From the NCBI GenBank assembly GCA_017624955.1, contig JAGAMA010000001.1, positions 62,001 to 126,000 on the forward strand: a stretch of DNA of 64,000 nt, given 5' to 3'. This document shows positions 1 to 64,000 of the stretch, piece after piece (the first letter of the stretch is position 1; the number at the start of each line of letters is the position of its first letter). Source of the stretch: Alistipes sp. (GTDB lineage Bacteria; Bacteroidota; Bacteroidia; Bacteroidales; Rikenellaceae). The notes under the pieces were generated by a model that had not been told where the DNA came from, ran no database searches, and worked only from the letters and a program-made list of their open reading frames with translations. Made by a program: the position numbers and the translations under genes.

Positions 1-269
1 ATGGTAAGCGCATCACGATCGAGGAGTTGCTCAAGCAGGTCGAGGAGGATGGCGAGATCGATCTCAACGGAGATTGGACAATCCCCGAAGACACGGACGA
101 AGCCGGCGAGAAAAAACCGCTTGTCAAGATCGAAACGAAGGATGCCAAGGTCAATACGGACAATGGCAAGGGGATCAAAGTCAATATCAACGAAAGCGAA
201 AAGGGTGCCGACTTTACGGTCGAGGCCGGAGGCGAAAAGTTGATCGAAGTAAAGGTAAACGAGCAATAA
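1..269 (+). CDS. 3' end of an unidentified protein (partial)
   Basis: An open frame enters from the left edge in frame 3 and stops with TAA at 267-269. About 88 residues are visible. They are hydrophilic and acidic, with lysine- and glutamate-rich short strand-like segments, and no membrane helix or catalytic motif. The fold cannot be named from this tail. A strong hairpin with a T run follows the stop, so this is the last gene of its transcript. The reading frame is credible because codon use matches neighbouring genes and the stop lies just before the terminator. Confidence 0.6.
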   Translation, partial: GKRITIEELLKQVEEDGEIDLNGDWTIPEDTDEAGEKKPLVKIETKDAKVNTDNGKGIKVNINESEKGADFTVEAGGEKLIEVKVNEQ

Positions 270-282
270 ACGCCTTATACAC

Positions 283-321
283 AAAAAAACGCTGCACCGA
301 GTTCGGTTGCAGCGTTTTTTT
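283..321 (+). terminator. Intrinsic terminator
   Basis: ACGCTGCACC pairs with GGTTGCAGCGT around a short loop and is followed by a run of T; an A run precedes it, so it may work in both directions. It ends the partial gene on its left and lies directly against the promoter of the next gene. Confidence 0.85.
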
Positions 322-324
322 CAT

Positions 325-332
325 TAACTTTG
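325..332 (+). promoter_or_regulatory. Bacteroidetes -7 box (TAACTTTG)
   Basis: TAACTTTG matches the TAnnTTTG element of the Bacteroidetes primary sigma factor. It lies 25 nt before the ATG of the thioredoxin-like lipoprotein. A TTG at 307-309 is a weak upstream element, with spacing shorter than usual, and falls inside the preceding terminator hairpin. Confidence 0.6.
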
Positions 333-357
333 TGTGAGATAAACCTATAAACACGCT

Positions 358-1596
358 ATGAGAATTCTCTACTTTTTGGGCGTGCTGGCGCTCCTGGTAA
401 GTTGCACGGAGCAAGGAGCAAAGCCCGTTCAATGCCACATCACAGGCACGGTCATCGATCGTCCCGAATCAAAAGTTTTGGAGCTTTATACCCACATCGA
501 CGGAGAGGCGGCTGCAAGTTCGCGCCCCGTAGCCGAAATCAAGATTCGGGATGGGAAATTCGCCTACGATCTTGCGCTCGACGAAGCCGACTACTGCACC
601 CTCAGCTTTGCCGAGGAGAAGGCGCGTGGCTCGTGGTTTCCGATTCACTTCATTGCCGATGGCGACACGGTGCGCCTGACGCTCTACCCCGACGCAGAAG
701 AGCATCGCATTGAGGGAACGGGCGCCACGGCCGAATTTCAGGGCTACAAAGAGCAGCTCGCTCTCCTGAACGAAGCCTATTATGAGAAGGTCGATTCACT
801 AGACGATTGCAACGCTTACAACTCGGAGGCTTACTCGGCGCTGATCGCTCAACTCGAGACCACCGACCAGCGTTCCGACGCATTCAAGGCCCTCGTCGAA
901 CAGTTTAACGCCATGTCCGACGAGGAGAAACTCACCGAGACCGCGTTCAATCAACGAAAAGCGTATGAGGCGGAGTATCTGGCATCGTTGCTTGCCATCC
1001 TCGATCAAAAGCCTACCCTGGCTCGTTATGCCCTGCTGGCCGAGCAGATGCAGTATCGTCTGCCCGATGGAGCGATTCTCGAAATCTATGAACGACGCTA
1101 TGCCGATGCGCTGACCGACCACTATCTATCCGCCTATTGCCGTCGCCAATTAGCCGGCTTACGCGTGGCCGTCGGCAAGCAGTACATCGACTTTGAAGCA
1201 CCCGACGTGGAGGGAACGATGCACCGCCTTTCGACCTTGATGGAGGGTGCGGAGCTGACACTGCTCGATTTGTGGGCTTCGTGGTGTGGTCCGTGCCGTC
1301 GCGGTTCGATAGCCGTAATTCCACTCTACGAAGAGTACAAAGAGCGCGGATTTAAGGTAATCGGCGTGGCCCGCGAGTCGGAGGATTTGAGCGACCTGAA
1401 ACGTGCCATCGAACAGGATGGTTATCCGTGGCCGCAGTTGGTGGAATTAGACGATCGCATCCACCTCTGGTCGCAGTACGGTTGCAGTAACGCTGCAGGG
1501 CGCAAATTCCTGCTCGACAAAGCGGGAACGATCCTTGCCATTGACCCTTCGGTAGAGGAGCTGACATCGATTCTCAAAGAGCGATTGGACGAATAG
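358..1596 (+). CDS. TlpA-like thioredoxin-domain lipoprotein (DUF4369 type)
   Basis: This is a 412-residue envelope protein. The N-terminus is a lipoprotein signal ending in LVSC, so Cys16 should be lipidated. Residues about 25-130 are strand-rich and fit the DUF4369 domain common at the front of Bacteroidetes TlpA-like proteins. A helical middle region follows, then a thioredoxin domain with the WCGPC active site at about residues 309-313 (DLWASWCGPC). Family members act as periplasm-facing thiol-disulfide oxidoreductases, often reducing cytochromes or folding secreted proteins; the partner here is unknown. It is transcribed alone between a promoter at 325-332 and a hairpin at 1630-1658. Confidence 0.88.
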   Translation: MRILYFLGVLALLVSCTEQGAKPVQCHITGTVIDRPESKVLELYTHIDGEAAASSRPVAEIKIRDGKFAYDLALDEADYCTLSFAEEKARGSWFPIHFIADGDTVRLTLYPDAEEHRIEGTGATAEFQGYKEQLALLNEAYYEKVDSLDDCNAYNSEAYSALIAQLETTDQRSDAFKALVEQFNAMSDEEKLTETAFNQRKAYEAEYLASLLAILDQKPTLARYALLAEQMQYRLPDGAILEIYERRYADALTDHYLSAYCRRQLAGLRVAVGKQYIDFEAPDVEGTMHRLSTLMEGAELTLLDLWASWCGPCRRGSIAVIPLYEEYKERGFKVIGVARESEDLSDLKRAIEQDGYPWPQLVELDDRIHLWSQYGCSNAAGRKFLLDKAGTILAIDPSVEELTSILKERLDE

Positions 1597-1629
1597 CGAG
1601 AGGTTTAGAATTTAGAATTAAAAATTAAG

Positions 1630-1658
1630 AAAGGCGTGGTTCAATGAACCACGCCTTT
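1630..1658. terminator. Perfect inverted repeat between convergent genes
   Basis: AAAGGCGTGGTTCA and TGAACCACGCCTTT form a perfect 14-bp stem around a single A. It lies 34 nt after the lipoprotein stop and has A/T runs at its ends, so it can act as a terminator in either direction. Confidence 0.7.
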
Positions 1659-1659
1659 C

Positions 1660-1804
1660 ATGTAACAAGAGCTGTACTTTGCGGGAATTCGTATAACAAG
1701 AGCTATTTTGAAGCTGCTCGCAGGACGAGAAAGCGCAGTTTACTGAAGTAAATGAGCATTTTTCGGACAAGGCAGATGCCATAATAGCCTTGTTAGACGG
1801 ATTC
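1660..1804. repeat. Terminal-inverted-repeat element, copy 1
   Basis: The ends read TAACAAGAGCTATTTTG at about 1694-1710 and, on the other strand, TAACAAGGCTATTATG, so about 110 bp folds as one long imperfect hairpin. A further partial copy of the left end (TAACAAGAGCTGTACTTTG) lies just outside at 1662-1680. No protein is encoded. It sits between convergent genes and ends at the stop codon of the DUF2461 gene. A second member of the family is at 4670-4794. Confidence 0.7.
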
Positions 1805-1807
1805 CCC

Positions 1808-2509
1808 CTACATCATCTCTTCGTAGCCGTATTCAATCGCTCGGTTGAGCTGCTGAAGATACGGTTTGGCCGAACGGAAACGGCGCAGCACCTGCTCCTC
1901 GAAATCGGGGGCGACCAACTCCTCCTCGGTTAAGTCAAGCGAGAGGCAGTGGTCTTTGAGCTTGAGCAACTCATCGTAGGGCGTACCGCTCTCGAAGCCC
2001 GTCGGAACACGCTTCAGGCTGTTTTCACGGTCGATTTCAAAGCCCTCGGCTGCCGCAATATTTCGGAGCATCTCATCGCCATTATCCACAATCTCCTCGC
2101 GGATACTGCGCAAAATCACAGGCGGAATGCAGACCTGCCCGGCCGCCAGGATCGAGTGGCCGATCATCGACGAACCCTCCACGACGGGTTCGAGGTGGAT
2201 ATAATACCCCGCCAGCCCCGAGTTCTTGCCTCGCGGTGCAATGAATGCCGAGAAGTGGGTTTTATAGGGCGACTTGTCGGCCGAGAAGCGGATATCGCGG
2301 TTCATGCGGTAGGTACACTCCTTCGCTTTCAAGCCCGCCACCGAGGGGTCGAACTCCGAGATGCGATCGGCCAAATGCTCCACCCACCTTTCGAAGCGGC
2401 CACGGTGCAGCTTGTAGCGGTCGCGGTTTTCGTCCATCCACGGCTTATGGTTGTTGGCAGCCAACTCACGCAGGAAGTCGAGTGCCTCGGCAATTTCGTT
2501 GGGTTTCAT
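1808..2509 (-). CDS. DUF2461 domain protein (TIGR02453 family)
   Basis: This 233-residue soluble protein matches the DUF2461 family throughout. It opens with a helical stretch containing NNHKPWMDENRDRY, carries the conserved segment YRMNRDIRFSADKSPYKTHF at about residues 67-86, and continues with GYYIHLEP. The biochemical role of the family is not established. It is the last gene of a three-gene minus-strand operon, starting 2 nt after the stop of the Cu/Zn permease, but nothing in the sequence itself points to metal binding. Confidence 0.88.
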   Translation of the reverse strand: MKPNEIAEALDFLRELAANNHKPWMDENRDRYKLHRGRFERWVEHLADRISEFDPSVAGLKAKECTYRMNRDIRFSADKSPYKTHFSAFIAPRGKNSGLAGYYIHLEPVVEGSSMIGHSILAAGQVCIPPVILRSIREEIVDNGDEMLRNIAAAEGFEIDRENSLKRVPTGFESGTPYDELLKLKDHCLSLDLTEEELVAPDFEEQVLRRFRSAKPYLQQLNRAIEYGYEEMM

Positions 2510-2511
2510 CG

Positions 2512-3747
2512 TTACGCAATGTATTCGTAGCCGAGTTCGTTAATCAGGTCGATCACTTTCTGCTCCTCGACCGTGCCCGTCACATAGGCAACGCCTGCCT
2601 CCAAATCGACACGCACAGCCTCCACGCCCTCCAGCTTGGCGAGGTTACGCTCCACGTTCGCTTTGCAGTGGTTGCACATCATGCCTTTGATTTTATACGC
2701 TTTTTCCATCGTTTTGGTTGTTTGTTGTTCAACTTCCGTGTGCTGATGGCGGCGCACCAGGGCAACGACCAACAGCACGGTAAACAGCACAGCCGAGGCT
2801 GTCTTCCACCAGGGGAGCGTAGCTCCGTGGCAGCAGGCGGCGGCATACTCGGTCGAGGCGGCCGTGAACCACTCCCGAGGCAGCAGGTAATCAATACCCA
2901 GGCCAAAGGTCATAGCACCCACGATAATCGAAAGCAGGTACAAGAGGAGTGTCTTACGCCCCAAGACCTTGCCGATCACGAGGATAGCGGCCATATTGGT
3001 TGCCGGGCCCGCCATCAACAGCACAAAGGCCGCTCCGGGCGACAACCCTTTGAGCATCAGGGCGGCAGCAATCGGCACCGAACCCGTAGCACACAGGTAC
3101 ATCGGCGCCGAAACAGCCAGCACCAGGAGCATATTTAGCAGCGGACGATCGCCAAACTCGGCAAAGAATCCGTCGGGCACCAAGACCGTAATTGCACCCG
3201 CGATGACCAAGCCCACAACGAGCCATTTGCCGATGTCCTGCATCATCTGACCAAAGCCATATTTCAAAGCCTCCACGCATCGCGCCCCGAAGCCTGCAGG
3301 CAGTTCCGTGTGCGTAGTCGTAGCAGCTGTTTCCACCCCACTGTCGCGGGTCAATGCACCCACCAAAGCACCTCCACCCAAGGCCGTAACCAAAGCGGCC
3401 AGGGGGCGCAGCAACGCAAAGGGGAGCCCCAGCAGCGAGGCGGTGGCGGCAATCGAATCGACACCCGTCTGGGGCGTAGCAATCAGAAACGAGACGGTAG
3501 CGGCATGCGAAGCACCCTCACGGCGCATCGACATGGCCGTCGGAATCACGCCACACGAACAGAGCGGCAGGGGCACGCCGAAGAGCGCTGCCAAAAAGAC
3601 CGAGCGGAAATCGTTTCCCGAAAGGTAGCGGGCATAGACCGTGCGCGGCACAAAGGCGTGCAGGAGGCCGGCGATGAGAAATCCGAGCAGCAGGTAAGGA
3701 GCCATTTCGGCCACCAGCACCACCAATGGCATCAAATACGCCTGCAT
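2512..3747 (-). CDS. SO_0444-type Cu/Zn efflux permease fused to a C-terminal HMA domain
   Basis: The 411-residue protein is a multi-helix predicted permease (DUF318 type) over roughly the first 330 residues, with PLPLCSCGVIP at about 60-70 and a second membrane block after residue 165. The last 65 residues form a heavy-metal-associated domain with the metal site GMMCNHC, as in copper chaperones. Relatives are annotated as SO_0444 family Cu/Zn efflux transporters, so it probably exports a soft metal, with the HMA domain delivering or sensing it. It starts 4 nt after the NifX-like gene and is followed by DUF2461. The substrate metal is inferred. Confidence 0.85.
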   Translation of the reverse strand: MQAYLMPLVVLVAEMAPYLLLGFLIAGLLHAFVPRTVYARYLSGNDFRSVFLAALFGVPLPLCSCGVIPTAMSMRREGASHAATVSFLIATPQTGVDSIAATASLLGLPFALLRPLAALVTALGGGALVGALTRDSGVETAATTTHTELPAGFGARCVEALKYGFGQMMQDIGKWLVVGLVIAGAITVLVPDGFFAEFGDRPLLNMLLVLAVSAPMYLCATGSVPIAAALMLKGLSPGAAFVLLMAGPATNMAAILVIGKVLGRKTLLLYLLSIIVGAMTFGLGIDYLLPREWFTAASTEYAAACCHGATLPWWKTASAVLFTVLLVVALVRRHQHTEVEQQTTKTMEKAYKIKGMMCNHCKANVERNLAKLEGVEAVRVDLEAGVAYVTGTVEEQKVIDLINELGYEYIA

Positions 3748-3751
3748 GGTG

Positions 3752-4132
3752 TTAAGCGTGATGATCGTGACACTCGTGCGAATGGCAACCCTCGCCCGAA
3801 TCGACTACGCGACCGGCCAAGTAGGCCTCGATCAACTCCGTGACCGCTCCGTGGCAACCCCTCACGACACGGATGCCGTTCTGCTCCAGGACACGCTTCG
3901 CCCCTTCGCCCATGTTTCCTGCCAGCATCACGCGCACACCGGCAGCAGCCAACACGGGAGCAATGCCCGACTTACAGCCGCACCCCTCGGGCGAGGGCAT
4001 CCTGTCGGTTGCGGTTATGCGGTTGGCCACCAAGGTAAAAATCGTATAATAGGCGCAGTGGCCGAAGTGGTCATCGACCACACCGTCGCGGGTCGGCACG
4101 GCGACTTTGGTTGTTTCGAGTGTAAACATCAT
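3752..4132 (-). CDS. NifB/NifX-family cluster-binding domain protein
   Basis: This 126-residue protein has the dinitrogenase iron-molybdenum cofactor fold: it begins with VAVPTRDGVVDDHFGHC and carries a GCGCKSG loop and a central A-G-x-M-G segment. The C-terminal tail is rich in Cys and His (CHSHECHDHH), a likely metal site. No nitrogenase genes are nearby, and such stand-alone members are common next to metal transporters. A frame opening exists two codons earlier at a TTG, but the ATG at 4132 is preferred because it lies just downstream of a strong promoter (4152-4183). It is the first gene of the operon with the HMA permease and DUF2461. Confidence 0.85.
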   Translation of the reverse strand: MMFTLETTKVAVPTRDGVVDDHFGHCAYYTIFTLVANRITATDRMPSPEGCGCKSGIAPVLAAAGVRVMLAGNMGEGAKRVLEQNGIRVVRGCHGAVTELIEAYLAGRVVDSGEGCHSHECHDHHA

Positions 4133-4151
4133 TTGCAAATTTTGGTTTCCG

Positions 4152-4183
4152 CAAAATTACATTTTTCGCCCGTAAAACGCAAA
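4152..4183 (-). promoter_or_regulatory. Promoter of the NifX-like/permease operon
   Basis: Read on the minus strand, TTTG (4183-4180), 20 nt, then TAATTTTG (4159-4152) match the Bacteroidetes consensus. Transcription would begin about 15 nt before the NifX-like ATG. It lies back to back with the cupin promoter. Confidence 0.75.
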
Positions 4184-4198
4184 CCGAGCGCAGGAGAT

Positions 4199-4228
4199 TT
4201 TGTCGAACCGATTTTTTTCGTAACTTTG
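4199..4228 (+). promoter_or_regulatory. Promoter of the cupin gene
   Basis: TTTG at 4199-4202, 18 nt, then TAACTTTG at 4221-4228 match the Bacteroidetes consensus. The ATG at 4262 follows after a leader of about 30 nt. Confidence 0.78.
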
Positions 4229-4261
4229 TAAAACAAGAACCAATTTAACACACTTTATACC

Positions 4262-4606
4262 ATGAAAACACGCAGTACGGTTTATCAGATTGAGAAAGAG
4301 ATGCAATGGGAGCCCGCAGGTGAGGGTGTTACCCGCCAGATTATGGCCTACGACGGTCAGATTATGCTCGTCAAGGTGAAGTTCGAGACGGGTGCCGTAG
4401 GTGCTCCCCACACGCACTACCACTCGCAGGCTTCGTATATCGTGAGCGGTAAGTTCGAGCTGACGATCGGTGGCGAGAAGAAGATCCTGGAGGCCGGCGA
4501 CGGCTACTATGTGGAGCCCGACGAGCTGCACGGCGCAGTCTGCCTGGAGGCAGGCGTGCTGATCGACTGCTTTACCCCGATGCGCGCCGATTTCCTTAAG
4601 AAGTAG
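4262..4606 (+). CDS. Cupin domain protein
   Basis: A 114-residue single-domain cupin. The first metal-binding motif is GAVGAPHTHYHSQASYIVSG at about residues 41-60 and the second motif includes GDGYYVEPDELHG near residues 80-92. The histidines suggest a bound divalent metal. Small cupins of this sort can be isomerases, dioxygenases or sugar-binding proteins, and the reaction cannot be assigned here. It is monocistronic, with its own promoter and a strong terminator just after the stop. It shares the divergent promoter region with the metal-handling operon, although co-regulation is only a possibility. Confidence 0.88.
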   Translation: MKTRSTVYQIEKEMQWEPAGEGVTRQIMAYDGQIMLVKVKFETGAVGAPHTHYHSQASYIVSGKFELTIGGEKKILEAGDGYYVEPDELHGAVCLEAGVLIDCFTPMRADFLKK

Positions 4607-4629
4607 GAATCGACCACAGCCAAAACAAG

Positions 4630-4664
4630 AAACAGGCTACCTTGAGCGAGGTAGCCTGTTTTGT
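4630..4664 (+). terminator. Intrinsic terminator of the cupin gene
   Basis: AAACAGGCTACCT pairs perfectly with AGGTAGCCTGTTT around a 6-nt loop, followed by TTGTTT. Confidence 0.88.
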
Positions 4665-4669
4665 TTATA

Positions 4670-4794
4670 TAGAAGTTGGATAATAAGGCTAATTTTAGGC
4701 ATGCAAAGTGTAAGAAACCGCAGCATACTGCTCGTATGTGAGGATTTCGAGCACGAGCATCACGCAAAAGTAGCCTTGTTAGACAACTTCTACT
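4670..4794. repeat. Terminal-inverted-repeat element, copy 2
   Basis: The left end reads AGAAGTTGGATAATAAGGCT and the right end, on the other strand, GTAGAAGTTGTCTAACAAGG followed by CTACTTTTGC, enclosing about 75 bp. The terminal motif TAACAAGGCTAnTTTTG is shared with the copy at 1660-1804. It again lies between convergent genes and overlaps the stop codon of the minus-strand gene at 4790. Confidence 0.7.
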
Positions 4795-5842
4795 CTTCGG
4801 TGGCGTTGTGGCCCGTGTTGATAGCCGTCCAGATATTTTCGATCGGCGCCTCCGACACGGTACACTCGGCACCTACCATCATCTTACCCTTCGGGCCATC
4901 GGCCAGGGCCTTCTTTACGACTGCTTTGACCACCTCGGGGCTCTCGGTAATGATCTCCTTGTGACGATCCAGACCACCCAAAACGGGGCGCTTGAAGAGC
5001 GCATAGCCATCCTGAAGCGTGAAGGGTGTGCCATTGAGCACGAGCGGCGTATTGACAATGTGGCCGGGATAATCGAGGTAGCGGGTCAGGTCGTCATACG
5101 TTCCCTCCCAGTCGCAGATGTGCAGGATGCTCATCTTGGCACCCTCGGCACAACGATTCATGATGCGCAGGTCGAAGGGTTTGATCAGCTCCTCGAAGAA
5201 GCCGGGGATGTAGTAATACTTCATCTCGCCACCCTGCGTGGTCATGTAGAAGCCCTCGATGCCGATCTCCTTGCAGGCATCCACCAACCACTCCAACGCT
5301 ACGGCGTAGTAGCCGAAGACACGCTTCAGATCCTCGGGACGCTCCTGGGCAGCCTTGGCAATATTCTCATCGCCCAGCGACTGACGAGCCACCTGGTAGG
5401 GCGAATAGATCGTCGGGAGGATGTAAACATCGTTACCCACCAGGCGGTTCAACTCCTTGATCACCTCAAAGGTGGGGCGATAGTAATCTTCGGGCACGGG
5501 GGCAATGTTATCCCACGTCTCCTGCTTATCGAGGTCGGCAATCGCATCGGGGCGCTGCTCAAACTGCACCTTCAGCACATCGGCATTGGTCTGCAGGAGG
5601 TAGTTGATGTGGCTTCTTACAGCACCCTCGCCCACTTTCGAATTGGCATCGAAATGGACAAAGAAGGCACCCGGCACATACGATTCGTCCAATGTTCCGG
5701 CCACAAAGGCATCCATCAACTCCTTCTTGTTGGCGGGGATCTCCGAGCCGCTATTCGATGTGCACGACACCACGGAAAGGGTCGAAACAGCCAGCAGCGT
5801 TGCCACAACGCCCTTGGCCGATAAAGTCATAAAATGTTTCAT
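4790..5842 (-). CDS. Uroporphyrinogen decarboxylase-like fold protein with lipoprotein signal
   Basis: This 350-residue protein begins with a lipoprotein signal ending SVVSC, with lipidation predicted at Cys27. The rest resembles the UroD/MtaA barrel family: a VLKVQFEQRP segment, a central GFYMTTQGG strand-loop, HICDWEG and the late region VLNGTPFTLQDG. UroD-family proteins are normally cytosolic decarboxylases or corrinoid-linked methyltransferases, so export as a lipoprotein is odd. Two histidines remain in plausible positions (HICDWEG and GLDRH), but the methyltransferase Cys/His metal set is not obvious. Function is not assigned. It stands alone, facing convergently toward the cupin gene. 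Confidence 0.72.
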   Translation of the reverse strand: MKHFMTLSAKGVVATLLAVSTLSVVSCTSNSGSEIPANKKELMDAFVAGTLDESYVPGAFFVHFDANSKVGEGAVRSHINYLLQTNADVLKVQFEQRPDAIADLDKQETWDNIAPVPEDYYRPTFEVIKELNRLVGNDVYILPTIYSPYQVARQSLGDENIAKAAQERPEDLKRVFGYYAVALEWLVDACKEIGIEGFYMTTQGGEMKYYYIPGFFEELIKPFDLRIMNRCAEGAKMSILHICDWEGTYDDLTRYLDYPGHIVNTPLVLNGTPFTLQDGYALFKRPVLGGLDRHKEIITESPEVVKAVVKKALADGPKGKMMVGAECTVSEAPIENIWTAINTGHNATEE

Positions 5843-5904
5843 CTGTACAATTTTTGATGGGTTCTACGATTAAATCCGTTCTTGATTTTTAGGTTTTTAC
5901 TATC

Positions 5905-5912
5905 CAAAGTTA
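5905..5912 (-). promoter_or_regulatory. -7 box (TAACTTTG) for the UroD-like lipoprotein
   Basis: CAAAGTTA on the plus strand is TAACTTTG on the minus strand, about 63 nt before the start codon. A clear TTTG at normal distance was not found, so the call rests on the -7 box alone. Confidence 0.5.
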
Positions 5913-6011
5913 GCAATTTATTTTCAATCTTGCCCACTTCATCCGCTCAATTCCTGCCAAAAGGCATCTTTTTTGCAGCGTACGGGGTGTAAAACATAAC
6001 ACATCCTGCTT

Positions 6012-6554
6012 ATGAAACGATTTTTGTTTGTGGCAGTCGCCCTGCTGTGTGCAGTTGCTACGATCAGCGTCATCGGACAAAAAAAGAACCTCTCGCCCAA
6101 AGAGGAGCGGCGTGAGGTACGCGAACAACGGCGCGCGCAGCGATTGGCCGAGTATGAGAAGATGATGGACTCGATCATCCTTTCGCACAACTTCCAATTC
6201 AACCCCCAGACCATGCAGCGCCAACCTGCAGGGCCGATGCGTACGATCATGAATCCGGAATACAACATCGGCGTATGGGGTTCGGTGGCCGACATCTGTC
6301 TGCCCTACATCAAGGGTTACACGCCGCCCTACTTCGTGACGGTACTCAACTACACGATTCCGCGCCTCGACAACTTCCTGACCGAGCAGACCCACGAGGG
6401 GTGGATGGTGAGCTTCTCTTCGCCGCTCTTCTCGGGGACGACTTACACCTTCGTCTTTGAGATCTACACGCGCACGGGAGGGGCAGTGCTGACCATAAAA
6501 AATCCCTGGTACAGCGATGTGCAGTACTCAGGGACGATTACGCAACTCTATTAA
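6012..6554 (+). CDS. DUF4251 domain protein, exported
   Basis: A 180-residue protein with an N-terminal signal peptide (basic start, hydrophobic stretch, cleavage likely after about residue 22) and no lipobox. A charged helical segment rich in E, R and Q follows, then a strand-rich domain that fits DUF4251: the middle holds VWGSVADICLPYIKG and the end repeats the family pattern with LTIKNPWYSDVQYSG. The function of the family is unknown. It is probably monocistronic; a weakly paired A/G-rich and T/C-rich stretch follows. Confidence 0.75.
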   Translation: MKRFLFVAVALLCAVATISVIGQKKNLSPKEERREVREQRRAQRLAEYEKMMDSIILSHNFQFNPQTMQRQPAGPMRTIMNPEYNIGVWGSVADICLPYIKGYTPPYFVTVLNYTIPRLDNFLTEQTHEGWMVSFSSPLFSGTTYTFVFEIYTRTGGAVLTIKNPWYSDVQYSGTITQLY

Positions 6555-6655
6555 AAGAGCAAAGAGAGTAAAGTTTCTTATGGTAACTTAAGGGGGCTTA
6601 AAGTGCCTTAAGGGAGAGGAAAGAAGGTTACTTTCAACGCTCTTTCCTCTTCGTT
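6555..6655. repeat. TAAGG-type hairpin between convergent genes
   Basis: The stretch holds units such as ACTTAAGGGGGCTTAAAGTG and paired purine/pyrimidine runs (AAGAGCAAAGAGAG with CTCTTTCCTCTT). It is a weak relative of the TAAAGG arrays found elsewhere in the window and probably acts as a bidirectional terminator for the DUF4251 gene and ispF. Confidence 0.45.
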
Positions 6656-6658
6656 GAT

Positions 6659-7138
6659 TTACGCCATGTAAATCAACGCTACGGCGCTTACCGAAACGCC
6701 TTCTTCGCGGCCTTCAAAACCAAGATGCTCTGTGGTCGTGGCTTTGACCGATACACGGTCATCGTCCACACCCATAGCATCGGCCAGGGCGTGACGCATC
6801 TCGTCGATGTAGGGGCGCAATTTGGGGCGTTGCATGCGGATCGTGCAATCGACATTCCCGATTGCGTAGCCATGCTCGTGCAGCAGAGCCACCACGCGGC
6901 GCAGGAGAATCTTCGAGTCGATACCGCCAAACTCGGCCGAGGTATCGGGGAAGTGCAGGCCGATATCGCCCAGGGCGGCAGCCCCCAACAAGGCATCACA
7001 AATGGCATGGATTGCCACATCGCCATCCGAGTGGGCCACAAAGCCCTTCGTATAGGGGATCTCTACCCCACCCAACACGAGGCGCAGCCCCTCCTTCAGG
7101 GCATGCACATCGTAACCGTGTCCGATTCTGAAATTCAT
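6659..7138 (-). CDS. ispF: 2-C-methyl-D-erythritol 2,4-cyclodiphosphate synthase
   Basis: The 159-residue protein is full length for IspF, which converts CDP-methylerythritol 2-phosphate to the cyclic diphosphate in the non-mevalonate isoprenoid pathway. The zinc ligands in GHGYDVH and the AHSDGDV motif at about residues 32-38 are present, as is the C-terminal [15 protein letters not shown] segment. The ATG at 7138 is preferred over the GTG two codons upstream. It starts 14 nt after the uvrA stop, so the two are probably co-transcribed. Confidence 0.95.
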
Positions 7139-7152
7139 CTTCACTATCCGTT

Positions 7153-9972
7153 TTAGAGGCCCATCTCCTTCAAGAAACGGCCCGTGTAACTCTTTTCACA
7201 TTGTGCCACCTCGTGCGGCGTACCCGTAGCGACTACCTCGCCACCGCCAACACCCCCTTCGGGGCCGATATCGATCAGGTGGTCGGCCACCTTCACCACA
7301 TCCAGGTTATGCTCGATCACGATAACCGTATTGCCGCGATCGACCAACTTGTTGAGCACCTCCAAAAGAATCCGCACATCCTCGAAGTGCAGACCCGTGG
7401 TCGGCTCGTCCAAGATATAGAGCGTACGCCCCGTATCGCTCTTGGCCAGCTCGGAAGATAGTTTGATGCGCTGGCTCTCGCCTCCCGACAGGGTCGTACA
7501 GGGCTGACCGAGGGTCAGATAACCCAGGCCGACATCCTGGATGGCCTTCAACTTCTGGTAAATAGACGGCACGGCCTCGAAGAACTCGACAGCCATGTTG
7601 ATCGTCATATTCAGCACATCGTTGATCGACTTACCCTTGTATTTCACCTCCAACGTCTCGCGGTTGTAGCGATTGCCGCCGCACGCCTTGCAACGCACAT
7701 AGACATCGGGCAGGAAGTTCATCTCGATCGTCTGCACACCGGCACCTCGACACTCCTCGCATCGACCGCCGCGCACATTGAACGAGAAATGCCCCGCCTT
7801 GTAACCGCGCATCTGGGCATCGGGGGTCTTCTCGAAGAGCTTGCGGATATCGGTAAAGACGTTCGAATAGGTGGCCGGATTGCTGCGCGGCGTACGCCCG
7901 ATGGGCGACTGATCCACCACAACGAGTTTATCAACCTTCTCGATGCCCTCGATCGAATCATAAGCAAGCGGACGATCCAGCGAGCGATAGAGTTTTTGGC
8001 TCAAAATCGGGCGCAGGGTCTCATTCACGAGGGTCGATTTGCCCGATCCGCTGACACCCGTCACGCAGATCAGTTTACCGAGCGGAAAATCGACATCCAC
8101 CCCCTTGAGGTTATTGCCGCGTGCGCCGCGAATCGTAATCTTGTCGCCCGACCCCTTGCGCACCTCGGCCGGAATCTCAATCTTACGACGGCCCGTGAGG
8201 TAGTCGGCCGTAATCGAGTCGGCCTTCAAAATCTCCCCATAGCTACCTGCCGCCATGATCTTACCACCCTTGCGACCCGCCTTGGGACCCACATCGACAA
8301 TATAATCGGCCGAGCGCATCATCTCCTCGTCGTGCTCGACAACAATGACCGAGTTACCCGCATCGCGCAACTCCTTCAGGCTGCGAATCAGGCGCTGGTT
8401 GTCGCGCTGATGCAGACCGATCGAGGGCTCGTCGAGGATATAGAGTACATTGACCAGCTTCGAGCCGATCTGCGTAGCGAGGCGGATACGCTGGCTCTCG
8501 CCACCCGAGAGCGTGCGCGAGGCACGATCCAACGAGAGGTAGCCCAGCCCGACATCGAGCAGGAAGCGCAAGCGCTCACGGATCTCCTTGACAATCTCGC
8601 GGGCAATCTGCTGCTCCTTCTGATCCATCCGCTCCTCGATGCCATCCATCCAACGGGCAAAGTCGCTGATCGACATGGCCGACAGGTCGGCAATATTCTC
8701 ATCGCCAATGCGGAAATGGAGCGCCTCATCCTTCAGGCGCGAGCCACCGCAGGCCGAACATTTCTGATAGACCAGGAATTGGCCCTTCCACTTTTGGCCC
8801 TTCTTCGAGTCCTCGTCCTCCATGCGGTCGATATACTCGGCAACGCCCTCCCACTGGAGGAACTGCACACCGCCGGCCGGCGAGCTGAAGCGGCTCAAAT
8901 CGACCGTCAGGGGCTCTGCATCGCCATAAAGCACCGACTTCAACGCCGCCTCCGAAAGGGTCTCAATCGGATCGTCGAGCGTAAAATCGTAGCGGTGACC
9001 CAGCATCTCGAGCATCGCAAAGGTCATGTTGTTGCGGTGCTTACCGAGGGGCTCAACAGCCCCCTCGCGGAGCGATTTCTTGGGATCGGGGATAATCTTT
9101 TCCAGGTCGAAGACCGCCTCTTCGCCCAGGCCGTTGCAGTGGGGGCAGGCACCCTTCGGGGAGTTGAACGAGAAGGTGTGTGGAGCGGGGTCCTCAAAGG
9201 CCACACCCGTCGAGGGGCACATCAGATGGCGCGAATAGTAGCGCTGCTCATCCGTACCGTAGTCATAGACCGACATCGTACCCTTACCCTGACGCATCGC
9301 CTCCTTCAAGGAGGTCATGATGCGATCCGAGGCCTCCTCCGTCACGCGCAGGCGATCCACCACCAGATCGATCGTGTGGGTCTTGTAGCGGTCGAGGCGC
9401 ATACCGGACTGAAATTCACGAATCTCGCCGTCGATGCGGGCATAGAGGTAACCCTTCTTGGCCAGCGACTCGAACAATTCGCGGTAGTGGCCCTTACGCC
9501 CCTTCACTACGGGAGCCATCAGGGCAATCTTGCGCCCATCGAAGCTCTCACGAATCAGCTGGGCAATGCGGTCGTCGGTGTAGTGCACCATCCGTTCGCC
9601 CGTGATGGGCGAATAGGCACGCGAAGCACGGGCAAACAAGAGGCGCAGGAAGTCGTTGATCTCGGTCACGGTGCCAACGGTCGAGCGGGGGTTCTTGTTC
9701 GTGGTCTTCTGTTCGATGGCCACTACGGGGCTCAGGCCCGTGATCTTATCCACATCGGGCCGCTCCATCGACCCTACAAAGTGGCGGGCATAGGCCGACA
9801 AGGTCTCCATGTAGCGGCGCTGTCCCTCGGCATAGATCGTATCGAAGGCGAGCGACGATTTACCCGACCCCGAAAGTCCCGTCACCACGACCAACTCGTG
9901 GCGCGGAATCTCCAGATCGACATTCTTCAGGTTGTGCACCCGAGCACCCAATATCTGAATCTTATCCTGCAT
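7153..9972 (-). CDS. uvrA: Excinuclease ABC subunit A
   Basis: A 939-residue UvrA, the damage-recognition ATPase of nucleotide excision repair. Two ATPase modules are intact: Walker A GLSGSGKS near residue 31 and GVSGSGKS near residue 640, each with an LSGGESQR signature. Zinc-binding cysteines appear in CPHCNGLG and in CEECRGAG with CKACGG. Length is normal for the family. It is followed closely by ispF. Almost nothing suggests horizontal transfer. Confidence 0.97.
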
Positions 9973-10031
9973 CTTACCCGATTAACGTGTTTTTCGATTC
10001 GCCTATTGTCCGTCGGCGAGGGGCGAATATG

Positions 10032-10039
10032 CAAAGATA
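10032..10039 (-). promoter_or_regulatory. -7 box (TATCTTTG) for uvrA-ispF
   Basis: CAAAGATA on the plus strand is TATCTTTG on the minus strand, about 60 nt upstream of the uvrA ATG. No good -33 element was seen. Confidence 0.5.
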
Positions 10040-10094
10040 CAACTCTTCCGGCGAAATGAGAACTCTCAAGATAGAGTTTTTCAAGAAAAAAAGC

Positions 10095-10102
10095 TACCTT
10101 TG
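10095..10102 (+). promoter_or_regulatory. -7 box (TACCTTTG) for the S1 protein operon
   Basis: TACCTTTG lies 18 nt before the ATG at 10121. It overlaps an in-frame TTG at 10100, which argues against that TTG being the start codon. Confidence 0.65.
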
Positions 10103-10120
10103 CCCGAAAGAACAAAGAGT

Positions 10121-10957
10121 ATGCTTAAAGCCGGACGCAACTATACGCTCAAGGTGAGCCGAATCTCGGAATTCGGACTCTACCTGCAAGATGAGGAGGG
10201 GCAGGAGGTACTGCTCCCCAACCGCTACACCTCGCTCTCGGACAAGGAGGGGGACGAGAAGCACGTCTTCGTCTACCACGACTCGGAGGATCGCCTCGTA
10301 GCGACGACCGAAACACCCACCATCCGCGTAGGCGAAGCGGCCTACCTGAAGGTGGTCGATAAGACCGTGCATGGCGCTTTCCTCGATTGGGGACTGCATG
10401 GCAAGGATCTGTTCCTGCCGAACCGCAACCAGCAGGGCGGCATCTTTGCCGGCCACAGCTACATCGTCTATGCCTACGAGGACAGCATCACGGGGCGCTG
10501 CGTAGCGACCAACAAGCTCAAGAGCTTCATCGACAACCTCGATATCACGGTTGCCGTGCGCGATGAGGTGGATATCCTCGTGGCTTCGGAGTCGCCGATC
10601 GGCTTCCGCGTGATTGTCAATAATCGCCACTGGGGCATGATCTACCGCAACCAGCTCTTCCGTCGCGTGGAGATTGGCGACCGCATGAAGGGCTATGTGA
10701 CGCGCATCACGGAGGATAACCGCATCGATGTCAGCCTGCAGCAGCAGGGCTACCGTCAGGTGCAGGATTCGGCAGCCGTATTGCGCGAGCTTTTGACGGC
10801 CAACGGCGGTTTCCTCCCCTTAAACGACAACAGCGACCCGCAGGAGGTGGCCCGCATGACCCAGATGAGCAAGAAGGTCTTCAAGCGCTCGGTGGGCATG
10901 CTGCTCAAGAGCCGCGAGATCGAGATAACCGACGAAGGAATTAAACTCGTACGCTAA
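10121..10957 (+). CDS. S1-like RNA-binding protein (CvfB/YitL family)
   Basis: A 278-residue protein built from consecutive S1/OB-type barrels followed by a winged-helix-like C-terminus (TQMSKKVFKRSVGMLLKSRE), the layout of CvfB. The first barrel begins at AGRNYTLKVSRISEFGLYLQ, another at VGEAAYLKVVDKTVHGAFLD, and a third at IGDRMKGYVTRITEDNRIDV. CvfB homologues bind RNA and affect virulence gene expression in some firmicutes; the role in Bacteroidetes is not known. It heads an operon: its stop overlaps the start of the methyltransferase by one base. Confidence 0.85.
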   Translation: MLKAGRNYTLKVSRISEFGLYLQDEEGQEVLLPNRYTSLSDKEGDEKHVFVYHDSEDRLVATTETPTIRVGEAAYLKVVDKTVHGAFLDWGLHGKDLFLPNRNQQGGIFAGHSYIVYAYEDSITGRCVATNKLKSFIDNLDITVAVRDEVDILVASESPIGFRVIVNNRHWGMIYRNQLFRRVEIGDRMKGYVTRITEDNRIDVSLQQQGYRQVQDSAAVLRELLTANGGFLPLNDNSDPQEVARMTQMSKKVFKRSVGMLLKSREIEITDEGIKLVR

Positions 10958-11724
10958 TGGCCAACCTGCAGACAGCCGAGCGCGTCTCGCGCGATGCTTC
11001 GGACAACTTTGTCTTTCAGCGTTCGATCCTCGCCTACCACGAGGCCGCCAAACGCATCGAGGGCGATGTATTGGAGATCGGCACGGGGTCGGGCTACGGC
11101 ATTGAGCTGATTGCACCGCGCGCCAAGCGATTCATCACCATCGACAAGTTCATGGCCGAGCGCGCCGAGCCACTGCCCGACAACGTAGAGTTTCGTCAGG
11201 CTACGGTTCCTCCCCTGCCCTTCGAGTCGGAGAGCTTCGACTATGTAATCTCGTTCCAGGTCATCGAGCACATCAAGCAGGATATCGACTTTGTGCGCGA
11301 GATTCATCGCGTGCTGCGCCCGGGAGGTAAAGTAATCATCACTACGCCCAACGCTCCGATGTCGCTCACGCGTAACCCCTGGCACATCCGCGAATATAAG
11401 TCCGAGGAGCTGCACAACCTCTTCGAGGTCCATTTTCGGGATGTCAAGGTCGAGGGCGTGGCGGGCAACGAGCAGGTGATGGCCTACTACGAGCGTAACC
11501 GCCAAAGCGTGGCGCGCATCACCCGTTGGGATATCCTCGATCTGCAGCACCGTCTGCCGCGTTGGATGTTGCAACTACCCTACGATATCCTAAACCACAT
11601 GAATCGTCGCAAGCTCCTCGCTGCGGCCCCCGAGGCCACGGCCTCGATCCGCATGGAGGATTACTTCCTGACCAAAAAGACCGAGCAGGCATTTGATCTC
11701 TTTTTAACCGCAACCAAACGATGA
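10957..11724 (+). CDS. Class I SAM-dependent methyltransferase
   Basis: A 255-residue methyltransferase with the SAM-binding loop VLEIGTGSGYG at about residues 38-48 and a motif IV-like stretch SFDYVISFQVIEHI. Residues after 125 give HRVLRPGGKVIITTPN, typical of methyltransferase type 11. The substrate is unknown; the family includes small-molecule, quinone and lipid methyltransferases. Start and stop overlap both neighbours (TAATG with the S1 gene, ATGA with the HAD gene), so translation is coupled. Confidence 0.85.
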   Translation: MANLQTAERVSRDASDNFVFQRSILAYHEAAKRIEGDVLEIGTGSGYGIELIAPRAKRFITIDKFMAERAEPLPDNVEFRQATVPPLPFESESFDYVISFQVIEHIKQDIDFVREIHRVLRPGGKVIITTPNAPMSLTRNPWHIREYKSEELHNLFEVHFRDVKVEGVAGNEQVMAYYERNRQSVARITRWDILDLQHRLPRWMLQLPYDILNHMNRRKLLAAAPEATASIRMEDYFLTKKTEQAFDLFLTATKR

Positions 11725-12317
11725 AGAATATAGTTTTTGACCTGGGTGGCGTGGTCTTCATGCGTGACCCGAAGAAGTGCACGGAGGATTTTATCCGTTT
11801 CTTTAGCTTTGTACGAGCCGAGCAGATGCCCTGGTTCTGGAACGAATATGACCGTGGCACGCGCTCGTTAGAGGAGGTCAAAGGGGATCTCTGCGAGTTG
11901 AACAACTGCGACCGAAAGAAGGTCGATGAGTACCTCCAACTGGCAATCGACAAGCAGGAGGTTATCGCCCCCACCGAGGAGCTGATTCACGACCTCAAGG
12001 CGGCAGGCTATCGACTCTATGTGCTCTCGAATATGTCGAAGGAGTTTATCGCCTTCCTGCGCGAAGTGCCCGTCTATCGCTATTTCGACGGCGAGGTTGT
12101 TTCGTGCGAGGAGGGGGTCTGCAAACCCGAGAAGGAGATCTACGAGCTGCTGCTGTCGCGCTACGACCTCGACCCGAAGGAAACGATCTTTATCGACGAT
12201 CGCAAGGAGAACATCGAGGCGGCCGAGCAGGTGGGCATCACGGGCTTCCACTTCAACCGCAAGGATATCGCGGGAACGATCGGCGAACTGCGTTCGCAAT
12301 TAAAAATTAAGAATTAA
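11721..12317 (+). CDS. HAD-superfamily hydrolase (YihX-like)
   Basis: A 198-residue HAD-like phosphatase. Motif I is VFDLGGVV, the YihX-like variant; motif II is VLSNMS; motif III includes the Lys of VCKPEKEIY; motif IV is FIDDRKEN. Family members dephosphorylate sugar phosphates or nucleotides, and specificity cannot be read here. It is the third gene of the S1-methyltransferase-HAD operon, with a 4-nt ATGA overlap. A related HAD gene occurs at 62615-63247. Confidence 0.85.
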   Translation: MKNIVFDLGGVVFMRDPKKCTEDFIRFFSFVRAEQMPWFWNEYDRGTRSLEEVKGDLCELNNCDRKKVDEYLQLAIDKQEVIAPTEELIHDLKAAGYRLYVLSNMSKEFIAFLREVPVYRYFDGEVVSCEEGVCKPEKEIYELLLSRYDLDPKETIFIDDRKENIEAAEQVGITGFHFNRKDIAGTIGELRSQLKIKN

Positions 12318-12322
12318 GAATT

Positions 12323-12462
12323 AAAGGGGGCTAAAGGTTGCTAAAGGCGACTAAAGGGAATTAAAGGCGTGAAAGGCATAAAGGGCGTAAAGGGATTTTC
12401 CTTTGCGCTTTTTTAATTTTTCACCCTTAGCGACACTTAGTCTCCTTTAGCAACCTTTATTA
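12323..12462. repeat. TAAAGG-unit array forming a long hairpin
   Basis: Direct units such as GGCTAAAGGTTGCTAAAGGC run for about 70 nt and are answered by complementary CCTTTAGCAACC-type units, so the whole stretch folds back on itself. It lies between the convergent HAD gene and nqrF and probably stops both transcripts. Similar arrays are at 37307-37412, 40332-40432, 44760-44860, 45236-45380 and 58535-58625. Confidence 0.75.
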
Positions 12463-12467
12463 TATAT

Positions 12468-12500
12468 AAAAACCGGCCGTCAGCGCAACGACCGGTTTTT
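12468..12500 (+). terminator. Intrinsic terminator
   Basis: AAAAACCGG and CCGGTTTTT form the stem, extended by CCGT/ACG, with a T run. It lies after the TAAAGG array in the gap between the HAD gene and nqrF and can act in both directions. Confidence 0.75.
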
Positions 12501-12612
12501 GATTTTAGAGGAGCAGATTTTGTCATGAACGCAGTAAGCCCCGGATGGGGTGTACTTGGCGTACATCCCATTCGGGGCTTGCAAGGAAGGGCGAAATATG
12601 CCCTATAAAATC
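12501..12612. repeat. Inverted-repeat element with GATTTTAnAGG ends
   Basis: The left end is GATTTTAGAGGAGCAGATTT; the right end read inward is GATTTTATAGGGCATATTTC. Between them, 12534-12582 forms a strong inner hairpin (AAGCCCCG with CGGGGCTT, and TGTAC with GTACA). No protein is encoded. It lies just past the stop of nqrF. A solo end with the same motif is found at 40435-40458, just past another minus-strand stop codon. Confidence 0.65.
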
Positions 12613-12621
12613 GGAAACCGA

Positions 12622-13884
12622 CTATGAACCGAAATTATCATAGAGAATATTCTCCGGCGGTACGCCGAGCGAATCGAGCATGTTCACCACGGCTCCGATC
12701 ATCATCGGGGGTCCGCACATGAGGTAGATGCAATCCTCGGGAGCCTCGTGGTTCTTCAGGTAGTTCTCATACAGCACATTGTGTACGAAACCTGCCGTGT
12801 AAGCCACACCCTTGGCATCGGCCTCGGGATCGGGACGGTCGAGGGCCAGGTTCATCTTGAAGTTGGGGAACTCCTCCTGAATCTGGTTGAACTCATCCAT
12901 GTAGGGAGCCTCCTTCAGGGCACGGGCACCATACCAGAACGATACGGGACGCTTCGTCTTCTCGGTCTTGAAGAGGTGCATCAGGTGGCTACGCATCGGA
13001 GCCATACCTGCACCACCACCGATGAAGATCAGCTCCTGCGTGTCGGGCAGGTTCTCATCGAGGAAGAACTCACCATAAGGACCCGAAATGGTCACCTTAT
13101 CACCCGGCTTGCGCGAGAAGATGTACGACGAGCAGATACCCGGGTTCACCTTCATAAAGCCACCATTCACGCGGTCGAACGGAGGCGTAGCGATACGGAT
13201 GTTGAGCATGATGATATTGCCCTCGGCAGGGTGGTTGGCCATCGAGTAGGCACGGAAGGTCGGCTCGGGGTTCGTCGTCACGAGGTCCCACATCTTGAAG
13301 TGGTCCCAATCGGCGCGGAACTTCTCGTCGATATCCATATCCGAGAACTTGATCTGGTCATACTGCGGGATGTCGATCTGGATGTAGCCACCACTGCGGA
13401 AATTCAGCGTCTCGCCCTCGGGGAGCTTCACGACGAACTCCTTGAGGAAGGTCGAAATGTTGCGGTTCGAAACCACCTCACACTCCCACTTCTTCACACC
13501 CAGTACCGACTCGGGCACCTTAATCTTCATATTCTCCTTCACCTTCACCTGGCAACCCAGTCGCCAGTGGTCCTTGGCCATCTTGCGGTTGATGAAGCCG
13601 GTCTCGGTCGGGAGCAGGTCACCGCCACCCTCCATAACCTGGCACTTGCACATACCGCAGGCACCACCACCACCACAAGCCGAGGGGAGGAAAATCTTAT
13701 TATCAGCCAGCGTAGCCAAAAGCGTCGAACCGCTCTCGGCCTCGATCACCTGAGCGCCGTCGTTCACATCGATCGTCACGGCTCCCGACGTAGTCAGTTT
13801 TGCCTTTGCAAAGAGAAGCAGTGCCACCAAGAAGAGTGTCACCACCAGAAAGGCTACGATTGCAACAAGAATTGTCTGTGTCAT
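12622..13884 (-). CDS. nqrF: Na+-translocating NADH:quinone reductase subunit F
   Basis: A 420-residue NqrF, the electron entry subunit that takes electrons from NADH through FAD to a 2Fe-2S centre. It has an N-terminal membrane helix (residues about 5-25), then the ferredoxin cysteines in SACGGGGACGMCKC with a later Cys in RLGC, an FAD-binding RAYSMAN motif and an NADH domain with IGGGAGMAPMRSH. The C-terminus YDNFGS is standard. It is the last gene of nqrABCDEF, 21 nt after nqrE. Confidence 0.97.
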   Translation of the reverse strand: MTQTILVAIVAFLVVTLFLVALLLFAKAKLTTSGAVTIDVNDGAQVIEAESGSTLLATLADNKIFLPSACGGGGACGMCKCQVMEGGGDLLPTETGFINRKMAKDHWRLGCQVKVKENMKIKVPESVLGVKKWECEVVSNRNISTFLKEFVVKLPEGETLNFRSGGYIQIDIPQYDQIKFSDMDIDEKFRADWDHFKMWDLVTTNPEPTFRAYSMANHPAEGNIIMLNIRIATPPFDRVNGGFMKVNPGICSSYIFSRKPGDKVTISGPYGEFFLDENLPDTQELIFIGGGAGMAPMRSHLMHLFKTEKTKRPVSFWYGARALKEAPYMDEFNQIQEEFPNFKMNLALDRPDPEADAKGVAYTAGFVHNVLYENYLKNHEAPEDCIYLMCGPPMMIGAVVNMLDSLGVPPENILYDNFGS

Positions 13885-13905
13885 ATTCCTATCTCTTATT
13901 AAAGG

Positions 13906-14514
13906 TTAGAACTGAATACCCGAGAAGATCATGAAGGCGATACCCATCAGACCCGTGATGATAAAGGCGATACCGGGACCCTTCAGGGCAGCGGGAATAT
14001 GCGAATAGGTCGTCTTCTCGCGGATAGCGGCCATCATCACGATTGCCAGCCACCAACCAAGACCCGAACCCAGACCATAAACGATCGACTGCCATACGGA
14101 GGTCAGCTCGCCGCCATCGACCTTCTGCTGCATGAAGAGCGAAGCACCCATGATGGCGCAGTTCACGGCAATCAGCGGCAGGAAGATACCGAGCTGGCTG
14201 TAGAGCGAGGGCGAGAACTTCTCGACGATCATCTCCACGAGCTGCACGAAGGCGGCAATCGTGGCAATGAAGATGATGAACGTGAGGAAGCTCAAATCGA
14301 CACCCTGAACCAGCGCATCGGCTTTCAGCACATAATTATAAAGCAAATAGTTCAGAGGCACGGTCATCACCAACACGAAGGTAACGGCTGCACCCAGGCC
14401 GAGGGCCGTCTTAACGCTCTTCGAAACGGCGATGTAGGAACACATACCGAAGAAGAAGGCGAAGACCATATTGTCGATAAAGATCGACTTAATAAAGATG
14501 TTCAATGTTTCCAT
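13906..14514 (-). CDS. nqrE: Na+-NQR subunit E
   Basis: A 202-residue integral membrane protein with about six hydrophobic helices. It matches NqrE, which with NqrD forms the intramembrane pair carrying an iron centre. Conserved segments include [18 protein letters not shown] near residue 15 and [14 protein letters not shown] near residue 115. It lies 11 nt after nqrD. Confidence 0.96.
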
Positions 14515-14525
14515 ATCTTACCCTC

Positions 14526-15155
14526 CTATTTTTCCTGTAAATCCTTGTTTTTCGAACGGTGTACCCAGATGATGCAACCGCAGAGGATCAGCGCCATCGG
14601 CGGGAACAGCATCAGACCGTTGTTCGAATAGAAACCACCCTCGGCGATGTACCAGCTCTCGGGAATCACACGGAAACCGTAGAGCGTACCGGCACCGAAG
14701 AGCTCGCGGAAGAAGGCGATCACAACCAGAATCAGGCCGTAGCCCAAACCGTTGCCGATACCGTCGAGGAACGAAGCCCAGGGACCGTTACCCAACGCGA
14801 AGGCCTCCACGCGACCCATCACGATACAGTTCGTAATGATCAGACCCACATAGACCGAAAGCTGCTTCGACACGTCATAGACGAATGCCTTGAGCACCTG
14901 GTCAACCAAGATCACCAGCGTAGCGATCACCACCAGCTGCACGATGATGCGGATGCGCGACGGCAGACCGTTACGCAGGAGCGACATCACCAGGTTGGCA
15001 AAAGCCGTCACGGCCGTCACCGAGAGAGCCATCACGATAGCAGGCTTGAGCTGCACCGTTACGGCCAACGCCGAGCAGATACCCAAGATCTGCACGATGA
15101 CCGGGTTGTTCGCCGAGAACGGGCCGGTCAGATATTTCAGATTCTTGTTACTCAT
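14526..15155 (-). CDS. nqrD: Na+-NQR subunit D
   Basis: A 209-residue membrane protein homologous to NqrE and matching NqrD. Typical segments are NNPVIVQILGICSALAVT near the start and LIITNCIVMGRVEAFA in the middle. Its first codons overlap the end of nqrC by 8 nt, indicating coupled translation. Confidence 0.96.
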   Translation of the reverse strand: MSNKNLKYLTGPFSANNPVIVQILGICSALAVTVQLKPAIVMALSVTAVTAFANLVMSLLRNGLPSRIRIIVQLVVIATLVILVDQVLKAFVYDVSKQLSVYVGLIITNCIVMGRVEAFALGNGPWASFLDGIGNGLGYGLILVVIAFFRELFGAGTLYGFRVIPESWYIAEGGFYSNNGLMLFPPMALILCGCIIWVHRSKNKDLQEK

Positions 15156-15873
15156 TGTTCTCTACTTTATTCGTTTCACACTCGGTTGCCTCGGCGCAAG
15201 CCTCGCAGCAGGGAGCTACGGCCGACACCTTCAAAAGGGGCAGGTAAGCACCCAGGCTCGTCTTGAGCATGGCCGTTACACCGTCCGAGGTCTTCGTACC
15301 ACCCGAGATGGCATCCACCTCGTGCTTGGGGTCCTTCGCACCACCCTTACGCAGGGTTACCGAAACAAACTCCTCGCCCTCGAAGATCGTCTTGCCCTTA
15401 TACATGGCCTGGTGCTTCGGGGTTGCCACCTCGGCACCCAGACCCGGGGTCTCGCCCGCATGGTCCAGGACGATACCCGAAATGGTATTCATATCCTTCT
15501 CCAAGGCTACATAGCCCCACATCGGACCCCACAGACCTACACCCGAAACGGGCACTACAATACGACCATCCTGAGCCTGGAATACGGGGAGCGTATGCTC
15601 GGCAAAGGCGGTCGGCAGATCGAACAGGAGCTGGATAGGATCCTGACCCTCGATCTTCTCGCCCTTCTCGTTTACCACGAAGGCATCAATTACCTCGTCG
15701 TAGTTCTGACCCGTGAGCGAGAGCGAAGCCAAGATAGCCTCCTTCTTCTCGTTCAGGATATTGGCATCCTGACGGCTCTTCAGTGCCAGGGCAGCTACCG
15801 CCAGCAGCGTAGCTACCACTACGACCATCACCGTCGAATAGATGACAATATAAAGATTGCTGTTCTTATTCAT
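15148..15873 (-). CDS. nqrC: Na+-NQR subunit C, with a cysteine-rich tail
   Basis: A 241-residue protein with one N-terminal membrane helix and a soluble FMN domain. The covalent FMN site motif is seen as SGGT at about residues 190-193, with Thr193 the expected attachment residue. Family members mostly read SGAT, so the third position differs. After about residue 215 there is a short extra tail with four cysteines (CCEACAEATEC) and an acidic end, a feature not needed for the known fold. It starts 9 nt after nqrB and overlaps nqrD. Confidence 0.95.
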   Translation of the reverse strand: MNKNSNLYIVIYSTVMVVVVATLLAVAALALKSRQDANILNEKKEAILASLSLTGQNYDEVIDAFVVNEKGEKIEGQDPIQLLFDLPTAFAEHTLPVFQAQDGRIVVPVSGVGLWGPMWGYVALEKDMNTISGIVLDHAGETPGLGAEVATPKHQAMYKGKTIFEGEEFVSVTLRKGGAKDPKHEVDAISGGTKTSDGVTAMLKTSLGAYLPLLKVSAVAPCCEACAEATECETNKVENNE

Positions 15874-15882
15874 ATCGCTATA

Positions 15883-17016
15883 CTATTTAACGGTTTTAAC
15901 ACGATTCTTACGACGCGAGATGTTGGCCTCTACCACGAAGTAGTCCACCAGCGGAGCCAGGGCGTTCATGAAGAGGATCGACAGCATCATACCCTCCGGA
16001 TAGGCGGGGTTCACCACGCGGATCAGCACGGCAATAGCACCCGTCATAAAGCCGACGATGTACTTACCCGTATTGGTCTGCGCCGAGGTTACGGGATCGG
16101 TAGCCATGAAGACAGCACCGAAGGCGAAACCGCCAATGATGAGGTGCCACCAGGCGGGATACTCCGTAACGCCCGTCCACTGGAAGAGATAACCCATAGC
16201 CAGGCCACCGACAAATACCGATACCATCGTACGCCACGAGGCGATACCTGCACCCAGCAGGATAACGGCACCGATGAGGATAGCCAGCGTCGAGGTCTCA
16301 CCGAACGAACCCGGGATGAAGCCCAGGAAGGCATCCATGGCCGACCAATCGCCGAGCGTACCGGTCGAGGCGAGCTTCTCGAGGGCCGTAGCACCCGAAA
16401 CGCCATCCACCTGAGCACCCATCATCGTCCAGTTCGAATACCACACCTGCTCACCCGAAATCTGGGGCGTGTAGGCGAAGAATACGAAGGCACGCGCCAA
16501 CAGGGCGGGGTTAAATACGTTCATACCCGTACCACCGAAGACCTCCTTACCGAAGACAACGGCAAAAGCCGTAGCCAGACCGACCATCCAGAGCGGGGTC
16601 GAAACGGGCATGATCATCGGGATCAAAAGACCCGATACAAGGAAGCCCTCGTTGATCTCATGGCCGCGAATCTGGGCGAAGTAGAACTCGATGGCAAGAC
16701 CCACGATGTACGAAACGCACACCATCGGCAGGATGCGAACCAAACCGTAGAAGAAGGCCGTCAGACCCTCCAGACCCACCTGGGCACCCGTCCAGTAGCA
16801 ACCGAACAGGAAGGCGGGGATCAGTGCCACGATCACCATGATCATCGTACGCTTCATATCGTTGCAGTCGCGGATATGAGCACCCTTCGTGGTGGTCGTG
16901 TCGGGGACAAACAAGAACGTCTCGAAACCTTCGAAGGTCGAGTGCAGGAAGCTGAGCTTGCCACCCTCCGAGAAGGTCGGCTTCAGCTTATCAACAATGT
17001 TTCTCAATGCCTTCAT
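15883..17016 (-). CDS. nqrB: Na+-NQR subunit B
   Basis: A 377-residue membrane subunit with about ten helices. It carries the covalent FMN motif SGAT at residues 207-210 (DGVSGATALEKL) and the conserved GGTGMNVFNPALLARAF stretch near 161-177. NqrB also binds riboflavin and forms part of the sodium path. It lies 2 nt after nqrA. Confidence 0.97.
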   Translation of the reverse strand: MKALRNIVDKLKPTFSEGGKLSFLHSTFEGFETFLFVPDTTTTKGAHIRDCNDMKRTMIMVIVALIPAFLFGCYWTGAQVGLEGLTAFFYGLVRILPMVCVSYIVGLAIEFYFAQIRGHEINEGFLVSGLLIPMIMPVSTPLWMVGLATAFAVVFGKEVFGGTGMNVFNPALLARAFVFFAYTPQISGEQVWYSNWTMMGAQVDGVSGATALEKLASTGTLGDWSAMDAFLGFIPGSFGETSTLAILIGAVILLGAGIASWRTMVSVFVGGLAMGYLFQWTGVTEYPAWWHLIIGGFAFGAVFMATDPVTSAQTNTGKYIVGFMTGAIAVLIRVVNPAYPEGMMLSILFMNALAPLVDYFVVEANISRRKNRVKTVK

Positions 17017-17018
17017 CG

Positions 17019-18374
17019 TTATGCCTCCTTAATCATTAAGTTAATACCGTCGCGGAGAATCTGCTGCATCTCGATCTTCGACGGATCGACGAACTCGCAC
17101 AGCGCGATATCCTCCTCGATTACCTCATAGATACCCAGGTTCTCCATCTTGTCGATGTCACCTGCCAGGCAGGCCTTCAACAGGTAAACCGGGTAGATGT
17201 CCATCGGCAGATACTCCTCGTAGATGCCCGAAACAACAAAGGGACGCTCACCGCCATTGAGGTTCGTGTCGAGCGTGTACTGCTTCTTGGGGCAGAGCCA
17301 CGAGAAGTAGGCGCGCGATACGGAGAACTTCCCAAAGCGGGGCATCATCCAGCCGAAGAGCTCGAACTTGTCACCCTCGGGGATGACGGTGAGCTGGTTG
17401 GCGTAGAAGCCTACGAACTCGGCCTCCGAGCGCTTGGCACCCGTCAGCACGTTGCCCGAGATGATGCGTACCTTGTCACCCTCCTGCTGCGCCTTGAGCT
17501 TACCGCCTACAAGCGAGTCGATGCGGGCACCGGCAATTACCTTGTAGTACTGCGGAGCCTCGACCTCCGAACCTGCGAGGGCTACGATCTTCTGCATATC
17601 GACCTTACCCTCCGTGAAGAGGCGGCCGATGATGGCTACATCCTGGATATTCACGGTCCATACCACCTCGCCCTTGTTTACGGGGTCGATGTGGTGGATC
17701 TGTACACCCACGTTACCTGCGGGGTGCTTACCGGCGAAGGTGTGCAGCTCGGCACCCTTCAAAGCGGCAAACTTGCCCTCCGAGCCCTTGAGCATCGAGA
17801 GGTGCACCTTACCCTCGGTGAGGCGACCCAGCACGGCGATACCGGCCTCTACGGCTGCCATCTCGTTCTCCAGCACAAAGCCGTAGTCGGGAGCCAGCGG
17901 AGCCGAATCGAACGCCGAAATAAAGATTGCCTTCGGCTGATCCGAAGGGTTGGCAATAATGCCATAGGGACGCTGCTGGATCATCGGCCACAGACCGGAC
18001 TTGAGCAGCACCTCGACCACCTCCTCGCGCGATGCCTTCTTTGCATCGAGCTTGGGGAACTCCTCATAGGTTTGCTTTTCGGCGGGCGTAACCGTCACGG
18101 AGAGCACCTTGCGCTTCTCACCGCGGTTGATGGCCGAAACCACACCGCTGACGGGCGACGTAAAGAGGATGCGCTCGTCTGCCTTGTTGAAGAAGAGCGG
18201 CGTACCTGCCTTTACCTCATCGCCTACTTTAACCAGCAACTTCGGCGTCACGCCCTCGAAATCGAGGGGCGAGAGGCCGTACTCCGAAGCCATCGGCAGT
18301 GCCGACAGCTGCTTCGAAGCAGCACCTGCGAGGTTGATGTCGAGACCCTTGCGTAAAGTAATGATTTTCGACAT
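17019..18374 (-). CDS. nqrA: Na+-NQR subunit A
   Basis: A 451-residue soluble NqrA, normal length, which starts the operon. It begins LRKGLDINLAGAA and contains VKVGDEVKAGTPLF and the C-terminal CEFVDPSK segment. The six genes run without gaps over 21 bp. The complex couples NADH oxidation and quinone reduction to Na+ export; the methylmalonyl-CoA decarboxylase elsewhere in this window would feed the same gradient. A clear consensus promoter was not found in the AT-rich 140 nt shared with the divergent tatD-like gene. Confidence 0.97.
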   Translation of the reverse strand: MSKIITLRKGLDINLAGAASKQLSALPMASEYGLSPLDFEGVTPKLLVKVGDEVKAGTPLFFNKADERILFTSPVSGVVSAINRGEKRKVLSVTVTPAEKQTYEEFPKLDAKKASREEVVEVLLKSGLWPMIQQRPYGIIANPSDQPKAIFISAFDSAPLAPDYGFVLENEMAAVEAGIAVLGRLTEGKVHLSMLKGSEGKFAALKGAELHTFAGKHPAGNVGVQIHHIDPVNKGEVVWTVNIQDVAIIGRLFTEGKVDMQKIVALAGSEVEAPQYYKVIAGARIDSLVGGKLKAQQEGDKVRIISGNVLTGAKRSEAEFVGFYANQLTVIPEGDKFELFGWMMPRFGKFSVSRAYFSWLCPKKQYTLDTNLNGGERPFVVSGIYEEYLPMDIYPVYLLKACLAGDIDKMENLGIYEVIEEDIALCEFVDPSKIEMQQILRDGINLMIKEA

Positions 18375-18501
18375 GGTTAATGTGTTTGAAATTGTAAAAT
18401 TTATGTTGAGTTTTGTTGTTAGCTGTCTAACACTGCATAATTCGCGGGCGAAAATACAAAAAAAATCCCGAATAACCGCATAAAAAGGTAATTAAATATC
18501 G

Positions 18502-18509
18502 TATCTTTG
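18502..18509 (+). promoter_or_regulatory. -7 box (TATCTTTG) at the TatD-like start
   Basis: TATCTTTG ends only 4 nt before the ATG at 18514. With usual spacing, transcription would begin at or within a few bases of the start codon, so the mRNA may be leaderless. Confidence 0.6.
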
Positions 18510-18513
18510 TCCT

Positions 18514-19089
18514 ATGCTTATCGATATCCACACCCACCGACCCACCGAGGCTATGACCATCCGCGCTGTAGGGGTGCACCCGTGGCACGCCGCCGAGTGC
18601 TCATTGCCGAGTGCCGAGGAGATCATGAAAGCCGATGCCGTGGGCGAAATCGGATTGGACAAGGCCTGCGGGGTCGATTTCGAGATGCAGCGAGCGCTTT
18701 TCGTCAAGCAGTTGGAGCTGGCCGAAAGGTTTGAAAAGCCGGTCGTTCTGCACTGCGTTCGCGCCTTCGAGGAGGTGATGACGTTGCTCGAAAGGTACAC
18801 GCTTCGTGCCGTGCTTTTTCATGGCTTTATCGGCTCGCGCGAGCAGGCCTCAAGGGCTGTCAAAAAGGGATATTACCTCTCCTTTGGCGCACGCACCGAG
18901 GGCTCAAACAAGACCATAGAGGCCCTGCGCGAAACGCCACTCGAAAGGCTCTTCGTCGAGACCGACGAGGCGGATACGACGATCGAGGCCATGTACCTCA
19001 CAATCGCCCGTTTGCGAGGCACGGAGGTCGAGGAGTTGGAGGAGGCGACGGCAGAAAACTACAAACGGATTTTTACTTTCAAAAGATGA
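18514..19089 (+). CDS. TatD-family metal-dependent hydrolase (short form)
   Basis: A 191-residue protein of the TatD group, about 60-70 residues shorter than typical TatD. The metal-binding HTH of DIHTH, the GEIGLD motif, a histidine in VVLHC, the HGF motif and the aspartate in FVETDEAD are all present, so the core barrel residues survive. Relatives are 3'-5' DNA/RNA exonucleases or deacylases. The missing stretch lies between HTH and GEIGLD, as in many Bacteroidetes short TatD proteins. Its end overlaps tcdA by 4 nt. Confidence 0.85.
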   Translation: MLIDIHTHRPTEAMTIRAVGVHPWHAAECSLPSAEEIMKADAVGEIGLDKACGVDFEMQRALFVKQLELAERFEKPVVLHCVRAFEEVMTLLERYTLRAVLFHGFIGSREQASRAVKKGYYLSFGARTEGSNKTIEALRETPLERLFVETDEADTTIEAMYLTIARLRGTEVEELEEATAENYKRIFTFKR

Positions 19090-19805
19090 ATAATTGGCTG
19101 GAGCGCACCGAGTTACTGCTCGGAAGCGAGAAGTTGGAAATGTTAAAAAACGCCCATGTCCTGGTTGTTGGTCTGGGAGGTGTCGGAGCGTATGCCGCCG
19201 AGATGATTGCCCGTGCGGGGGTGGGTAGCATGACCCTGGCCGATGCCGATGTGGTGGGTCTGACGAACATCAACCGCCAGCTTCTGGCCCTGCACTCGAC
19301 CATCGGACGAAAGAAGGTCGAGGTCTTGGCCGAGCGTATCAAAGATATAAATCCCGATATTCAGCTCACGCTTTGTGACCGCTTCGTGAAGGACGAGGAG
19401 ACCTACCGCCTGCTGGATGCCGCCCAGTATGACTATGTGGTCGATTGCATCGACACGCTCTCGCCCAAATTGGCCCTGATCGTGGCTGCTTTGGAGCGCA
19501 AACTACCCTTAGTCAGTTCGATGGGGGCAGGTGCCAAGATGGACCCTACGCAGCTCGAAATCAAGGATATATCCAAGACCCACCACTGCCCCCTGGCGCA
19601 CATGCTCCGCAAGCGACTGCACAAAATGGGCATCTACAAGGGTTTCAAGGCGGTCTTCTCGCCCGAGGCGATCCGCGAGGGGGCGATGATCATCGAGGAG
19701 GAGCAGAACAAGAAATCGCAGGTCGGCACGATCAGCTACATCCCTGCCCTATTCGGCATCGGGTGTGCCTCGGTGGTGATCCGCGGGTTGATTGATGAAT
19801 TATAA
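19086..19805 (+). CDS. tcdA: tRNA threonylcarbamoyladenosine dehydratase
   Basis: A 239-residue ThiF/E1-like protein. The nucleotide loop VVGLGGVGAYAAE is at about residues 27-39, followed by DADVVGLTNINRQ. These match TcdA (formerly YgdL/CsdL), which cyclises t6A in tRNA to ct6A using ATP. The sequence THHCPLAHMLRKRLHK, present here, is also typical. The gene starts inside the tatD-like stop (ATGA) and is followed 15 nt later by the ProX-like gene. Confidence 0.93.
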   Translation: MNNWLERTELLLGSEKLEMLKNAHVLVVGLGGVGAYAAEMIARAGVGSMTLADADVVGLTNINRQLLALHSTIGRKKVEVLAERIKDINPDIQLTLCDRFVKDEETYRLLDAAQYDYVVDCIDTLSPKLALIVAALERKLPLVSSMGAGAKMDPTQLEIKDISKTHHCPLAHMLRKRLHKMGIYKGFKAVFSPEAIREGAMIIEEEQNKKSQVGTISYIPALFGIGCASVVIRGLIDEL

Positions 19806-19820
19806 GCGACTTTATATAGT

Positions 19821-20318
19821 ATGGTAAGCGAACGTATGCAGGTGGTCTTTGACTTTCTCGACAGCCACCAAATCCGCTACTCGTGGTACGAACATCCCGA
19901 AGCACCCACGATCGAGATTGCCCGCCAATATTGGCACGCCGACGGCTCGAAGCACTGCAAGAACCTCTTCTTCCGCAACCACAAGGGCAACCGCCACTAC
20001 CTGGTCTGCTTCGATTGTGAGCAGTCGATGGCCATTCACGACCTGGAGCACCTGCTGCATCAGGGGAAGCTCTCCTTCGCCTCGGAGCAACGCATGGAGC
20101 GGTGGCTGGGGCTGAAGCCCGGCTCGGTATCGCCCTTCGGGCTCATCAACGACACGGAGAACCATGTACATCTCTTCCTCGACAGCAAGCTCCGCGACTA
20201 CCCCTCACTCTCGTTCCACCCGAACGACAACCGCGCCACGGTGGTCATCGAACTTAAGGAGTTTCTCCGCTACCTCGAAATCGTAGGGAACACTTACGAG
20301 TTCATAGAACTCTATTAA
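19821..20318 (+). CDS. ProX-like aminoacyl-tRNA deacylase (YbaK/EbsC domain)
   Basis: A 165-residue single-domain protein of the YbaK/ProRS-editing fold. Features include YEHPEAPTIEIARQY near the start, SKHCKNLFFRNHKGN in the middle, and GSVSPFGLIND, the conserved loop of PrdX/ProX. Such proteins hydrolyse mischarged Ala-tRNAPro. It is the last gene of the tatD-tcdA-proX group, all with tRNA or nucleic-acid roles, and is followed by a GTTACA hairpin. Confidence 0.9.
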   Translation: MVSERMQVVFDFLDSHQIRYSWYEHPEAPTIEIARQYWHADGSKHCKNLFFRNHKGNRHYLVCFDCEQSMAIHDLEHLLHQGKLSFASEQRMERWLGLKPGSVSPFGLINDTENHVHLFLDSKLRDYPSLSFHPNDNRATVVIELKEFLRYLEIVGNTYEFIELY

Positions 20319-20322
20319 AGTA

Positions 20323-20410
20323 GTTACTGTAGTTACAAAGTTACAGAGTTACACTGTTACAGGGGTGCATGACCTGTAACAGCATAACTCTGTAACTACT
20401 GTAACTGCTC
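20323..20410. repeat. GTTACA-unit hairpin, copy 1
   Basis: Direct units (GTTACAAA, GTTACAGA, GTTACACT) are followed by the core ACAGGGGTGCATGACCTGT and then complementary units (CTGTAAC, CTGTAACT). The whole stretch forms a long stem. The core is found in exact reverse complement at about 27410-27428. Confidence 0.8.
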
Positions 20411-20423
20411 AAAGAGAGGTGCT

Positions 20424-20532
20424 GAGATAGTGGCGAGTTATCGGGCTTATGCCTTGAGCCCACTGAGGCTACTGAAAACTCTTCACTCTTATCTCTCCCT
20501 GCTCTTTGCTCTTTGCTCTTTCCTCTTTCCTC
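20424..20532. repeat. CTGAGGC-family remnant and pyrimidine-rich tract
   Basis: ATCGGGCTTATGCCTTGAGC followed by CCACTGAGGCTACTGA is a short inverted member of the CTGAGGC family with its conserved tail. A CT-rich stretch (CTCTTATCTCTCCCTGCTCT and further CTCTTT units) follows and ends at the gpmI stop codon. No gene is present. Confidence 0.55.
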
Positions 20533-22059
20533 TTACTTCAGCTCAACGAGCGACTTTCCGGTCATCTCGGCGGGCTTCTCGAGACCCATCAGGTCGAGCA
20601 CCGTGGGGGCTACATCGGCCAGGATGCCGTTGTGAACCTCCTTCACGCGGTCCGAAACAACCACAATAGGCACGGGGTTGAGCGAGTGTGCCGTATTGGG
20701 CGTGCCATCGGCATTCACAGCGTTGTCGGCGTTGCCGTGGTCGGCAATCTGGATCACCTCGTAACCATTCTTCTTGGCAGCCTCCACCACCTTCTCTACG
20801 CACTGATCCACCGCCTTTACGGCCGTTACGATCGCCTCGTAGATACCCGTGTGGCCCACCATGTCGCCATTGGCAAAGTTCAGGCAGATGAAGTCGAACT
20901 GCTGCGTATTGAGCGCCTCCACCAGCTTATCGGCCACCTCGGGAGCCGACATCTCGGGCTGCAGGTCGTAGGTAGCCACCTTGGGCGAAGCTACCAGGAT
21001 ACGATCCTCGCCCTCGAACTTCTCCTCACGACCACCATTGAGGAAGAAGGTAACGTGTGCGTACTTCTCCGTCTCAGCAATGCGCAGCTGGCTCAAGCCC
21101 TGCTTCGATACCCACTCGCCAATCGTGTTCTGCACATTCTCCTTATCGAACAAGATGTGCAAGCCCTCGAACTTGGCATCGTAGGGGGTCATGCAACAGT
21201 AGTAGAGGGGCATCGTGTGCATACCCTCGGCCTCCATATCCTCCTGCGTGAGGACGATGGTCAGTTCCTTGGCGCGGTCGTTGCGGTAGTTGAAGAAGAT
21301 CACGACATCGTTGGGCTGAATAAGGCCCACGGCCTTGCCCTCGGCATCGACACGCACGATCGGTTTGATGAACTCGTCGGTTACCTCCTCGTCATACGAA
21401 GCCTGCACGGCAGCCACCATATCCGTAGCGGCCTTGCCCTCGCCCTTTACCAAGGCATCGTAGGCCACCTTCACACGCTCCCAACGCTTATCGCGGTCCA
21501 TGGCGTAGTAGCGACCGATGATCGTGGCAATCTCGCCCGTCGAAGCGGCCATCTTCGCCTCCAGCTGCTCGATGAAACCCTTACCGCTGCGGGGGTCGGT
21601 ATCTCGACCATCCATGAAGCAGTGGGCATAGGTCTTCTCGATCTGGTACTCGGCAGCAATGTCGCAGAGCTTGAAGAGGTGCTCGAGCGAAGAGTGCACG
21701 CCACCATCCGACGTAAGACCCATGAAGTGCACGGCCGAGCCGTTCTTCTTGGCATACTCAAAGGCGGCTACCACCTCCTTGTTCTGCATGATCGAGTTGT
21801 CGCGACAGGCGCGGTTGATCTTCACCAGGTCCTGGTACACCACGCGACCGGCACCGATATTGAGGTGACCCACCTCCGAGTTACCCATCTGACCCTCGGG
21901 CAGACCTACATTCTCACCGTCGGTGCGCAGCTCGGCATGAGGATACTCCTCGGTCATCTTCGAGATATAGGCAGGATGGACCGTCGAGATCACATCCGAG
22001 TGATCCTTGCGGCCATTACCCCAGCCGTCGAGGATCATTAATAAAACTTTGTTAGCCAT
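20533..22059 (-). CDS. gpmI: 2,3-bisphosphoglycerate-independent phosphoglycerate mutase
   Basis: A 508-residue enzyme that interconverts 3- and 2-phosphoglycerate using two metal ions. It belongs to the alkaline-phosphatase superfamily: LMILDGWG near the start, the catalytic serine in [12 protein letters not shown] at about residues 56-67, the HGVHSS-like segment here read [10 protein letters not shown], and the late ADHGNADNA motif. Length is normal. It starts 26 nt after alaS and is probably co-transcribed with it. Confidence 0.97.
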
Positions 22060-22085
22060 TTCTTTATTCTGGTTTATCTTATCTA

Positions 22086-24707
22086 CTACTTTACTTGAGC
22101 TGCGATCAGTTCCACAGCCTTATCCATGGCAGCCTTCAGGCCATCGGGGTTCTTACCACCGGCCGTAGCAAAGAAGGCCTGACCACCACCGCCACCCTGC
22201 ATGAGCTTGGCAGCCTCGCGAATCACGGCACCTGCATTGACACCCTGAGCCGTAATCTCGTCGCCGAGCATGATCGTCAGGTTGGGCTTGCCGTCATTCA
22301 CGACACCCACCACAAAGACGAGCTTCGGAGCGCGTGCGCGCAAATTGTAGGCCAAATCCTTCACGAAGTCGGCACGACGCGGCATCACGGCGCTTACGAC
22401 CTGCATGCCGTCCTGCTCCTGCAGATTCGAGAAGAAGCGGTCGGCAACCTGCGAAATCTGCTCCTTGCGCATCTCCTCTACCTCCTTCGAAAGGGCCTCG
22501 TTGCTCTCGATCATCTTCTTCACGGCCACCATCACCTGCGAGTTGTGCAGCGACTCCGAAAGCGAGGTCATCGTATCTTCCACAGCGTAGAGCATCTCCT
22601 CGGCCTTCTCGCCCGTCACGGCCTCGATACGGCGTACACCGGCCGAAATGGCACCCTCCGAAAGGATCTTGAACATACCGATCGTACCCGTGGCGCTCGT
22701 GTGCGTACCACCGCAAAGCTCCACCGACGACCCAAACTTCACCATACGCACCTTGTCGCCATACTTCTCGCCAAAGAGCATCATGGCACCGGCTGCCTCG
22801 GCCTCCTCCTTCGTGGCCTCGCGGTTCTCAACGAGGGGATAGTTGGCGCGAATCTTGCGATTCACCAAACGCTCCACCTTGCGAAGCTCCTCCGGAGTTA
22901 CCTTCTGGAAGTGCGAGAAGTCGAAACGCAGCGACTGGGGCGTTACGAGCGAACCCTTCTGCTCGACATGCGTACCCAGCACCTCGCGCAGAGCCTCGTG
23001 CATGAGGTGCGTAGCCGAGTGGTTGTTGGCCGCAGCCTGACGCTCCTCGGCATTGACCTTGGCCGTAAACTGTGCCTCGGGATTCTCGGGCAGCTGATTT
23101 ACGATGTGGATAATCAGGCCGTTCTCCTTATCCGTGGCAACAATCTCGATGCGCTCGTTGGCGCTCTCAATCACACCCGTATCGCCAACCTGACCACCCG
23201 AATTGCCATAGAACGGGGTCTTGTCGAAGACGAGCTGATAGGTCGTCTTGCCCTTCGAGGTTACGCGACGGTAGCGGGCAATCTTCACCTCATCTACCAG
23301 CGTATCGTAACCCGTAAACTCACTCTGGGGCAGCGGGAAGAGCTCCACCCAGTCGTCCGTATCGATGGCGGCAGCGTTGCGCGAACGCGCCTTCTGGGCG
23401 GCAAGCTCCTCATCAAAGGCCGGAAGATCGACACCTACACCCTGCTCACGGGCGATAAGTTCCGTCAGGTCGATCGGGAAGCCGAACGTATCATAGAGCA
23501 CAAAGGCATCCTTACCCGAGATGAGCTCCTTACCCTCCTTCTTCGTGCGGGCAATCACACCATCCAAGAGGTTGATACCCGTGGCCAAGGTGCGGAGGAA
23601 CGATGCCTCCTCCTCCTCGATTACCTTCTCGACAAGGGTCTGCTGGGCCTTGAGCTCGGGGAACTGATCACCCATCTGGGCCACCAGCACGGGCACCAGC
23701 TTGCAGAGCATCGGCTCGTTGAAGCCGAGGTAGGTATAGCCGTAACGCACGGCACGGCGCAGGATGCGACGGATCACATAACCTGCCTTGACGTTCGAGG
23801 GCAGCTGACCATCGGCAATCGAGAAGGCGATGGCGCGCAGGTGGTCGGCCATGACACGCATCGCCACGTCGCACTTCTCATCCACGCCGTACTGCTTGCC
23901 CGAAAGGGCGGCAATGCGCTGAATCGTGGGCTGGAAGACATCCGTATCGTAGTTCGACTTCTTGCCCTGCATCACCATACAGAGGCGCTCGAAGCCCATT
24001 CCCGTATCGACATTGCGGGCGGGCAGCTCCTCCAACGAACCGTTGGCCTTGCGGTTGAACTGCATGAACACCAGGTTCCAGATCTCGATCACCTGGGGGT
24101 GGCTCATGTTTACCATCTCACGACCAGGGATCTTGGCGATCTCCTCCTCGTCGCGCAGGTCGAAGTGAATCTCCGAGCAGGGGCCGCAGGGACCCGTCTC
24201 GCCCATCTCCCAGAAGTTGTCGTGCTTGTTACCGCGGATGATGTGGTCCGCAGGCAGGAATTGCAGCCAATAGTCGTAGGCCTCCTGGTCGAACGGCACG
24301 CCGTCCTCCTCCGAACCCTCGAAGACCGTGGCATACATGCGCTCGGCAGGGAGCTTATAGATATCGTGCAGCAGCTCCCAGGCCCACTCGATGGCCTCCT
24401 TCTTGAAGTAGTCGCCATAGGACCAGTTGCCGAGCATCTCGAACATCGTGTGGTGGTAGGTATCGTGACCTACCTCCTCCAAATCGTTGTGCTTACCCGA
24501 CACGCGCAGACACTTCTGCGTATCGGCGGCACGGGGGTACTTGCGCGGCGCATTGCCCAGGAAGATATCCTTAAACTGGTTCATACCGGCGTTGGTAAAC
24601 ATCAACGTCGGGTCGCCCTTGACGACCATCGGAGCCGAGGGCACGATGGCATGCTCCTTCGAGGCGAAGAAGTCCAAAAAGGCTTGGCGAATTTCTTTTG
24701 ATTGCAT
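22086..24707 (-). CDS. alaS: Alanine--tRNA ligase
   Basis: An 873-residue class II synthetase. The catalytic core starts at [14 protein letters not shown], with [14 protein letters not shown] near residue 42. The editing domain carries [11 protein letters not shown], and the metal-binding CGGTH motif follows. The C-Ala domain ends the protein. The open frame extends 50 codons further upstream, but the ATG at 24707 matches the family start and lies after the promoter, so it is chosen. gpmI follows. Confidence 0.97.
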
Positions 24708-24779
24708 AGCGATATACGTTTTTAACTTGTTTTTCGTTCTATCAAAAATCACTCGCGCACACACGCGACGCGATTCGGG

Positions 24780-24810
24780 TTGCAAAATTACACATTTTAC
24801 GCTAAATTTG
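24780..24810 (+). promoter_or_regulatory. Promoter of the M23 peptidase operon
   Basis: TTG at 24780-24782, 20 nt, then TAAATTTG at 24803-24810 match the consensus. It overlaps the divergent alaS promoter. Confidence 0.72.
24783..24790 (-). promoter_or_regulatory. -7 box (TAATTTTG) for alaS-gpmI
   Basis: CAAAATTA on the plus strand is TAATTTTG on the minus strand, 76 nt before the alaS ATG. It lies within the spacer of the divergent promoter, so the two promoters may compete. Confidence 0.55.
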
Positions 24811-24838
24811 CACCATAAACGAGTGAGTTTTTTAACCC

Positions 24839-25822
24839 ATGCGCCAAAAAGAGTCACAACAGCACACCCCGCAGGAGGTCACCCGGCAGGAATCGACGAC
24901 CCCGATGCGCCTTCGCGCCTATCGGTTGATTCGGAAAATTCTGCTGGGCTTCATCCTCGTATCGTTTGCCAACGTGCTCTTCTCGTTCTTCTTCCTCACG
25001 CCCAAGATGTACTCGATCCACCGCGAGAACCGCGACATGGTGATCAAATACCGCATCCTGCAGGACCGCATCCGCACCGCCCAGCAGCAGGTCGAGGAGA
25101 TCCGCCACCGCGACCGCAACGTCTATCGTTCGCTCTTCTCGAGCGACACGCTTACTTTGCAGGGCATCTACCAGGAGTACCCCTCCGAGAAGTACGCCTC
25201 GATGCGGGGCGACGAGTACGAGCAGCTGATGATTCCGACCTGGAAGCAGCTCGACCAGCTCGCCCGTTCGCTCTATGCCACCTCCCTCTCGCTCGATGAG
25301 TTGCAACAACTCTCGTCGGACAAGGAGCAGATGACGACGGCCATTCCGGCCATCTGGCCCATGGATCGCTCGGCACTGAAGAGCCACATCGGCGCCTTCA
25401 ATCCGCGCCGCTACCACCCCATTCTGCACCGCATACAGCCCCACAACGGCGTTGATCTGCCGTGTGCACGGGGTACGTTGATCTACGCCACGGGCGATGC
25501 CGTGGTGGATAAGGCCTACCCGCAGGGCTACAACGGAGGCTTTGGTCGTCAGGTGATTCTCGACCACGGCTTCGGCTACAAGACCCGCTACGCCCACTTA
25601 GACAAGGTGTTGGTCGAGCGGGGCGACACGATTCGTCGCGGTCAGGTGATCGGCCATGCCGGCAACACGGGTCGTTCGACCTCCACGCACCTGCACTACG
25701 AGGTGCTCTACAAGGGTCGTCCGGTCAATCCGATCAACTACTTCAACAAGGACCTCACCGAGGCCGAATACACGAAGCTCATGGAGAACATGCGCGAAAC
25801 GAACTACGAAAAGCTCGAATAA
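24839..25822 (+). CDS. Membrane-anchored M23 metallopeptidase, first of a pair
   Basis: A 327-residue protein with a basic N-terminus, one membrane helix at about residues 35-55, a helical/coiled-coil stretch (residues 60-150) and a C-terminal M23 (LytM) domain. Zinc ligands are seen as HNGVD at about 202-206 and HLHYE near residue 282. M23 enzymes cut peptidoglycan cross-bridges, and some are inactive scaffolds; here all main ligands are present. It is followed 3 nt later by a paralogue with the same layout. Confidence 0.88.
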
Positions 25823-25825
25823 ACG

Positions 25826-26773
25826 ATGGCAAAACGCATCCCACATAACACCCCTCGCAAGCACCTGAGCCGCAAGCAGCAGGTAGCTCGTTTCGTGGTC
25901 AGCGCCTTCGCCTGGCTGGGTGCCGCCATCCTCTACTACCTCTTCTTCTCGATCTTTGTCGATACGCCGATGGAGTATGAGCTCAAGCACCGCGCCGACC
26001 GCATGAAGTCGGAGTACGAGGCGCTCGAGGGGCGTTACGATACGCTGATGCTTGTCCTGGAGAACCTCTCGGAGCGTGACCGCGGTGTCTTCCGCTCACT
26101 CTTCGAGTCCGACCCCTACAACTTCGACACGGCCTATGCCGAGGAGCGCGATGCGACCTACGAGGCGATGTTCAGCCGCTCGACCCGCCGCCTGAAGCGC
26201 GACCTGAGGGATCGCACGACGGCCCTCGAAAAGCGCATGGAGGAGCTCAACGAGAGCTACCGCACCCTGCACGAGGCGATCGAACGACGGGGCACGGAGA
26301 GCCACAACATCCCCTCGATTCAACCCGTCATCAACCCCGAGCTTTCGCTCCTTACGACCTCCTACGGCATGCACATCCACCCCTTCTACAAGACCCTGAC
26401 TTCGCACCAGGGGGTCGATTACGCCATCCCCGAGGGTTCGCGCGTATTCGCTACGGCCGACGGCAAGGTCAAGGAGGTACATCGTTCCTCGACGCAGGGG
26501 CAGACCGTCATCATCGACCACGGCAACGGCTACGAGACTTCGTACAGCCACCTGCAACGTATCTCGGTGGTGCGCAACCAGCAGGTGCGCCGTGGCGACA
26601 TCATTGCCCTGTCGGGCGACACGGGTCTTTCGTTAGCCCCCCACCTGCACTACGAGGTGCGCCTGAACGGCATGCGTGTAGATCCGATTCACTACTTCTT
26701 CCAGGAGCTCAATCCGATCGAGTACGAGCGCCTGATCCGCATCGCCCAATCGGGTATGCAGGCTTTTGACTAA
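25826..26773 (+). CDS. Membrane-anchored M23 metallopeptidase, second of a pair
   Basis: A 315-residue paralogue of the gene before it: N-terminal membrane helix at about residues 25-45, coiled coil to about 150, then the M23 domain with HQGVD and HLHYE ligands and an SYGMHIHPFYKTLTSHQGVD stretch. The tandem pair is divergent in sequence but identical in architecture, suggesting an old duplication and possible heteromer formation. A HAD gene begins 15 nt downstream. Confidence 0.88.
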   Translation: MAKRIPHNTPRKHLSRKQQVARFVVSAFAWLGAAILYYLFFSIFVDTPMEYELKHRADRMKSEYEALEGRYDTLMLVLENLSERDRGVFRSLFESDPYNFDTAYAEERDATYEAMFSRSTRRLKRDLRDRTTALEKRMEELNESYRTLHEAIERRGTESHNIPSIQPVINPELSLLTTSYGMHIHPFYKTLTSHQGVDYAIPEGSRVFATADGKVKEVHRSSTQGQTVIIDHGNGYETSYSHLQRISVVRNQQVRRGDIIALSGDTGLSLAPHLHYEVRLNGMRVDPIHYFFQELNPIEYERLIRIAQSGMQAFD

Positions 26774-26788
26774 CAACGGTTTACAAGG

Positions 26789-27370
26789 ATGGAAAGAAAG
26801 CCCGTACGCCTCCTGCTCTGCGACTTCGACGGCACGCTGGTCGATACGCGCATGGCCAACGCCCTGGCCTACATCGAGACCCTCCGCGAGGTGGGCATCG
26901 AGTTGGGCGTGGAGGAGTACCTGGCCACCTATTTCGGGATGCGCTGCAACGAGTTTATGCGCCGCATGGGGATCGAAGACCCTGCGGAGCGGGAGCGGCT
27001 GCGCCTGCGCAAAATCGCGCTCTACCCCACCTATTTCGACACGTTAAGGCTCAACGAGGCGCTGTGGCACTTTACCCAATCGGTACGCCGACAAGGGGGT
27101 AAATTGTGGATCGTATCGACGGGCAGTCGCGCCAACATCGACAACGTAATCAACCATTTAGGCATTGGCGAGGGGATCGACGGCATCCTGTCGGGTTTGG
27201 AGATCGAACGCCCGAAGCCTGCCCCCGACTGCTTCCTGGAGGTGCTCCGTCGTGAGGGGTGCTCGAAAGAGGAGGCGCTCATCTTCGAGGATTCGCCCGT
27301 GGGCCTGGCCGCGGCCGAGGCCAGCGGAATCCCCTACTTCAAAGTGGACTTTGCGGCACTCGCCGAGTAA
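26789..27370 (+). CDS. HAD-superfamily phosphatase (phosphoglycolate phosphatase-like)
   Basis: A 193-residue HAD hydrolase with motif I CDFDGTLVDT, motif II IVSTGS, the lysine of ERPKPAPDC and motif IV FEDSPVGLAAAEASG. The cap is helical, like beta-phosphoglucomutase and Gph proteins. The substrate is not known. It is the last gene of the M23 operon and is followed by a GTTACA hairpin. Confidence 0.87.
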   Translation: MERKPVRLLLCDFDGTLVDTRMANALAYIETLREVGIELGVEEYLATYFGMRCNEFMRRMGIEDPAERERLRLRKIALYPTYFDTLRLNEALWHFTQSVRRQGGKLWIVSTGSRANIDNVINHLGIGEGIDGILSGLEIERPKPAPDCFLEVLRREGCSKEEALIFEDSPVGLAAAEASGIPYFKVDFAALAE

Positions 27371-27371
27371 G

Positions 27372-27462
27372 GAGAGTTACTTAGTTACAGAGTTACAAAG
27401 TTACACGGTTACAGGTCATGCACCCCTGTAACCGTGTAACTTTGTAACTAAAGTAACCACGA
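27372..27462. repeat. GTTACA-unit hairpin, copy 2 (inverted relative to copy 1)
   Basis: Units GTTACAGA, GTTACAAA and GTTACACG lead to the core ACAGGTCATGCACCCCTGT, then to GTAACC, GTGTAAC and TTGTAACT. The core is the exact reverse complement of that in copy 1. It closes the M23/HAD operon. Confidence 0.8.
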
Positions 27463-27510
27463 GCAGTCAGCTATCAGCAGTCAGCAGTCAGCGGTCAGCA
27501 GTCAGCTAAA

Positions 27511-27617
27511 GGAGCTGGGGCGACTGAGCCTACTGAGCCTACTGAAAAAAAGTCAGTGGCCTCAGTGGCCTCAGTAGCCCCAGTGGGCGCAGGCCATAAG
27601 CCCGACTACCGCCCACA
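27511..27617. repeat. CTGAGGC-unit array with conserved tail, copy 2
   Basis: Units such as CTGAGCCTACTGAGCCTACT and CAGTGGCCTCAGTGGCCTCA run for about 70 nt, then GGCCATAAGCCCGACTACC. The tail GCCCGAyaAC is shared with members at 20436, 28030 and 57035. No gene is present. Confidence 0.65.
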
Positions 27618-27822
27618 GCCTTACCGACGGCTTACCTTCAGCAGCCACGGTAAGTATATTAAGGTGAATCATCGCAGATGTATGAACATACGCTCCCGTA
27701 GCTAATTCTATATAATTAGCCACGTATGCTACGGTATCGTACCACAAATATACAAAAATTTAACGCCAAAGTCAAGTATTTTGACGATTATTTTTGTATT
27801 ACCTTTGACAGGACGGCCTATG
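27618..27822. other. Gene-free AT-rich stretch with small palindromes and a promoter-like box
   Basis: The stretch contains CGTAGCTAATTC followed by TATATAATTAGCCACG (an imperfect palindrome), GTATGAACATACG and CGTATGCTACGG. TACCTTTG at 27800-27807 matches a -7 box, but no open frame of note follows; only CTGAGGC units do. It may be the remains of a deleted gene or drive a short non-coding RNA. Confidence 0.35.
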
Positions 27823-27885
27823 AGGCTTATGAGGCTACTGAGCCCACTGAGGCCACTGAGCCGACTGAGCCGACTGGGGCCACTG
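27823..27885. repeat. CTGAGGC-unit array, copy 3
   Basis: About six units of the form GAGGCTACTGAGCCCACT and GAGCCGACTGAGCCGACT follow the promoter-like box. A short open frame reads through them, but its repeated TEPTEA-type peptide is dictated by the DNA repeat, so no gene is called. Confidence 0.6.
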
Positions 27886-27892
27886 ACAGCAT

Positions 27893-27985
27893 CGTCATTC
27901 TGAGCCGTAGGCGAAGAATCTCTATGCAAGCAGACTGACACAGTAGAGATCCTTCGGTCGTACCTCCCTCAGGATGACGGTTCTC
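27893..27985. repeat. GTCATTCTGAG-type palindromic element
   Basis: CGTCATTCTGAG with GCGAAGAATCTCTA is answered by TAGAGATCCTTCGG and CTCAGGATGACGG. This long imperfect palindrome is of the GTCATYCTGAG type often seen between bacterial genes. It encodes no protein. Confidence 0.7.
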
Positions 27986-27987
27986 GT

Positions 27988-28050
27988 TCAGTGGGCCCAG
28001 CTGTCCCAGTAGCCCCAGTGGGCCCTGACCTAAAGCCCGACAACCGTCCA
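27988..28050. repeat. CTGAGGC-family member with conserved tail, copy 4
   Basis: Units CAGTGGGCCCAGCTGTCC and CAGTAGCCCCAGTGGGCC lead to CTGACCTAAAGCCCGACAAC, carrying the family tail. Confidence 0.6.
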
Positions 28051-28060
28051 CTACCTTCCG

Positions 28061-28168
28061 ACGGTAGTTACTTTAGTTACAAAGTTACAAAGTTACAAAG
28101 TTACACGGTTACAGGGGGTGCACCTGTGTAACCGTGTAACTCTGTAACCGTGTAACTCTGTTACCGAA
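28061..28168. repeat. GTTACA-unit hairpin, copy 3
   Basis: GTTACTTTAGTTACAAAG and further GTTACA units lead to a variant core (CAGGGGGTGCACCTG), then GTAACCGTGTAAC units. It ends at the stop codon of the AddB-like gene and probably terminates it. Confidence 0.75.
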
Positions 28169-28169
28169 G

Positions 28170-31031
28170 CTACCTCCTGCAGATTAGCTTGAAATCACAA
28201 TATTGACACGCCTTCGGATCCTCCGTCTGGCGGAAGGGAATCGAGGGGTCGTAGAGCGCTGCCAGGGTTTCGCGCAGCAGCTCCTCGAAGTGCTCGGCGT
28301 AGCGACTATACGCAGCGCCCTGCAGCTGCAACTCCCGATCGAAGAGCAGCGGGCTGTACTCCTCGCGGTGCATGTTACGCACATAGTAGAGCGACGGCAC
28401 GGCATCGCGCCCCTCGCTGTGGCTCAGCATCATGGCATAGAGCAGCGTTTGGAGCGTATTCGACTGCCGATCGCGTGCCTCGCCGCGGAACAGCGCCTCG
28501 ACCCCCTTAAAGTCGAGATGGGGCGTTCCGGTCTTGTAATCCACCACGCGCAACGTGCCGTCATCCAGGCGATCGATGCGGTCGGCAATACCGCCCAATT
28601 TGAGCCGATAATCTACGCCTGCGGCCGTAAAGGGGAAGCAATACTTCACCTCATGCTCACACGCCTGCACCGTAAAGTGATCGTTGCGTGCATCGTAGGC
28701 CATCACGCCACGCTTCAGGTAGCGAATCACGATGTTGCGCACCAGCAGCAGGTTACCCGGGTACTCCTCCAACTTCACCTCGCTGCGATTGAGGAAGTTC
28801 TCCTCGATGGCCCTTTCCACGGCTCGTTCCACCTCGCCCGTCTTGAGCATCGCCTGCAAGGTCTTGGCGGGGTGATGCTCCCCCTGAATCCGCCCGTAGA
28901 GGCTCTGCACGGCGGCATGGAGAATCGTTCCGAACATCGGGGCATCGACCTCCTCGGCCACCGTATCCTCGGTGCGCAGGCGCGCCACGGAGTGGAAATA
29001 GAAGCGCATCGGGCAGGCCACATAGCGGTAGAGCGCCGTGGGAGAAAGTGTCCCCTTGCGCTCGGCATCGACAAAGCGCAGCAGGGAGTGCATCACGCGC
29101 GCATCCTTCTCAACCTCAATCTCCTCCTGAGGCACCAGATTGACATCCACGCCCACCTCGAAGTGCTCCACCGTGTGGGGGCTTTCGTAGTCCAACTGAC
29201 GGATGTAGCGGCTCGGTTCGCCCGTCGATTTATCGTCGGCATGCGAAGTGTAGAGCATCGTCACCTCCTCGGCACGCTGAATGAGGCGGTAGAAGTAGTA
29301 GGCATAGACACCCTCGTGGTGTTCGGGGGTCGGCAGGTCAAACGCCGCACGCAGCCCGTAAGGGATAAACGACCCCTGTTGCAGGTGGTTACCGGGGAAG
29401 TTATCGTCGGTCATCGAGAGAATCACGACACGCCGAAAATCGAGGTTGCGCGTCTCAAGGATTCCCATCACCTGAATACCCTCCAAGGGTTCGCCACGGA
29501 AGGGGATACGGATCGTCTGCAGATGCCGTCTCAGGAGCGAGCAATAGACCTCTACGGTTAGCTCCAAATCGCACTGCAAGAGGGAGTTATAGAGCTTGCG
29601 TATCTCGTTCGAAGTAACCGTCAGGAACTCCATCCACAGCCGTCGTTCCTCCTCGTCATCGCCCTTTATCGTCACCGCCTCCACCGAGCGAACAAGCCAC
29701 TCGGAGAGCCCTTGCCACCCCTCTGTGGGTTGGAAGATCAGCTCCAGCAACGGATGGCGACCCAGCGCCGATTGGCGGATGCGGATCAACCGCTTCTCGA
29801 CCACCTCGCGCTGCAGCTCGTCGAGCAGCTCCGCCCCCACCGAAGCGAGGAACGGATGGCCCAAAAGCCCCGTCACATCGGCATGGTAGAAGCTCCACTC
29901 CTCGCCCTCACGACGGGCGTGGTGCTGCAGCTCGATAAGGCGTTCGACAAAGGTGTAGGCTAAGGTTTGGCGCAGGGGGTAACCCATCGTCACATTGACC
30001 TTGCCTAACTCCTTGGGCAGGGCATAGAGGAGCGGCATCAGGAGATTCTCATCGGTCAGGACCACCGCCGTCTGCTTATCCAATTTACCCTCCTCGGCCC
30101 ACGCGGTCAGCACCTCGGCCACCTGCTTACACTGCACGGCATTCGACACGGCAGCCACCGAGCGGATGACCTTCCGTCGGCGCATACCCTCCTCCACAAG
30201 GCGCTTGGCAGGGGGAAAATCGACCCGATTGCGGCGCAGGAACATACCCGCCTCCTGCTCCTCGTGGTCGGTATAATAGCGGTCGGAATCCCAATAAAAG
30301 TCCGTCTTGGCGTGGCTTTGAAGGTAGCGGAAAAGGGCTCTTTCGCAGGTCGAGAGGGCGTTGAAGCCCGCAATAACAAAGTGCTGATTATCGGGCAGTT
30401 GATACTCCCCGCTTTCGATGCGTTCGATCGCTCTGCGCTGCATCATGCCGCCATAGGCGATGCCGAGTGTCAAGAGGCGTTCACGGAAGCGCGTATAGAC
30501 CTCGTGGAGCGTGCGCCAAATCTCCAGGAAGCGCCGCTTCTCACGACTCAGGTCCGCCTCGGGACCCAGCGATGACCAGAAGCGCGTGATGATCTCCTGC
30601 TGACGGGGCGTGAGGTACGAAAGGTCGGCCTCCAACTCCTTCAACTCGCTGATGTTGCTGAAGAGCTGCGCCGCATCGATGCGGTATTTGTCGATCATGT
30701 CGAAGTCCGCCAAGAGCATCTCGCCCCAGAAGTAGAACTTATCGAAGGACTCCTTATGGAGCGTGCTATAGACCTTGTAAAGCTCCGTGATGAGGCGGAG
30801 TTTATCCCCCTGATGAAGCCCCGAAATCTCGCTCATCAGCTCCTCGATCGTCGTATAGCGGGGTTGCCACAAGGGACGATTGATCCGTGACGAGAGGGCC
30901 TCCACAAAGAAGATGCGGGCACGCCGCGAGGGGAAGAGTACCCGACACGACGAAAGGGCCGCTCCATAGCGGTCGTAGAGGTCTGCAGCGACCTCCTCCA
31001 AAAAGCTCGGCATCGGTTCTTGGCTCTTCAT
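28170..31031 (-). CDS. AddB-like PD-(D/E)XK nuclease / inactive helicase
   Basis: A 953-residue protein. The N-terminus resembles AddB helicase-like domains (LFPSRRARIFFVEAL near residue 30) but lacks a standard Walker A. The C-terminal third is a PD-(D/E)XK nuclease with VVDYKTG. An iron-sulfur site is likely: one Cys in VACPMRFYF and three at the extreme C-terminus (CQYCDFKLIC), as known for AddB. Paired with the AddA-like gene transcribed divergently, it should form a helicase-nuclease that processes double-strand breaks for recombination. A close alternative is a stand-alone repair nuclease. Confidence 0.9.
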   Translation of the reverse strand: MKSQEPMPSFLEEVAADLYDRYGAALSSCRVLFPSRRARIFFVEALSSRINRPLWQPRYTTIEELMSEISGLHQGDKLRLITELYKVYSTLHKESFDKFYFWGEMLLADFDMIDKYRIDAAQLFSNISELKELEADLSYLTPRQQEIITRFWSSLGPEADLSREKRRFLEIWRTLHEVYTRFRERLLTLGIAYGGMMQRRAIERIESGEYQLPDNQHFVIAGFNALSTCERALFRYLQSHAKTDFYWDSDRYYTDHEEQEAGMFLRRNRVDFPPAKRLVEEGMRRRKVIRSVAAVSNAVQCKQVAEVLTAWAEEGKLDKQTAVVLTDENLLMPLLYALPKELGKVNVTMGYPLRQTLAYTFVERLIELQHHARREGEEWSFYHADVTGLLGHPFLASVGAELLDELQREVVEKRLIRIRQSALGRHPLLELIFQPTEGWQGLSEWLVRSVEAVTIKGDDEEERRLWMEFLTVTSNEIRKLYNSLLQCDLELTVEVYCSLLRRHLQTIRIPFRGEPLEGIQVMGILETRNLDFRRVVILSMTDDNFPGNHLQQGSFIPYGLRAAFDLPTPEHHEGVYAYYFYRLIQRAEEVTMLYTSHADDKSTGEPSRYIRQLDYESPHTVEHFEVGVDVNLVPQEEIEVEKDARVMHSLLRFVDAERKGTLSPTALYRYVACPMRFYFHSVARLRTEDTVAEEVDAPMFGTILHAAVQSLYGRIQGEHHPAKTLQAMLKTGEVERAVERAIEENFLNRSEVKLEEYPGNLLLVRNIVIRYLKRGVMAYDARNDHFTVQACEHEVKYCFPFTAAGVDYRLKLGGIADRIDRLDDGTLRVVDYKTGTPHLDFKGVEALFRGEARDRQSNTLQTLLYAMMLSHSEGRDAVPSLYYVRNMHREEYSPLLFDRELQLQGAAYSRYAEHFEELLRETLAALYDPSIPFRQTEDPKACQYCDFKLICRR

Positions 31032-31135
31032 GATCTCTTTTTCGAGGTTTAGCGATGCTAATTTACAAAATTTACCGCAAAATGCACGGCATTCGGGAAT
31101 TAATTTGTATTTTTACAAATTAAACAACGCAATCC

Positions 31136-34100
31136 ATGGCCGTCAAAGCGAAGATCCTCAATGCAAGTGCCGGGTCGGGCAAGACCTATCAGCTGGCCTA
31201 TAACTATGTCCGCGAGCTGATCAAAGAGCCTGCCGCCTACCGGCATATCCTCGCCGTCACCTTTACGAACAAGGCGACCGAGGAGATGAAGAGCCGCATC
31301 CTGAAGGAGTTGCACCGCTTAGCGGCCAACTACCGCTCCTCGTATAGGCGGATGCTCATGGAGGACCTGCGGCTTTCGGCCGAGGAGATCGGACGGCGTG
31401 CCGTGGATGCCCGTGCCAAGATTCTGCACGACTACTCGCGCTTCACGGTGCTCACGATCGACACCTTCTTTCAGCGCATCCTGCGCGCCTTTATCAAGGA
31501 GCTGGGCATCGACCTGAACTACAACATCGAACTCGAAACGGCCTCCATCCTTACGAAGAGTGCCGACACGCTCATCGAGCAGATCACGACCAACCGCGAC
31601 CTGTTGAGTTGGCTCACGCGCTTTGTCGAGGAGCGCATCGAGGAGGGCAAGAGTTGGGATGTGAAGGAGGGTATCCTCTCGCTGGGCGGGGAGCTCTTCA
31701 AGGAGCGTAACCGCAAGGCGCTCCTATCGGCCCGCTCACGCGAGGAGCTGAGCGAGATTGTCGAGCGCACCACGCGCCGGGCCGAAAAGTCGAAGGCCGA
31801 GCTGGTGGCCGCAGCCGACCGCTTCATGGAGGAGCTGGACAAGGCCTCGCTGTCGGTTGCCGACTTTCCCTACAAATACAGCGGCTTTGCCAACTGGCCC
31901 AACGCCATCTCACTCGACCGCGAACCCATCCCCTACGGCAAGCGTGTCCTAACGGCTACCGAGGAGGAGAAGGCCTGGGGCAAGGCGGGGTCGGATTCCG
32001 CCGTGATGCGCCCCACCCTGCAGCCGATCCTGCAGCAGATGCGCAGCATCTACGATAAGAACCTCAAAAGTTGGAACACGGCAACCCTCTTGCGCGAAAC
32101 ATACCGCAGCTTTGCCCTGCTGGGCGATCTCTACGACAAGGTGCAGCAGCTCTGCAACGAGCAGCAGCTCATGCTGCTCTCGGAGACGAAATACCTCCTG
32201 GCCGAATTCGTGACCGAGCTCGATGCCCCCTTTATTTATGAGAAGGTGGGCAACCGCTTCGAGCACTTCATGATCGACGAGTTCCAGGATACCTCGGCGC
32301 GTGAGTGGGAGAATTTCCTCCCCCTGCTGCGCAACGCCCTCTCGCAAACCGAGCGACAAGCCGTCCTGCTGGTGGGCGATATCAAGCAGTCGATCTACCG
32401 CTGGCGTGGTGGCGACTGGAAGATTCTGCACCGCGATGCGGCCCAAGCCTTAGGCACGGAGCAGACGGAGGTGGTCAACCTCAAGGAGAACTTCCGCAGC
32501 CTGGAGGAGGTGGTGCGCTTCAACAACCGCATCATCGAGAAGGTGGTGGCCATCGACAACGCCTACCTGAATATCCAACTCGAGGAGGCCGTGGAGGGGC
32601 GCACGCTCTCACCGCAAAGTGCCCTGGAGCTGCGCGACACCCTGCAGGATGCCTACCGCAACGCTGCGCAGGAGCCTCGCCGCAAGAACCGCCATGCGGG
32701 CTATGTCTCGGTCGAGGAGTACGACGAGGAGCCGCCTATTATCGAGCGCATCTGCCAACTCATCGACTTAGGCTACCGACCCTCGGATATCATGATTCTG
32801 GTACGCGGAGCTACGGATGGAGCCCGTGTAGCGACCAAGCTCTTGGACTTCAAGCGCGAGAACTGCGATCCGCGCTACCGCTTCGATGTGATGACGCAGG
32901 AGGCGCTTGTGATCGGTTCTGCGCCGATTTGCGGCTTTGTGATGGCCGTGATGCGCCTGGCCTTGTCGCCCGACGAGAGCATCCACCGTGCCCTCTACAA
33001 CCAATATTTGGAGCTGCCGTTTGATGCCGCACTCGATGAGGAGTGCCGTCAATTCCTGCGCGAAATTGCCCTCCTTTCGCCCATGGAGGCCTTCGAGCGC
33101 ATCGTACTACGCTATCGACTCGACGAGCGCACGCAGGAGGTGGCCTACCTCCAGGCACTGCACAACGAGGTGATCACCTTCAGCGTCAAGCGCATTGCCG
33201 ATCTGCAACTCTTCATCACCTGGTGGGAGGAGGAGGGATCGCTCAAATCGCTCTCTATCGAGGAGAGCCAAACCACGATCGAGATTCTGACGATCCACAA
33301 AGCCAAGGGATTGGAGAAGCGCGTGGTGTTGATTCCCTACTGCAACTGGCCGATGAATCCCCCCTCGAACCGCAACATCATCTGGGCCGAGGCAAACGAA
33401 GGCGAGGCGGCTGCGTTAGGCGAGATTCCGATCAGCTACCGCCAGCAGATGGGCGCATCGGGCTTCTCGGAGGCCTACTACCGCGAGTTGGTCTATACGC
33501 ATGTCGATAACATCAACCTGCTCTATGTCGCCCTGACGCGTGCCGTGGAGTCGCTGCATGTCTTCATCCCCGAGGGTGGCGAGAAGCACATCGGTTCGCT
33601 ATTGGCCGCAGCCCTCATTGACGGAGATCGGAAGAGCCATTATACATTCGGCCGATTCGAAGGCCCTGCACCGAAGGATGAACGCCGCACCGAGGAGCCG
33701 AGTGAGGCAGCGCGCAGCGAGGAGCCGGAGCGCAAACCGCGACACCTGTTGCAGACGACCTACCCCACCTCCGAGACGGAGATGCTCCTGAGCTTCCCCT
33801 CGGAGCGTTACCTCGCAGCAAATGAGGAGGAGGCACTCTCGCCCCGCAACTTCGGTATTCTGATGCACCAGGCCTTTGAGGAGGCCACCGACCGCGAGTC
33901 GATCTATCGCGCCATTCAACAGATGGAGCAGGATGCCCGCCTGAGTCGGGAGGAGGCCGAGGAGCTGCGCCGACAGATTGACCAGGCCCTCGAGGATGCC
34001 ACCGTAGCCGCCTGGTTCGACGGCTCGTGGGAGGAGGTGCGCACCGAGGAGGTGATCCTGAGTTCGGGTGCGAAGATGCTGCACCGCCCCGACCGTGTGA

Positions 34101-34273
34101 TGATTCGTGGCACGGAGGCCGTGGTGGTGGATTATAAGTTTGGCGAAAAGGATGCCTCCACCTACCGTTCGCAGCTGCGCCGCTACGAAAAGCTGTTGCG
34201 CGAAATGGGCTACACGACCGTCAGCGGCTACCTGTGGTATGTCCGACAAGGAAAGATTGAACAAGTGATATAA
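31136..34273 (+). CDS. AddA-like UvrD/REP helicase with C-terminal nuclease
   Basis: A 1045-residue protein with a UvrD-type helicase and a C-terminal nuclease. Walker A is NASAGSGKT at about residues 9-17, Walker B is MIDEFQDTS, helicase motifs include GDIKQSIYRWRGG and LTIHKAKGLE, and the nuclease motif VVVDYKFGEK is near the end. The layout equals AddA/RecB. It faces away from the AddB-like gene across a 104-nt AT-rich gap, an arrangement that differs from the usual addBA operon. Its end is 15 nt before the ABC exporter. Confidence 0.92.
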   Translation: MAVKAKILNASAGSGKTYQLAYNYVRELIKEPAAYRHILAVTFTNKATEEMKSRILKELHRLAANYRSSYRRMLMEDLRLSAEEIGRRAVDARAKILHDYSRFTVLTIDTFFQRILRAFIKELGIDLNYNIELETASILTKSADTLIEQITTNRDLLSWLTRFVEERIEEGKSWDVKEGILSLGGELFKERNRKALLSARSREELSEIVERTTRRAEKSKAELVAAADRFMEELDKASLSVADFPYKYSGFANWPNAISLDREPIPYGKRVLTATEEEKAWGKAGSDSAVMRPTLQPILQQMRSIYDKNLKSWNTATLLRETYRSFALLGDLYDKVQQLCNEQQLMLLSETKYLLAEFVTELDAPFIYEKVGNRFEHFMIDEFQDTSAREWENFLPLLRNALSQTERQAVLLVGDIKQSIYRWRGGDWKILHRDAAQALGTEQTEVVNLKENFRSLEEVVRFNNRIIEKVVAIDNAYLNIQLEEAVEGRTLSPQSALELRDTLQDAYRNAAQEPRRKNRHAGYVSVEEYDEEPPIIERICQLIDLGYRPSDIMILVRGATDGARVATKLLDFKRENCDPRYRFDVMTQEALVIGSAPICGFVMAVMRLALSPDESIHRALYNQYLELPFDAALDEECRQFLREIALLSPMEAFERIVLRYRLDERTQEVAYLQALHNEVITFSVKRIADLQLFITWWEEEGSLKSLSIEESQTTIEILTIHKAKGLEKRVVLIPYCNWPMNPPSNRNIIWAEANEGEAAALGEIPISYRQQMGASGFSEAYYRELVYTHVDNINLLYVALTRAVESLHVFIPEGGEKHIGSLLAAALIDGDRKSHYTFGRFEGPAPKDERRTEEPSEAARSEEPERKPRHLLQTTYPTSETEMLLSFPSERYLAANEEEALSPRNFGILMHQAFEEATDRESIYRAIQQMEQDARLSREEAEELRRQIDQALEDATVAAWFDGSWEEVRTEEVILSSGAKMLHRPDRVMIRGTEAVVVDYKFGEKDASTYRSQLRRYEKLLREMGYTTVSGYLWYVRQGKIEQVI

Positions 34274-34288
34274 CGTACGATATAAGGT

Positions 34289-36010
34289 ATGAAACAGACC
34301 CTGAAACTCATTCCCGAACCGTTCCGTCGGCGGGGTATCGGCGTAGCCTTCTCGCTCTTCGTAAAGGCGGGGCTGAACCTCGTGGGGTTGGCTATGTTGC
34401 TCCCCGTTCTGGCCCTGGCACTCGATCCCGACTCGCTCACGGGCGAGGGATATATGGCCCGTTGCTACGAGGCGCTGGGCTTCCACTCCACGAAGCAGTT
34501 CGCCTGGTTTACGGCCGGCGTTATTGTCGGGGTCATCGCCCTGAAATCGCTCCTCACGATTGCCCTCTCACGCATCGAGCGTCGCTACATCTACGACCTC
34601 TACGCTACCCTCTCGCGCCGACTCTACACGACCTACCACCGTCGGGGTCTGCCCTTTATCAAGAGCCAAAATTCGGCCGTGCTGGCCCGCAACGTCAATG
34701 TCGTCTGCCTCTCGTTTACGGCCGGTGTGTTGAAGCCTGCCGCCACGATTCTCTCCGAAACGATGCTCCTCGTGTTGCTCTTCTCGGCCCTGGCCCTCTA
34801 TGCTCCGCTTGCTTCGCTCTTGACCATCGCCATCTTCTTCCCCTCGATGTGGGGCTATTGGCGCTATGTACGTCGCCGCATCAACCGCTACGGCGAGGAG
34901 GAGAACCGCGCCCAGCGCGAGAAGTCGCGCGTGGTGGCCGAGACCTTCCGCGGATTTACGGATGTCGAGCTCAACGATGCCTTCCCGATGATGCTCCGCC
35001 GCTTCGAGCGTTCGATGCAGGAGGTGGTGCGCACACGCTCCAAGGAGGCCGATATTGCCCTTCTGCCGCAGGTCGTAACCGAGATGGGATTGGCCGTCGG
35101 TATCGCCCTGCTGGCTGCCCTCTCGCTCTCGCTCAACATGGCCGAGGGCAGCTCGCAGATGCTCTTTGGTGTCTTTGCCGTGGCGGCCATCCGCCTGATG
35201 CCGTCGGTGAGAAATATCCTTTCGAGCTGGACCACGATCCGCTACAACCGCTATACGATTCAAATTCTGAAGGATGCTCCGACCGAAGAGCCGATCGAGG
35301 AGCAGATGCAGCAAATCGCTCCCCTGAAGTTCACGCAGCAGATCGAGATTCGTGATCTGCAATTCCGCTTCTGGGATGGTGAGGAGGAGCTTTTCGATGG
35401 GCTGAACCTGACGATCCACAAGGGCGAACACATCGGTTTCCGTGGTGTTTCGGGTGCAGGTAAAACCACGCTCTTCAACCTCCTGCTGGGCTTCTACACC
35501 CCGACCGGAGGCGAGATTGTGATCGACGGCGTACGCCTCACGAAGGAGAATCGCCGTGCCTGGCAGCAGCGCGTAGGCTATGTGTCGCAAAGCCTCTTCC
35601 TCACGGATGGCACCTTTGCGCAGAATGTGGCCCTCGGCCTGGCAGATGAAGCGATCGACCGCAAGCGGGTCGAGGAGGTGCTCGAAATGGCCCAGCTGGG
35701 CGACTTTGTACGCTCCCTCGCCAAGGGAATCGACACCCCCGTCGGGGAGTGCGGCTGCCGTCTTTCGGGGGGTCAGCGCCAGCGTATCGGCATCGCCCGT
35801 GCCCTCTATCGCCACGCCGACGTACTCTTCTTTGACGAGGCCACCTCGTCGCTCGACTCGGCCACGGAGCAGGAGATCAACCACTCGATTGCCCGTCTGG
35901 CCTCGGAGAACAAGGCCCTCACGCTCCTCGTGATTGCCCACCGTGAAACGTCGCTCGAAGCGTGCGACCGCATTATTACCATTGATTCAACCCTTTCCGA
36001 CCATGCCTAA
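34289..36010 (+). CDS. ABC exporter, fused permease and ATPase
   Basis: A 573-residue half-transporter. About six membrane helices fill residues 15-315. The ATPase holds Walker A GVSGAGKT at about 386-393, a Q-loop VSQSLF, the signature LSGGQRQR near 492, and Walker B VLFFDEATSSLD. It lacks a C39 peptidase domain. Exporters of this class move lipids, drugs or peptides. The two following genes (HprK-like kinase, S26-type peptidase) overlap it and suggest a peptide or modified product as cargo. Confidence 0.85.
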   Translation: MKQTLKLIPEPFRRRGIGVAFSLFVKAGLNLVGLAMLLPVLALALDPDSLTGEGYMARCYEALGFHSTKQFAWFTAGVIVGVIALKSLLTIALSRIERRYIYDLYATLSRRLYTTYHRRGLPFIKSQNSAVLARNVNVVCLSFTAGVLKPAATILSETMLLVLLFSALALYAPLASLLTIAIFFPSMWGYWRYVRRRINRYGEEENRAQREKSRVVAETFRGFTDVELNDAFPMMLRRFERSMQEVVRTRSKEADIALLPQVVTEMGLAVGIALLAALSLSLNMAEGSSQMLFGVFAVAAIRLMPSVRNILSSWTTIRYNRYTIQILKDAPTEEPIEEQMQQIAPLKFTQQIEIRDLQFRFWDGEEELFDGLNLTIHKGEHIGFRGVSGAGKTTLFNLLLGFYTPTGGEIVIDGVRLTKENRRAWQQRVGYVSQSLFLTDGTFAQNVALGLADEAIDRKRVEEVLEMAQLGDFVRSLAKGIDTPVGECGCRLSGGQRQRIGIARALYRHADVLFFDEATSSLDSATEQEINHSIARLASENKALTLLVIAHRETSLEACDRIITIDSTLSDHA

Positions 36011-36866
36011 AGCATACCGCATTGCCCATATAGAGCTGCTGCTCGATGCGCCCCAATTTCGTTTTTCGGGGCTTGCTCCCTTTGAGATTGACCCGACAAC
36101 GACAACCAACCCCATAGAGCTGATCTTTGACCCCGAAACGCCTGCACCGACGGCTACGGATCAGCTGCTCGACACGTTCGATTTCCCCGATGCCGAGGCG
36201 GTGTGTCGCCTCTACAAAAACGAGGCGGGCCACCTCTTCACGATGAGCCGCCACGAGAAACCGCTCTGCATCTTCGAGATTCCGCTTCAGGGCACGACCC
36301 GCACGAACTTCGCTCCGGGGGAGGATGTGTCGCTCTTTCGCTTTGGTCTTTGGATCCTCTTCAACCTCCGCGCTGTCCGATTGGGAGCGGTAGCGATCCA
36401 CTCCTCGGTGCTCATCCACCGCAATCGGGCGGTGCTCTGCCTCGGAGAATCGGGGACGGGCAAGAGTACCCACACGCGCCTTTGGCGAGAAAATATCGAG
36501 GGTACGGAGCTACTCAACGACGACTCGCCGATCCTGGCACTCAAGGAGGGCGTAGCGACGGTTTACGGTTCGCCGTGGAGTGGCAAGACCCCCTGCTACC
36601 GCAACCTACACTACCCCATTCAGGGCTTCCTGCGCCTTTCGCAAGCGCCTGTTAATGAGATTCGTGCACTCTCAACGCTCATGGCCTACGGTTCGTTGCA
36701 GCCCTCCATGCCCCCTTCGTTTTCATACGATAGTGAGCTCTTCGACTGCATCAACAACCTGCTCTCGGCCATCCTCCGCCAGACGAAGGTCTATCACCTC
36801 CGTTGTCTGCCCAATGCCGAGGCTGCGGAGCTGGCACGTCAAACCATCTACACCGAAACGCGATGA
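36003..36866 (+). CDS. HprK-like P-loop kinase
   Basis: A 287-residue protein with a P-loop CLGESGTGKST at about residues 146-156, preceded by AIHSSVLIHRNRAVL. These match the HPr kinase/phosphorylase C-terminal fold, but the HPr-specific domain is missing. Later residues give LLNDDSPIL and YGSPWSGKTP, typical of HprK-like proteins found in peptide-modification operons. It is not a sugar-regulation HprK by this context. The ATG at 36003 overlaps the ABC gene by 8 nt and its stop overlaps the peptidase gene (ATGA). The in-frame ATG further upstream lies well inside the ABC gene. Confidence 0.75.
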   Translation: MPKAYRIAHIELLLDAPQFRFSGLAPFEIDPTTTTNPIELIFDPETPAPTATDQLLDTFDFPDAEAVCRLYKNEAGHLFTMSRHEKPLCIFEIPLQGTTRTNFAPGEDVSLFRFGLWILFNLRAVRLGAVAIHSSVLIHRNRAVLCLGESGTGKSTHTRLWRENIEGTELLNDDSPILALKEGVATVYGSPWSGKTPCYRNLHYPIQGFLRLSQAPVNEIRALSTLMAYGSLQPSMPPSFSYDSELFDCINNLLSAILRQTKVYHLRCLPNAEAAELARQTIYTETR

Positions 36867-37327
36867 AAATCAGCAACGAAATCTTCTTTGAGGAGGTCGA
36901 GCGACTGCTCGGCGAGGGGTTAGAGGCGGAGTTTCTGCTGCGCGGATTCAGCATGCGCCCCCTGCTGCGCGACGGGCGCGATCGGGTCATTGTAGCCCCC
37001 TGCACGGCTGAAGACCCCCTGGAGGGCGAAGTCTATCTCTTCCGCTATCGGGGTCGTCATTTCCTGCACCGCCTCCACCGCATCGAGGGGGAGGAGCTGG
37101 TGATGCGGGGCGACGGAAATTACCGCCTGGAAGAGCGTTGCAAAGCAACAGATCTCGTGGCACGCCTACGGTGCGTGCGTCGTCCTTCGGGAAAAGTAAT
37201 CGACTGCTCATCACGCAGTTGGCGCACAAAGTCGGCTATCTGGTGCGCACTGCCGGCCATCGTAAGGCGCGTGATTCTGGGCGTACTGCGAAGAGTAAAA
37301 AAACTAACGGGAACTAAAGGAAACTAA
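36863..37327 (+). CDS. S24/S26-type signal peptidase-like protein
   Basis: A 154-residue protein with the catalytic serine motif GFSMRPLLRDG (Ser30) and a second motif LHRLHRIEG followed by RGDGN. The usual lysine of bacterial type I signal peptidases is not seen; a histidine stands there, as in SipW/ER-type enzymes. A hydrophobic segment lies near the C-terminus (ALPAIVRRVILGVL). It is the last gene of the ABC-HprK-like-peptidase operon and might cleave or mature the exported product. The substrate peptide is not in sight. Confidence 0.75.
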   Translation: MKISNEIFFEEVERLLGEGLEAEFLLRGFSMRPLLRDGRDRVIVAPCTAEDPLEGEVYLFRYRGRHFLHRLHRIEGEELVMRGDGNYRLEERCKATDLVARLRCVRRPSGKVIDCSSRSWRTKSAIWCALPAIVRRVILGVLRRVKKLTGTKGN

Positions 37328-37412
37328 AGGAGACTAAGGGGAACTAAAGTTCAACCTACCCCCTTAGCAACCCTTAATAACCCTTAGCTACCCTTAGCAC
37401 CCTTTTCAACTC
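37307..37412. repeat. TAAAGG-unit hairpin
   Basis: AACTAAAGGAAACTAAAGGA and similar units are answered by CCCTTAGCAACCCTTAATAA and CCCTTAGC units. It overlaps the end of the peptidase-like gene and closes that operon. Confidence 0.75.
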
Positions 37413-37422
37413 CCACCGAAAC

Positions 37423-37454
37423 AAAAAACCGAGGCTCTTTCGAACCTCGGTTTT
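37423..37454 (-). terminator. Intrinsic terminator of tsf
   Basis: AACCGAGG and CCTCGGTT form the stem; on the minus strand it is followed by TTTTTT. It lies about 20 nt beyond the tsf stop. Confidence 0.85.
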
Positions 37455-37474
37455 CTTTATGGGAGTTATCGGAA

Positions 37475-38305
37475 TTACTCACCCAGCGCGAAACGCTTGT
37501 AAGCAACTACCGTAGCCTCCTTGTCGGCCTTGTGGATGAAGTCGGCGATCGACTCCTTCTCGCCTACCACGCACTGGTTCAGCAGCGTGTTCTCCTCGAA
37601 GAACTTGCGCATCTTACCCTCGGCGATCTTCTCCAGAATAGCCTCCGGCTTGTTGGCATTCTTCGGATCCTGCTTCATGGCCTCGATAGCGATCTTACGC
37701 TCGTGCTCAACCGTCTCGGCGGGGCAATCGGCAACGTCGATCGAGATGGGAGCCATAGCCGTAGCCTGCATAGCAACGGTGTGAGCTACCTCCTCGGGAA
37801 CCTCCTTGTTGAAACCGAGAACCGTACCGAGCTTCTTGTTGAAGTGTACATAGGCGTTGCAGTAGGGAGCCTCGATGCGGGCGTAGTATGCCAGCTCGAT
37901 CTTCTCACCCGTCTGACCCGACTTCTCGGTTACCATCTCCTCTACGGTGTGACCCTCGGCGTTCTTCACAGCCAGCAGGGCCTCACGATCAGCAGCGTCG
38001 GCAGCAACAGCCAACTCGAGCATCTCGTTTACCGAAGCCGAGTACTCCTCGTTCTGAGCAACGAAGTCGGTCTCGCAAGCCAGGCAGATGATATAGGCCT
38101 TCGTGCCTACAACCTTCGTGGCAACAACACCCTCCGTAGCGTTGCGATCGGCACGCTTGGCAACAACCAGCTTACCCTTCTCGCGGATGATATCCTGGGC
38201 ACGGGCGAAATCACCCTCAGCCTCCATCAGAGCCTTCTTGCAGTCCATCATGCCGGCACCCGTCATCTTACGGAGCTTCATGACATCAGCAGCCTTGATT
38301 TCCAT
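37475..38305 (-). CDS. tsf: Elongation factor Ts
   Basis: A 276-residue EF-Ts, which recharges EF-Tu with GTP. The N-terminal UBA-like region VMKLRKMTGAGMMDCKKALM is present, then the core with CETDFVAQNEE. An upstream frame extends 15 codons, but the ATG at 38305 gives the family start. It follows rpsB by about 34 nt. Confidence 0.96.
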   Translation of the reverse strand: MEIKAADVMKLRKMTGAGMMDCKKALMEAEGDFARAQDIIREKGKLVVAKRADRNATEGVVATKVVGTKAYIICLACETDFVAQNEEYSASVNEMLELAVAADAADREALLAVKNAEGHTVEEMVTEKSGQTGEKIELAYYARIEAPYCNAYVHFNKKLGTVLGFNKEVPEEVAHTVAMQATAMAPISIDVADCPAETVEHERKIAIEAMKQDPKNANKPEAILEKIAEGKMRKFFEENTLLNQCVVGEKESIADFIHKADKEATVVAYKRFALGE

Positions 38306-38339
38306 AGTCTTTGTGTGTTTAAGGTTTATTGTCAATAAT

Positions 38340-39179
38340 TTACTCGGCATCGGCAGCAGCCTCCGTAGCGGCGACTACCTCCTTAACAGCCTCCTCCTGG
38401 GCATCAACCGTAGCCTTTACAGCCTTCTTGATGCGGGGCTTGGCCTCCTTCTTGGGAGCAGCAGCCTCAGCCTCCTGAGCCTCCTTCTCCAGGCGACGCT
38501 CCTCCGAACCCTCGGCGATGGCAGCGCACATCACGTCGAGAACGACAGCAATCGACTTCGAAGCATCATCGTTTGCAGGGATAACGTAATCAATGTTGGT
38601 CGGATCACAACAAGTATCAACCATTGCAAATACGGGGATGTTGAGTCGCTTTGCCTCCTTCACGGCGTTTGCCTCCTTCTGTACGTCGATGACGAACAGA
38701 GCTGCCGGCAGACGGGTCAGGTCAGCGATCGAACCGAGGTTCTTCTCCAACTTGGCGCGCTGGCGCTCGATCTGGAGCTTCTCTCGCTTCGAGAAATTAT
38801 CGAAAGTACCGTCCGAGGCCATCTTGTCGATCGTGGCCATCTTCTTAACGGCTTTGCGTATGGTGGGGAAGTTCGTCAGCATACCGCCTGCCCAACGCTC
38901 AGTAACGTAAGGCATGCCTACTGCTGCCACCTTCTCGGCAACAATATCCTTTGCTTGTTTCTTGGTGGCTACGAACAGCACGCGACGACCGCTCTTAGCG
39001 ATCTGCTTGATGGCTGCAGCAGCCTCATCGAGCTTGAGCACGGTCTTGTGCAGGTCGATGATGTGGATGCCGTTCTTCTCCATGAAGATGTAGGGAGCCA
39101 TTTTGGGGTTCCACTTACGCTTCAGGTGACCGAAGTGTGCACCGGCCTCCAGTAATGTATTAAAATCTGTACGTGACAT
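38340..39179 (-). CDS. rpsB: 30S ribosomal protein S2
   Basis: A 279-residue S2 that starts LLEAGAHFGHLKRKWNPKM and carries FVATKKQAKDIV. The last about 45 residues are an Ala/Glu/Lys-rich tail (KKEAKPRIKKAVKATV and similar), longer than in many bacteria but usual in Bacteroidetes. It comes 195 nt after rpsI, the longest gap within this ribosomal operon, and is followed by tsf. Confidence 0.96.
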   Translation of the reverse strand: MSRTDFNTLLEAGAHFGHLKRKWNPKMAPYIFMEKNGIHIIDLHKTVLKLDEAAAAIKQIAKSGRRVLFVATKKQAKDIVAEKVAAVGMPYVTERWAGGMLTNFPTIRKAVKKMATIDKMASDGTFDNFSKREKLQIERQRAKLEKNLGSIADLTRLPAALFVIDVQKEANAVKEAKRLNIPVFAMVDTCCDPTNIDYVIPANDDASKSIAVVLDVMCAAIAEGSEERRLEKEAQEAEAAAPKKEAKPRIKKAVKATVDAQEEAVKEVVAATEAAADAE

Positions 39180-39374
39180 TTTAATTCAAATGGTTATAAA
39201 TTTTAATTCTCTTTTCTTCAATCAACCGAGTAGCGGCCTCTTCACGAGGTGAGTCTCAGTCGATTTTCCGCGGACGAGCAACACCGGGGCAGTACATATA
39301 TAATATAAGGTGTAGTCCCTCGCTGTTTGAAACTCGATCCGTGCGTTGCCGAAATTCGGTCCAGGGCGATAATA
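39180..39374 (-). promoter_or_regulatory. Long structured leader before rpsB
   Basis: The 195-nt spacer between rpsI and rpsB holds no open frame. On the minus strand it contains several possible stems, for example CACCTCGTGAAGAGG, and an AT-rich stretch (TTATATTATATATG). In other bacteria rpsB-tsf is autoregulated through an upstream leader. A leader or internal promoter here is an inference. Confidence 0.4.
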
Positions 39375-39761
39375 TTAACGCTTGCTGAACTGGAACTTGC
39401 GACGTGCTCCGGGCTGTCCGGGCTTCTTACGCTCAACCACGCGCGAATCACGCGTCAGGAAACCGGCCTTCTTCAGTGCCGGACGCATCTCGGCGTCGAT
39501 CTCGCAAAGAGCACGAGCGATACCCAGACGGGCAGCCTCGGCCTGACCCTTGATGCCACCACCCACGAGGTTGATCGTGATGTCGTAGTTCTCCAGCGTG
39601 TTGGTAGCCAGCAGCGGCTGCTTAACCTGGAAACGAAGGATGTCGAGCGAGAAATAGTCGGCCAGAGCCTTGTGGTTGATTGTAATCTGACCATTACCCG
39701 GCTTCACATATACGCGAGCCACAGCTGCCTTACGGCGACCTACGGTGTTTACAACTTCCAT
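39375..39761 (-). CDS. rpsI: 30S ribosomal protein S9
   Basis: A 128-residue S9. It opens NTVGRRKAAVARVYVKPGNG and ends with the KKPGQPGARRKFQFSKR tail that reaches the P-site tRNA. It is located 8 nt downstream of rplM, the standard L13-S9 pair. Confidence 0.97.
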   Translation of the reverse strand: MEVVNTVGRRKAAVARVYVKPGNGQITINHKALADYFSLDILRFQVKQPLLATNTLENYDITINLVGGGIKGQAEAARLGIARALCEIDAEMRPALKKAGFLTRDSRVVERKKPGQPGARRKFQFSKR

Positions 39762-39769
39762 CTTCTTTC

Positions 39770-40225
39770 TTACTTAATCTCGTTTAACTTAATTGCCTTG
39801 GGGTTCTGAGCGGCGTGCGGATGCTCCTCGCCGGCATAAACCTTCAGGTTCTTGATAATGTGCTCGCCCAGACGCGTCTTGGGGAGCATACCCTTCACGG
39901 CCTTCTCAATTACGAAGGTCGGCTTCTTCTTCAGGTAATCGGCCGGGGTAGCGAAACGCTGACCACCGGGATAACCCGTGTGACGCACATAGACCTTGTC
40001 GGTCATCTTCTTGCCCGTGAGCTTCACCTTCTCAGCGTTGATCACGATGACATAGTCACCACAATCGGCGTGGGGAGTAAAGCAGGGCTTGTTCTTGCCT
40101 CGGAGGATCTTCGCGATCTGCGATGCAAGACGTCCCAGTACCTCGTTCGTTGCATCGATAACGTACCACTCCTTGGTAACGCCCTCTGCAGTAGCCGAGA
40201 TAGTCTTGTAGCTTAATGAATCCAC
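39770..40225 (-). CDS. rplM: 50S ribosomal protein L13 (GTG start)
   Basis: A 151-residue L13. It begins MDSLSYKTISATAEG, which matches Bacteroidetes L13, so the GTG at 40225 is the right start although no ATG is present there. Conserved features include LGRLASQIAKILRGKNKPCF and VKGMLPKTRLGEHI. It leads the rplM-rpsI-rpsB-tsf cluster behind a consensus promoter and a small leader hairpin. Confidence 0.96.
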   Translation of the reverse strand: MDSLSYKTISATAEGVTKEWYVIDATNEVLGRLASQIAKILRGKNKPCFTPHADCGDYVIVINAEKVKLTGKKMTDKVYVRHTGYPGGQRFATPADYLKKKPTFVIEKAVKGMLPKTRLGEHIIKNLKVYAGEEHPHAAQNPKAIKLNEIK

Positions 40226-40263
40226 TGTGTTTTACGTTTAATTTAACTTGTTGTAATCCTAAT

Positions 40264-40278
40264 CCCGCACTTTGCGGG
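40264..40278 (-). promoter_or_regulatory. Hairpin at the 5' end of the rplM leader
   Basis: On the minus strand the leader starts with CCCGCAAAGTGCGGG, a six-pair hairpin with a small loop. It lies just after the predicted transcription start and could be an L13 autoregulatory site or a stabiliser. Confidence 0.45.
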
Positions 40279-40282
40279 TGCG

Positions 40283-40313
40283 CAAAGGTACGAAAAAGTT
40301 TTGGATTTACAAA
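40283..40313 (-). promoter_or_regulatory. Promoter of rplM-rpsI-rpsB-tsf
   Basis: On the minus strand TTTG (40313-40310), 19 nt, then TACCTTTG (40290-40283) fit the consensus exactly. The leader would be about 55 nt. Confidence 0.8.
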
Positions 40314-40331
40314 ATAAATTAAAAATTAATT

Positions 40332-40432
40332 AAAGGGCGAAAAGGGCAACAAGGGCGAGAAAGGAAAAGGGAAAAGGGAAAAGGCGCAAAGGAAAAAACC
40401 TTTACGCCTTTATCGCCTTTAACGCCTTTGTC
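40332..40432. repeat. AAAGG-unit hairpin after the decarboxylase operon
   Basis: Units AAAGGGCGAAAAGGGCAAC, and GGAAAAGG runs, are answered by CCTTTACGCCTTTATCGCC and further CGCCTTT units. It lies past the end of the minus-strand decarboxylase operon. Confidence 0.65.
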
Positions 40433-40434
40433 AA

Positions 40435-40458
40435 AATCAAAGGCTATAAAATCGGAAA
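40435..40458. repeat. Solo end of the GATTTTAnAGG element
   Basis: On the minus strand this reads GATTTTATAGCCTTTGATTT followed by TGAC, close to both ends of the element at 12501-12612. CTATAAAATCGGAAAC is identical at 12603-12618 and 40443-40458, and in both places it touches the stop codon of a minus-strand gene. Confidence 0.55.
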
Positions 40459-41679
40459 CTATCCGAGGAACGACAGCAACAGACCTGCTGCCACGGCCGA
40501 ACCAACCACACCGGCTACATTCGGGCCCATGGCGTGCATCAGGAGGAAGTTAGAAGGATTCTCCTCCTGGCCCACCTTCTGCGATACACGGGCAGCCATC
40601 GGCACAGCCGACACACCGGCCGAACCAATCAGCGGGTTGATCTTGTTACCCTCCTTGAGGAAGCAGTTCATCAGCTTAGCGAAGAGTACACCGCAAGCCG
40701 AAGCTACACCGAAGGCAACCACACCCATCACCATAATCTTGATGGTCGAGGGGCTGAGGAAGGTATTAGCCGTAGCCGTAGCACCTACCGTAAGACCCAG
40801 GAAGATTACCACGATGTTCATCAGCTCGTTCTGCACGGTCTTCGAGAGACGCTCCACCACGCCCGACTCCTTCATCAGGTTACCCAGCATGAGGCAGCCA
40901 ATCAGCGGAGCAGCATCGGGAAGCAGCAGCGAGATGATCGAAGCGATCACGATCGGGAAGAGGATGCGCTCCTTCTTCGACACCTGACGCAGGGTGCTCA
41001 TCTTGATCTGGCGCTCCTTCTTCGTGGTCAGCGCACGCATGATGGGCGGCTGAATCACCGGCACGAGGGCCATGTACGAGTAGGCAGCCACAGCGATCGG
41101 GCCAAGGAGCTCGGGAGCGAGCTTGGCAGTCAGGAAGATGGCCGTCGGGCCGTCAGCACCGCCGATGATACCGATCGAACCGGCCTGCTCGGGGGTAAAG
41201 CCCAGGGCATAAGCAGCCAGGAAGGTAGCGAAGATACCGATCTGGGCAGCAGCACCCAGCAGGAAGCTCTTGGGGTTGGCGATCAGCGGACCGAAGTCGG
41301 TCATGGCGCCCACACCCACGAAGATCAAGCAGGGATAGATACCGAGCTTAACACCCAGGTAGAGGTAGTCCAAAAGGCCGGGAGCGATCGGGCCGTCGTG
41401 CGAAGTGAAGACATCCCAATGCACATGGCCACCGGCGAAGAGCTCCTCATGGAAGAGACCCGCACCGGGGAGGTTCGTCAGGAGCATACCGAAGGCGATG
41501 GTCATCATCAGCATCGGCTCATACTCCTTCTTGATGGCCAGGTAGAGCAGGAAGAAGGCGATCAGAATCATCACCAGGTTACCCCAGCCCATCTCCGAGA
41601 AGAAGGCGGTGAAACCCATCGATGAGAAGAACTTCTCCAGGCTCTCCAGCGCGAAATTCGATTGCAGGAGATTCAACAT
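40459..41679 (-). CDS. mmdB: Na+-translocating decarboxylase beta subunit
   Basis: A 406-residue membrane protein with about nine helices, of the OadB/MmdB/GcdB family that links decarboxylation of carboxybiotin to Na+ export. Key segments are [17 protein letters not shown], the [14 protein letters not shown] motif near residue 173, and [18 protein letters not shown] near the end. Its companions make methylmalonyl-CoA decarboxylase the best call. It starts 3 nt after the biotin carrier gene and ends the operon. Confidence 0.92.
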
Positions 41680-41682
41680 AGC

Positions 41683-42144
41683 TTACTCGATCACGATTAA
41701 GTTGTCACCCTCCATCACCGTAGCACCCTGCTGTACGCAGATCTGCTTAACGACACCGGCGCGGTCCGAGTCAATGTTGTTCTCCATCTTCATAGCCTCC
41801 AGCACGAGGAGCGTCTGGCCTACGGCTACCGTGTCACCCACGGCTACCTTCACGGCCATTACCGTACCGGGCAGCGGGCACTTGATAGCACCTGCAGCGG
41901 CAGCAGCGGGACGCTGTACGGGAGCCGACGGAGCGGCCGTCTGAGGCGTAATCTGGGCACTGTTGGCCGTCTTGGGGGCAGCAGCTACCTGGGGCTTCAC
42001 GGCCGGTGCAGCCTTGCCTCCCTCGATCTCTACCTCGTAGTGCGTACCGTTTACAGTCACACGAGCCAGCGTCGAAGCCTCATTCACCTCGTCGATCTGG
42101 ACATTGTAGGTATGACCGTTGATTTTCAATGTGTAGTCTTTCAT
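41683..42144 (-). CDS. mmdC: Biotin carboxyl carrier protein of the decarboxylase
   Basis: A 153-residue protein with an N-terminal strand-rich part, an Ala/Pro-rich flexible linker (residues about 45-85) and a biotinyl domain. The biotin-accepting lysine lies in EAMKMEN. The domain carries the carboxyl group from the alpha subunit to the membrane beta subunit. It starts 8 nt after the small membrane subunit. Confidence 0.93.
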   Translation of the reverse strand: MKDYTLKINGHTYNVQIDEVNEASTLARVTVNGTHYEVEIEGGKAAPAVKPQVAAAPKTANSAQITPQTAAPSAPVQRPAAAAAGAIKCPLPGTVMAVKVAVGDTVAVGQTLLVLEAMKMENNIDSDRAGVVKQICVQQGATVMEGDNLIVIE

Positions 42145-42152
42145 AGTTTTGC

Positions 42153-42509
42153 TTATTTTCTATCGGGTAACTGGGTTAAACCGTGAATCTTCGAGTTCCA
42201 CGGCGAGTAGGCACGCTTCGCGCTCATGATCGTCAGCACCTCCGACTCACGGTCGTGCAGGGCGCTCTTGTAGAGCTTCAAAGCGGCGGTAATGGCGGCG
42301 ATCTCCTCCTCATGGAGCTGAGCATCCGAAACGGGCTTCGACTCCACGGCGGCCATCTTGCGCTTCGGCTGAGCGGTAAAGATCACACCGAAGAGCTTCA
42401 TGACAAAGACCAGAAGAACCAGCACAGCGAAGACCAGACATACGCTGATCACCGTGCACCAGATCATCTCCGTCCATCCCCAGCCTGTAACAGCTAACAT
42501 GTTCATCAT
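42153..42509 (-). CDS. mmdD: OadG-family small membrane subunit (delta)
   Basis: A 118-residue protein with one long N-terminal hydrophobic helix (about residues 15-40, VISVCLVFAVLVLLVFVM) and a hydrophilic remainder. Such OadG-like subunits hold the soluble decarboxylase parts on the membrane subunit. The C-terminus is charged, including SAKRAYSPWNSKIHG. It lies 12 nt after the carboxyltransferase gene. Confidence 0.82.
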   Translation of the reverse strand: MMNMLAVTGWGWTEMIWCTVISVCLVFAVLVLLVFVMKLFGVIFTAQPKRKMAAVESKPVSDAQLHEEEIAAITAALKLYKSALHDRESEVLTIMSAKRAYSPWNSKIHGLTQLPDRK

Positions 42510-42521
42510 AGCCTAACGGGA

Positions 42522-44087
42522 TTACAAAGGAATGTTCGAGTGTTTCTTCGCGGGGTTCTGCAGGCGCTTCGTAGCGAGCGACTGGAGGGCACGAATCACG
42601 CGGAAGCGCGTGTTGCGCGGCTCGATTACATCGTCGATGTAGCCGTAGCGGGCTGCGTTGTAGGGGTTCGAGAACTTCTCGTTGTACTCGGCCTCCTTCT
42701 CGGCGATGAACTTTGCCTTCTCCTCGGGCTTGTCGGCCAGCTCCTTGAGCTCCTTGCCATACAATACCTCGACAGCACCGCTGGCACCCATTACGGCGAT
42801 CTCGGCCGACGGCCAAGCGTAGTTGATATCGCCACGGATGTGCTTCGACGACATCACGATATAGGCACCACCATAAGCCTTACGCAGCGTCACGGTCACC
42901 TTGGGTACCGTAGCCTCGCAGTAGGCAAAGAGGAGCTTCGCACCGTGCGTGATCACACCACCATACTCCTGGGTCGTACCCGGCAGGAAGCCCGGCACAT
43001 CCACGAGCGTCACGAGCGGAATGTTGAAGGCATCGCAGAAGCGCACGAAGCGGGCAGCCTTGCGCGAAGCGTTGATGTCCAGCACACCGGCCATGAACTT
43101 GGGCTGGTTGGCGATGATACCCACCGACTGACCGTTGAAACGGGCAAAGCAGGTGATGATGTTCTTGGCATAGCCTGCGGCCTGCTCCAGGTACTCGCCG
43201 TTATCGACGATGGCCTTGATTACCTCGGTCATGTCGTAGGGCTTGTTGATGTTGTCGGGGATGATCTCGTTGAGCGAATCCTCCAGACGGGTCGGCAGAT
43301 CGGTGCATACGGCCAGCGGCGTATCCTCCATGTTGTTCTGCGGCATGTACGACAAGAGGTCCTTGATGATCTTGATACCCTCCTCCTCGGTATCGACAGC
43401 GAACTGGGCAACACCCGAGCGCGTGGTGTGCATCGTAGCACCACCCAACTGCTCCTGCGTTACGTCCTCACCCGTCACGGTCTTCACCACCTTCGGGCCC
43501 GTGAGGAACATGTTCGAGGTCTCCTTCTTCATGATGATAAAGTCGGTCAGCGCGGGCGAGTACACGGCACCACCGGCGCAAGGACCGAAGATGGCCGAGA
43601 TCTGGGGAATCACACCCGAAGCCATCACGTTACGCTGGAAGATGTTGGCGTAACCTGCCAGGGCGTTCACACCCTCCTGGATACGGGCACCACCCGAGTC
43701 ATTCAGACCGATGCAGGGGGCACCGTTGCGCATCGCCATATCCATAATCTTGCAGATCTTGTCGGCCATCGAGAGCGACAGCGAACCTGCCGTCACGGTG
43801 AAGTCCTGTGCAAAAACATAGACCAGACGACCGGCGATCGTACCGTAACCGGTTACCACACCGTCACCGAACGTATGGCTCTTGTCCATACCGAAGTCGT
43901 AACAGCGGTGCGTTACGAACATGTCGAACTCCTCGAACGAACCCTCGTCCAGGAGCATCTCGATACGCTCACGAGCCGTGTACTTGCCTTTGGCATGCTG
44001 CGCCTCGATGCGCTTCTGACCGCCACCCATGCGAGCCGTCTCGCGGTTTTCGATCAGTTTGTTGATTTTAGCTTGAATTTCGCTCAT
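42522..44087 (-). CDS. mmdA: Methylmalonyl-CoA decarboxylase/propionyl-CoA carboxylase carboxyltransferase subunit
   Basis: A 521-residue carboxyltransferase. It shows [17 protein letters not shown], the [15 protein letters not shown] oxyanion region, a second conserved GVVTHGAKLL-type site and the end [19 protein letters not shown]. It removes CO2 from methylmalonyl-CoA, or with reversed flow adds it, passing the carboxyl to the biotin carrier. With the beta, delta and biotin genes directly downstream and the epimerase upstream, decarboxylation to propionyl-CoA is favoured. Confidence 0.93.
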
Positions 44088-44120
44088 TGCTAAATGTGTT
44101 GTTATTGAATTGTGTTGGGT

Positions 44121-44531
44121 TTATTTGTTCTTATTCTCGCACAGCTCGGTGAGGATGCCCTGCGTCGATTTCGGGTGCAGGAAGGCGATCGTCAGACCCT
44201 CGGCACCCTTGCGGGGGGTCTTGTCGATGAGGCGGATGCCCTGCTGCTCGGCATCGGCCAGCTGTGCCTCGATATCCTCGCAGGCGAGGGCCATGTGGTG
44301 GATACCTACGCCCTTGTTCTCGATGTACTTGGCGATGGTCGAATCCTCCGACGTGGGCTCCAGCAGCTCGATCTTCGTCTGACCCAGCTGGAAGAAGGCC
44401 GTCTTTACCTTCTGATCAGCCACCTCCTCGATGGCATAACACTTCAGACCCAGTACGTTCTCCCAGTAGGGAATTGCCTCGTCGAGGCTCTTTACAGCAA
44501 CGCCAAGGTGCTCAATGTGAGATACTTTCAT
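44121..44531 (-). CDS. mce: Methylmalonyl-CoA epimerase
   Basis: A 136-residue glyoxalase-fold protein. It begins VSHIEHLGVAVKSLDEAI and carries KGVGIHHMALAC; the metal ligands are the histidines in these motifs and the glutamates near FFQLGQTKIELLEP. It interconverts the R and S forms of methylmalonyl-CoA, feeding the decarboxylase from the mutase reaction. It is the first gene of the operon, 33 nt ahead of mmdA. Confidence 0.95.
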   Translation of the reverse strand: MKVSHIEHLGVAVKSLDEAIPYWENVLGLKCYAIEEVADQKVKTAFFQLGQTKIELLEPTSEDSTIAKYIENKGVGIHHMALACEDIEAQLADAEQQGIRLIDKTPRKGAEGLTIAFLHPKSTQGILTELCENKNK

Positions 44532-44598
44532 GATGAAAATAAATTTTTATGGTTAATGTTTTGTGAAAATTGTTCGCTTAAACCCGTTTTTGGGCACA

Positions 44599-44629
44599 CA
44601 AAGATACAAAATTAAGCGCAAAGCACCAA
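44599..44629 (-). promoter_or_regulatory. Promoter of the mce-mmd operon
   Basis: On the minus strand TTG (44629-44627), 20 nt, then TATCTTTG (44606-44599). A second box TAATTTTG lies directly beside it at 44614-44607. The mce leader would be about 65 nt. Confidence 0.65.
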
Positions 44630-44676
44630 GCAAAAAGCGGAAAGTTTTTCTTTAGAAAAAGGGGCAGTGAGAAAAG

Positions 44677-44752
44677 GTGTCACAGGTGTCACAGGTGTCA
44701 CGGGTGTCACGGGTGTCACGCCCTGTGACACTGTGACAGTGTGACACCCGAG
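44677..44752. repeat. GTGTCAC-unit hairpin, copy 1
   Basis: GGTGTCACAG units repeat five times, followed by the core GTGTCACGCCCTGTGACAC and then GTGACAGTGTGACACC. It folds as one stem. The same core in reverse complement occurs at 45393-45465, so the two copies face each other. Confidence 0.8.
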
Positions 44753-44759
44753 GAATTAA

Positions 44760-44860
44760 AATTAAAGGGCAGCTAAAGGCGACTAAAGGCAACTAAAGGC
44801 AACTAAAGGCGATTAACGCGCCCCCTTAGCAACCTTTAGCCCCCCTTACCACCCCTTCCT
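44760..44860. repeat. TAAAGG-unit hairpin
   Basis: GGCGACTAAAGGCAACTAAA and similar units face CCTTAGCAACCTTTAGCC. It lies just inside the GTGTCAC hairpin. Confidence 0.7.
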
Positions 44861-45235
44861 CCCCCCCCGCAACCGTAAGACTCCCCAAACCACCCGATAG
44901 GCATGTTCAATGATTGTACGATAGCGTGGCCGTGGTTTTACCCACCACACAACACGCTACCCTACACACTACATACGGCACAACACGACAGCCTACGCAA
45001 TACGGCACCGACTTGTCGCGTAGTTACCCAAGGCAACCGTGCTTGCCGTAAGTCTAATAGGGAGAGCCGATAGCGAAGCCTATACACACCTAATATTTAT
45101 AAATAATATTTATATATATTAGTTCTTATATAAGCACATGCAGCGCTATGCAACCAGGCAGCAGTGCTTGCTCACGACCGGACTCGGTGGTGAGCCGTAA
45201 GGAAGGCAAAAGTTCAATGGTTGTACTTTTTGTGT
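44861..45235. other. Gene-free stretch with direct repeat and AT-rich palindrome
   Basis: No credible gene is present. TTCAATGATTGTAC near 44907 and TTCAATGGTTGTAC near 45212 are direct repeats about 305 bp apart, each after a CCGTAAG. Between them, the motif GCCGTAAGTC recurs and an AT-rich near-perfect palindrome (CTAATATTTATAAATA with TATTTATATATATTAG) sits at about 45093-45125. It could be a remnant of a mobile element or a protein-binding region. Confidence 0.4.
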
Positions 45236-45380
45236 AGGCGACTGGAGGGAGCTGAAGGCGACTAAAGGCGACTAAAGGGTGCTAAAGGTTACTAAAGGTT
45301 GCTAAAGGTTGCTAAAGGCGTTCTTTAATAACCCTTAGTCACCCTTAATAACCCTTAGTCTCCCTTAGTCTCCCTTTAAT
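45236..45380. repeat. TAAAGG-unit hairpin
   Basis: GGCGACTAAAGGCGACTAAA and GGTTGCTAAAGG units are answered by ACCCTTAGTCACCCTTAATA and CCCTTAGTC units. It mirrors the array at 44760-44860. Confidence 0.7.
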
Positions 45381-45390
45381 TCTTAATCCC

Positions 45391-45465
45391 AAGGTGTCAC
45401 GGTGTCACGCTGTCACAGGGCGTGACACCTGTTACACCTGTGACACCTGTGACACCTGTGACACT
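45391..45465. repeat. GTGTCAC-unit hairpin, copy 2 (inverted)
   Basis: GGTGTCACGGTGTCACG leads to the core GTCACAGGGCGTGACAC, then CCTGTGACACCTGTGACA units. Its core is the reverse complement of copy 1. It ends about 35 bp before the stop of the S1 gene. Confidence 0.8.
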
Positions 45466-45501
45466 TTCAACGAAAGGCCGCTCAAGGGGGTGGTCGATAA
45501 T

Positions 45502-48213
45502 CTACTTCGGATCGCGGTCGTTACCGAGCAGCGCGACCCACACCACGCGCCTCTCCTGGTCGATCTTGGTGATCCGTGCCCGCAACGGGGCTTTGGGGAG
45601 CAAAAAGCCGCCACCCAAGGCGCGATAACGCGTCATCAGCGCCACGGGGTCCTTCACGCGAATAGAGGCATAATTAATGGTTTCGGAGAGTAAAATAATA
45701 TACTCCTTGCCCGTCGTCGGATCCTTGCGGGCGTGCAGCGTAACATAAATCTCCTGCTTTGCAAGACGTTGCAGGGGATCGGGCAACGTGCGACGGATCG
45801 AGAGCTGATAACTCTCCTTCTCCTCATTCACACCGCTTACGATCACCTCCACGCGGTCGCCCGCCTTATAGCGCGTATTCCAATCCGAGCCGATAAGGCC
45901 CCAGCCCAACTCATGACGCGGAACAAAGCCCCACGCGCCACCATCCAAATTCACACCGTAGCCCTTCGTATAGCTGCGTTGAATCGTGCCCCACACGCGC
46001 GCTCCGATTTTCAACTCGACGGGTTCAGCCGTCGCAATCGGCTGCGGCTCGGGGGCCTCGGAGGGCTCCTCAGCAGGCGCTTCCTGCTCGGCAACGGCCT
46101 CGACAGGAGGTTGCACCTCGGCGACTGCGGCAGCGGCACGCTCGGTCGGTTTTTTCAACAACAGATATTGGATCGAGGGATCGATCTTATCCACCTGCAA
46201 AAGGATGCGATCCCCCTTGGACGGCAGTGGCTCTTTCTCCCACACCTTACCCCTTGTCCACAGGCCCGTCAAGAATCCGCGGCAGCGCACCAACATACTG
46301 TTTACCGCTACGCGCACCACCTCAACCTCCACCTGCTCATCGGGCTGCAGATCACACACCTGATCCCACATCGAATCGATGCGCACGCTACGCCCCATGC
46401 GTGCCACATCCGACACGGGATTGTAGTTCAAACACTTCAAGTCATAGAGCACCTCCCCGACCTGATAAAGTCCCACAAACGAAAAATCGTTATGCAGGCC
46501 GAAGTCGGTACGCGTCAGGGTTGCCGATGCCCCTTGGCAATCCAGCAACAGCGCACTATCGGTCACCTGACGGACCACACCGCGGTAGGAACACCCTACC
46601 TGCAGCGCCGGATGGGGCACACGCGGGATACCGGGGTGCAAACCGGCATTGGTCAGCACGACAGGCATCGTGAAGCTCATTCCGAGCGCAATACACCTCT
46701 CCTCGGCAGGTTCGGCCTCGCCCTCGTCGGAGCTGCAACCCGTCTGCTGATAGTCGGCATACCACGCCTGCAAAATATCCTTCAGGAAATAGTAGTAGTG
46801 GTAATCATCGTAGCGCAGGACATAGTTCGCGCCCTCCTCGGCTACCACCGTAAAGGTCGCCTCATCGCCCTCATGCAGCGGGTAGCGCTCCGTAGCAAGC
46901 GCCACACGGCTCACCCACATCACCTCGGGCGCGGAATCGATCACCTGCACCTGCATCCGATCGCCCACCTTGACCAACAATTTGGGATCCACCTTGCCAA
47001 AGGCGTAAAGATCCTTGCGCAGGCTTGCCTTTCGGCCGCCGGGGGTCTCGAGCAAGATACCCTTATCATTCATGGCCAACACCGTAGCATCCACCACCTC
47101 GGCATCCTCCACGGGCGACACGTCCCAAATCGACGGGAAGGCGATCTGTTCGTTACGATCGATCGTGCGTAAATGTTCGAAGGCTTCGAGGCGTTTTGCG
47201 CCACACTGCCCGGCCGACAACGGAACGACAAACGCCGTTTCGTCGGGTTGCAAAATCGGGGTCATCGAGAAGCTGAAACGCTCCTTATCGGCATCGATAC
47301 CGGTTATATAGGCCGTAAAGGTTTGGGTGCGATCAATATTCTTGCGCTTCGGGAAAATGGCTCGATCCTCGGGTCTGAACCACGCCCAGCCGACACATCC
47401 GCGATACGAGAGCACCGCCAAATTGATCGACTTAAAGAGGCGCACGATGTGGGTCTGCACGGCACTGCCAATCGCCACATTCAGCAACGAGAAATCGGCC
47501 TCGCGCTCGTTGGGAATCGGATAGGAGAACTGGATCATCGTACCCGTAGCGCCATAGGCCAACGCACGCCAACGGCTTCCCACGGGATAGGCCTCGGCAA
47601 GGCTCTCCTTCCCCCACAACGACAACGGATACTCCTTCGTCGAGGCGATATAGCCACGATGGCCACGCCACTCCACCAAGATAGCAAGCGGGATGGGCAG
47701 GTCGCTCTTCACGACCGTGACGACCGCTTCGTTCCACTGCTTGAGGCCGACCTCCTCCAACGTGATGGTTCGCTCGGGAGCGGGATAGACCAAGTGCAGC
47801 TTTTGATTCTCCTTATCGGGCAACACGAGCAGCTCCTCATCGGCCATCAGGCGCAGCGTTTGATCAAATCGAAGCACCTCGCGTTTCATGCGAAACTTAC
47901 GATGCAGGAAGCGCGAAGCCATCGTATTGATCTGCTTGACGCGATCGTACGAATCCCGATACATCGGCATCGGCTGCGGATCCTCCTCCAGCTCCCAGGC
48001 CTGCGACTGATCGATCTCCACACGCTCCTGCTCCTGCTGCTGCTCCACGATCGGCTCGTCGATCTGTATCACCGTTCCGACCTTCTCATGGATCTCCTGC
48101 ACCGCGATCTGCTCCTGCAGGCCAAACGCCACATCAGCCGCCGAATTCGCACTTTTCGACTCGCCTCGGACAACGCCCCAAAACTCTTTGCTCTTCATCC
48201 TATTCAAACTCAT
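45502..48213 (-). CDS. Multi-S1/OB-domain protein, fourth gene of the NACHT operon
   Basis: A 903-residue protein. The last part holds a clear S1 RNA-binding domain at about residues 736-810 (GARVWGTIQRSYTKGYGVNL). Earlier strand-rich segments look like diverged S1/OB barrels, for example VVDATVLAMNDKGILLETPG near residue 370-390 and YRGVVRQVTDSALLLDCQG near 545-565. The N-terminal 100 residues are Gln/Glu-rich and probably disordered; a Pro/Ala/Glu linker (about 695-735) precedes the S1. No nuclease motif was seen. The ATG at 48213 overlaps the giant NTPase gene by 14 nt; another ATG at 48198 is possible. It probably binds RNA. Confidence 0.75.
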   Translation of the reverse strand: MSLNRMKSKEFWGVVRGESKSANSAADVAFGLQEQIAVQEIHEKVGTVIQIDEPIVEQQQEQERVEIDQSQAWELEEDPQPMPMYRDSYDRVKQINTMASRFLHRKFRMKREVLRFDQTLRLMADEELLVLPDKENQKLHLVYPAPERTITLEEVGLKQWNEAVVTVVKSDLPIPLAILVEWRGHRGYIASTKEYPLSLWGKESLAEAYPVGSRWRALAYGATGTMIQFSYPIPNEREADFSLLNVAIGSAVQTHIVRLFKSINLAVLSYRGCVGWAWFRPEDRAIFPKRKNIDRTQTFTAYITGIDADKERFSFSMTPILQPDETAFVVPLSAGQCGAKRLEAFEHLRTIDRNEQIAFPSIWDVSPVEDAEVVDATVLAMNDKGILLETPGGRKASLRKDLYAFGKVDPKLLVKVGDRMQVQVIDSAPEVMWVSRVALATERYPLHEGDEATFTVVAEEGANYVLRYDDYHYYYFLKDILQAWYADYQQTGCSSDEGEAEPAEERCIALGMSFTMPVVLTNAGLHPGIPRVPHPALQVGCSYRGVVRQVTDSALLLDCQGASATLTRTDFGLHNDFSFVGLYQVGEVLYDLKCLNYNPVSDVARMGRSVRIDSMWDQVCDLQPDEQVEVEVVRVAVNSMLVRCRGFLTGLWTRGKVWEKEPLPSKGDRILLQVDKIDPSIQYLLLKKPTERAAAAVAEVQPPVEAVAEQEAPAEEPSEAPEPQPIATAEPVELKIGARVWGTIQRSYTKGYGVNLDGGAWGFVPRHELGWGLIGSDWNTRYKAGDRVEVIVSGVNEEKESYQLSIRRTLPDPLQRLAKQEIYVTLHARKDPTTGKEYIILLSETINYASIRVKDPVALMTRYRALGGGFLLPKAPLRARITKIDQERRVVWVALLGNDRDPK

Positions 48214-51200
48214 TTAAGGATTCAACCATCTCGTTCTTCGCGAACGATTTATTCGACGCTCCGCCTTGCCAATTTTTGGGAGGTGCAGATGGTACATACG
48301 ACACATAATTCACGCGCTTGTTCTCGATCGCAAAGCGCGGCACATAACGGCAGCGATCGCCCACCTTCAGGGCGTGGAACGAAGCCCACTTCCACGAGTT
48401 GGGATCGCCATACTCCTTCGACATGCGCATCGAAACACGCACGTTGGATAGCACATCGTGACCAAGCAGGACGACAAAGCCGTTCTGATCGGTCGTTATC
48501 TGGTCAATCTCGGCCTGACGATAGGCCGACTCGATATAAGACACCCGCAGGGCCAACGGTCGATTCTTATAGCGGACATTATTGTTGCGCGAGGGGAAGA
48601 ACCACACCGAATCGTAGTACGAGGGGGTGTAGTCATCAGCCCCGTAATGGTAGTAGTAATCGACATCCTTCGGGCAGGCCTCCTGATGGCGCATACTATC
48701 GGCGTACGACACCATGGGACGTATATAGGCATCCTGCTGACCATGTTTGACGGTCATCACCAGGCCGCGCAGGTAGCCCAACTTACGCGAAGGTCGATGC
48801 GGCTCGGGCAGGAGCGTCAGCTTGTGGTTATACTCCACCAACACCATATCGCCGCTGCGCAGCTCCCGACCCTTGGGCAGATCACCCGAAACGACCATCC
48901 GCCCGACTAAACGGGGATTTGAATCGGGCACATAGACCGCAGCAAGGGTTGCCGAGGCGTACGACACCACACCCACCATCAGCCGCTGCTCGGGATTGTT
49001 CAGTTGCAGGTAGCGATCCAGGATCAGGTAGGAGCGACTCTTGGCCATAAAGAAGGTAACGAAACTCTCATCGAAGCGATCCACCTCCTTCAACTCGGCG
49101 ATCAACAAATCACAAATCGAGGCGTGGTAACGCTTCGGCGTGGCCACATCGATCAAAGGCGTAATACGAGGTACGCCCACCTTCACGGGTCGGGTGCACG
49201 CCTCATCGACATAGAAATAGAGCGTACCCCGATCGTTCGGACGATGAATCGAGCCATCGGCATCCACCGTACGCAACGTGCAGTAGTGCTCCTGCGCACA
49301 GGCAGCGAGCTGCACGGCAAAGGGCTGTTCAAACTGATCGAGACGATACCACAAGTGGTCGATGCGGTCGGTCGGTCGAGGAATCAGAATCTCCCCTCGG
49401 CCGATCCAACGATACGGCAGCGCCGCCAGGCGATATTGGCGCGCCACGCTCTTCGCACTCTCGGCCTGCTCACGCAATCGATTCACCACCGGATGATGAC
49501 TCCACAGCTCAAAGGTCAATCCCTCGGCCGTCATCCGCTTAATCGACTCCAACGGCTGATCCATCGACACATGCAGCAACTCGTAATGCGCTTCCGAGGG
49601 TGTCGGCACACCATTCAGCGCGAAGATTCGGTCGTTAAAACGCACCTGCTGCGCGGCAAGGGCCTCCATAAAGGCCTCCTTCGACAGCCCCTTGACATTG
49701 GGTTGAATCAACCGCACGCTCTTTTGCTCACCGCGCACGAAGGGAATGGCCTCGTTTGCCTCCCCCACATACATCACACCACTCAACGGCAACGAGCCGA
49801 ACGACTCCGGCAGCTCTCCCTCCAGCACCCACGCTGCACGATGGACATGGGATAAAATATGCATAAAGCGGGTCGGGTGCTCCGCCTCGTGCAGGAAGAG
49901 CCGCGTATAATCGGCATACTTCGGTTGCTTGGGCAGCACCACCCAGACCGTCTTATCGTTAGCCTGGCAGCAGAGAGCCTGTGTCAGTTGATTGCGCAAA
50001 CTGCGCATACCGCGACGAATACGCAGCTTCTCCACCTGCTTGCTGTCCGTTCCGAAGAAACTTACCACGCCCTCCAACGGAACGGCATCATAGTCGATGC
50101 GCTTGACCGACTGCAAGGTCAGGATCGAAAGCTGGTTATTGGGGATCATGTAGCGCCCCATCTCAAAGCGCAGGTAGCAATCCTTCACTTTGCAGCGGGC
50201 ACCATGCAACAGCTGCTTCAAATTGCCCTTCTTCCAAGCCGTGATCCACTCCTCGGAGACGACACGCAGCGTGTGGCTATGCTGATTCGAGATGGCAAAA
50301 TGGTAGGGAATCTGTTGGGGCTGACCCTCGCCATAGAGCAACACCACGCCACACACAGGCAGCGTAACGGCCACCTGCGAACGGAACGTAAGTTCGATAA
50401 AGCCCTGCGTCTGGGGTGCGGACTGCTTCACCACAAAGCGGTTCTCGCCCACCGTGCACTGCAACTCCTCCAACTCGTTGTGCACCGTCTCGGTCAGCAG
50501 CAACAGGTTCTGCTTATCAAATCCTAAAACACTATATTTCAGTTGGTTGTTCTTGTCAATAAAGGCATAGGGCACATCTTTGTTGTTGGTAATACTCAAC
50601 GTACCACTCATCTCAAGTTCACGCGCCACATTCTCCATCTCGACCTCGATGTAGGTCATACGGCGAATCTCATTCAGCAGACCGGCATAGCGCCCCTCCG
50701 TATCATGCTGATCGCCCAGCAGCACACGCGCACCTTTGAGGTGGGCTTTACTCGACTCCAACCACGCAATCTGCCCTTTTTGGAACAGATGCAGGAAGCG
50801 GGCATCGGATGCTTCATCCACCGCCAGGCGCTGCCACTCGTAATCGATCCCGTAACGAGCACCATTTTCGAGTACGCAGATAATCTTACCGCGTTGCGGC
50901 AATACCGTTTCACGCGGGCAGTGCACCTCCAATACGCGCCCCGCGCCATCGGCCATGCGCACACGACTGATCTTGCCTGCGCCCAAGCCGGCAAGGGTAA
51001 ATTTGCGCTGCTCCAACGTGCGCGACAAGACCTTATTCGTACCAAGGCGCAAAACCTTTTCATCCGCCCAACCCAAGATTGTATAGGGGATAGCTATCTG
51101 CGTTTCACGCTGTGCGGCATCGACACGGCTCAAGGTCACACGGCGGAAAAGTTCGGGCGAGTGATAATAGGGCGTACGCACCTCACAATCGGGCAACACA

Positions 51201-54200
51201 CCCACCCCGTCGGCGCCGACCAACAAGCAACGACCATGCACATTGGGCAGGGGATCATCCGCCTGCAGACGCAAGGTCAGGGTGCGATGCGGCTCATAAA
51301 GGGTACGCGACGGTTGCTGCACAAAGCGGCAGGCAATCTCTCCGATTTGCAATGCGCGCTGATTTTTATACCAACCATACACCCGATAGGCCTGTGTTTC
51401 ATTGGTCAAGACAATACGCAAACCATCATCCAGGTATCGTTCGGCCACATAGGGCAACGGCTCAACCTCGCCTTCGGCCATCAACTCGCCTTCGAGCGGC
51501 AGGGTTGTATGCTCCTCAACCGCCTCCAGCCAATAGGTCGAAGTGCGCTCATAGGTCATCTGATCACGCACGACCTCATAGCGCAACACCGCATCGTCCG
51601 CACCGCGGAACAGCCACGCCGATTTGTCGAAATCGCCTTGCAGGTCGGGAATCGAGATCGTAAAGGAGCGGAAGTCGCGCGACAGAATCCGATAGCGCAC
51701 ACCATCCGTCTCCTTCATCTCGGAGAATTGGTATTGACAATCGAGAATCGAGGGATCGAAGTGTTTTTGCTGAATCTCGGCAGGGATATACTGCAACGGG
51801 AAGAGGTCGAGAATGGCAATGGCAAATTCGGTCTTCGACTTTTCCCCTTCGGCCAAGCGATAGATACCCTTCCGATTCCACAAGAAGTCGGCCATCGGAG
51901 CCAGGTCATAGCACTGCCTGAAGAGGAAGAAACGAACCAACCGACGGCGCAACATCATCGGCATCATCTCGATCAGCTCCTCCGAGAAGAGCAGCTCGGC
52001 CACCTGCGGATCCTGCTCCCAGCGACGCAACAATTTCGAGAGTTGCTGGGTGAAGAAGCCCGTCAGCAGCTTCGTTTGAAGGTGTTGGCGGATATAGGCC
52101 GTATTATCGGAATAGAGCAACAGCGTCTGGGCATCGGAGCGAACCTCGAGCCGTGCATCCTGCTCCATCTGCTCGAAGAAGGCGCGACGATCCTTCTCGG
52201 TCAGAGACTGGAACAGCATGCGCTTATAGAGGAAGAGCTCGCTGCTGTAGGTCTTAACCGTACGCCCCGACTTGACCATCGGAAGCTGCTCAATGGCACG
52301 ATTCAACAGCTCATAGAGCGCCTCATAATCGGTCGTCGTGAGCATCATCTCGCGGTAGAGCAAACGGGCCGCAACGAGATTGGGCACACCGATTCCATGC
52401 ATGTTCCATGTCGGGTACAGATCGCGTTCCACCAGCCAGAAGCGCAACCAGAAGCGATCCAGCAACCGCTCGACGATGCGCTCCGAGAGGAGCATACCGA
52501 ACATCGAGAAGAGCTGACGTACCATCGGAAGGCCCTCCTCATAGGTCGGCCTGCTCATTGCATACGCGCGTGCATAATTCAGCACCAACGCCTCCACCAG
52601 ATCGCGTGCCGTGAGTTTGCCTATAACGCTATACCCCGAGCGTTCGCTCTTCGTCAGCTCCTTCTGCAACGGAAGTCGTGCCACGAGGCGCGCGGCCAAC
52701 GGCAGGAGCGGATTCATCGGCGGCACCTCACCCACGCGGACCTCCACATCGTATTTCTCCTCGGCAGAGCGTCGATAGATATGCATAAAGGCCGCATCGG
52801 GTAGTTGGGGCGTTTCGCCCAAGGCCAAGAGATCGCTCACAAAGCTCAGAATCGCTTTCCGCTTGTTGGTCACCAGCTTACCCAGCAGATCGACACACAT
52901 CTGCAACATATCGTAGTGCTGCTCGAAGGCCGTGGCACTATCCACGACGATTTCGCGCAAGAGTTTCTCGGCTTCGGGAGCCTTTGCCGCATTAACCATC
53001 GCCTCGGCATAGCGCTGATGAAGTCGCTTGGCACAATAGAACTCCATGAACGAGTCGTGATAGAAACTCACGGTTTGTGTCACTTCATCGACCTTCAGAA
53101 TCTGCAGACGGGAGAGCAACTGCACCAAATCGCTGGGCCCTTTACCACCGGTACATACATGGCACTTACGGACTACTTCCCGCTCGATTTGGCGACCGTA
53201 GATCTGACTATGCACAGCCAAATCGCCCAACATATTGACACAATCCTCGCGCAGGTCGATCGATTGGCGCAGCTCGGGATCACGCGCCGTATTTTCATTC
53301 TCCAACACCTCGGCAAAGAATCGCATATAGAGCTCGCCTCGGCTGCTGATGCCGTGGGCATCGGCATTGGAGAGCACCTCGACGATCATCTTCAGGTGCA
53401 TCGGATTGGTCGCCAGCTTGGTCAAATCGGCATCGTCATCGATCTTATCGCGGATGGCGCGTTGCCACTCGGGATGCTCGTCGCCATTCGGATTGCTTTG
53501 TGCCAGGAATTGGTCGATGAGCAGACTATTCAACGGAGCAACCTCATACTTGGCACACTCCGAAAAATGGTTGCTGACGCGCGCAAACTCCACGATACGC
53601 CCCGTGAAGAGGTAGTGGTTATTCGGGTATTGACGGACATAATCCAACAATGGGGTCAGCTCCATGCCCTGCTGCAACTCATTCAGACCATCGAACAGGA
53701 AGAGCACACGCCCCTGATCGACCAGCGACTGGAGGTAGTTACCGATTGCCGACTTAAGCTCTTCGCTATCGTACGAACGCTTCAGGCTGGTTACCGCCTC
53801 GAAGAGGTAATCGAAGATCTTCTTGTTGGGGCGCATCTCGCTCACGCGAATCAGCACGGGCAACATCGCCAGATCCGAGAGTGAGTTTTCACGCCAATTG
53901 CAAGCCTCCTCGAGCAGGATGCGGTCGAGCATCGTACTCTTACCCGAACCCGAGCCACCGAGCACACAGCAACAGGCATTTTCGCTAATCACATCGCGCG
54001 GATGGAGCTCCGCCTCTGCCAAAACGACATTGTCGTTTACCTCCTCGCCATTATCATCCTCTTCGTCGTCATCCTCCTTATCGTCCTCTTTCCACTCGAG
54101 GAGCATACTCTCCACCTCGGCTACCAGCTGCTCCTTACGACGGGCTACCGCCTCCTCGATGTGCTCGACATAGGTTTCGCGCACATACTTCTCCGCCTCG

Positions 54201-54940
54201 GCCGTGAGATCTGTCTGCCGACGGGGCGACAGTGTTGTCGTAGGAGCTGTGCCCACCAACGCCTGCAGGGGATCGTACCAATAATCCACTATCGCCAAGA
54301 AGACCGAAAGCAGACAACGATAGACTGCGGACTGATTTTGTTCCAAAATTACAAAGCCATGGTCTTTGATATTACGCGACTCGACACTAACTTTTACAGC
54401 CGATTTTAGCTCTTTTTTGGAGGGATCAACAGCCCCTCTTCGACCCTCAATGGCAGGCAACGCAATATACTTCAAATCCCCATAAGCTGCTACCAATTGG
54501 CCATTGAGCAGCGGGGCCAGAGTCAGTTTGTTGCCATCCACACCGGGCACTCGTTTCGTACCCTCAAGACAAGCGCACTCCTCACCGTCAATCACCATCT
54601 TCCGATCGGCATAGAGTGCCTTATAAAGGCATCGCAGAAACGACTCCAACGTATCAGGAATAGCATCCACCGTGGTGTCCGACATCAAATTATTCCAAAA
54701 AGCCTCATCGCGAAAAGAGGGAACTTTACCTTGAACCTCAAGGCGTTGATCAATACACCAATGCCTGAATCGAGCCAAAAGATCCAACAAATCCTCCACG
54801 GCGTGATCCAAACACCGATCATAAGATTCCAACCTGATTGGCATACGATCATCTTCAAACAAAAGGAACAGTTTCTTCTGCGACAACTCTTTATAGAGGT
54901 CACAGATCTCTTGTAGTTCTTGGGGTGTAGGTCGTTTCAT
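48200..54940 (-). CDS. Giant NACHT-type STAND NTPase
   Basis: A 2246-residue protein. Residues 1-230 are an unrecognised, mostly helical N-terminal region. A charged coiled segment ends in a highly acidic linker (about 282-305). The NTPase follows: Walker A VLGGSGSGKST at about 326-336, Walker B RVLFLFDGLNEL at about 411-422 and a sensor-like YLFTGRIVEF near 443-452, all typical of NACHT. A helical region extends to about residue 1000. The remaining about 1200 residues are rich in beta strands, resembling OB- or S1-like units, without standard LRR, WD40 or TPR repeats. STAND proteins are ligand-triggered switches. The ATG at 54940 is preferred to the TTG at 54973. Confidence 0.82.
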   Translation of the reverse strand: MKRPTPQELQEICDLYKELSQKKLFLLFEDDRMPIRLESYDRCLDHAVEDLLDLLARFRHWCIDQRLEVQGKVPSFRDEAFWNNLMSDTTVDAIPDTLESFLRCLYKALYADRKMVIDGEECACLEGTKRVPGVDGNKLTLAPLLNGQLVAAYGDLKYIALPAIEGRRGAVDPSKKELKSAVKVSVESRNIKDHGFVILEQNQSAVYRCLLSVFLAIVDYWYDPLQALVGTAPTTTLSPRRQTDLTAEAEKYVRETYVEHIEEAVARRKEQLVAEVESMLLEWKEDDKEDDDEEDDNGEEVNDNVVLAEAELHPRDVISENACCCVLGGSGSGKSTMLDRILLEEACNWRENSLSDLAMLPVLIRVSEMRPNKKIFDYLFEAVTSLKRSYDSEELKSAIGNYLQSLVDQGRVLFLFDGLNELQQGMELTPLLDYVRQYPNNHYLFTGRIVEFARVSNHFSECAKYEVAPLNSLLIDQFLAQSNPNGDEHPEWQRAIRDKIDDDADLTKLATNPMHLKMIVEVLSNADAHGISSRGELYMRFFAEVLENENTARDPELRQSIDLREDCVNMLGDLAVHSQIYGRQIEREVVRKCHVCTGGKGPSDLVQLLSRLQILKVDEVTQTVSFYHDSFMEFYCAKRLHQRYAEAMVNAAKAPEAEKLLREIVVDSATAFEQHYDMLQMCVDLLGKLVTNKRKAILSFVSDLLALGETPQLPDAAFMHIYRRSAEEKYDVEVRVGEVPPMNPLLPLAARLVARLPLQKELTKSERSGYSVIGKLTARDLVEALVLNYARAYAMSRPTYEEGLPMVRQLFSMFGMLLSERIVERLLDRFWLRFWLVERDLYPTWNMHGIGVPNLVAARLLYREMMLTTTDYEALYELLNRAIEQLPMVKSGRTVKTYSSELFLYKRMLFQSLTEKDRRAFFEQMEQDARLEVRSDAQTLLLYSDNTAYIRQHLQTKLLTGFFTQQLSKLLRRWEQDPQVAELLFSEELIEMMPMMLRRRLVRFFLFRQCYDLAPMADFLWNRKGIYRLAEGEKSKTEFAIAILDLFPLQYIPAEIQQKHFDPSILDCQYQFSEMKETDGVRYRILSRDFRSFTISIPDLQGDFDKSAWLFRGADDAVLRYEVVRDQMTYERTSTYWLEAVEEHTTLPLEGELMAEGEVEPLPYVAERYLDDGLRIVLTNETQAYRVYGWYKNQRALQIGEIACRFVQQPSRTLYEPHRTLTLRLQADDPLPNVHGRCLLVGADGVGVLPDCEVRTPYYHSPELFRRVTLSRVDAAQRETQIAIPYTILGWADEKVLRLGTNKVLSRTLEQRKFTLAGLGAGKISRVRMADGAGRVLEVHCPRETVLPQRGKIICVLENGARYGIDYEWQRLAVDEASDARFLHLFQKGQIAWLESSKAHLKGARVLLGDQHDTEGRYAGLLNEIRRMTYIEVEMENVARELEMSGTLSITNNKDVPYAFIDKNNQLKYSVLGFDKQNLLLLTETVHNELEELQCTVGENRFVVKQSAPQTQGFIELTFRSQVAVTLPVCGVVLLYGEGQPQQIPYHFAISNQHSHTLRVVSEEWITAWKKGNLKQLLHGARCKVKDCYLRFEMGRYMIPNNQLSILTLQSVKRIDYDAVPLEGVVSFFGTDSKQVEKLRIRRGMRSLRNQLTQALCCQANDKTVWVVLPKQPKYADYTRLFLHEAEHPTRFMHILSHVHRAAWVLEGELPESFGSLPLSGVMYVGEANEAIPFVRGEQKSVRLIQPNVKGLSKEAFMEALAAQQVRFNDRIFALNGVPTPSEAHYELLHVSMDQPLESIKRMTAEGLTFELWSHHPVVNRLREQAESAKSVARQYRLAALPYRWIGRGEILIPRPTDRIDHLWYRLDQFEQPFAVQLAACAQEHYCTLRTVDADGSIHRPNDRGTLYFYVDEACTRPVKVGVPRITPLIDVATPKRYHASICDLLIAELKEVDRFDESFVTFFMAKSRSYLILDRYLQLNNPEQRLMVGVVSYASATLAAVYVPDSNPRLVGRMVVSGDLPKGRELRSGDMVLVEYNHKLTLLPEPHRPSRKLGYLRGLVMTVKHGQQDAYIRPMVSYADSMRHQEACPKDVDYYYHYGADDYTPSYYDSVWFFPSRNNNVRYKNRPLALRVSYIESAYRQAEIDQITTDQNGFVVLLGHDVLSNVRVSMRMSKEYGDPNSWKWASFHALKVGDRCRYVPRFAIENKRVNYVSYVPSAPPKNWQGGASNKSFAKNEMVESLNEFE

Positions 54941-54979
54941 CGGGTCAGTTATTTGACGGTAGGTAGTGATCAAAAAAAG

Positions 54980-55534
54980 TCAGTCGTTATCTCGTATAAA
55001 AAGGTGGGTCTGCCAATAGGGATCGGGCGTTTCACCCGGACGGGACAGCTTCGGGGCTGCTTCGCCCGCAAAGAGCGAAATGAAGGTAAAGGCGGGGGTA
55101 CTCCCCTCCAGGATCAGTTGGCACTCATCGGTCGAAAACATACGCTCGGAAAGCACGGTACGCACCTCGCAACCATCGCGCAATTCGGTGCGAATCGTGG
55201 CGCGCTCCTCCTCGGTCAATGCCTCCTCGGCCACCACACGCGAAGTGCCGATCGGAGCATTCAACCGAAAGCTCAATCGCAGACGACCATCCGCCTCACT
55301 CGCTTGGCTAAATCGGTCGGGGTACTGTGCCACCAAACGGCTTACCGCCTCACGAGGCGAGCGGGCAAACGCGCCATCGAACTTCGAGCCGACACGCCGG
55401 CATTGCTCCTCGATACGGGACTCCTCATAGCCCCCTCGGCGCAACTCCTCAAGCAACGCTTCGTCGGGTTGCTCGAAATGCGACAGGCTATGAAACAAGG
55501 CCCACAGCGGATAGTGGATCGAGATCGGCTCCAT
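54980..55534 (-). CDS. Unknown 184-residue protein of the NACHT operon
   Basis: A soluble protein with helical, charged sequence (for example LLEELRRGGYEESRIEEQC near residues 27-45) followed by strands (GRLRLSFRLNAPIG) and a C-terminal half with FTFISLFAGEAAP. No motif was recognised. It has no signal peptide or membrane helix. It begins 1 nt after the stop of the membrane gene and ends about 40 nt before the NTPase ATG, so it belongs to the operon. It may be an adaptor between the membrane protein and the NTPase, but that is a guess. Confidence 0.65.
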   Translation of the reverse strand: MEPISIHYPLWALFHSLSHFEQPDEALLEELRRGGYEESRIEEQCRRVGSKFDGAFARSPREAVSRLVAQYPDRFSQASEADGRLRLSFRLNAPIGTSRVVAEEALTEEERATIRTELRDGCEVRTVLSERMFSTDECQLILEGSTPAFTFISLFAGEAAPKLSRPGETPDPYWQTHLFIRDND

Positions 55535-55535
55535 G

Positions 55536-56798
55536 TTAAACCTTGCGGTGACGATTGTGATATATAATGTAGAGAATCAGACTGAAGGCGATAAGGGCCA
55601 AACCGACGGCAATGGCACGATACCAGCACGAACCGGTTTCGATGCCACCTGCTTCCGTCAGGAGCGAAGTGCCGTCATAGAGGGTCGAGGCAAGAGTCAG
55701 GAAGGTCAAGAGCACAATCACGCGATTCAATTTGCGCTCCGATACCTGGTTGCGCATCTGCTCCACCTGCTCGATATGTTGATGCAGCGCCTGGCGCTCA
55801 CGCTCCATACCCATACCTCGGTCGATTGCCTCATAGAGGGTCTGCGGCAGGAAGTTGTAGGAGATGTTTGAGAAGTTGTAATAGTGTTCCAGTTCACGAA
55901 TATCGTACATCAACTCCTCGATATTGACCCCCTTACTGCGGAAGCGGCGATTGAAGTAGAAAAGCAGCGTTTTTTGGTAGAGCACATGGATATAGATCAT
56001 CCGGAAATAGCTCTCGCGCCAGGTCCACGAATCGACGGCCGTAAGTTTGGTTGAAAGCATCGTCATCGTATCGAAGAGGGCCAAAGCGCGCCAGTTGCGG
56101 AAAACCGCAATTTTGTGTTGTTTGAGCAAGGATTGCAAATAGGCCGGGTCGGGGGAGTTGCGATCCTCGCTATTATCCACACACCCGATCGGCGCCAATG
56201 CTCCCAACTCATAGAGCAGCGAGTCGTTCGAATCCTTCACCTCGAAGAGCTGAAAGAGTTTCAGTTTATTTCCCGTATCCGTCAGGTCGGTATAGTTGCC
56301 CTTGTGCTCGGGAGTCGTACACAAAGCAAGCAGCGGCTGAAGCGTGGCGAGATACTCCGAAGCCTGCAACCGATCATAGCCATTCACCTCACGCAACCGC
56401 CCGAAGGCCTCGGTCCAGCCATTCAGATCGGCTCCTGCGGCATCTATTTCAAGGGCAAAGAGCACAATACCGAGCGGAAGAAAGTAGAGATGAATCCGCT
56501 CAAAGTCAAACAAAAAGTCACCCGCAGCCAATGTCACGGAGCACCTTTTCCCCACCTCCGCCACCAAGTGGGCGATCTGCTGACCCTTGGATGCAGGGAG
56601 CTGTTTGCGCGGCAAGATGGAATCGACAAAACTCTCGTAGTAGAAACGGCACGAATTGCGATAGGCACTATCGTCCACCGCTTTGGACACCCAACCGGCA
56701 TCGGTTGCCAGCAACGATTCGGGAGTCTGCGCCGTCACCAAGTGACCGCAGAGAAAACCATGCGCATAAGAGGCTGTAATCGAAGTCATAACATCCAT
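55536..56798 (-). CDS. CorA-like protein with two C-terminal membrane helices, first gene of the NACHT operon
   Basis: A 420-residue protein. The first about 320 residues look soluble and helical, then a coiled-coil stretch (about 325-352, HQHIEQVEQMRNQVSERK) leads directly into helix 1 (about 359-376) and, after a short loop, helix 2 (about 395-413) with a basic tail. Long helix, membrane helix, short loop, membrane helix is the layout of CorA magnesium channels. The CorA loop signature GMN is replaced by YDG, so it is not a standard Mg2+ channel. CorA-like proteins are known as membrane effectors in some phage-defence systems. The match is by architecture only. Confidence 0.65.
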   Translation of the reverse strand: MDVMTSITASYAHGFLCGHLVTAQTPESLLATDAGWVSKAVDDSAYRNSCRFYYESFVDSILPRKQLPASKGQQIAHLVAEVGKRCSVTLAAGDFLFDFERIHLYFLPLGIVLFALEIDAAGADLNGWTEAFGRLREVNGYDRLQASEYLATLQPLLALCTTPEHKGNYTDLTDTGNKLKLFQLFEVKDSNDSLLYELGALAPIGCVDNSEDRNSPDPAYLQSLLKQHKIAVFRNWRALALFDTMTMLSTKLTAVDSWTWRESYFRMIYIHVLYQKTLLFYFNRRFRSKGVNIEELMYDIRELEHYYNFSNISYNFLPQTLYEAIDRGMGMERERQALHQHIEQVEQMRNQVSERKLNRVIVLLTFLTLASTLYDGTSLLTEAGGIETGSCWYRAIAVGLALIAFSLILYIIYHNRHRKV

Positions 56799-56888
56799 AA
56801 TTTCAAGTTAAGCAACCGCCCACCAAAGAATAAAATCCTCTACACTCCACAGCTTGCAGCCTTGAGTCGTAGAGAACGTAAGCCATAC

Positions 56889-56921
56889 TTATTCGTTGTG
56901 GCCGATCTTCGCGAAAGACAT
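56889..56921 (-). CDS. Ten-codon leader frame upstream of the NACHT operon
   Basis: Read on the minus strand, ATG TCT TTC GCG AAG ATC and four more codons before TAA give the peptide MSFAKIGHNE. It matches the first residues of MeaB (MSFTKINHYE) in both sequence and position relative to a TATTTTTG promoter. It is most likely a fossil of a copied meaB start and not a functional gene. It could still affect translation of the operon, being in its leader. Confidence 0.4.
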   Translation of the reverse strand: MSFAKIGHNE

Positions 56922-56939
56922 CGGATTGCTTTTGCTACA

Positions 56940-56947
56940 CAAAAATA
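56940..56947 (-). promoter_or_regulatory. Likely -7 box (TATTTTTG) of the NACHT operon
   Basis: CAAAAATA on the plus strand gives TATTTTTG on the minus strand, about 142 nt upstream of the first operon gene. It is the copied meaB promoter. A clear TTTG at standard distance is not seen. Confidence 0.5.
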
Positions 56948-56984
56948 GCAAAAGAAGTTGAAAGTAAAAAGTGAAATGTTGAAA

Positions 56985-57043
56985 GTTTTTCAGTGGGCTC
57001 AGTGGCCTCAGCAGCCTCGGTGGCCTCAGGCCCAAAAGCCCGA
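56985..57043. repeat. CTGAGGC-family array with conserved tail, copy 5
   Basis: CAGTGGGCTCAGTGGCCTCA and CAGCAGCCTCGGTGGCC units lead to CAGGCCCAAAAGCCCGATAAC, carrying the same tail as the other members. It lies between the divergent NACHT operon and gadB. Confidence 0.65.
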
Positions 57044-57051
57044 TAACTTTG
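57044..57051 (+). promoter_or_regulatory. -7 box (TAACTTTG) for gadB
   Basis: TAACTTTG directly follows the CTGAGGC tail and lies about 74 nt before the gadB ATG. No TTTG at good spacing; the upstream position is filled by the repeat. Confidence 0.5.
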
Positions 57052-57124
57052 AGCTACCTGCACTACGCTCCGATCTTTGGCATAGTTTCTGCCGTGGAGG
57101 GCGTGTTTCACCAATAAAAAAAAG

Positions 57125-58534
57125 ATGATCATGAGAAAACACGACAACCTCACGACCGACATCTACGCCACGGAGGCAATGCGCGCACAAGCACCCGTAG
57201 AGTGCATTCCCGAGCAGGGCACGACCCCGCAGGTGGCCTATCGCATGGTCAAGGATGAGACCTATGCCGAGACGCGTCCCGAGCTGAACCTCGCCACCTT
57301 CGTCACGACACACATGGACGAGGAGGCAACGCGCCTGATGAACGAGGCGATTGCGATCAACTACATCGACGAAACGGAGTATCCGCGTGTGGCGGTGATG
57401 TGCGGCCGTTGCATCAACATCGTGGCCAACCTCTGGAACACCCCCGAGAAGAGCACCTGGAAGACCGGAGCACTCGGCATCGGTTCGTCGGAGGCCTGCA
57501 TGTTGGGCGGTGTGGCTGCCTGGTTACGCTGGCGCGAGCGGCGCAAGGCGCAGGGCAAGCCGTGCGATAAGCCCAACTTAGTGATGAGTTCGGCCTACCA
57601 GGTCGTGTGGGAGAAGTTCTGCCAGCTGTGGCAGATCGAGCTGCGCACCGTGCCCCTCACACCCGACCACCTGACGCTCGACATCGAGGAGACGATCAAG
57701 CGTTGCGACGAAAACACGATCTGCGTCGTTCCCGTATGCGGGGTGACCTGGACGGGGTTGGACGACGATGTGGAGGCACTCGACCGCGCCCTCACGAAGT
57801 ACCACAAGGAGTCGGGCAACGATATCCCGATCCATGTCGATGCCGCCTCGGGAGGCTTCATCCTCCCCTTCCTCAAACCCCACAAGAAGTGGGACTTCCG
57901 CCTCGACCGCGTCCTCTCGATCTCCACTTCGGGACACAAATACGGCCTGGTCTATCCGGGTCTTGGATGGGTCATCTGGAAGGATAAAAAGTACCTCCCG
58001 AAGGAGATGTCCTTCTCGGTCAATTACCTCGGTGCCTCGATTACGCAGGTGGGGCTCAACTTCTCACGCCCTGCCGCGCAAATCTTGGGGCAGTACTACA
58101 ACTTCATCCGCTACGGGCGCGAGGGCTACTGCGCCATTCAGCAGGCAGCCATGGAGGTTGCCGAGTATTGCCACACGGAGATTGGCAAGATGAAGTGCTT
58201 TGCCAACTACTCCGAGAAGGTCGAGAATCCGCTCTTTATCTGGAAGATGTGCTCGACCTACGAGAAGACAGCCAAATGGACCCTCTTCGACCTGCAGGAC
58301 AAGCTCAAGCAGAGCGGTTGGATGGTCCCCGCCTACACGATGCCGGCCAACATCCAGCAGACGGTCGTCATGCGCGTTGTGGTGCGCCACGGCTTCTCGC
58401 GCGACATGGCCGAGGAGCTGCTCACCGATATCCGCAATGCCGTCGCAGAGTTCGAGGCGCTGAAGTACCCCACCACCTCACGCCTCAAATTCGAGCACGA
58501 GGAGAAGCAGTGCGGTAAGGTATATACACATTAA
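57125..58534 (+). CDS. gadB: Glutamate decarboxylase
   Basis: A 469-residue PLP enzyme. It shows HVDAASGGFILPF at about residues 239-251, with the PLP-binding lysine in STSGHKYGLVYPG near residue 272. The family turns glutamate into GABA and CO2, consuming a proton, and in gut Bacteroidetes supports acid resistance and GABA output. No glutamate/GABA antiporter or glutaminase is adjacent here, unlike many gad loci. The ATG at 57131 two codons later is also possible. It stands between the two inverted copies of the meaB 5' region. Confidence 0.95.
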   Translation: MIMRKHDNLTTDIYATEAMRAQAPVECIPEQGTTPQVAYRMVKDETYAETRPELNLATFVTTHMDEEATRLMNEAIAINYIDETEYPRVAVMCGRCINIVANLWNTPEKSTWKTGALGIGSSEACMLGGVAAWLRWRERRKAQGKPCDKPNLVMSSAYQVVWEKFCQLWQIELRTVPLTPDHLTLDIEETIKRCDENTICVVPVCGVTWTGLDDDVEALDRALTKYHKESGNDIPIHVDAASGGFILPFLKPHKKWDFRLDRVLSISTSGHKYGLVYPGLGWVIWKDKKYLPKEMSFSVNYLGASITQVGLNFSRPAAQILGQYYNFIRYGREGYCAIQQAAMEVAEYCHTEIGKMKCFANYSEKVENPLFIWKMCSTYEKTAKWTLFDLQDKLKQSGWMVPAYTMPANIQQTVVMRVVVRHGFSRDMAEELLTDIRNAVAEFEALKYPTTSRLKFEHEEKQCGKVYTH

Positions 58535-58625
58535 CGGAGGCTAAAGGCTATTAAAGGCAGCTAAAGGCGTGAAGGGTTTTTCCCTTTGCGCCTTTTTTGC
58601 CCTTTTCGCCCTTTTCTCTTTCGCC
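58535..58625. repeat. TAAAGG-unit hairpin after gadB
   Basis: GGCTAAAGGCTATTAAAGGC and GCTAAAGGCG units are answered by TTTGCGCCTTTTTTGCCC and TTTCGCCCTTTT. It likely terminates gadB before the meaB promoter. Confidence 0.65.
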
Positions 58626-58708
58626 TTTCAACTTCTTTTGCTATTTTTGCATAGCAAAAAAGCAATACTATGTCTTTCACGAAGATCAACCACTACGAAC
58701 ACGAATAC
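58625..58708 (+). repeat. meaB promoter and 5' codons, plus-strand partner of the inverted copy
   Basis: This is the original for the diverged copy at 56889-56964. It covers the -7 box TATTTTTG at 58642-58649, a palindromic TTTTGCTATT and AGCAAAAAAGC, and the first dozen codons of meaB. Confidence 0.8.
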
Positions 58709-59782
58709 CTCGACCATCACCACGACTCGGCCTTGCAGGTCACGGAAGGTGTCGAGGATCAGCCCGTTGTAAACCCCTACCTCAAGCGCCGCAAGAAGCG
58801 CCAGCTCTCGACCGAAGAGTATATCGAGGGTATCCTGAAGGGCGATATCACGATTCTTTCGCGCGCCATCACGCTCATCGAGAGCTCCAACCCTGCCCAC
58901 TACGCCCAGGCGCAGGAGATCATCGAGGGGTGTCTGCCCTATGCCGGCAAGTCGATCCGCATCGGCATCACAGGTGTTCCGGGCGCCGGTAAATCGACCT
59001 GGATCGAGGCCGTGGGTAACATGGTGACCCGCCTGAAGCACAAGCTGGCCGTGCTGGCCATCGACCCCTCGTCGGAGCGTTCGGGTGGTTCGATTCTGGG
59101 CGACAAGACCCGCATGACCACCATCACGACCAACCCCGACATCTTTGTCCGCCCCTCCCCCTCGGCAGGTTCGCTGGGCGGCGTGGCGCGCAAGACACGC
59201 GAGACGATCGTGCTCTGCGAGGCGGCAGGTTTCGATGTGATCTTCATCGAGACGGTGGGTGTCGGTCAATCCGAGACGGCCGTACACTCGATGGTCGATA
59301 TGTTCCTGCTGTTGCAGATTTCGGGTGCCGGAGATGACCTGCAAGGCATCAAGCGCGGCATTATGGAGATGGCCGACCTGATGGTCATCACGAAGGCCGA
59401 CGGCGAGAATATCCACAAGGCGGAGCTGGCGCGTGTGCAGTATCAGGGTGCCCTGCGCCTCTTCCCGATGCCCGAGTCGGGGATGCGCCCCGAGGTTTAC
59501 TGCTGCTCGTCGGTGGCCGAGACGGGATTGGAGGAGGTATGGAAGGGGGTCGAGAACTACATCGACCACATCCAGGCCAACGGCTACTTCCGCCACAACC
59601 GCAACCGCCAAAACAAGTATTGGATGTACGAGACAATCAACGAGGCGCTCAAGTCGTCGTTCTACCACAACCCCACGATTGAGCCGCTGATTGCCGAGAT
59701 GGAGGCGCGCGTGCTGGAGGAGAAGACCTCGTCGTTCACCGCCGCACACGAACTGCTCGACACCTACTTTGCTCAAAAATAG
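58670..59782 (+). CDS. meaB: Methylmalonyl-CoA mutase-associated GTPase MeaB
   Basis: A 370-residue G3E-family GTPase. Walker A is GVPGAGKS at about residues 101-108; other G motifs are IDPSSERSGGSILGDKTRM, IETVGVGQSE and TKADGEN. MeaB protects and reloads the B12-dependent methylmalonyl-CoA mutase. The mutase genes are not in this window, but the epimerase and decarboxylase of the same pathway lie 14 kb to the left, beyond the NACHT operon. It is followed 15 nt later by the steroid-reductase-like operon. Confidence 0.95.
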   Translation: MSFTKINHYEHEYLDHHHDSALQVTEGVEDQPVVNPYLKRRKKRQLSTEEYIEGILKGDITILSRAITLIESSNPAHYAQAQEIIEGCLPYAGKSIRIGITGVPGAGKSTWIEAVGNMVTRLKHKLAVLAIDPSSERSGGSILGDKTRMTTITTNPDIFVRPSPSAGSLGGVARKTRETIVLCEAAGFDVIFIETVGVGQSETAVHSMVDMFLLLQISGAGDDLQGIKRGIMEMADLMVITKADGENIHKAELARVQYQGALRLFPMPESGMRPEVYCCSSVAETGLEEVWKGVENYIDHIQANGYFRHNRNRQNKYWMYETINEALKSSFYHNPTIEPLIAEMEARVLEEKTSSFTAAHELLDTYFAQK

Positions 59783-59797
59783 CCCTCGTAACGCACC

Positions 59798-60559
59798 ATG
59801 TTGGAAACCTACTACACCTTTCTTTGGGTGATGGCCGCCGTGGCCGTCGTGGTCTTCGTGGCCCTGCACTTTGTCGAGGCGGGCTACGGCTACCTCTTCA
59901 ACCCCCGTTTTGGCCGTCCGATCTCGAACAAGGTGGGCTGGGTGCTGATGGAGAGCCCCGTATTTGTGGCCATGGCCCTGCTGTGGGCCCTGTCGGATCG
60001 CCGATTTGAGGCCGCTCCGTTGGTGCTCTTCCTCCTCTTTGAACTACACTACTTCCACCGCTCGTTCATCTTCCCGATGCGCCTGCGTGGTCAGTCGAAG
60101 ATGCCCCTGGGCATTGTCCTGATGGGCATCCTCTTCAACACGCTCAACGCCCTGATGCAGGGTGGCTGGATCTTCTACCTCGCCCCCGAAGGGTTCTATA
60201 CCGATTGGTTCACTAAGCCCATGTTTTGGATCGGCATTGTGATCTTCTTTGCGGGCATGGGGATCAACCTCCAAGCCGACCACATCATCCGCACGCTCCG
60301 CAAGGAGGGCGACACGCGCCACTACATCCCCTACGGAGGCATGTTCCGCTATGTGACCTCGGCCAACTACTTTGGCGAATTGGTCGAGTGGACGGGCTTT
60401 GCCATCGCCTCCTCGTCGTGGGCAGGTGCGGTCTTTGTCCTCTGGACCTTTGCCAACCTCGCCCCGCGTGCCGCCTCGCTCCGTAAGCGCTATGAGCGGG
60501 AGTTTGGCGAGGAGTTTACGCGCCTTAAGCGTAAGCGCATCATTCCCTTTATCTACTAA
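59798..60559 (+). CDS. 3-oxo-5-alpha-steroid 4-dehydrogenase-like membrane reductase
   Basis: A 253-residue membrane protein with about six helices. The C-terminal part holds the family hallmark ANYFGELVEWTGFAIAS at about residues 189-205, preceded by GDTRHYIPYGGMFRYVT, and it ends in KRKRIIPFIY. These match steroid 5-alpha-reductases (SRD5A family), which saturate the delta-4 bond of 3-oxo steroids with NADPH. In gut Bacteroidetes such genes are linked to making allo bile acids. The next two genes (OYE-like reductase, SDR) support a bile acid or steroid role. Confidence 0.82.
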   Translation: MLETYYTFLWVMAAVAVVVFVALHFVEAGYGYLFNPRFGRPISNKVGWVLMESPVFVAMALLWALSDRRFEAAPLVLFLLFELHYFHRSFIFPMRLRGQSKMPLGIVLMGILFNTLNALMQGGWIFYLAPEGFYTDWFTKPMFWIGIVIFFAGMGINLQADHIIRTLRKEGDTRHYIPYGGMFRYVTSANYFGELVEWTGFAIASSSWAGAVFVLWTFANLAPRAASLRKRYEREFGEEFTRLKRKRIIPFIY

Positions 60560-60568
60560 GCTGTCGCT

Positions 60569-61795
60569 ATGGATTCCAAGCTATTTACCCCCTTTCAGTT
60601 AGGCCCTCTGACGCTCCGCAACCGCACGATTCGTTCGGCGGCCTTCGAGTCGATGGGTAAGGACTTCGGCCCGACCCAAAAGCTCAAGGATTACCATGTC
60701 AGCGTGGCGCGTGGCGGTGTGGGCATGACCACCTTAGCCTATGCCTCGATCAACCGCAGTGGTGTGTCGTTCAACTCGCAACTTTGGCTGCGCGATGAGA
60801 TCATCCCTGCGCTGAAGGATATCACGGATGCCATCCACCGCGAGGGTGCTGCCGCAGCCATCCAGATCGGCCACTGCGGCAACATGACCCACTGGTCCAC
60901 CGCAGGGTCGTTCCCCGTCTCGGCCTCGAACGGATTTAACCTCTACTCCCCCACCTTTCACCGCCGCATGTCGCATGCCGAGATTGCAGAGACGGCCAAG
61001 GACTTCGGGCGTGCCGTCAAGACGGCTCACGAGGCGGGCTTCGACTCGGTCGAGGTGCACGCCGGTCACGGCTACCTCATCTCGCAGTTCCTCTCGCCCT
61101 GGACGAATCGTCGTCGTGACTCGTATGGCGGCTCGCTCACGAACCGCATGCGCTTTATGCAGGAGTGTCTCACGGAGGTCCTGGAGGAGGCCGCAAAGCT
61201 AAAGATGGCCGTTGTCGTGAAGCACAACATGGAGGATGGCTTCAAGGGGGGTATCGAGGTGCCCGAAAGCATCGAGATTGCCCGTGAAATCGAACGCCTG
61301 GGCGTGCATGGATTGGTACTCTCGTCGGGCTTCGTGTCGCGTGCCCCGATGGCCGTGATGCGCGGTCGCATCCCCACCAAGACGATGGGCTACTACATGG
61401 GGTGGAACGAGTGGTTGCAGAAGATTGTCGTCTCGCTGTTCGGTCAGTGGATGATCAAGCAGTACGACTTCGAGGAGTGCTTCTTCCTCGAAAATGCCAA
61501 GAAGTTCCGCGAGGCACTCAAGATGCCGCTGATCTATGTCGGCGGTCTGGTGTCACGTGAGGGTATTGAGCGGGTGCTCGGCGAGGGTTTCGAGCTGGTG
61601 CAGATGGCGCGTGCCCTGATCAACGACCCCGCGTTTGTGAATAAGATGCGCGAAGGTGACCTTACGACCCGCTCGGGTTGCGACCACCGCGACTACTGCA
61701 TTGCCCGCATGTATTCGCGCGATATGCAATGTTGCCACAACTGCACGGAGGCGATTCCCGACCGCCTGTGGCGCGAACTTAAGAAGATCAAATAA
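60569..61795 (+). CDS. NADH:flavin oxidoreductase / old yellow enzyme-like reductase
   Basis: A 408-residue TIM-barrel flavoprotein. The barrel holds QIGHCGNMTHWS, VEVHAGHGYLISQFLSP near residue 166-182 (with the substrate-binding histidines), and the FMN phosphate site YVGGLVSREGIE and ARALINDP. The C-terminal cysteines (GCDHRDYC, MQCCHNC) suggest an iron-sulfur cluster, as in BaiCD/BaiH-type enzymes, but the C-terminal FAD/NAD domain of those is missing. A 5-beta-reductase of 3-oxo-delta-4 bile acids or steroids is a fitting candidate. It starts 9 nt after the 5-alpha-reductase-like gene. Confidence 0.8.
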   Translation: MDSKLFTPFQLGPLTLRNRTIRSAAFESMGKDFGPTQKLKDYHVSVARGGVGMTTLAYASINRSGVSFNSQLWLRDEIIPALKDITDAIHREGAAAAIQIGHCGNMTHWSTAGSFPVSASNGFNLYSPTFHRRMSHAEIAETAKDFGRAVKTAHEAGFDSVEVHAGHGYLISQFLSPWTNRRRDSYGGSLTNRMRFMQECLTEVLEEAAKLKMAVVVKHNMEDGFKGGIEVPESIEIAREIERLGVHGLVLSSGFVSRAPMAVMRGRIPTKTMGYYMGWNEWLQKIVVSLFGQWMIKQYDFEECFFLENAKKFREALKMPLIYVGGLVSREGIERVLGEGFELVQMARALINDPAFVNKMREGDLTTRSGCDHRDYCIARMYSRDMQCCHNCTEAIPDRLWRELKKIK

Positions 61796-62607
61796 TGAGC
61801 CGTCCGAAGATAGAGCCTGCCCACACATGGGCCTTGGTGACGGGTGCCGGATCGGGCATCGGTCGCTGCTTTGCGTTGCGCCTGGCCGCGATGGGTTACA
61901 ACCTTGTTCTGGTGGGTAACCGCGAAGAGCCGTTAAAGGGCGTTATCGGGGAGTTACAGCCCCTCGTGAAGCAGCAGCAGTTTCGCCCCTTGGCGATGGA
62001 TTTAGCCCGTCTGGAGGCCGCCGAAGAGCTCTACGAGGCGATCGGTGCGGCAGGTATCGAGATCGACCTGGTGATTAACAATGCCGGCATCTTCTCGTTC
62101 TGCGACGTACTGAAGACGGAGGAGAAGAAGATCGAGCGCATGCTCCTGCTACACGACATGACCACCACGAAGCTCTGCCGTCGCTATGCGCAACGGATGG
62201 CGGAGCGTGGCGTGAAGGGCCATATCCTCAACATGAGCTCCTACTCGCTCTGGATGCCCTACCCGGGGTTGGCTGTTTACAGCGCCTCGAAAGCCTACCT
62301 CAAAGCCTTCTCGGTGGCCTTCTCGAAGGAGGTTCGGGAGCAGGGCGTGACCGTCACGGCCATCTGCCCGGCAGGCGTGGCGACCGACCTCTACGGCCTC
62401 AGCCCCCAGCTCCAAAAGTTGGGCGTACGGATTGGCGGCCTGATTACCCCCGACCGTTGCGCCAAACGTGCCCTGAAAGCCCTCTGGCGAGGCGCGCGAT
62501 GCTCCGTGCCCGATTGGTGGAACAGGCTGTGGATTCCCCTTTTAGTGGTGCTTCCGATGTGGATTCTCCGCCCGATTCGCCGCTATACGATGCAATTTCA
62601 AAAGTAA
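61795..62607 (+). CDS. Short-chain dehydrogenase (possible 3-hydroxysteroid dehydrogenase)
   Basis: A 270-residue SDR. Cofactor loop VTGAGSGIGR is at about residues 15-24, NNAGIFSF near residue 95, and the catalytic Ser (NMSSYS), Tyr162 and Lys166 of YSASK are present. The last about 30 residues are hydrophobic (IPLLVVLPMWIL), suggesting membrane association. Its TAATG overlap with the OYE-like gene shows coupled translation. In similar clusters an SDR sets the 3-alpha or 3-beta hydroxyl of bile acids. Without modelling, the stereochemistry cannot be read. Confidence 0.82.
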   Translation: MSRPKIEPAHTWALVTGAGSGIGRCFALRLAAMGYNLVLVGNREEPLKGVIGELQPLVKQQQFRPLAMDLARLEAAEELYEAIGAAGIEIDLVINNAGIFSFCDVLKTEEKKIERMLLLHDMTTTKLCRRYAQRMAERGVKGHILNMSSYSLWMPYPGLAVYSASKAYLKAFSVAFSKEVREQGVTVTAICPAGVATDLYGLSPQLQKLGVRIGGLITPDRCAKRALKALWRGARCSVPDWWNRLWIPLLVVLPMWILRPIRRYTMQFQK

Positions 62608-62614
62608 AAACAAG

Positions 62615-63247
62615 ATGCTCAAAGCGATAAAAAATGTAGTCTTCGACCTCGGAGGTGTGATTTGCGACCTGGAGGTGGAGCGTGTCGTGGAGGCTTTCCG
62701 CGAAATCGGCATGCCCAAGATGGCTGCCCTGATGGACCCCTGCTACCCTGCCGAGGTAAACGAACGCATGGAGAGCGGTCGAATCAGTTGGGAGGAGGCG
62801 TGCGACGAGATGCGCCACATCGACAACCGACCCGAGGTAAGCAATGCACAAATCGAGTGGGTCTACCGCGAGTTCCTTTCGCGGGTGGATAGCTCGAAGC
62901 TGGCCACCATCGACCGCCTGCGTGCGCGCAGTATCCGCACCTATGTCCTCTCGAATACGAACCCCACGGCCATCGAGATTGTCCGCGACCGCGTGCGCGA
63001 AGCCACGGGGCGTGCGTTGGAGAGCTACTTCGACGGCATCTTCCTATCGTACCAACTCAAGATTCTGAAGCCCTCGCCGGCCATCTTCGAAAAGATGATT
63101 GCATTGAGCGGTCTGAACCCCAAAGAGACACTCTTTATCGACGACGGCAGCCGCAATGCCGACACGGCCCATGAGCTCGGCTTCGCGGTCTATTGCCCAC
63201 CGACGAATGGTGCCTGGCAGCAGATTTTCGAGGAGACAGAAAATTAA
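62615..63247 (+). CDS. HAD-superfamily hydrolase
   Basis: A 210-residue HAD protein of the same YihX-like type as that at 11721. Motif I is VFDLGGVI, motif II VLSNTN, the lysine is in KILKPSPAIF and motif IV is FIDDGSRNADTA. The substrate is unknown. It lies 7 nt after the SDR and ends the meaB-reductase operon before a strong terminator. Its link to steroid metabolism is not evident. Confidence 0.85.
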   Translation: MLKAIKNVVFDLGGVICDLEVERVVEAFREIGMPKMAALMDPCYPAEVNERMESGRISWEEACDEMRHIDNRPEVSNAQIEWVYREFLSRVDSSKLATIDRLRARSIRTYVLSNTNPTAIEIVRDRVREATGRALESYFDGIFLSYQLKILKPSPAIFEKMIALSGLNPKETLFIDDGSRNADTAHELGFAVYCPPTNGAWQQIFEETEN

Positions 63248-63255
63248 GCATTAGA

Positions 63256-63294
63256 AAAGAAACGAGCCGCAGGTTTTCTGCGGCTCGTTTCTTT
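63256..63294 (+). terminator. Intrinsic terminator of the meaB-reductase operon
   Basis: AAAGAAACGAGCCGCAG pairs perfectly with CTGCGGCTCGTTTCTTT around a short loop (about 17 bp). Confidence 0.9.
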
Positions 63295-63298
63295 ATTG

Positions 63299-63373
63299 TC
63301 GGGGAGACTGGATTCGAACCAGCGACCCTCTGCTCCCAAAGCAGATACGCTAACCGGACTGCGCTACACCCCG
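63299..63373 (-). tRNA. tRNA-Pro (anticodon TGG)
   Basis: On the minus strand the cloverleaf reads CGGGGTGTAGCGCAGTCC, an anticodon arm CTGCTTTGGGAGCAG with TGG, a T arm with GGTTCGAATCC, and the acceptor end CTCCCCG plus A. CCA is not encoded. One acceptor-stem position (T6 against T67) is mismatched. It shows as the only tRNA in the window. Confidence 0.95.
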
Positions 63374-63422
63374 AACATTTCGACGACAAAGATAGTATTT
63401 TTTTTCATTCCCACCAAATCAC

Positions 63423-63462
63423 AAAAATCGGGGTCGCAGCCTTTAGCCACAACCCCGATTTT
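63423..63462 (-). terminator. Terminator-like hairpin
   Basis: AAAATCGGGGT pairs with ACCCCGATTTT around a loop of about 16 nt. On the minus strand it follows the surface protein gene and ends in TTTTTG. AATTCTTAATT runs lie between the two. Confidence 0.75.
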
Positions 63463-63512
63463 CACTCCAAGAATTCTGAATTCTTAATTTATAATTCTTA
63501 ATTCTTAATTTC

Positions 63513-64000
63513 CTATCGCGCTACCACATCGTTGCCGTCGTTGAGCGTGAGCTGATAGGTTACATAGCGACCCGACGAGTTGGTGTACTTAACCAGAATG
63601 GCCGTCAGATCGACCTTCGTGCCGTCGGCCGGAATTGCCTCCTCCATAAAGCGGGCATAGCCACTCGTGCGCACCACATAGTTACCCGGTGCAGCATTCG
63701 TATTCTGACCCGGATCCGTAGCATCGTAGGTAAACCAAGCCGAACCGTAGAAGTAGGTATCCTTCTTATCGTCGCCGAGCTTGCCCTTTGCGGCCCAGGT
63801 CGGCGTGCCCTGGATCATCTCCCGGAAGCTCACGCCATTGAGCTTCTCGGTCGAATTGACATCATACGAGGTCTGGTTGGCAAAGTAGTTCGGGAAGGAG
63901 TTGTTGTAGCCCCAGGGAGCCGTGCCGAACTTGCTCTCGATGTTCTCGAAGCGCACCAGGCGACCCAGCGCATCCTCCGTCAGCGCCATGTAGTTCGAAG
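63513..64000 (-). CDS. C-terminal part of a surface protein, possibly DUF5689 (partial)
   Basis: The frame enters from the right edge and stops at 63513. About 162 residues are visible, rich in Asn, Thr and Tyr and predicted as beta strands, with NYFANQTSYDVN, GNYVVRTSGYARF and a closing VTYQLTLNDGNDV. Its style fits DUF5689-type Bacteroidetes surface lipoproteins, but the N-terminus is outside the window so the call is tentative. Confidence 0.55.
   Translation of the reverse strand, partial: SNYMALTEDALGRLVRFENIESKFGTAPWGYNNSFPNYFANQTSYDVNSTEKLNGVSFREMIQGTPTWAAKGKLGDDKKDTYFYGSAWFTYDATDPGQNTNAAPGNYVVRTSGYARFMEEAIPADGTKVDLTAILVKYTNSSGRYVTYQLTLNDGNDVVAR

Follow-up and report, generated by a model that had tools for sequence, protein, structure and literature searches.

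What does a gene for a NACHT NTPase of 2246 residues do in a compact cluster of four genes in the genome of an Alistipes sp.? A preliminary description of the window (the whole stretch of 64,000 nucleotides that was analysed) proposed a candidate defence or conflict system. The answer that we favour, with a probability of about 0.6, is a bacterial NLR-type (STAND/NACHT) abortive-infection operon employing a CRISPR-type CorA membrane effector. This rare four-gene operon is probably anti-phage.

The operon and its proteins

The genes and the features within them are as follows.

55536..56798, minus strand: gene 1, CorA-like membrane protein, 420 residues, predicted membrane effector (PADLOC CorA models)
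54980..55534, minus strand: gene 2, small CorA-partner protein, 184 residues, without known family (position after CorA)
48200..54940, minus strand: gene 3, NACHT (STAND) NTPase, 2246 residues from ATG (PF05729; G008 homologue 45% identical)
45502..48213, minus strand: gene 4, S1-domain protein, 903 residues, predicted RNA-binding accessory sensor (one PF00575 S1 domain)
53504..53971, minus strand: residues 324-479 of gene 3, the NACHT domain, including Walker A at 328-336 (PF05729)
54359..54376, minus strand: candidate HEPN-type RNx3H motif of the gene 3 N-terminal region, R189-N190-x3-H194 (kept in both copies)
45793..46014, minus strand: S1 domain of gene 4, residues 734-807 (PF00575)
54251..55144, minus strand: end of gene 2 to NACHT residue 230, a block in which the two species resemble each other more closely than in the remaining operon (blastn, fourfold sites)

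All four genes lie on the minus strand and, in transcription order, are separated by 1 nt and 39 nt and then overlap by 14 nt, as first described. A TTG 33 nt upstream of the ATG of gene 3 is also open. Promoter and terminator scans gave numbers not above those of shuffled sequences. In a second species (assembly G008) the full set of four recurs in the same order, so the set is more than a chance grouping. The earlier view of a single unit is borne out, and its genes travel together.

The NACHT domain of gene 3 matches PF05729 with E 2.1e-10, scoring 41.1 bits (cut-off 26.7), and the G008 protein matches with E 5.4e-11. Both known copies keep an intact Walker A motif (GGSGSGKST in the window's protein, GASGSGKST in that of G008) and an intact NACHT-type Walker B, FDGLNE. 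The protein is thus a NACHT STAND NTPase, as proposed, with a core that is not degenerate. Its only matches in PADLOC are mad3 (E 0.0068) and mad8 (E 0.038), and no Avs model there recognises it. The regions on either side of the NACHT domain match no recognised family, and no internal repeats were found in the C-terminal region with two-sequence profiles. The suggestion that this putative sensor region resembles the S1 partner was not upheld (hhalign E 0.42, again with two-sequence profiles).

Among bacterial NACHT proteins, the bNACHT group (bNACHT25, for example) places a NACHT domain centrally, with an extension at the N-terminus and a long region on the C-terminal side, and its members are rare and patchy. 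The architecture of gene 3 is compatible with this, having a central NACHT domain with intact nucleotide-binding motifs, both extensions and a patchy occurrence. It differs in that the C-terminal 1,700 or so residues lack recognised repeats, and in that the operon adds separate CorA, small and S1 proteins.

The CorA-like protein matches two PADLOC models for CRISPR CorA, PDLC01174 (E 1.5e-9) and PDLC01043 (E 1.5e-7), at modest scores. A published survey of type III CorA proteins applied a cut-off of E 1e-20; the window protein scores more weakly here, against databases that differ. Hydropathy windows (Kyte-Doolittle) exceeding 1.6 begin at residues 390-397, near the C-terminus, and at 102-105. 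The C-terminus has one clear hydrophobic segment and no second that reaches the threshold, so that the 'two-helix' part of the earlier label rests on homology to CorA.

Gene 4 had been described as a multi-S1 protein. A single S1 domain is detectable (PF00575, E 4.9e-14), self-comparison is weak (best off-diagonal E 0.0098) and searching with a model made from the two S1 domains detected gave no convincing second copy.

Distribution and divergence

The host belongs to the genus of Alistipes sp. Marseille-P5061, which the survey covered. A profile of the NACHT C-terminal part finds 2 of 180 genomes, both with all four genes and at one chromosomal site; the S1 protein is seen in 2 of 91 genomes. 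Among 296 genomes of the phylum, a profile of the NACHT N-terminal part finds one, the window's own. The small gene does not accompany every CorA: of the 180 genus genomes, 3 have the small protein and 9 have CorA. Two close sisters, G020 and G033, have an empty site, their MeaB and MCE genes lying 274 and 233 nt apart (stop to start) with nothing between, and operon genes were found in the fetched stretch of none of 20 fetched genomes. The distribution is thus patchy, as anticipated. The preliminary description had named two findings that would speak against its proposal, namely occurrence in every related species at one place, or a degenerate or housekeeping core; neither was seen. Instead of mobility, the shared site could mean that the operon was inherited vertically long ago and lost in other lineages. 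No relatives were found of CorA on plasmids, of the NACHT protein on plasmids or phages, of the small protein on phages, or of CorA or NACHT on viral contigs.

Pfam, NCBIfam and PADLOC scans of the four proteins recognised no named system, in agreement with the first account. No defence-island setting was seen: at E 1e-5 in PADLOC seven of ten further window proteins had no match; the other three, around 28-36 kb, match Cas4-like, GajB/UvrD-like and mad3/mad8 entries.

Between the two species the CorA, small, NACHT and S1 proteins are 60, 63, 45 and 30% identical, respectively, the last figure being for gene 4 and its G008 counterpart, while seven flanking proteins are 81-98% identical. Within the NACHT protein, residues 1051-2246 are 34-36% identical, compared with 85% for residues 101-200. 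This pattern is that of a fast-changing sensor; with two operon copies known, such conservation patterns rest on one pair. The well-conserved N-terminal stretch belongs to the block at 54251..55144, spanned by a blastn alignment of 86% identity over 991 nt. Fourfold sites differ at 1 of 33 positions across residues 131-184 of the small protein plus NACHT residues 1-18, and at 14 of 76 across NACHT residues 19-230. The block is possibly a recombination tract or a constant module.

CorA and its partner outside the operon

In 18 of 20 testable loci the small gene comes after CorA. For this count L028 was dropped, its contig ending inside CorA, while L021 and L026, with partial CorA genes, and L012, where the small gene is cut by the end, were included; L008 and G008 are identical, and L015 and L007 (G469) denote a single place. 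CorA and the small gene are thus a widespread cassette, found beyond the NACHT operon. Most instances have no NACHT in reach, and CorA is therefore not dedicated to NACHT; 6 of the 18 sequences end within 1.4 kb of the small gene, and in these a NACHT may lie further on.

Among 25 CorA proteins compared, the closest relative of the window's is its sister (100/99) in L009, a type III-A CRISPR locus with Cas10, Csm2, Csm3, Csm5 and Csx1, where the cassette lies 55 nt after csm5 and has repeats downstream. This relative and the PADLOC matches substantiate the earlier view of gene 1 as a membrane protein from a family used in defence. The L009 CorA itself scores more weakly in PADLOC (E 9.5e-6), and the CorA of another locus, L013, has no PADLOC CorA match. 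That the same two-gene cassette stands in the type III CRISPR locus of a related bacterium suggests that a single membrane effector may work for immune sensors of two very different kinds.

In a neighbouring clade of CorA (93/98) the small gene is missing, and CorA stands beside STAND NTPases in six of seven loci. The clade includes five of six further genus genomes with CorA (L087-L091), where the two genes are head to head, and L013, where they are in tandem; in the sixth genome, L092, CorA is alone, without small gene or STAND in the fetched stretch. Like the window operon, L087-L091 and L013 have a STAND gene adjoining a CorA gene of the same superfamily and an N-terminal RN...H motif in the STAND protein. 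They differ from it in gene arrangement, and neither a small gene nor an S1 gene was found in their fetched stretches. The L013 STAND matches Avs2 models, unlike the window NACHT. The nearest CRISPR relative, the same partner in the NACHT operon and the STAND-adjacent clade together suggest that CorA is a general immune effector. Neither the cassette nor its link to type III CRISPR and other STAND proteins figured in the preliminary description.

The small protein is predicted with high confidence by AlphaFold (mean pLDDT 92.3), and Foldseek finds no decisive match: the best is 4fbd_B, a Toxoplasma hypothetical protein (E 1.5e-3, TM 0.45), and the best in the viral library has E 0.019. Its best Pfam match among 16 members is DUF7626, in one member (E 9.2e-4), and its best PHROG has E 0.01. 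By eye the motifs run in the order N-terminal His, [AG]SxF and a final T-x-[FY]-P, the window having S-x-F. This order gave rise to the idea of an RNase A-like origin, which found no support: the bacterial RNase A-like family PF18431 is absent from the Pfam matches of the 16 members, and hhalign with one PF18431 member gave E 0.17 (local) and 0.8 (global) in what is a weak, single-sequence test.

Proposed mechanism and its alternatives

In the abortive-infection reading, the NACHT C-terminal part would recognise an infection product, with the S1 protein acting beside it as an RNA- or RNP-binding co-sensor. The NACHT core would then bind ATP and oligomerise, leading to activation of the CorA-family protein, which would permeabilise or depolarise the inner membrane and so stop the infected cell. 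A HEPN-like N-terminal domain on NACHT may add RNA cleavage. The small protein, as the usual partner of this CorA clade, might license or restrain CorA, or remove an activating ligand, in the manner of NrN, DEDD or SAM-AMP lyase for B. fragilis-type CorA.

Type III CorA is described as a membrane effector that is activated by SAM-AMP and depends on a partner enzyme (PMC10600005, PMC12255297), and CorA immune effectors as activated by messengers made by Cas10 (PMC10600005, PMC11229360). The window protein shares with the SAM-AMP-activated CorA of B. fragilis Cmr (PMC10600005) its membership of the CorA family of membrane proteins, its large cytosolic domain and the partner gene next to it. The locus differs from type III CRISPR CorA loci in having a NACHT NTPase in place of a CRISPR complex. 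Tentatively, and with rather less than even confidence, we suggest that CorA and the small protein form an exchangeable membrane-effector cassette for type III CRISPR and NLR-type STAND/NACHT sensors, in which NACHT replaces Cas10 as trigger. The small protein would be a new type of partner that licenses CorA or removes its messenger, and possibly a phosphodiesterase of RNase A-like kind. If so, adaptive and NLR-type immunity in bacteria would share one ligand-gated channel and one off-switch. What opens CorA without Cas10, and what its partner protein does, become testable questions. In searches of the open-licence literature, no title or abstract opening among the papers listed describes a link of CorA with NACHT, bNACHT, STAND or Avs. 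The operon also recalls ternary conflict systems, TERNS3 among them, that involve S1/OB domains and are predicted to be multi-gene, NTPase-controlled and counter-invader, some with S1 domains (PMC8195603); in contrast to these, Pfam finds no MoxR-vWA pair or effector-associated domain here.

An unlikely alternative is that CorA is opened not by contact with NACHT but by a SAM-AMP-like or cOA-like nucleotide messenger that NACHT makes or triggers and the small protein degrades. The nearest CorA relative does share its type III-A locus with Cas10, three cytosolic residues, R136, K178 and K180, do not vary across the 18 aligned CorA rows, and the small protein occupies the gene slot held beside other CorA effectors by NrN, DEDD or SAM-AMP lyase (PMC10600005). 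None of those three enzymes is found in the slot here, which holds the small protein without matching Pfam family. Against a messenger, no nucleotidyltransferase domain is seen in any of the four proteins with Pfam or NCBIfam, and no Cas10 lies beside the operon. A search with one Cas10 model found no convincing Cas10 in the window's genome: the assemblies G000 and G008, which are 93.5% and 85% complete, gave a weak match to model positions 4-83 (E 1.3e-4), compared with E 1.3e-67 for the Cas10 of G845. In addition, some published CorA effectors lack a degrading partner and may use another messenger (PMC11229360).

The hallmark of HEPN RNases is an R-x4-6-H motif within a four-helix bundle. 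The RNx3H motif of gene 3, which the preliminary description had missed, may be such a site, judged by sequence. NACHT could then be the executioner, its N-terminal RNase cutting RNA on oligomerisation while CorA and the small protein form a separate second arm, a scheme that we consider doubtful. R189 and H194 are kept in both copies within an otherwise variable stretch where adjacent residues differ, and RNxYxGH precedes the NTPase in each of the six STAND proteins encoded next to other CorA genes. However, a six-residue motif shared by two sequences can be chance, Pfam finds no HEPN family in the N-terminus at E up to 10, and the two kinds of N-terminal region show no profile similarity (hhalign E 0.54). 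The fold prediction for NACHT residues 1-730, made by AlphaFold from two sequences, is unusable (mean pLDDT 36).

It is improbable that the cassette is a toxin-antitoxin-like or ion-homeostasis unit standing by accident beside NACHT and S1. Cassettes without NACHT and S1 in loci having enough DNA, and the lone CorA of L092, fit such uncoupling, but the 1-nt and 39-nt spacing and an order kept in a species whose operon proteins have fallen to 30-63% identity do not, and the neighbouring clade is repeatedly found with STAND genes at several places. A housekeeping or developmental NACHT regulator, compatible with insertion among ordinary metabolic genes and with the lack of PADLOC matches in the nearest scanned flanking proteins, is very improbable for an operon absent from nearly all of the genus, diverging far more than its neighbours and carrying an effector family common to CRISPR.

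Genes and products of the operon

The operon consists of four genes, as follows.

Genes of the operon in the window
55536-56798, minus strand: CorA-like gene, matched by PADLOC CorA models
54980-55534, minus strand: small-protein gene, the small gene of the CorA/small cassette
48200-54940, minus strand: NACHT-protein gene, with a Pfam NACHT domain at residues 324-479
45502-48213, minus strand: S1-protein gene, with one S1 domain detected

ORF coordinates place all four genes on the minus strand where the preliminary description had them, and the spacing claimed there is also correct (gaps of 1 nt and 39 nt, and an overlap of 14 nt). Two of the products match profiles of the families after which they are named: the NACHT domain at residues 324-479 exceeds the Pfam cut-off, and two PADLOC CorA models match the CorA-like protein, with E-values of 1.5e-9 and 1.5e-7. 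Of the several S1 domains implied by the label ‘multi-S1’, a single one is detectable, and the repeat signal in self-comparison is weak; NCBIfam ribosomal S1 models fall on the same region with scores far under their cut-offs. The impression that the set is no named system is borne out by the PADLOC and NCBIfam models, which assign the NACHT, small and S1 proteins to none. The small protein is assigned to no family. Its fold is predicted with confidence (pLDDT 92.3) but is likewise unassigned; the top match in the PDB is 4fbd_B (E = 1.5e-3, TM 0.45). Among 16 homologous members the best Pfam match is to DUF7626, in one member (E = 9.2e-4), and the best PHROG match has an E-value of 0.01.

A second full copy, with its four genes in identical order, is found in G008, a contig of Rikenellaceae bacterium S16M_St_17_sub, and the nucleotide-binding motifs of the NACHT protein are intact in these two known copies. 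The window's source assembly, of 2.1 Mb, is of the same genus as Alistipes sp. Marseille-P5061 (genome G845, locus L009, matched to that strain through its CorA gene coordinates). The full NACHT protein was present in 2 of 61 genomes, counting the window's own and G008, and in only one of 393 genomes of the order, the window's own. Its C-terminal profile matched two of 180 genomes of the genus and its N-terminal profile one of 296 of the phylum, again the window's own. The S1 protein was found in 2/91 genomes of the genus, and an early CorA profile, built from two rows, in 2/395 of the phylum.

A putative effector cassette shared with type III-A CRISPR

In our rating the operon is of the bacterial NLR type, and its effector comes from the type III CRISPR sphere. 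When genome contigs were scanned with three CorA proteins, 21 CorA loci were obtained, with hosts mostly in Bacteroidota and Chlorobiota. The small gene directly follows CorA, touching, overlapping or a few bases apart, in 18 of the 20 judgeable loci (L028, whose contig stops inside CorA, was left out), the exceptions being L013 and L019. Among these loci NACHT and S1 genes accompany the cassette only in that of G008 (L008), although in 6 of the 18 loci the sequence stops within 1.4 kb past the small gene. In Alistipes sp. Marseille-P5061 the cassette begins 55 nt past csm5, in a locus where PADLOC identifies Cas10 (E = 9.6e-69), Csm2, Csm3, Csm5 and a Csx1/CARF-HEPN protein; downstream, a 27-nt repeat occurs four times, at spacings of 114, 72 and 70 nt. 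The CorA of this locus matches the PADLOC CorA models more weakly (E = 9.5e-6) and that of L013 has no PADLOC CorA match, so that the family lies at the edge of these models. A tree built from 25 CorA proteins unites those of the window and G008 with that of L009 (support 100/99).

A single Cas10 model gave E-values of 1.2e-65 or better in three genomes (G845, G874 and G034). In the window's genome and G008 it gave 1.3e-4, over model positions 4-83 only, in ORFs about 520 residues long. A similar weak match was seen in seven others of the ten genomes, and the model also had a match in 9 of 14 control genomes; we infer a cross-match to an HD-domain protein. No convincing Cas10 was thus found with this one model in the two assemblies, which are 93.5% and 85% complete, and given that completeness Cas10 is likely absent from both.

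A type III CorA effector is described in PMC10600005 and PMC12255297 as binding SAM-AMP and, under plasmid challenge, as requiring a SAM-AMP-degrading partner; some published CorA effectors, according to PMC11229360, have no such partner. Compared with those loci, the window's small protein occupies the slot of the degrading partner. On our reading the NACHT protein would take the place of Cas10 as the trigger of CorA, by contact or by messenger. Its N-terminus carries R189-N190-x3-H194, and this RNx3H is kept in G008; RNxYxGH precedes the NTPase in all six CorA-linked STAND proteins. RNx3H may be a HEPN-type motif, a reading for which profile tests of the N-terminal region were negative.

Several Flavobacteriales loci (L007, L015, L016, L020-L024) have, by eye, a conserved outer-membrane-like protein after the cassette, with a DUF481 match in L007, and a DUF6150/SH3 protein lies upstream in L007 and L015. 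STAND-like, NPHP3-type or TPR proteins occur about 10 kb or less from the cassette in L011, L019, L020 and L023.

CorA genes beside STAND NTPases

Within the genus, the CorA profile matches 9 of 180 genomes and the small gene occurs in three of the 180 (the window's, G008 and G845); being found in three of nine CorA-bearing genomes, the small gene is therefore not universal. In five loci (L087-L091), at three different chromosomal places as judged by eye from their neighbours, CorA and a large STAND gene stand head to head. The STAND products share 35-46% identity with the STAND protein encoded directly after CorA in L013, which matches Avs2 models (best E = 9.6e-7; among these six STAND proteins PADLOC covered that of L013). 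The only Pfam matches among the five proteins of L087-L091 are to NACHT or NPHP3-type families, below threshold, in three of them. CorA thus adjoins, or shares an operon with, a STAND/NACHT NTPase in eight loci: the two NACHT/S1 operons, the five divergent pairs and L013. In the tree of 25 proteins the CorA proteins linked to STAND genes fall into a single clade (93/98) with that of L092, which has neither small nor STAND gene in the stretch compared; a long-branch warning on this tree applies to branches other than the window/G008/L009 group. No description linking CorA with NACHT, bNACHT, STAND or Avs was found in searches of open-licence papers; a legend on CRISPR-associated genes in PMC10910872 places CorA and NACHT in separate panels.

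Chromosomal site and divergence of the two copies

The operon adjoins the methylmalonyl-CoA epimerase gene (MCE) in both the window and G008, where MeaB lies 18 nt from CorA (names of MCE, MeaB and GadB were assigned from translations). By MCE protein identity to the window, which taken alone is a rough clock of relatedness, three genomes (G020, G033 and G024) stand at 98% and G008 at 96%. The MeaB-MCE gap is 274 nt in G020 and 233 nt in G033, with no gene between; in G024 the operon is absent and the stretch upstream of MCE differs. None of 20 genomes has any operon gene in stretches of 12-16.5 kb around the site. MeaB is present there in 19 of them, in 17 of these in the orientation opposite to G020 and G033. 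Gain in two lineages, or loss in sisters, would both explain the pattern.

Between window and G008, identity is 60% for CorA, 63% for the small protein, 45% for NACHT and 30% for S1, as against 81-98% for seven flanking proteins; four further flank genes have no counterpart within the 40 kb of G008 compared. Identity declines along the NACHT protein, with 76-85% over residues 1-200 but 22-39% in windows between residues 1101 and 1900, and such a constant switch end with a fast-changing sensor end would be the pattern expected of a recognition protein. A 991-nt stretch that starts in the small gene and extends into the N-terminal part of NACHT has 86% DNA identity. Fourfold sites differ at 1/33 in small 131-184 plus NACHT 1-18, at 14/76 in NACHT 19-230 and at about 51-63% in the other NACHT bins, compared with 14/58, 60/166 and 79/191 in flanking MCE, MeaB and GadB. 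At least the core of the block thus looks as if exchange or homogenisation had acted on it since the two species separated, although the DNA itself may instead be under constraint.

Relative to MCE, the GadB-MeaB pair (57125-59782) has the opposite orientation to that in G020, G033 and G008, and MeaB orientation varies across the genus. Between operon and MCE (44674-45467) lies an imperfect inverted repeat (184 nt, arms 78% complementary, 426 nt apart) composed of short repeats with units of 9 and 10 nt; the window's DNA resembles the MCE leader of G033 up to 44664, just before this repeat. The 10-nt unit GACTAAAGGC and variants recur at 12339-12367, 37312-37340, 44771-44809, 45250-45370 and 58539-58557, apparently as a dispersed minisatellite: a two-unit pattern with up to three mismatches has 12 matches in the window, against a mean of 0.00 in shuffles. 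Elsewhere (28170-36010), divergent ORFs have Cas4-like and UvrD/GajB-like PADLOC matches and are probably a recombination pair of the AddAB type; after them comes an ORF (34289-36010) that matches mad3 (E = 4.5e-24) and mad8 in PADLOC.
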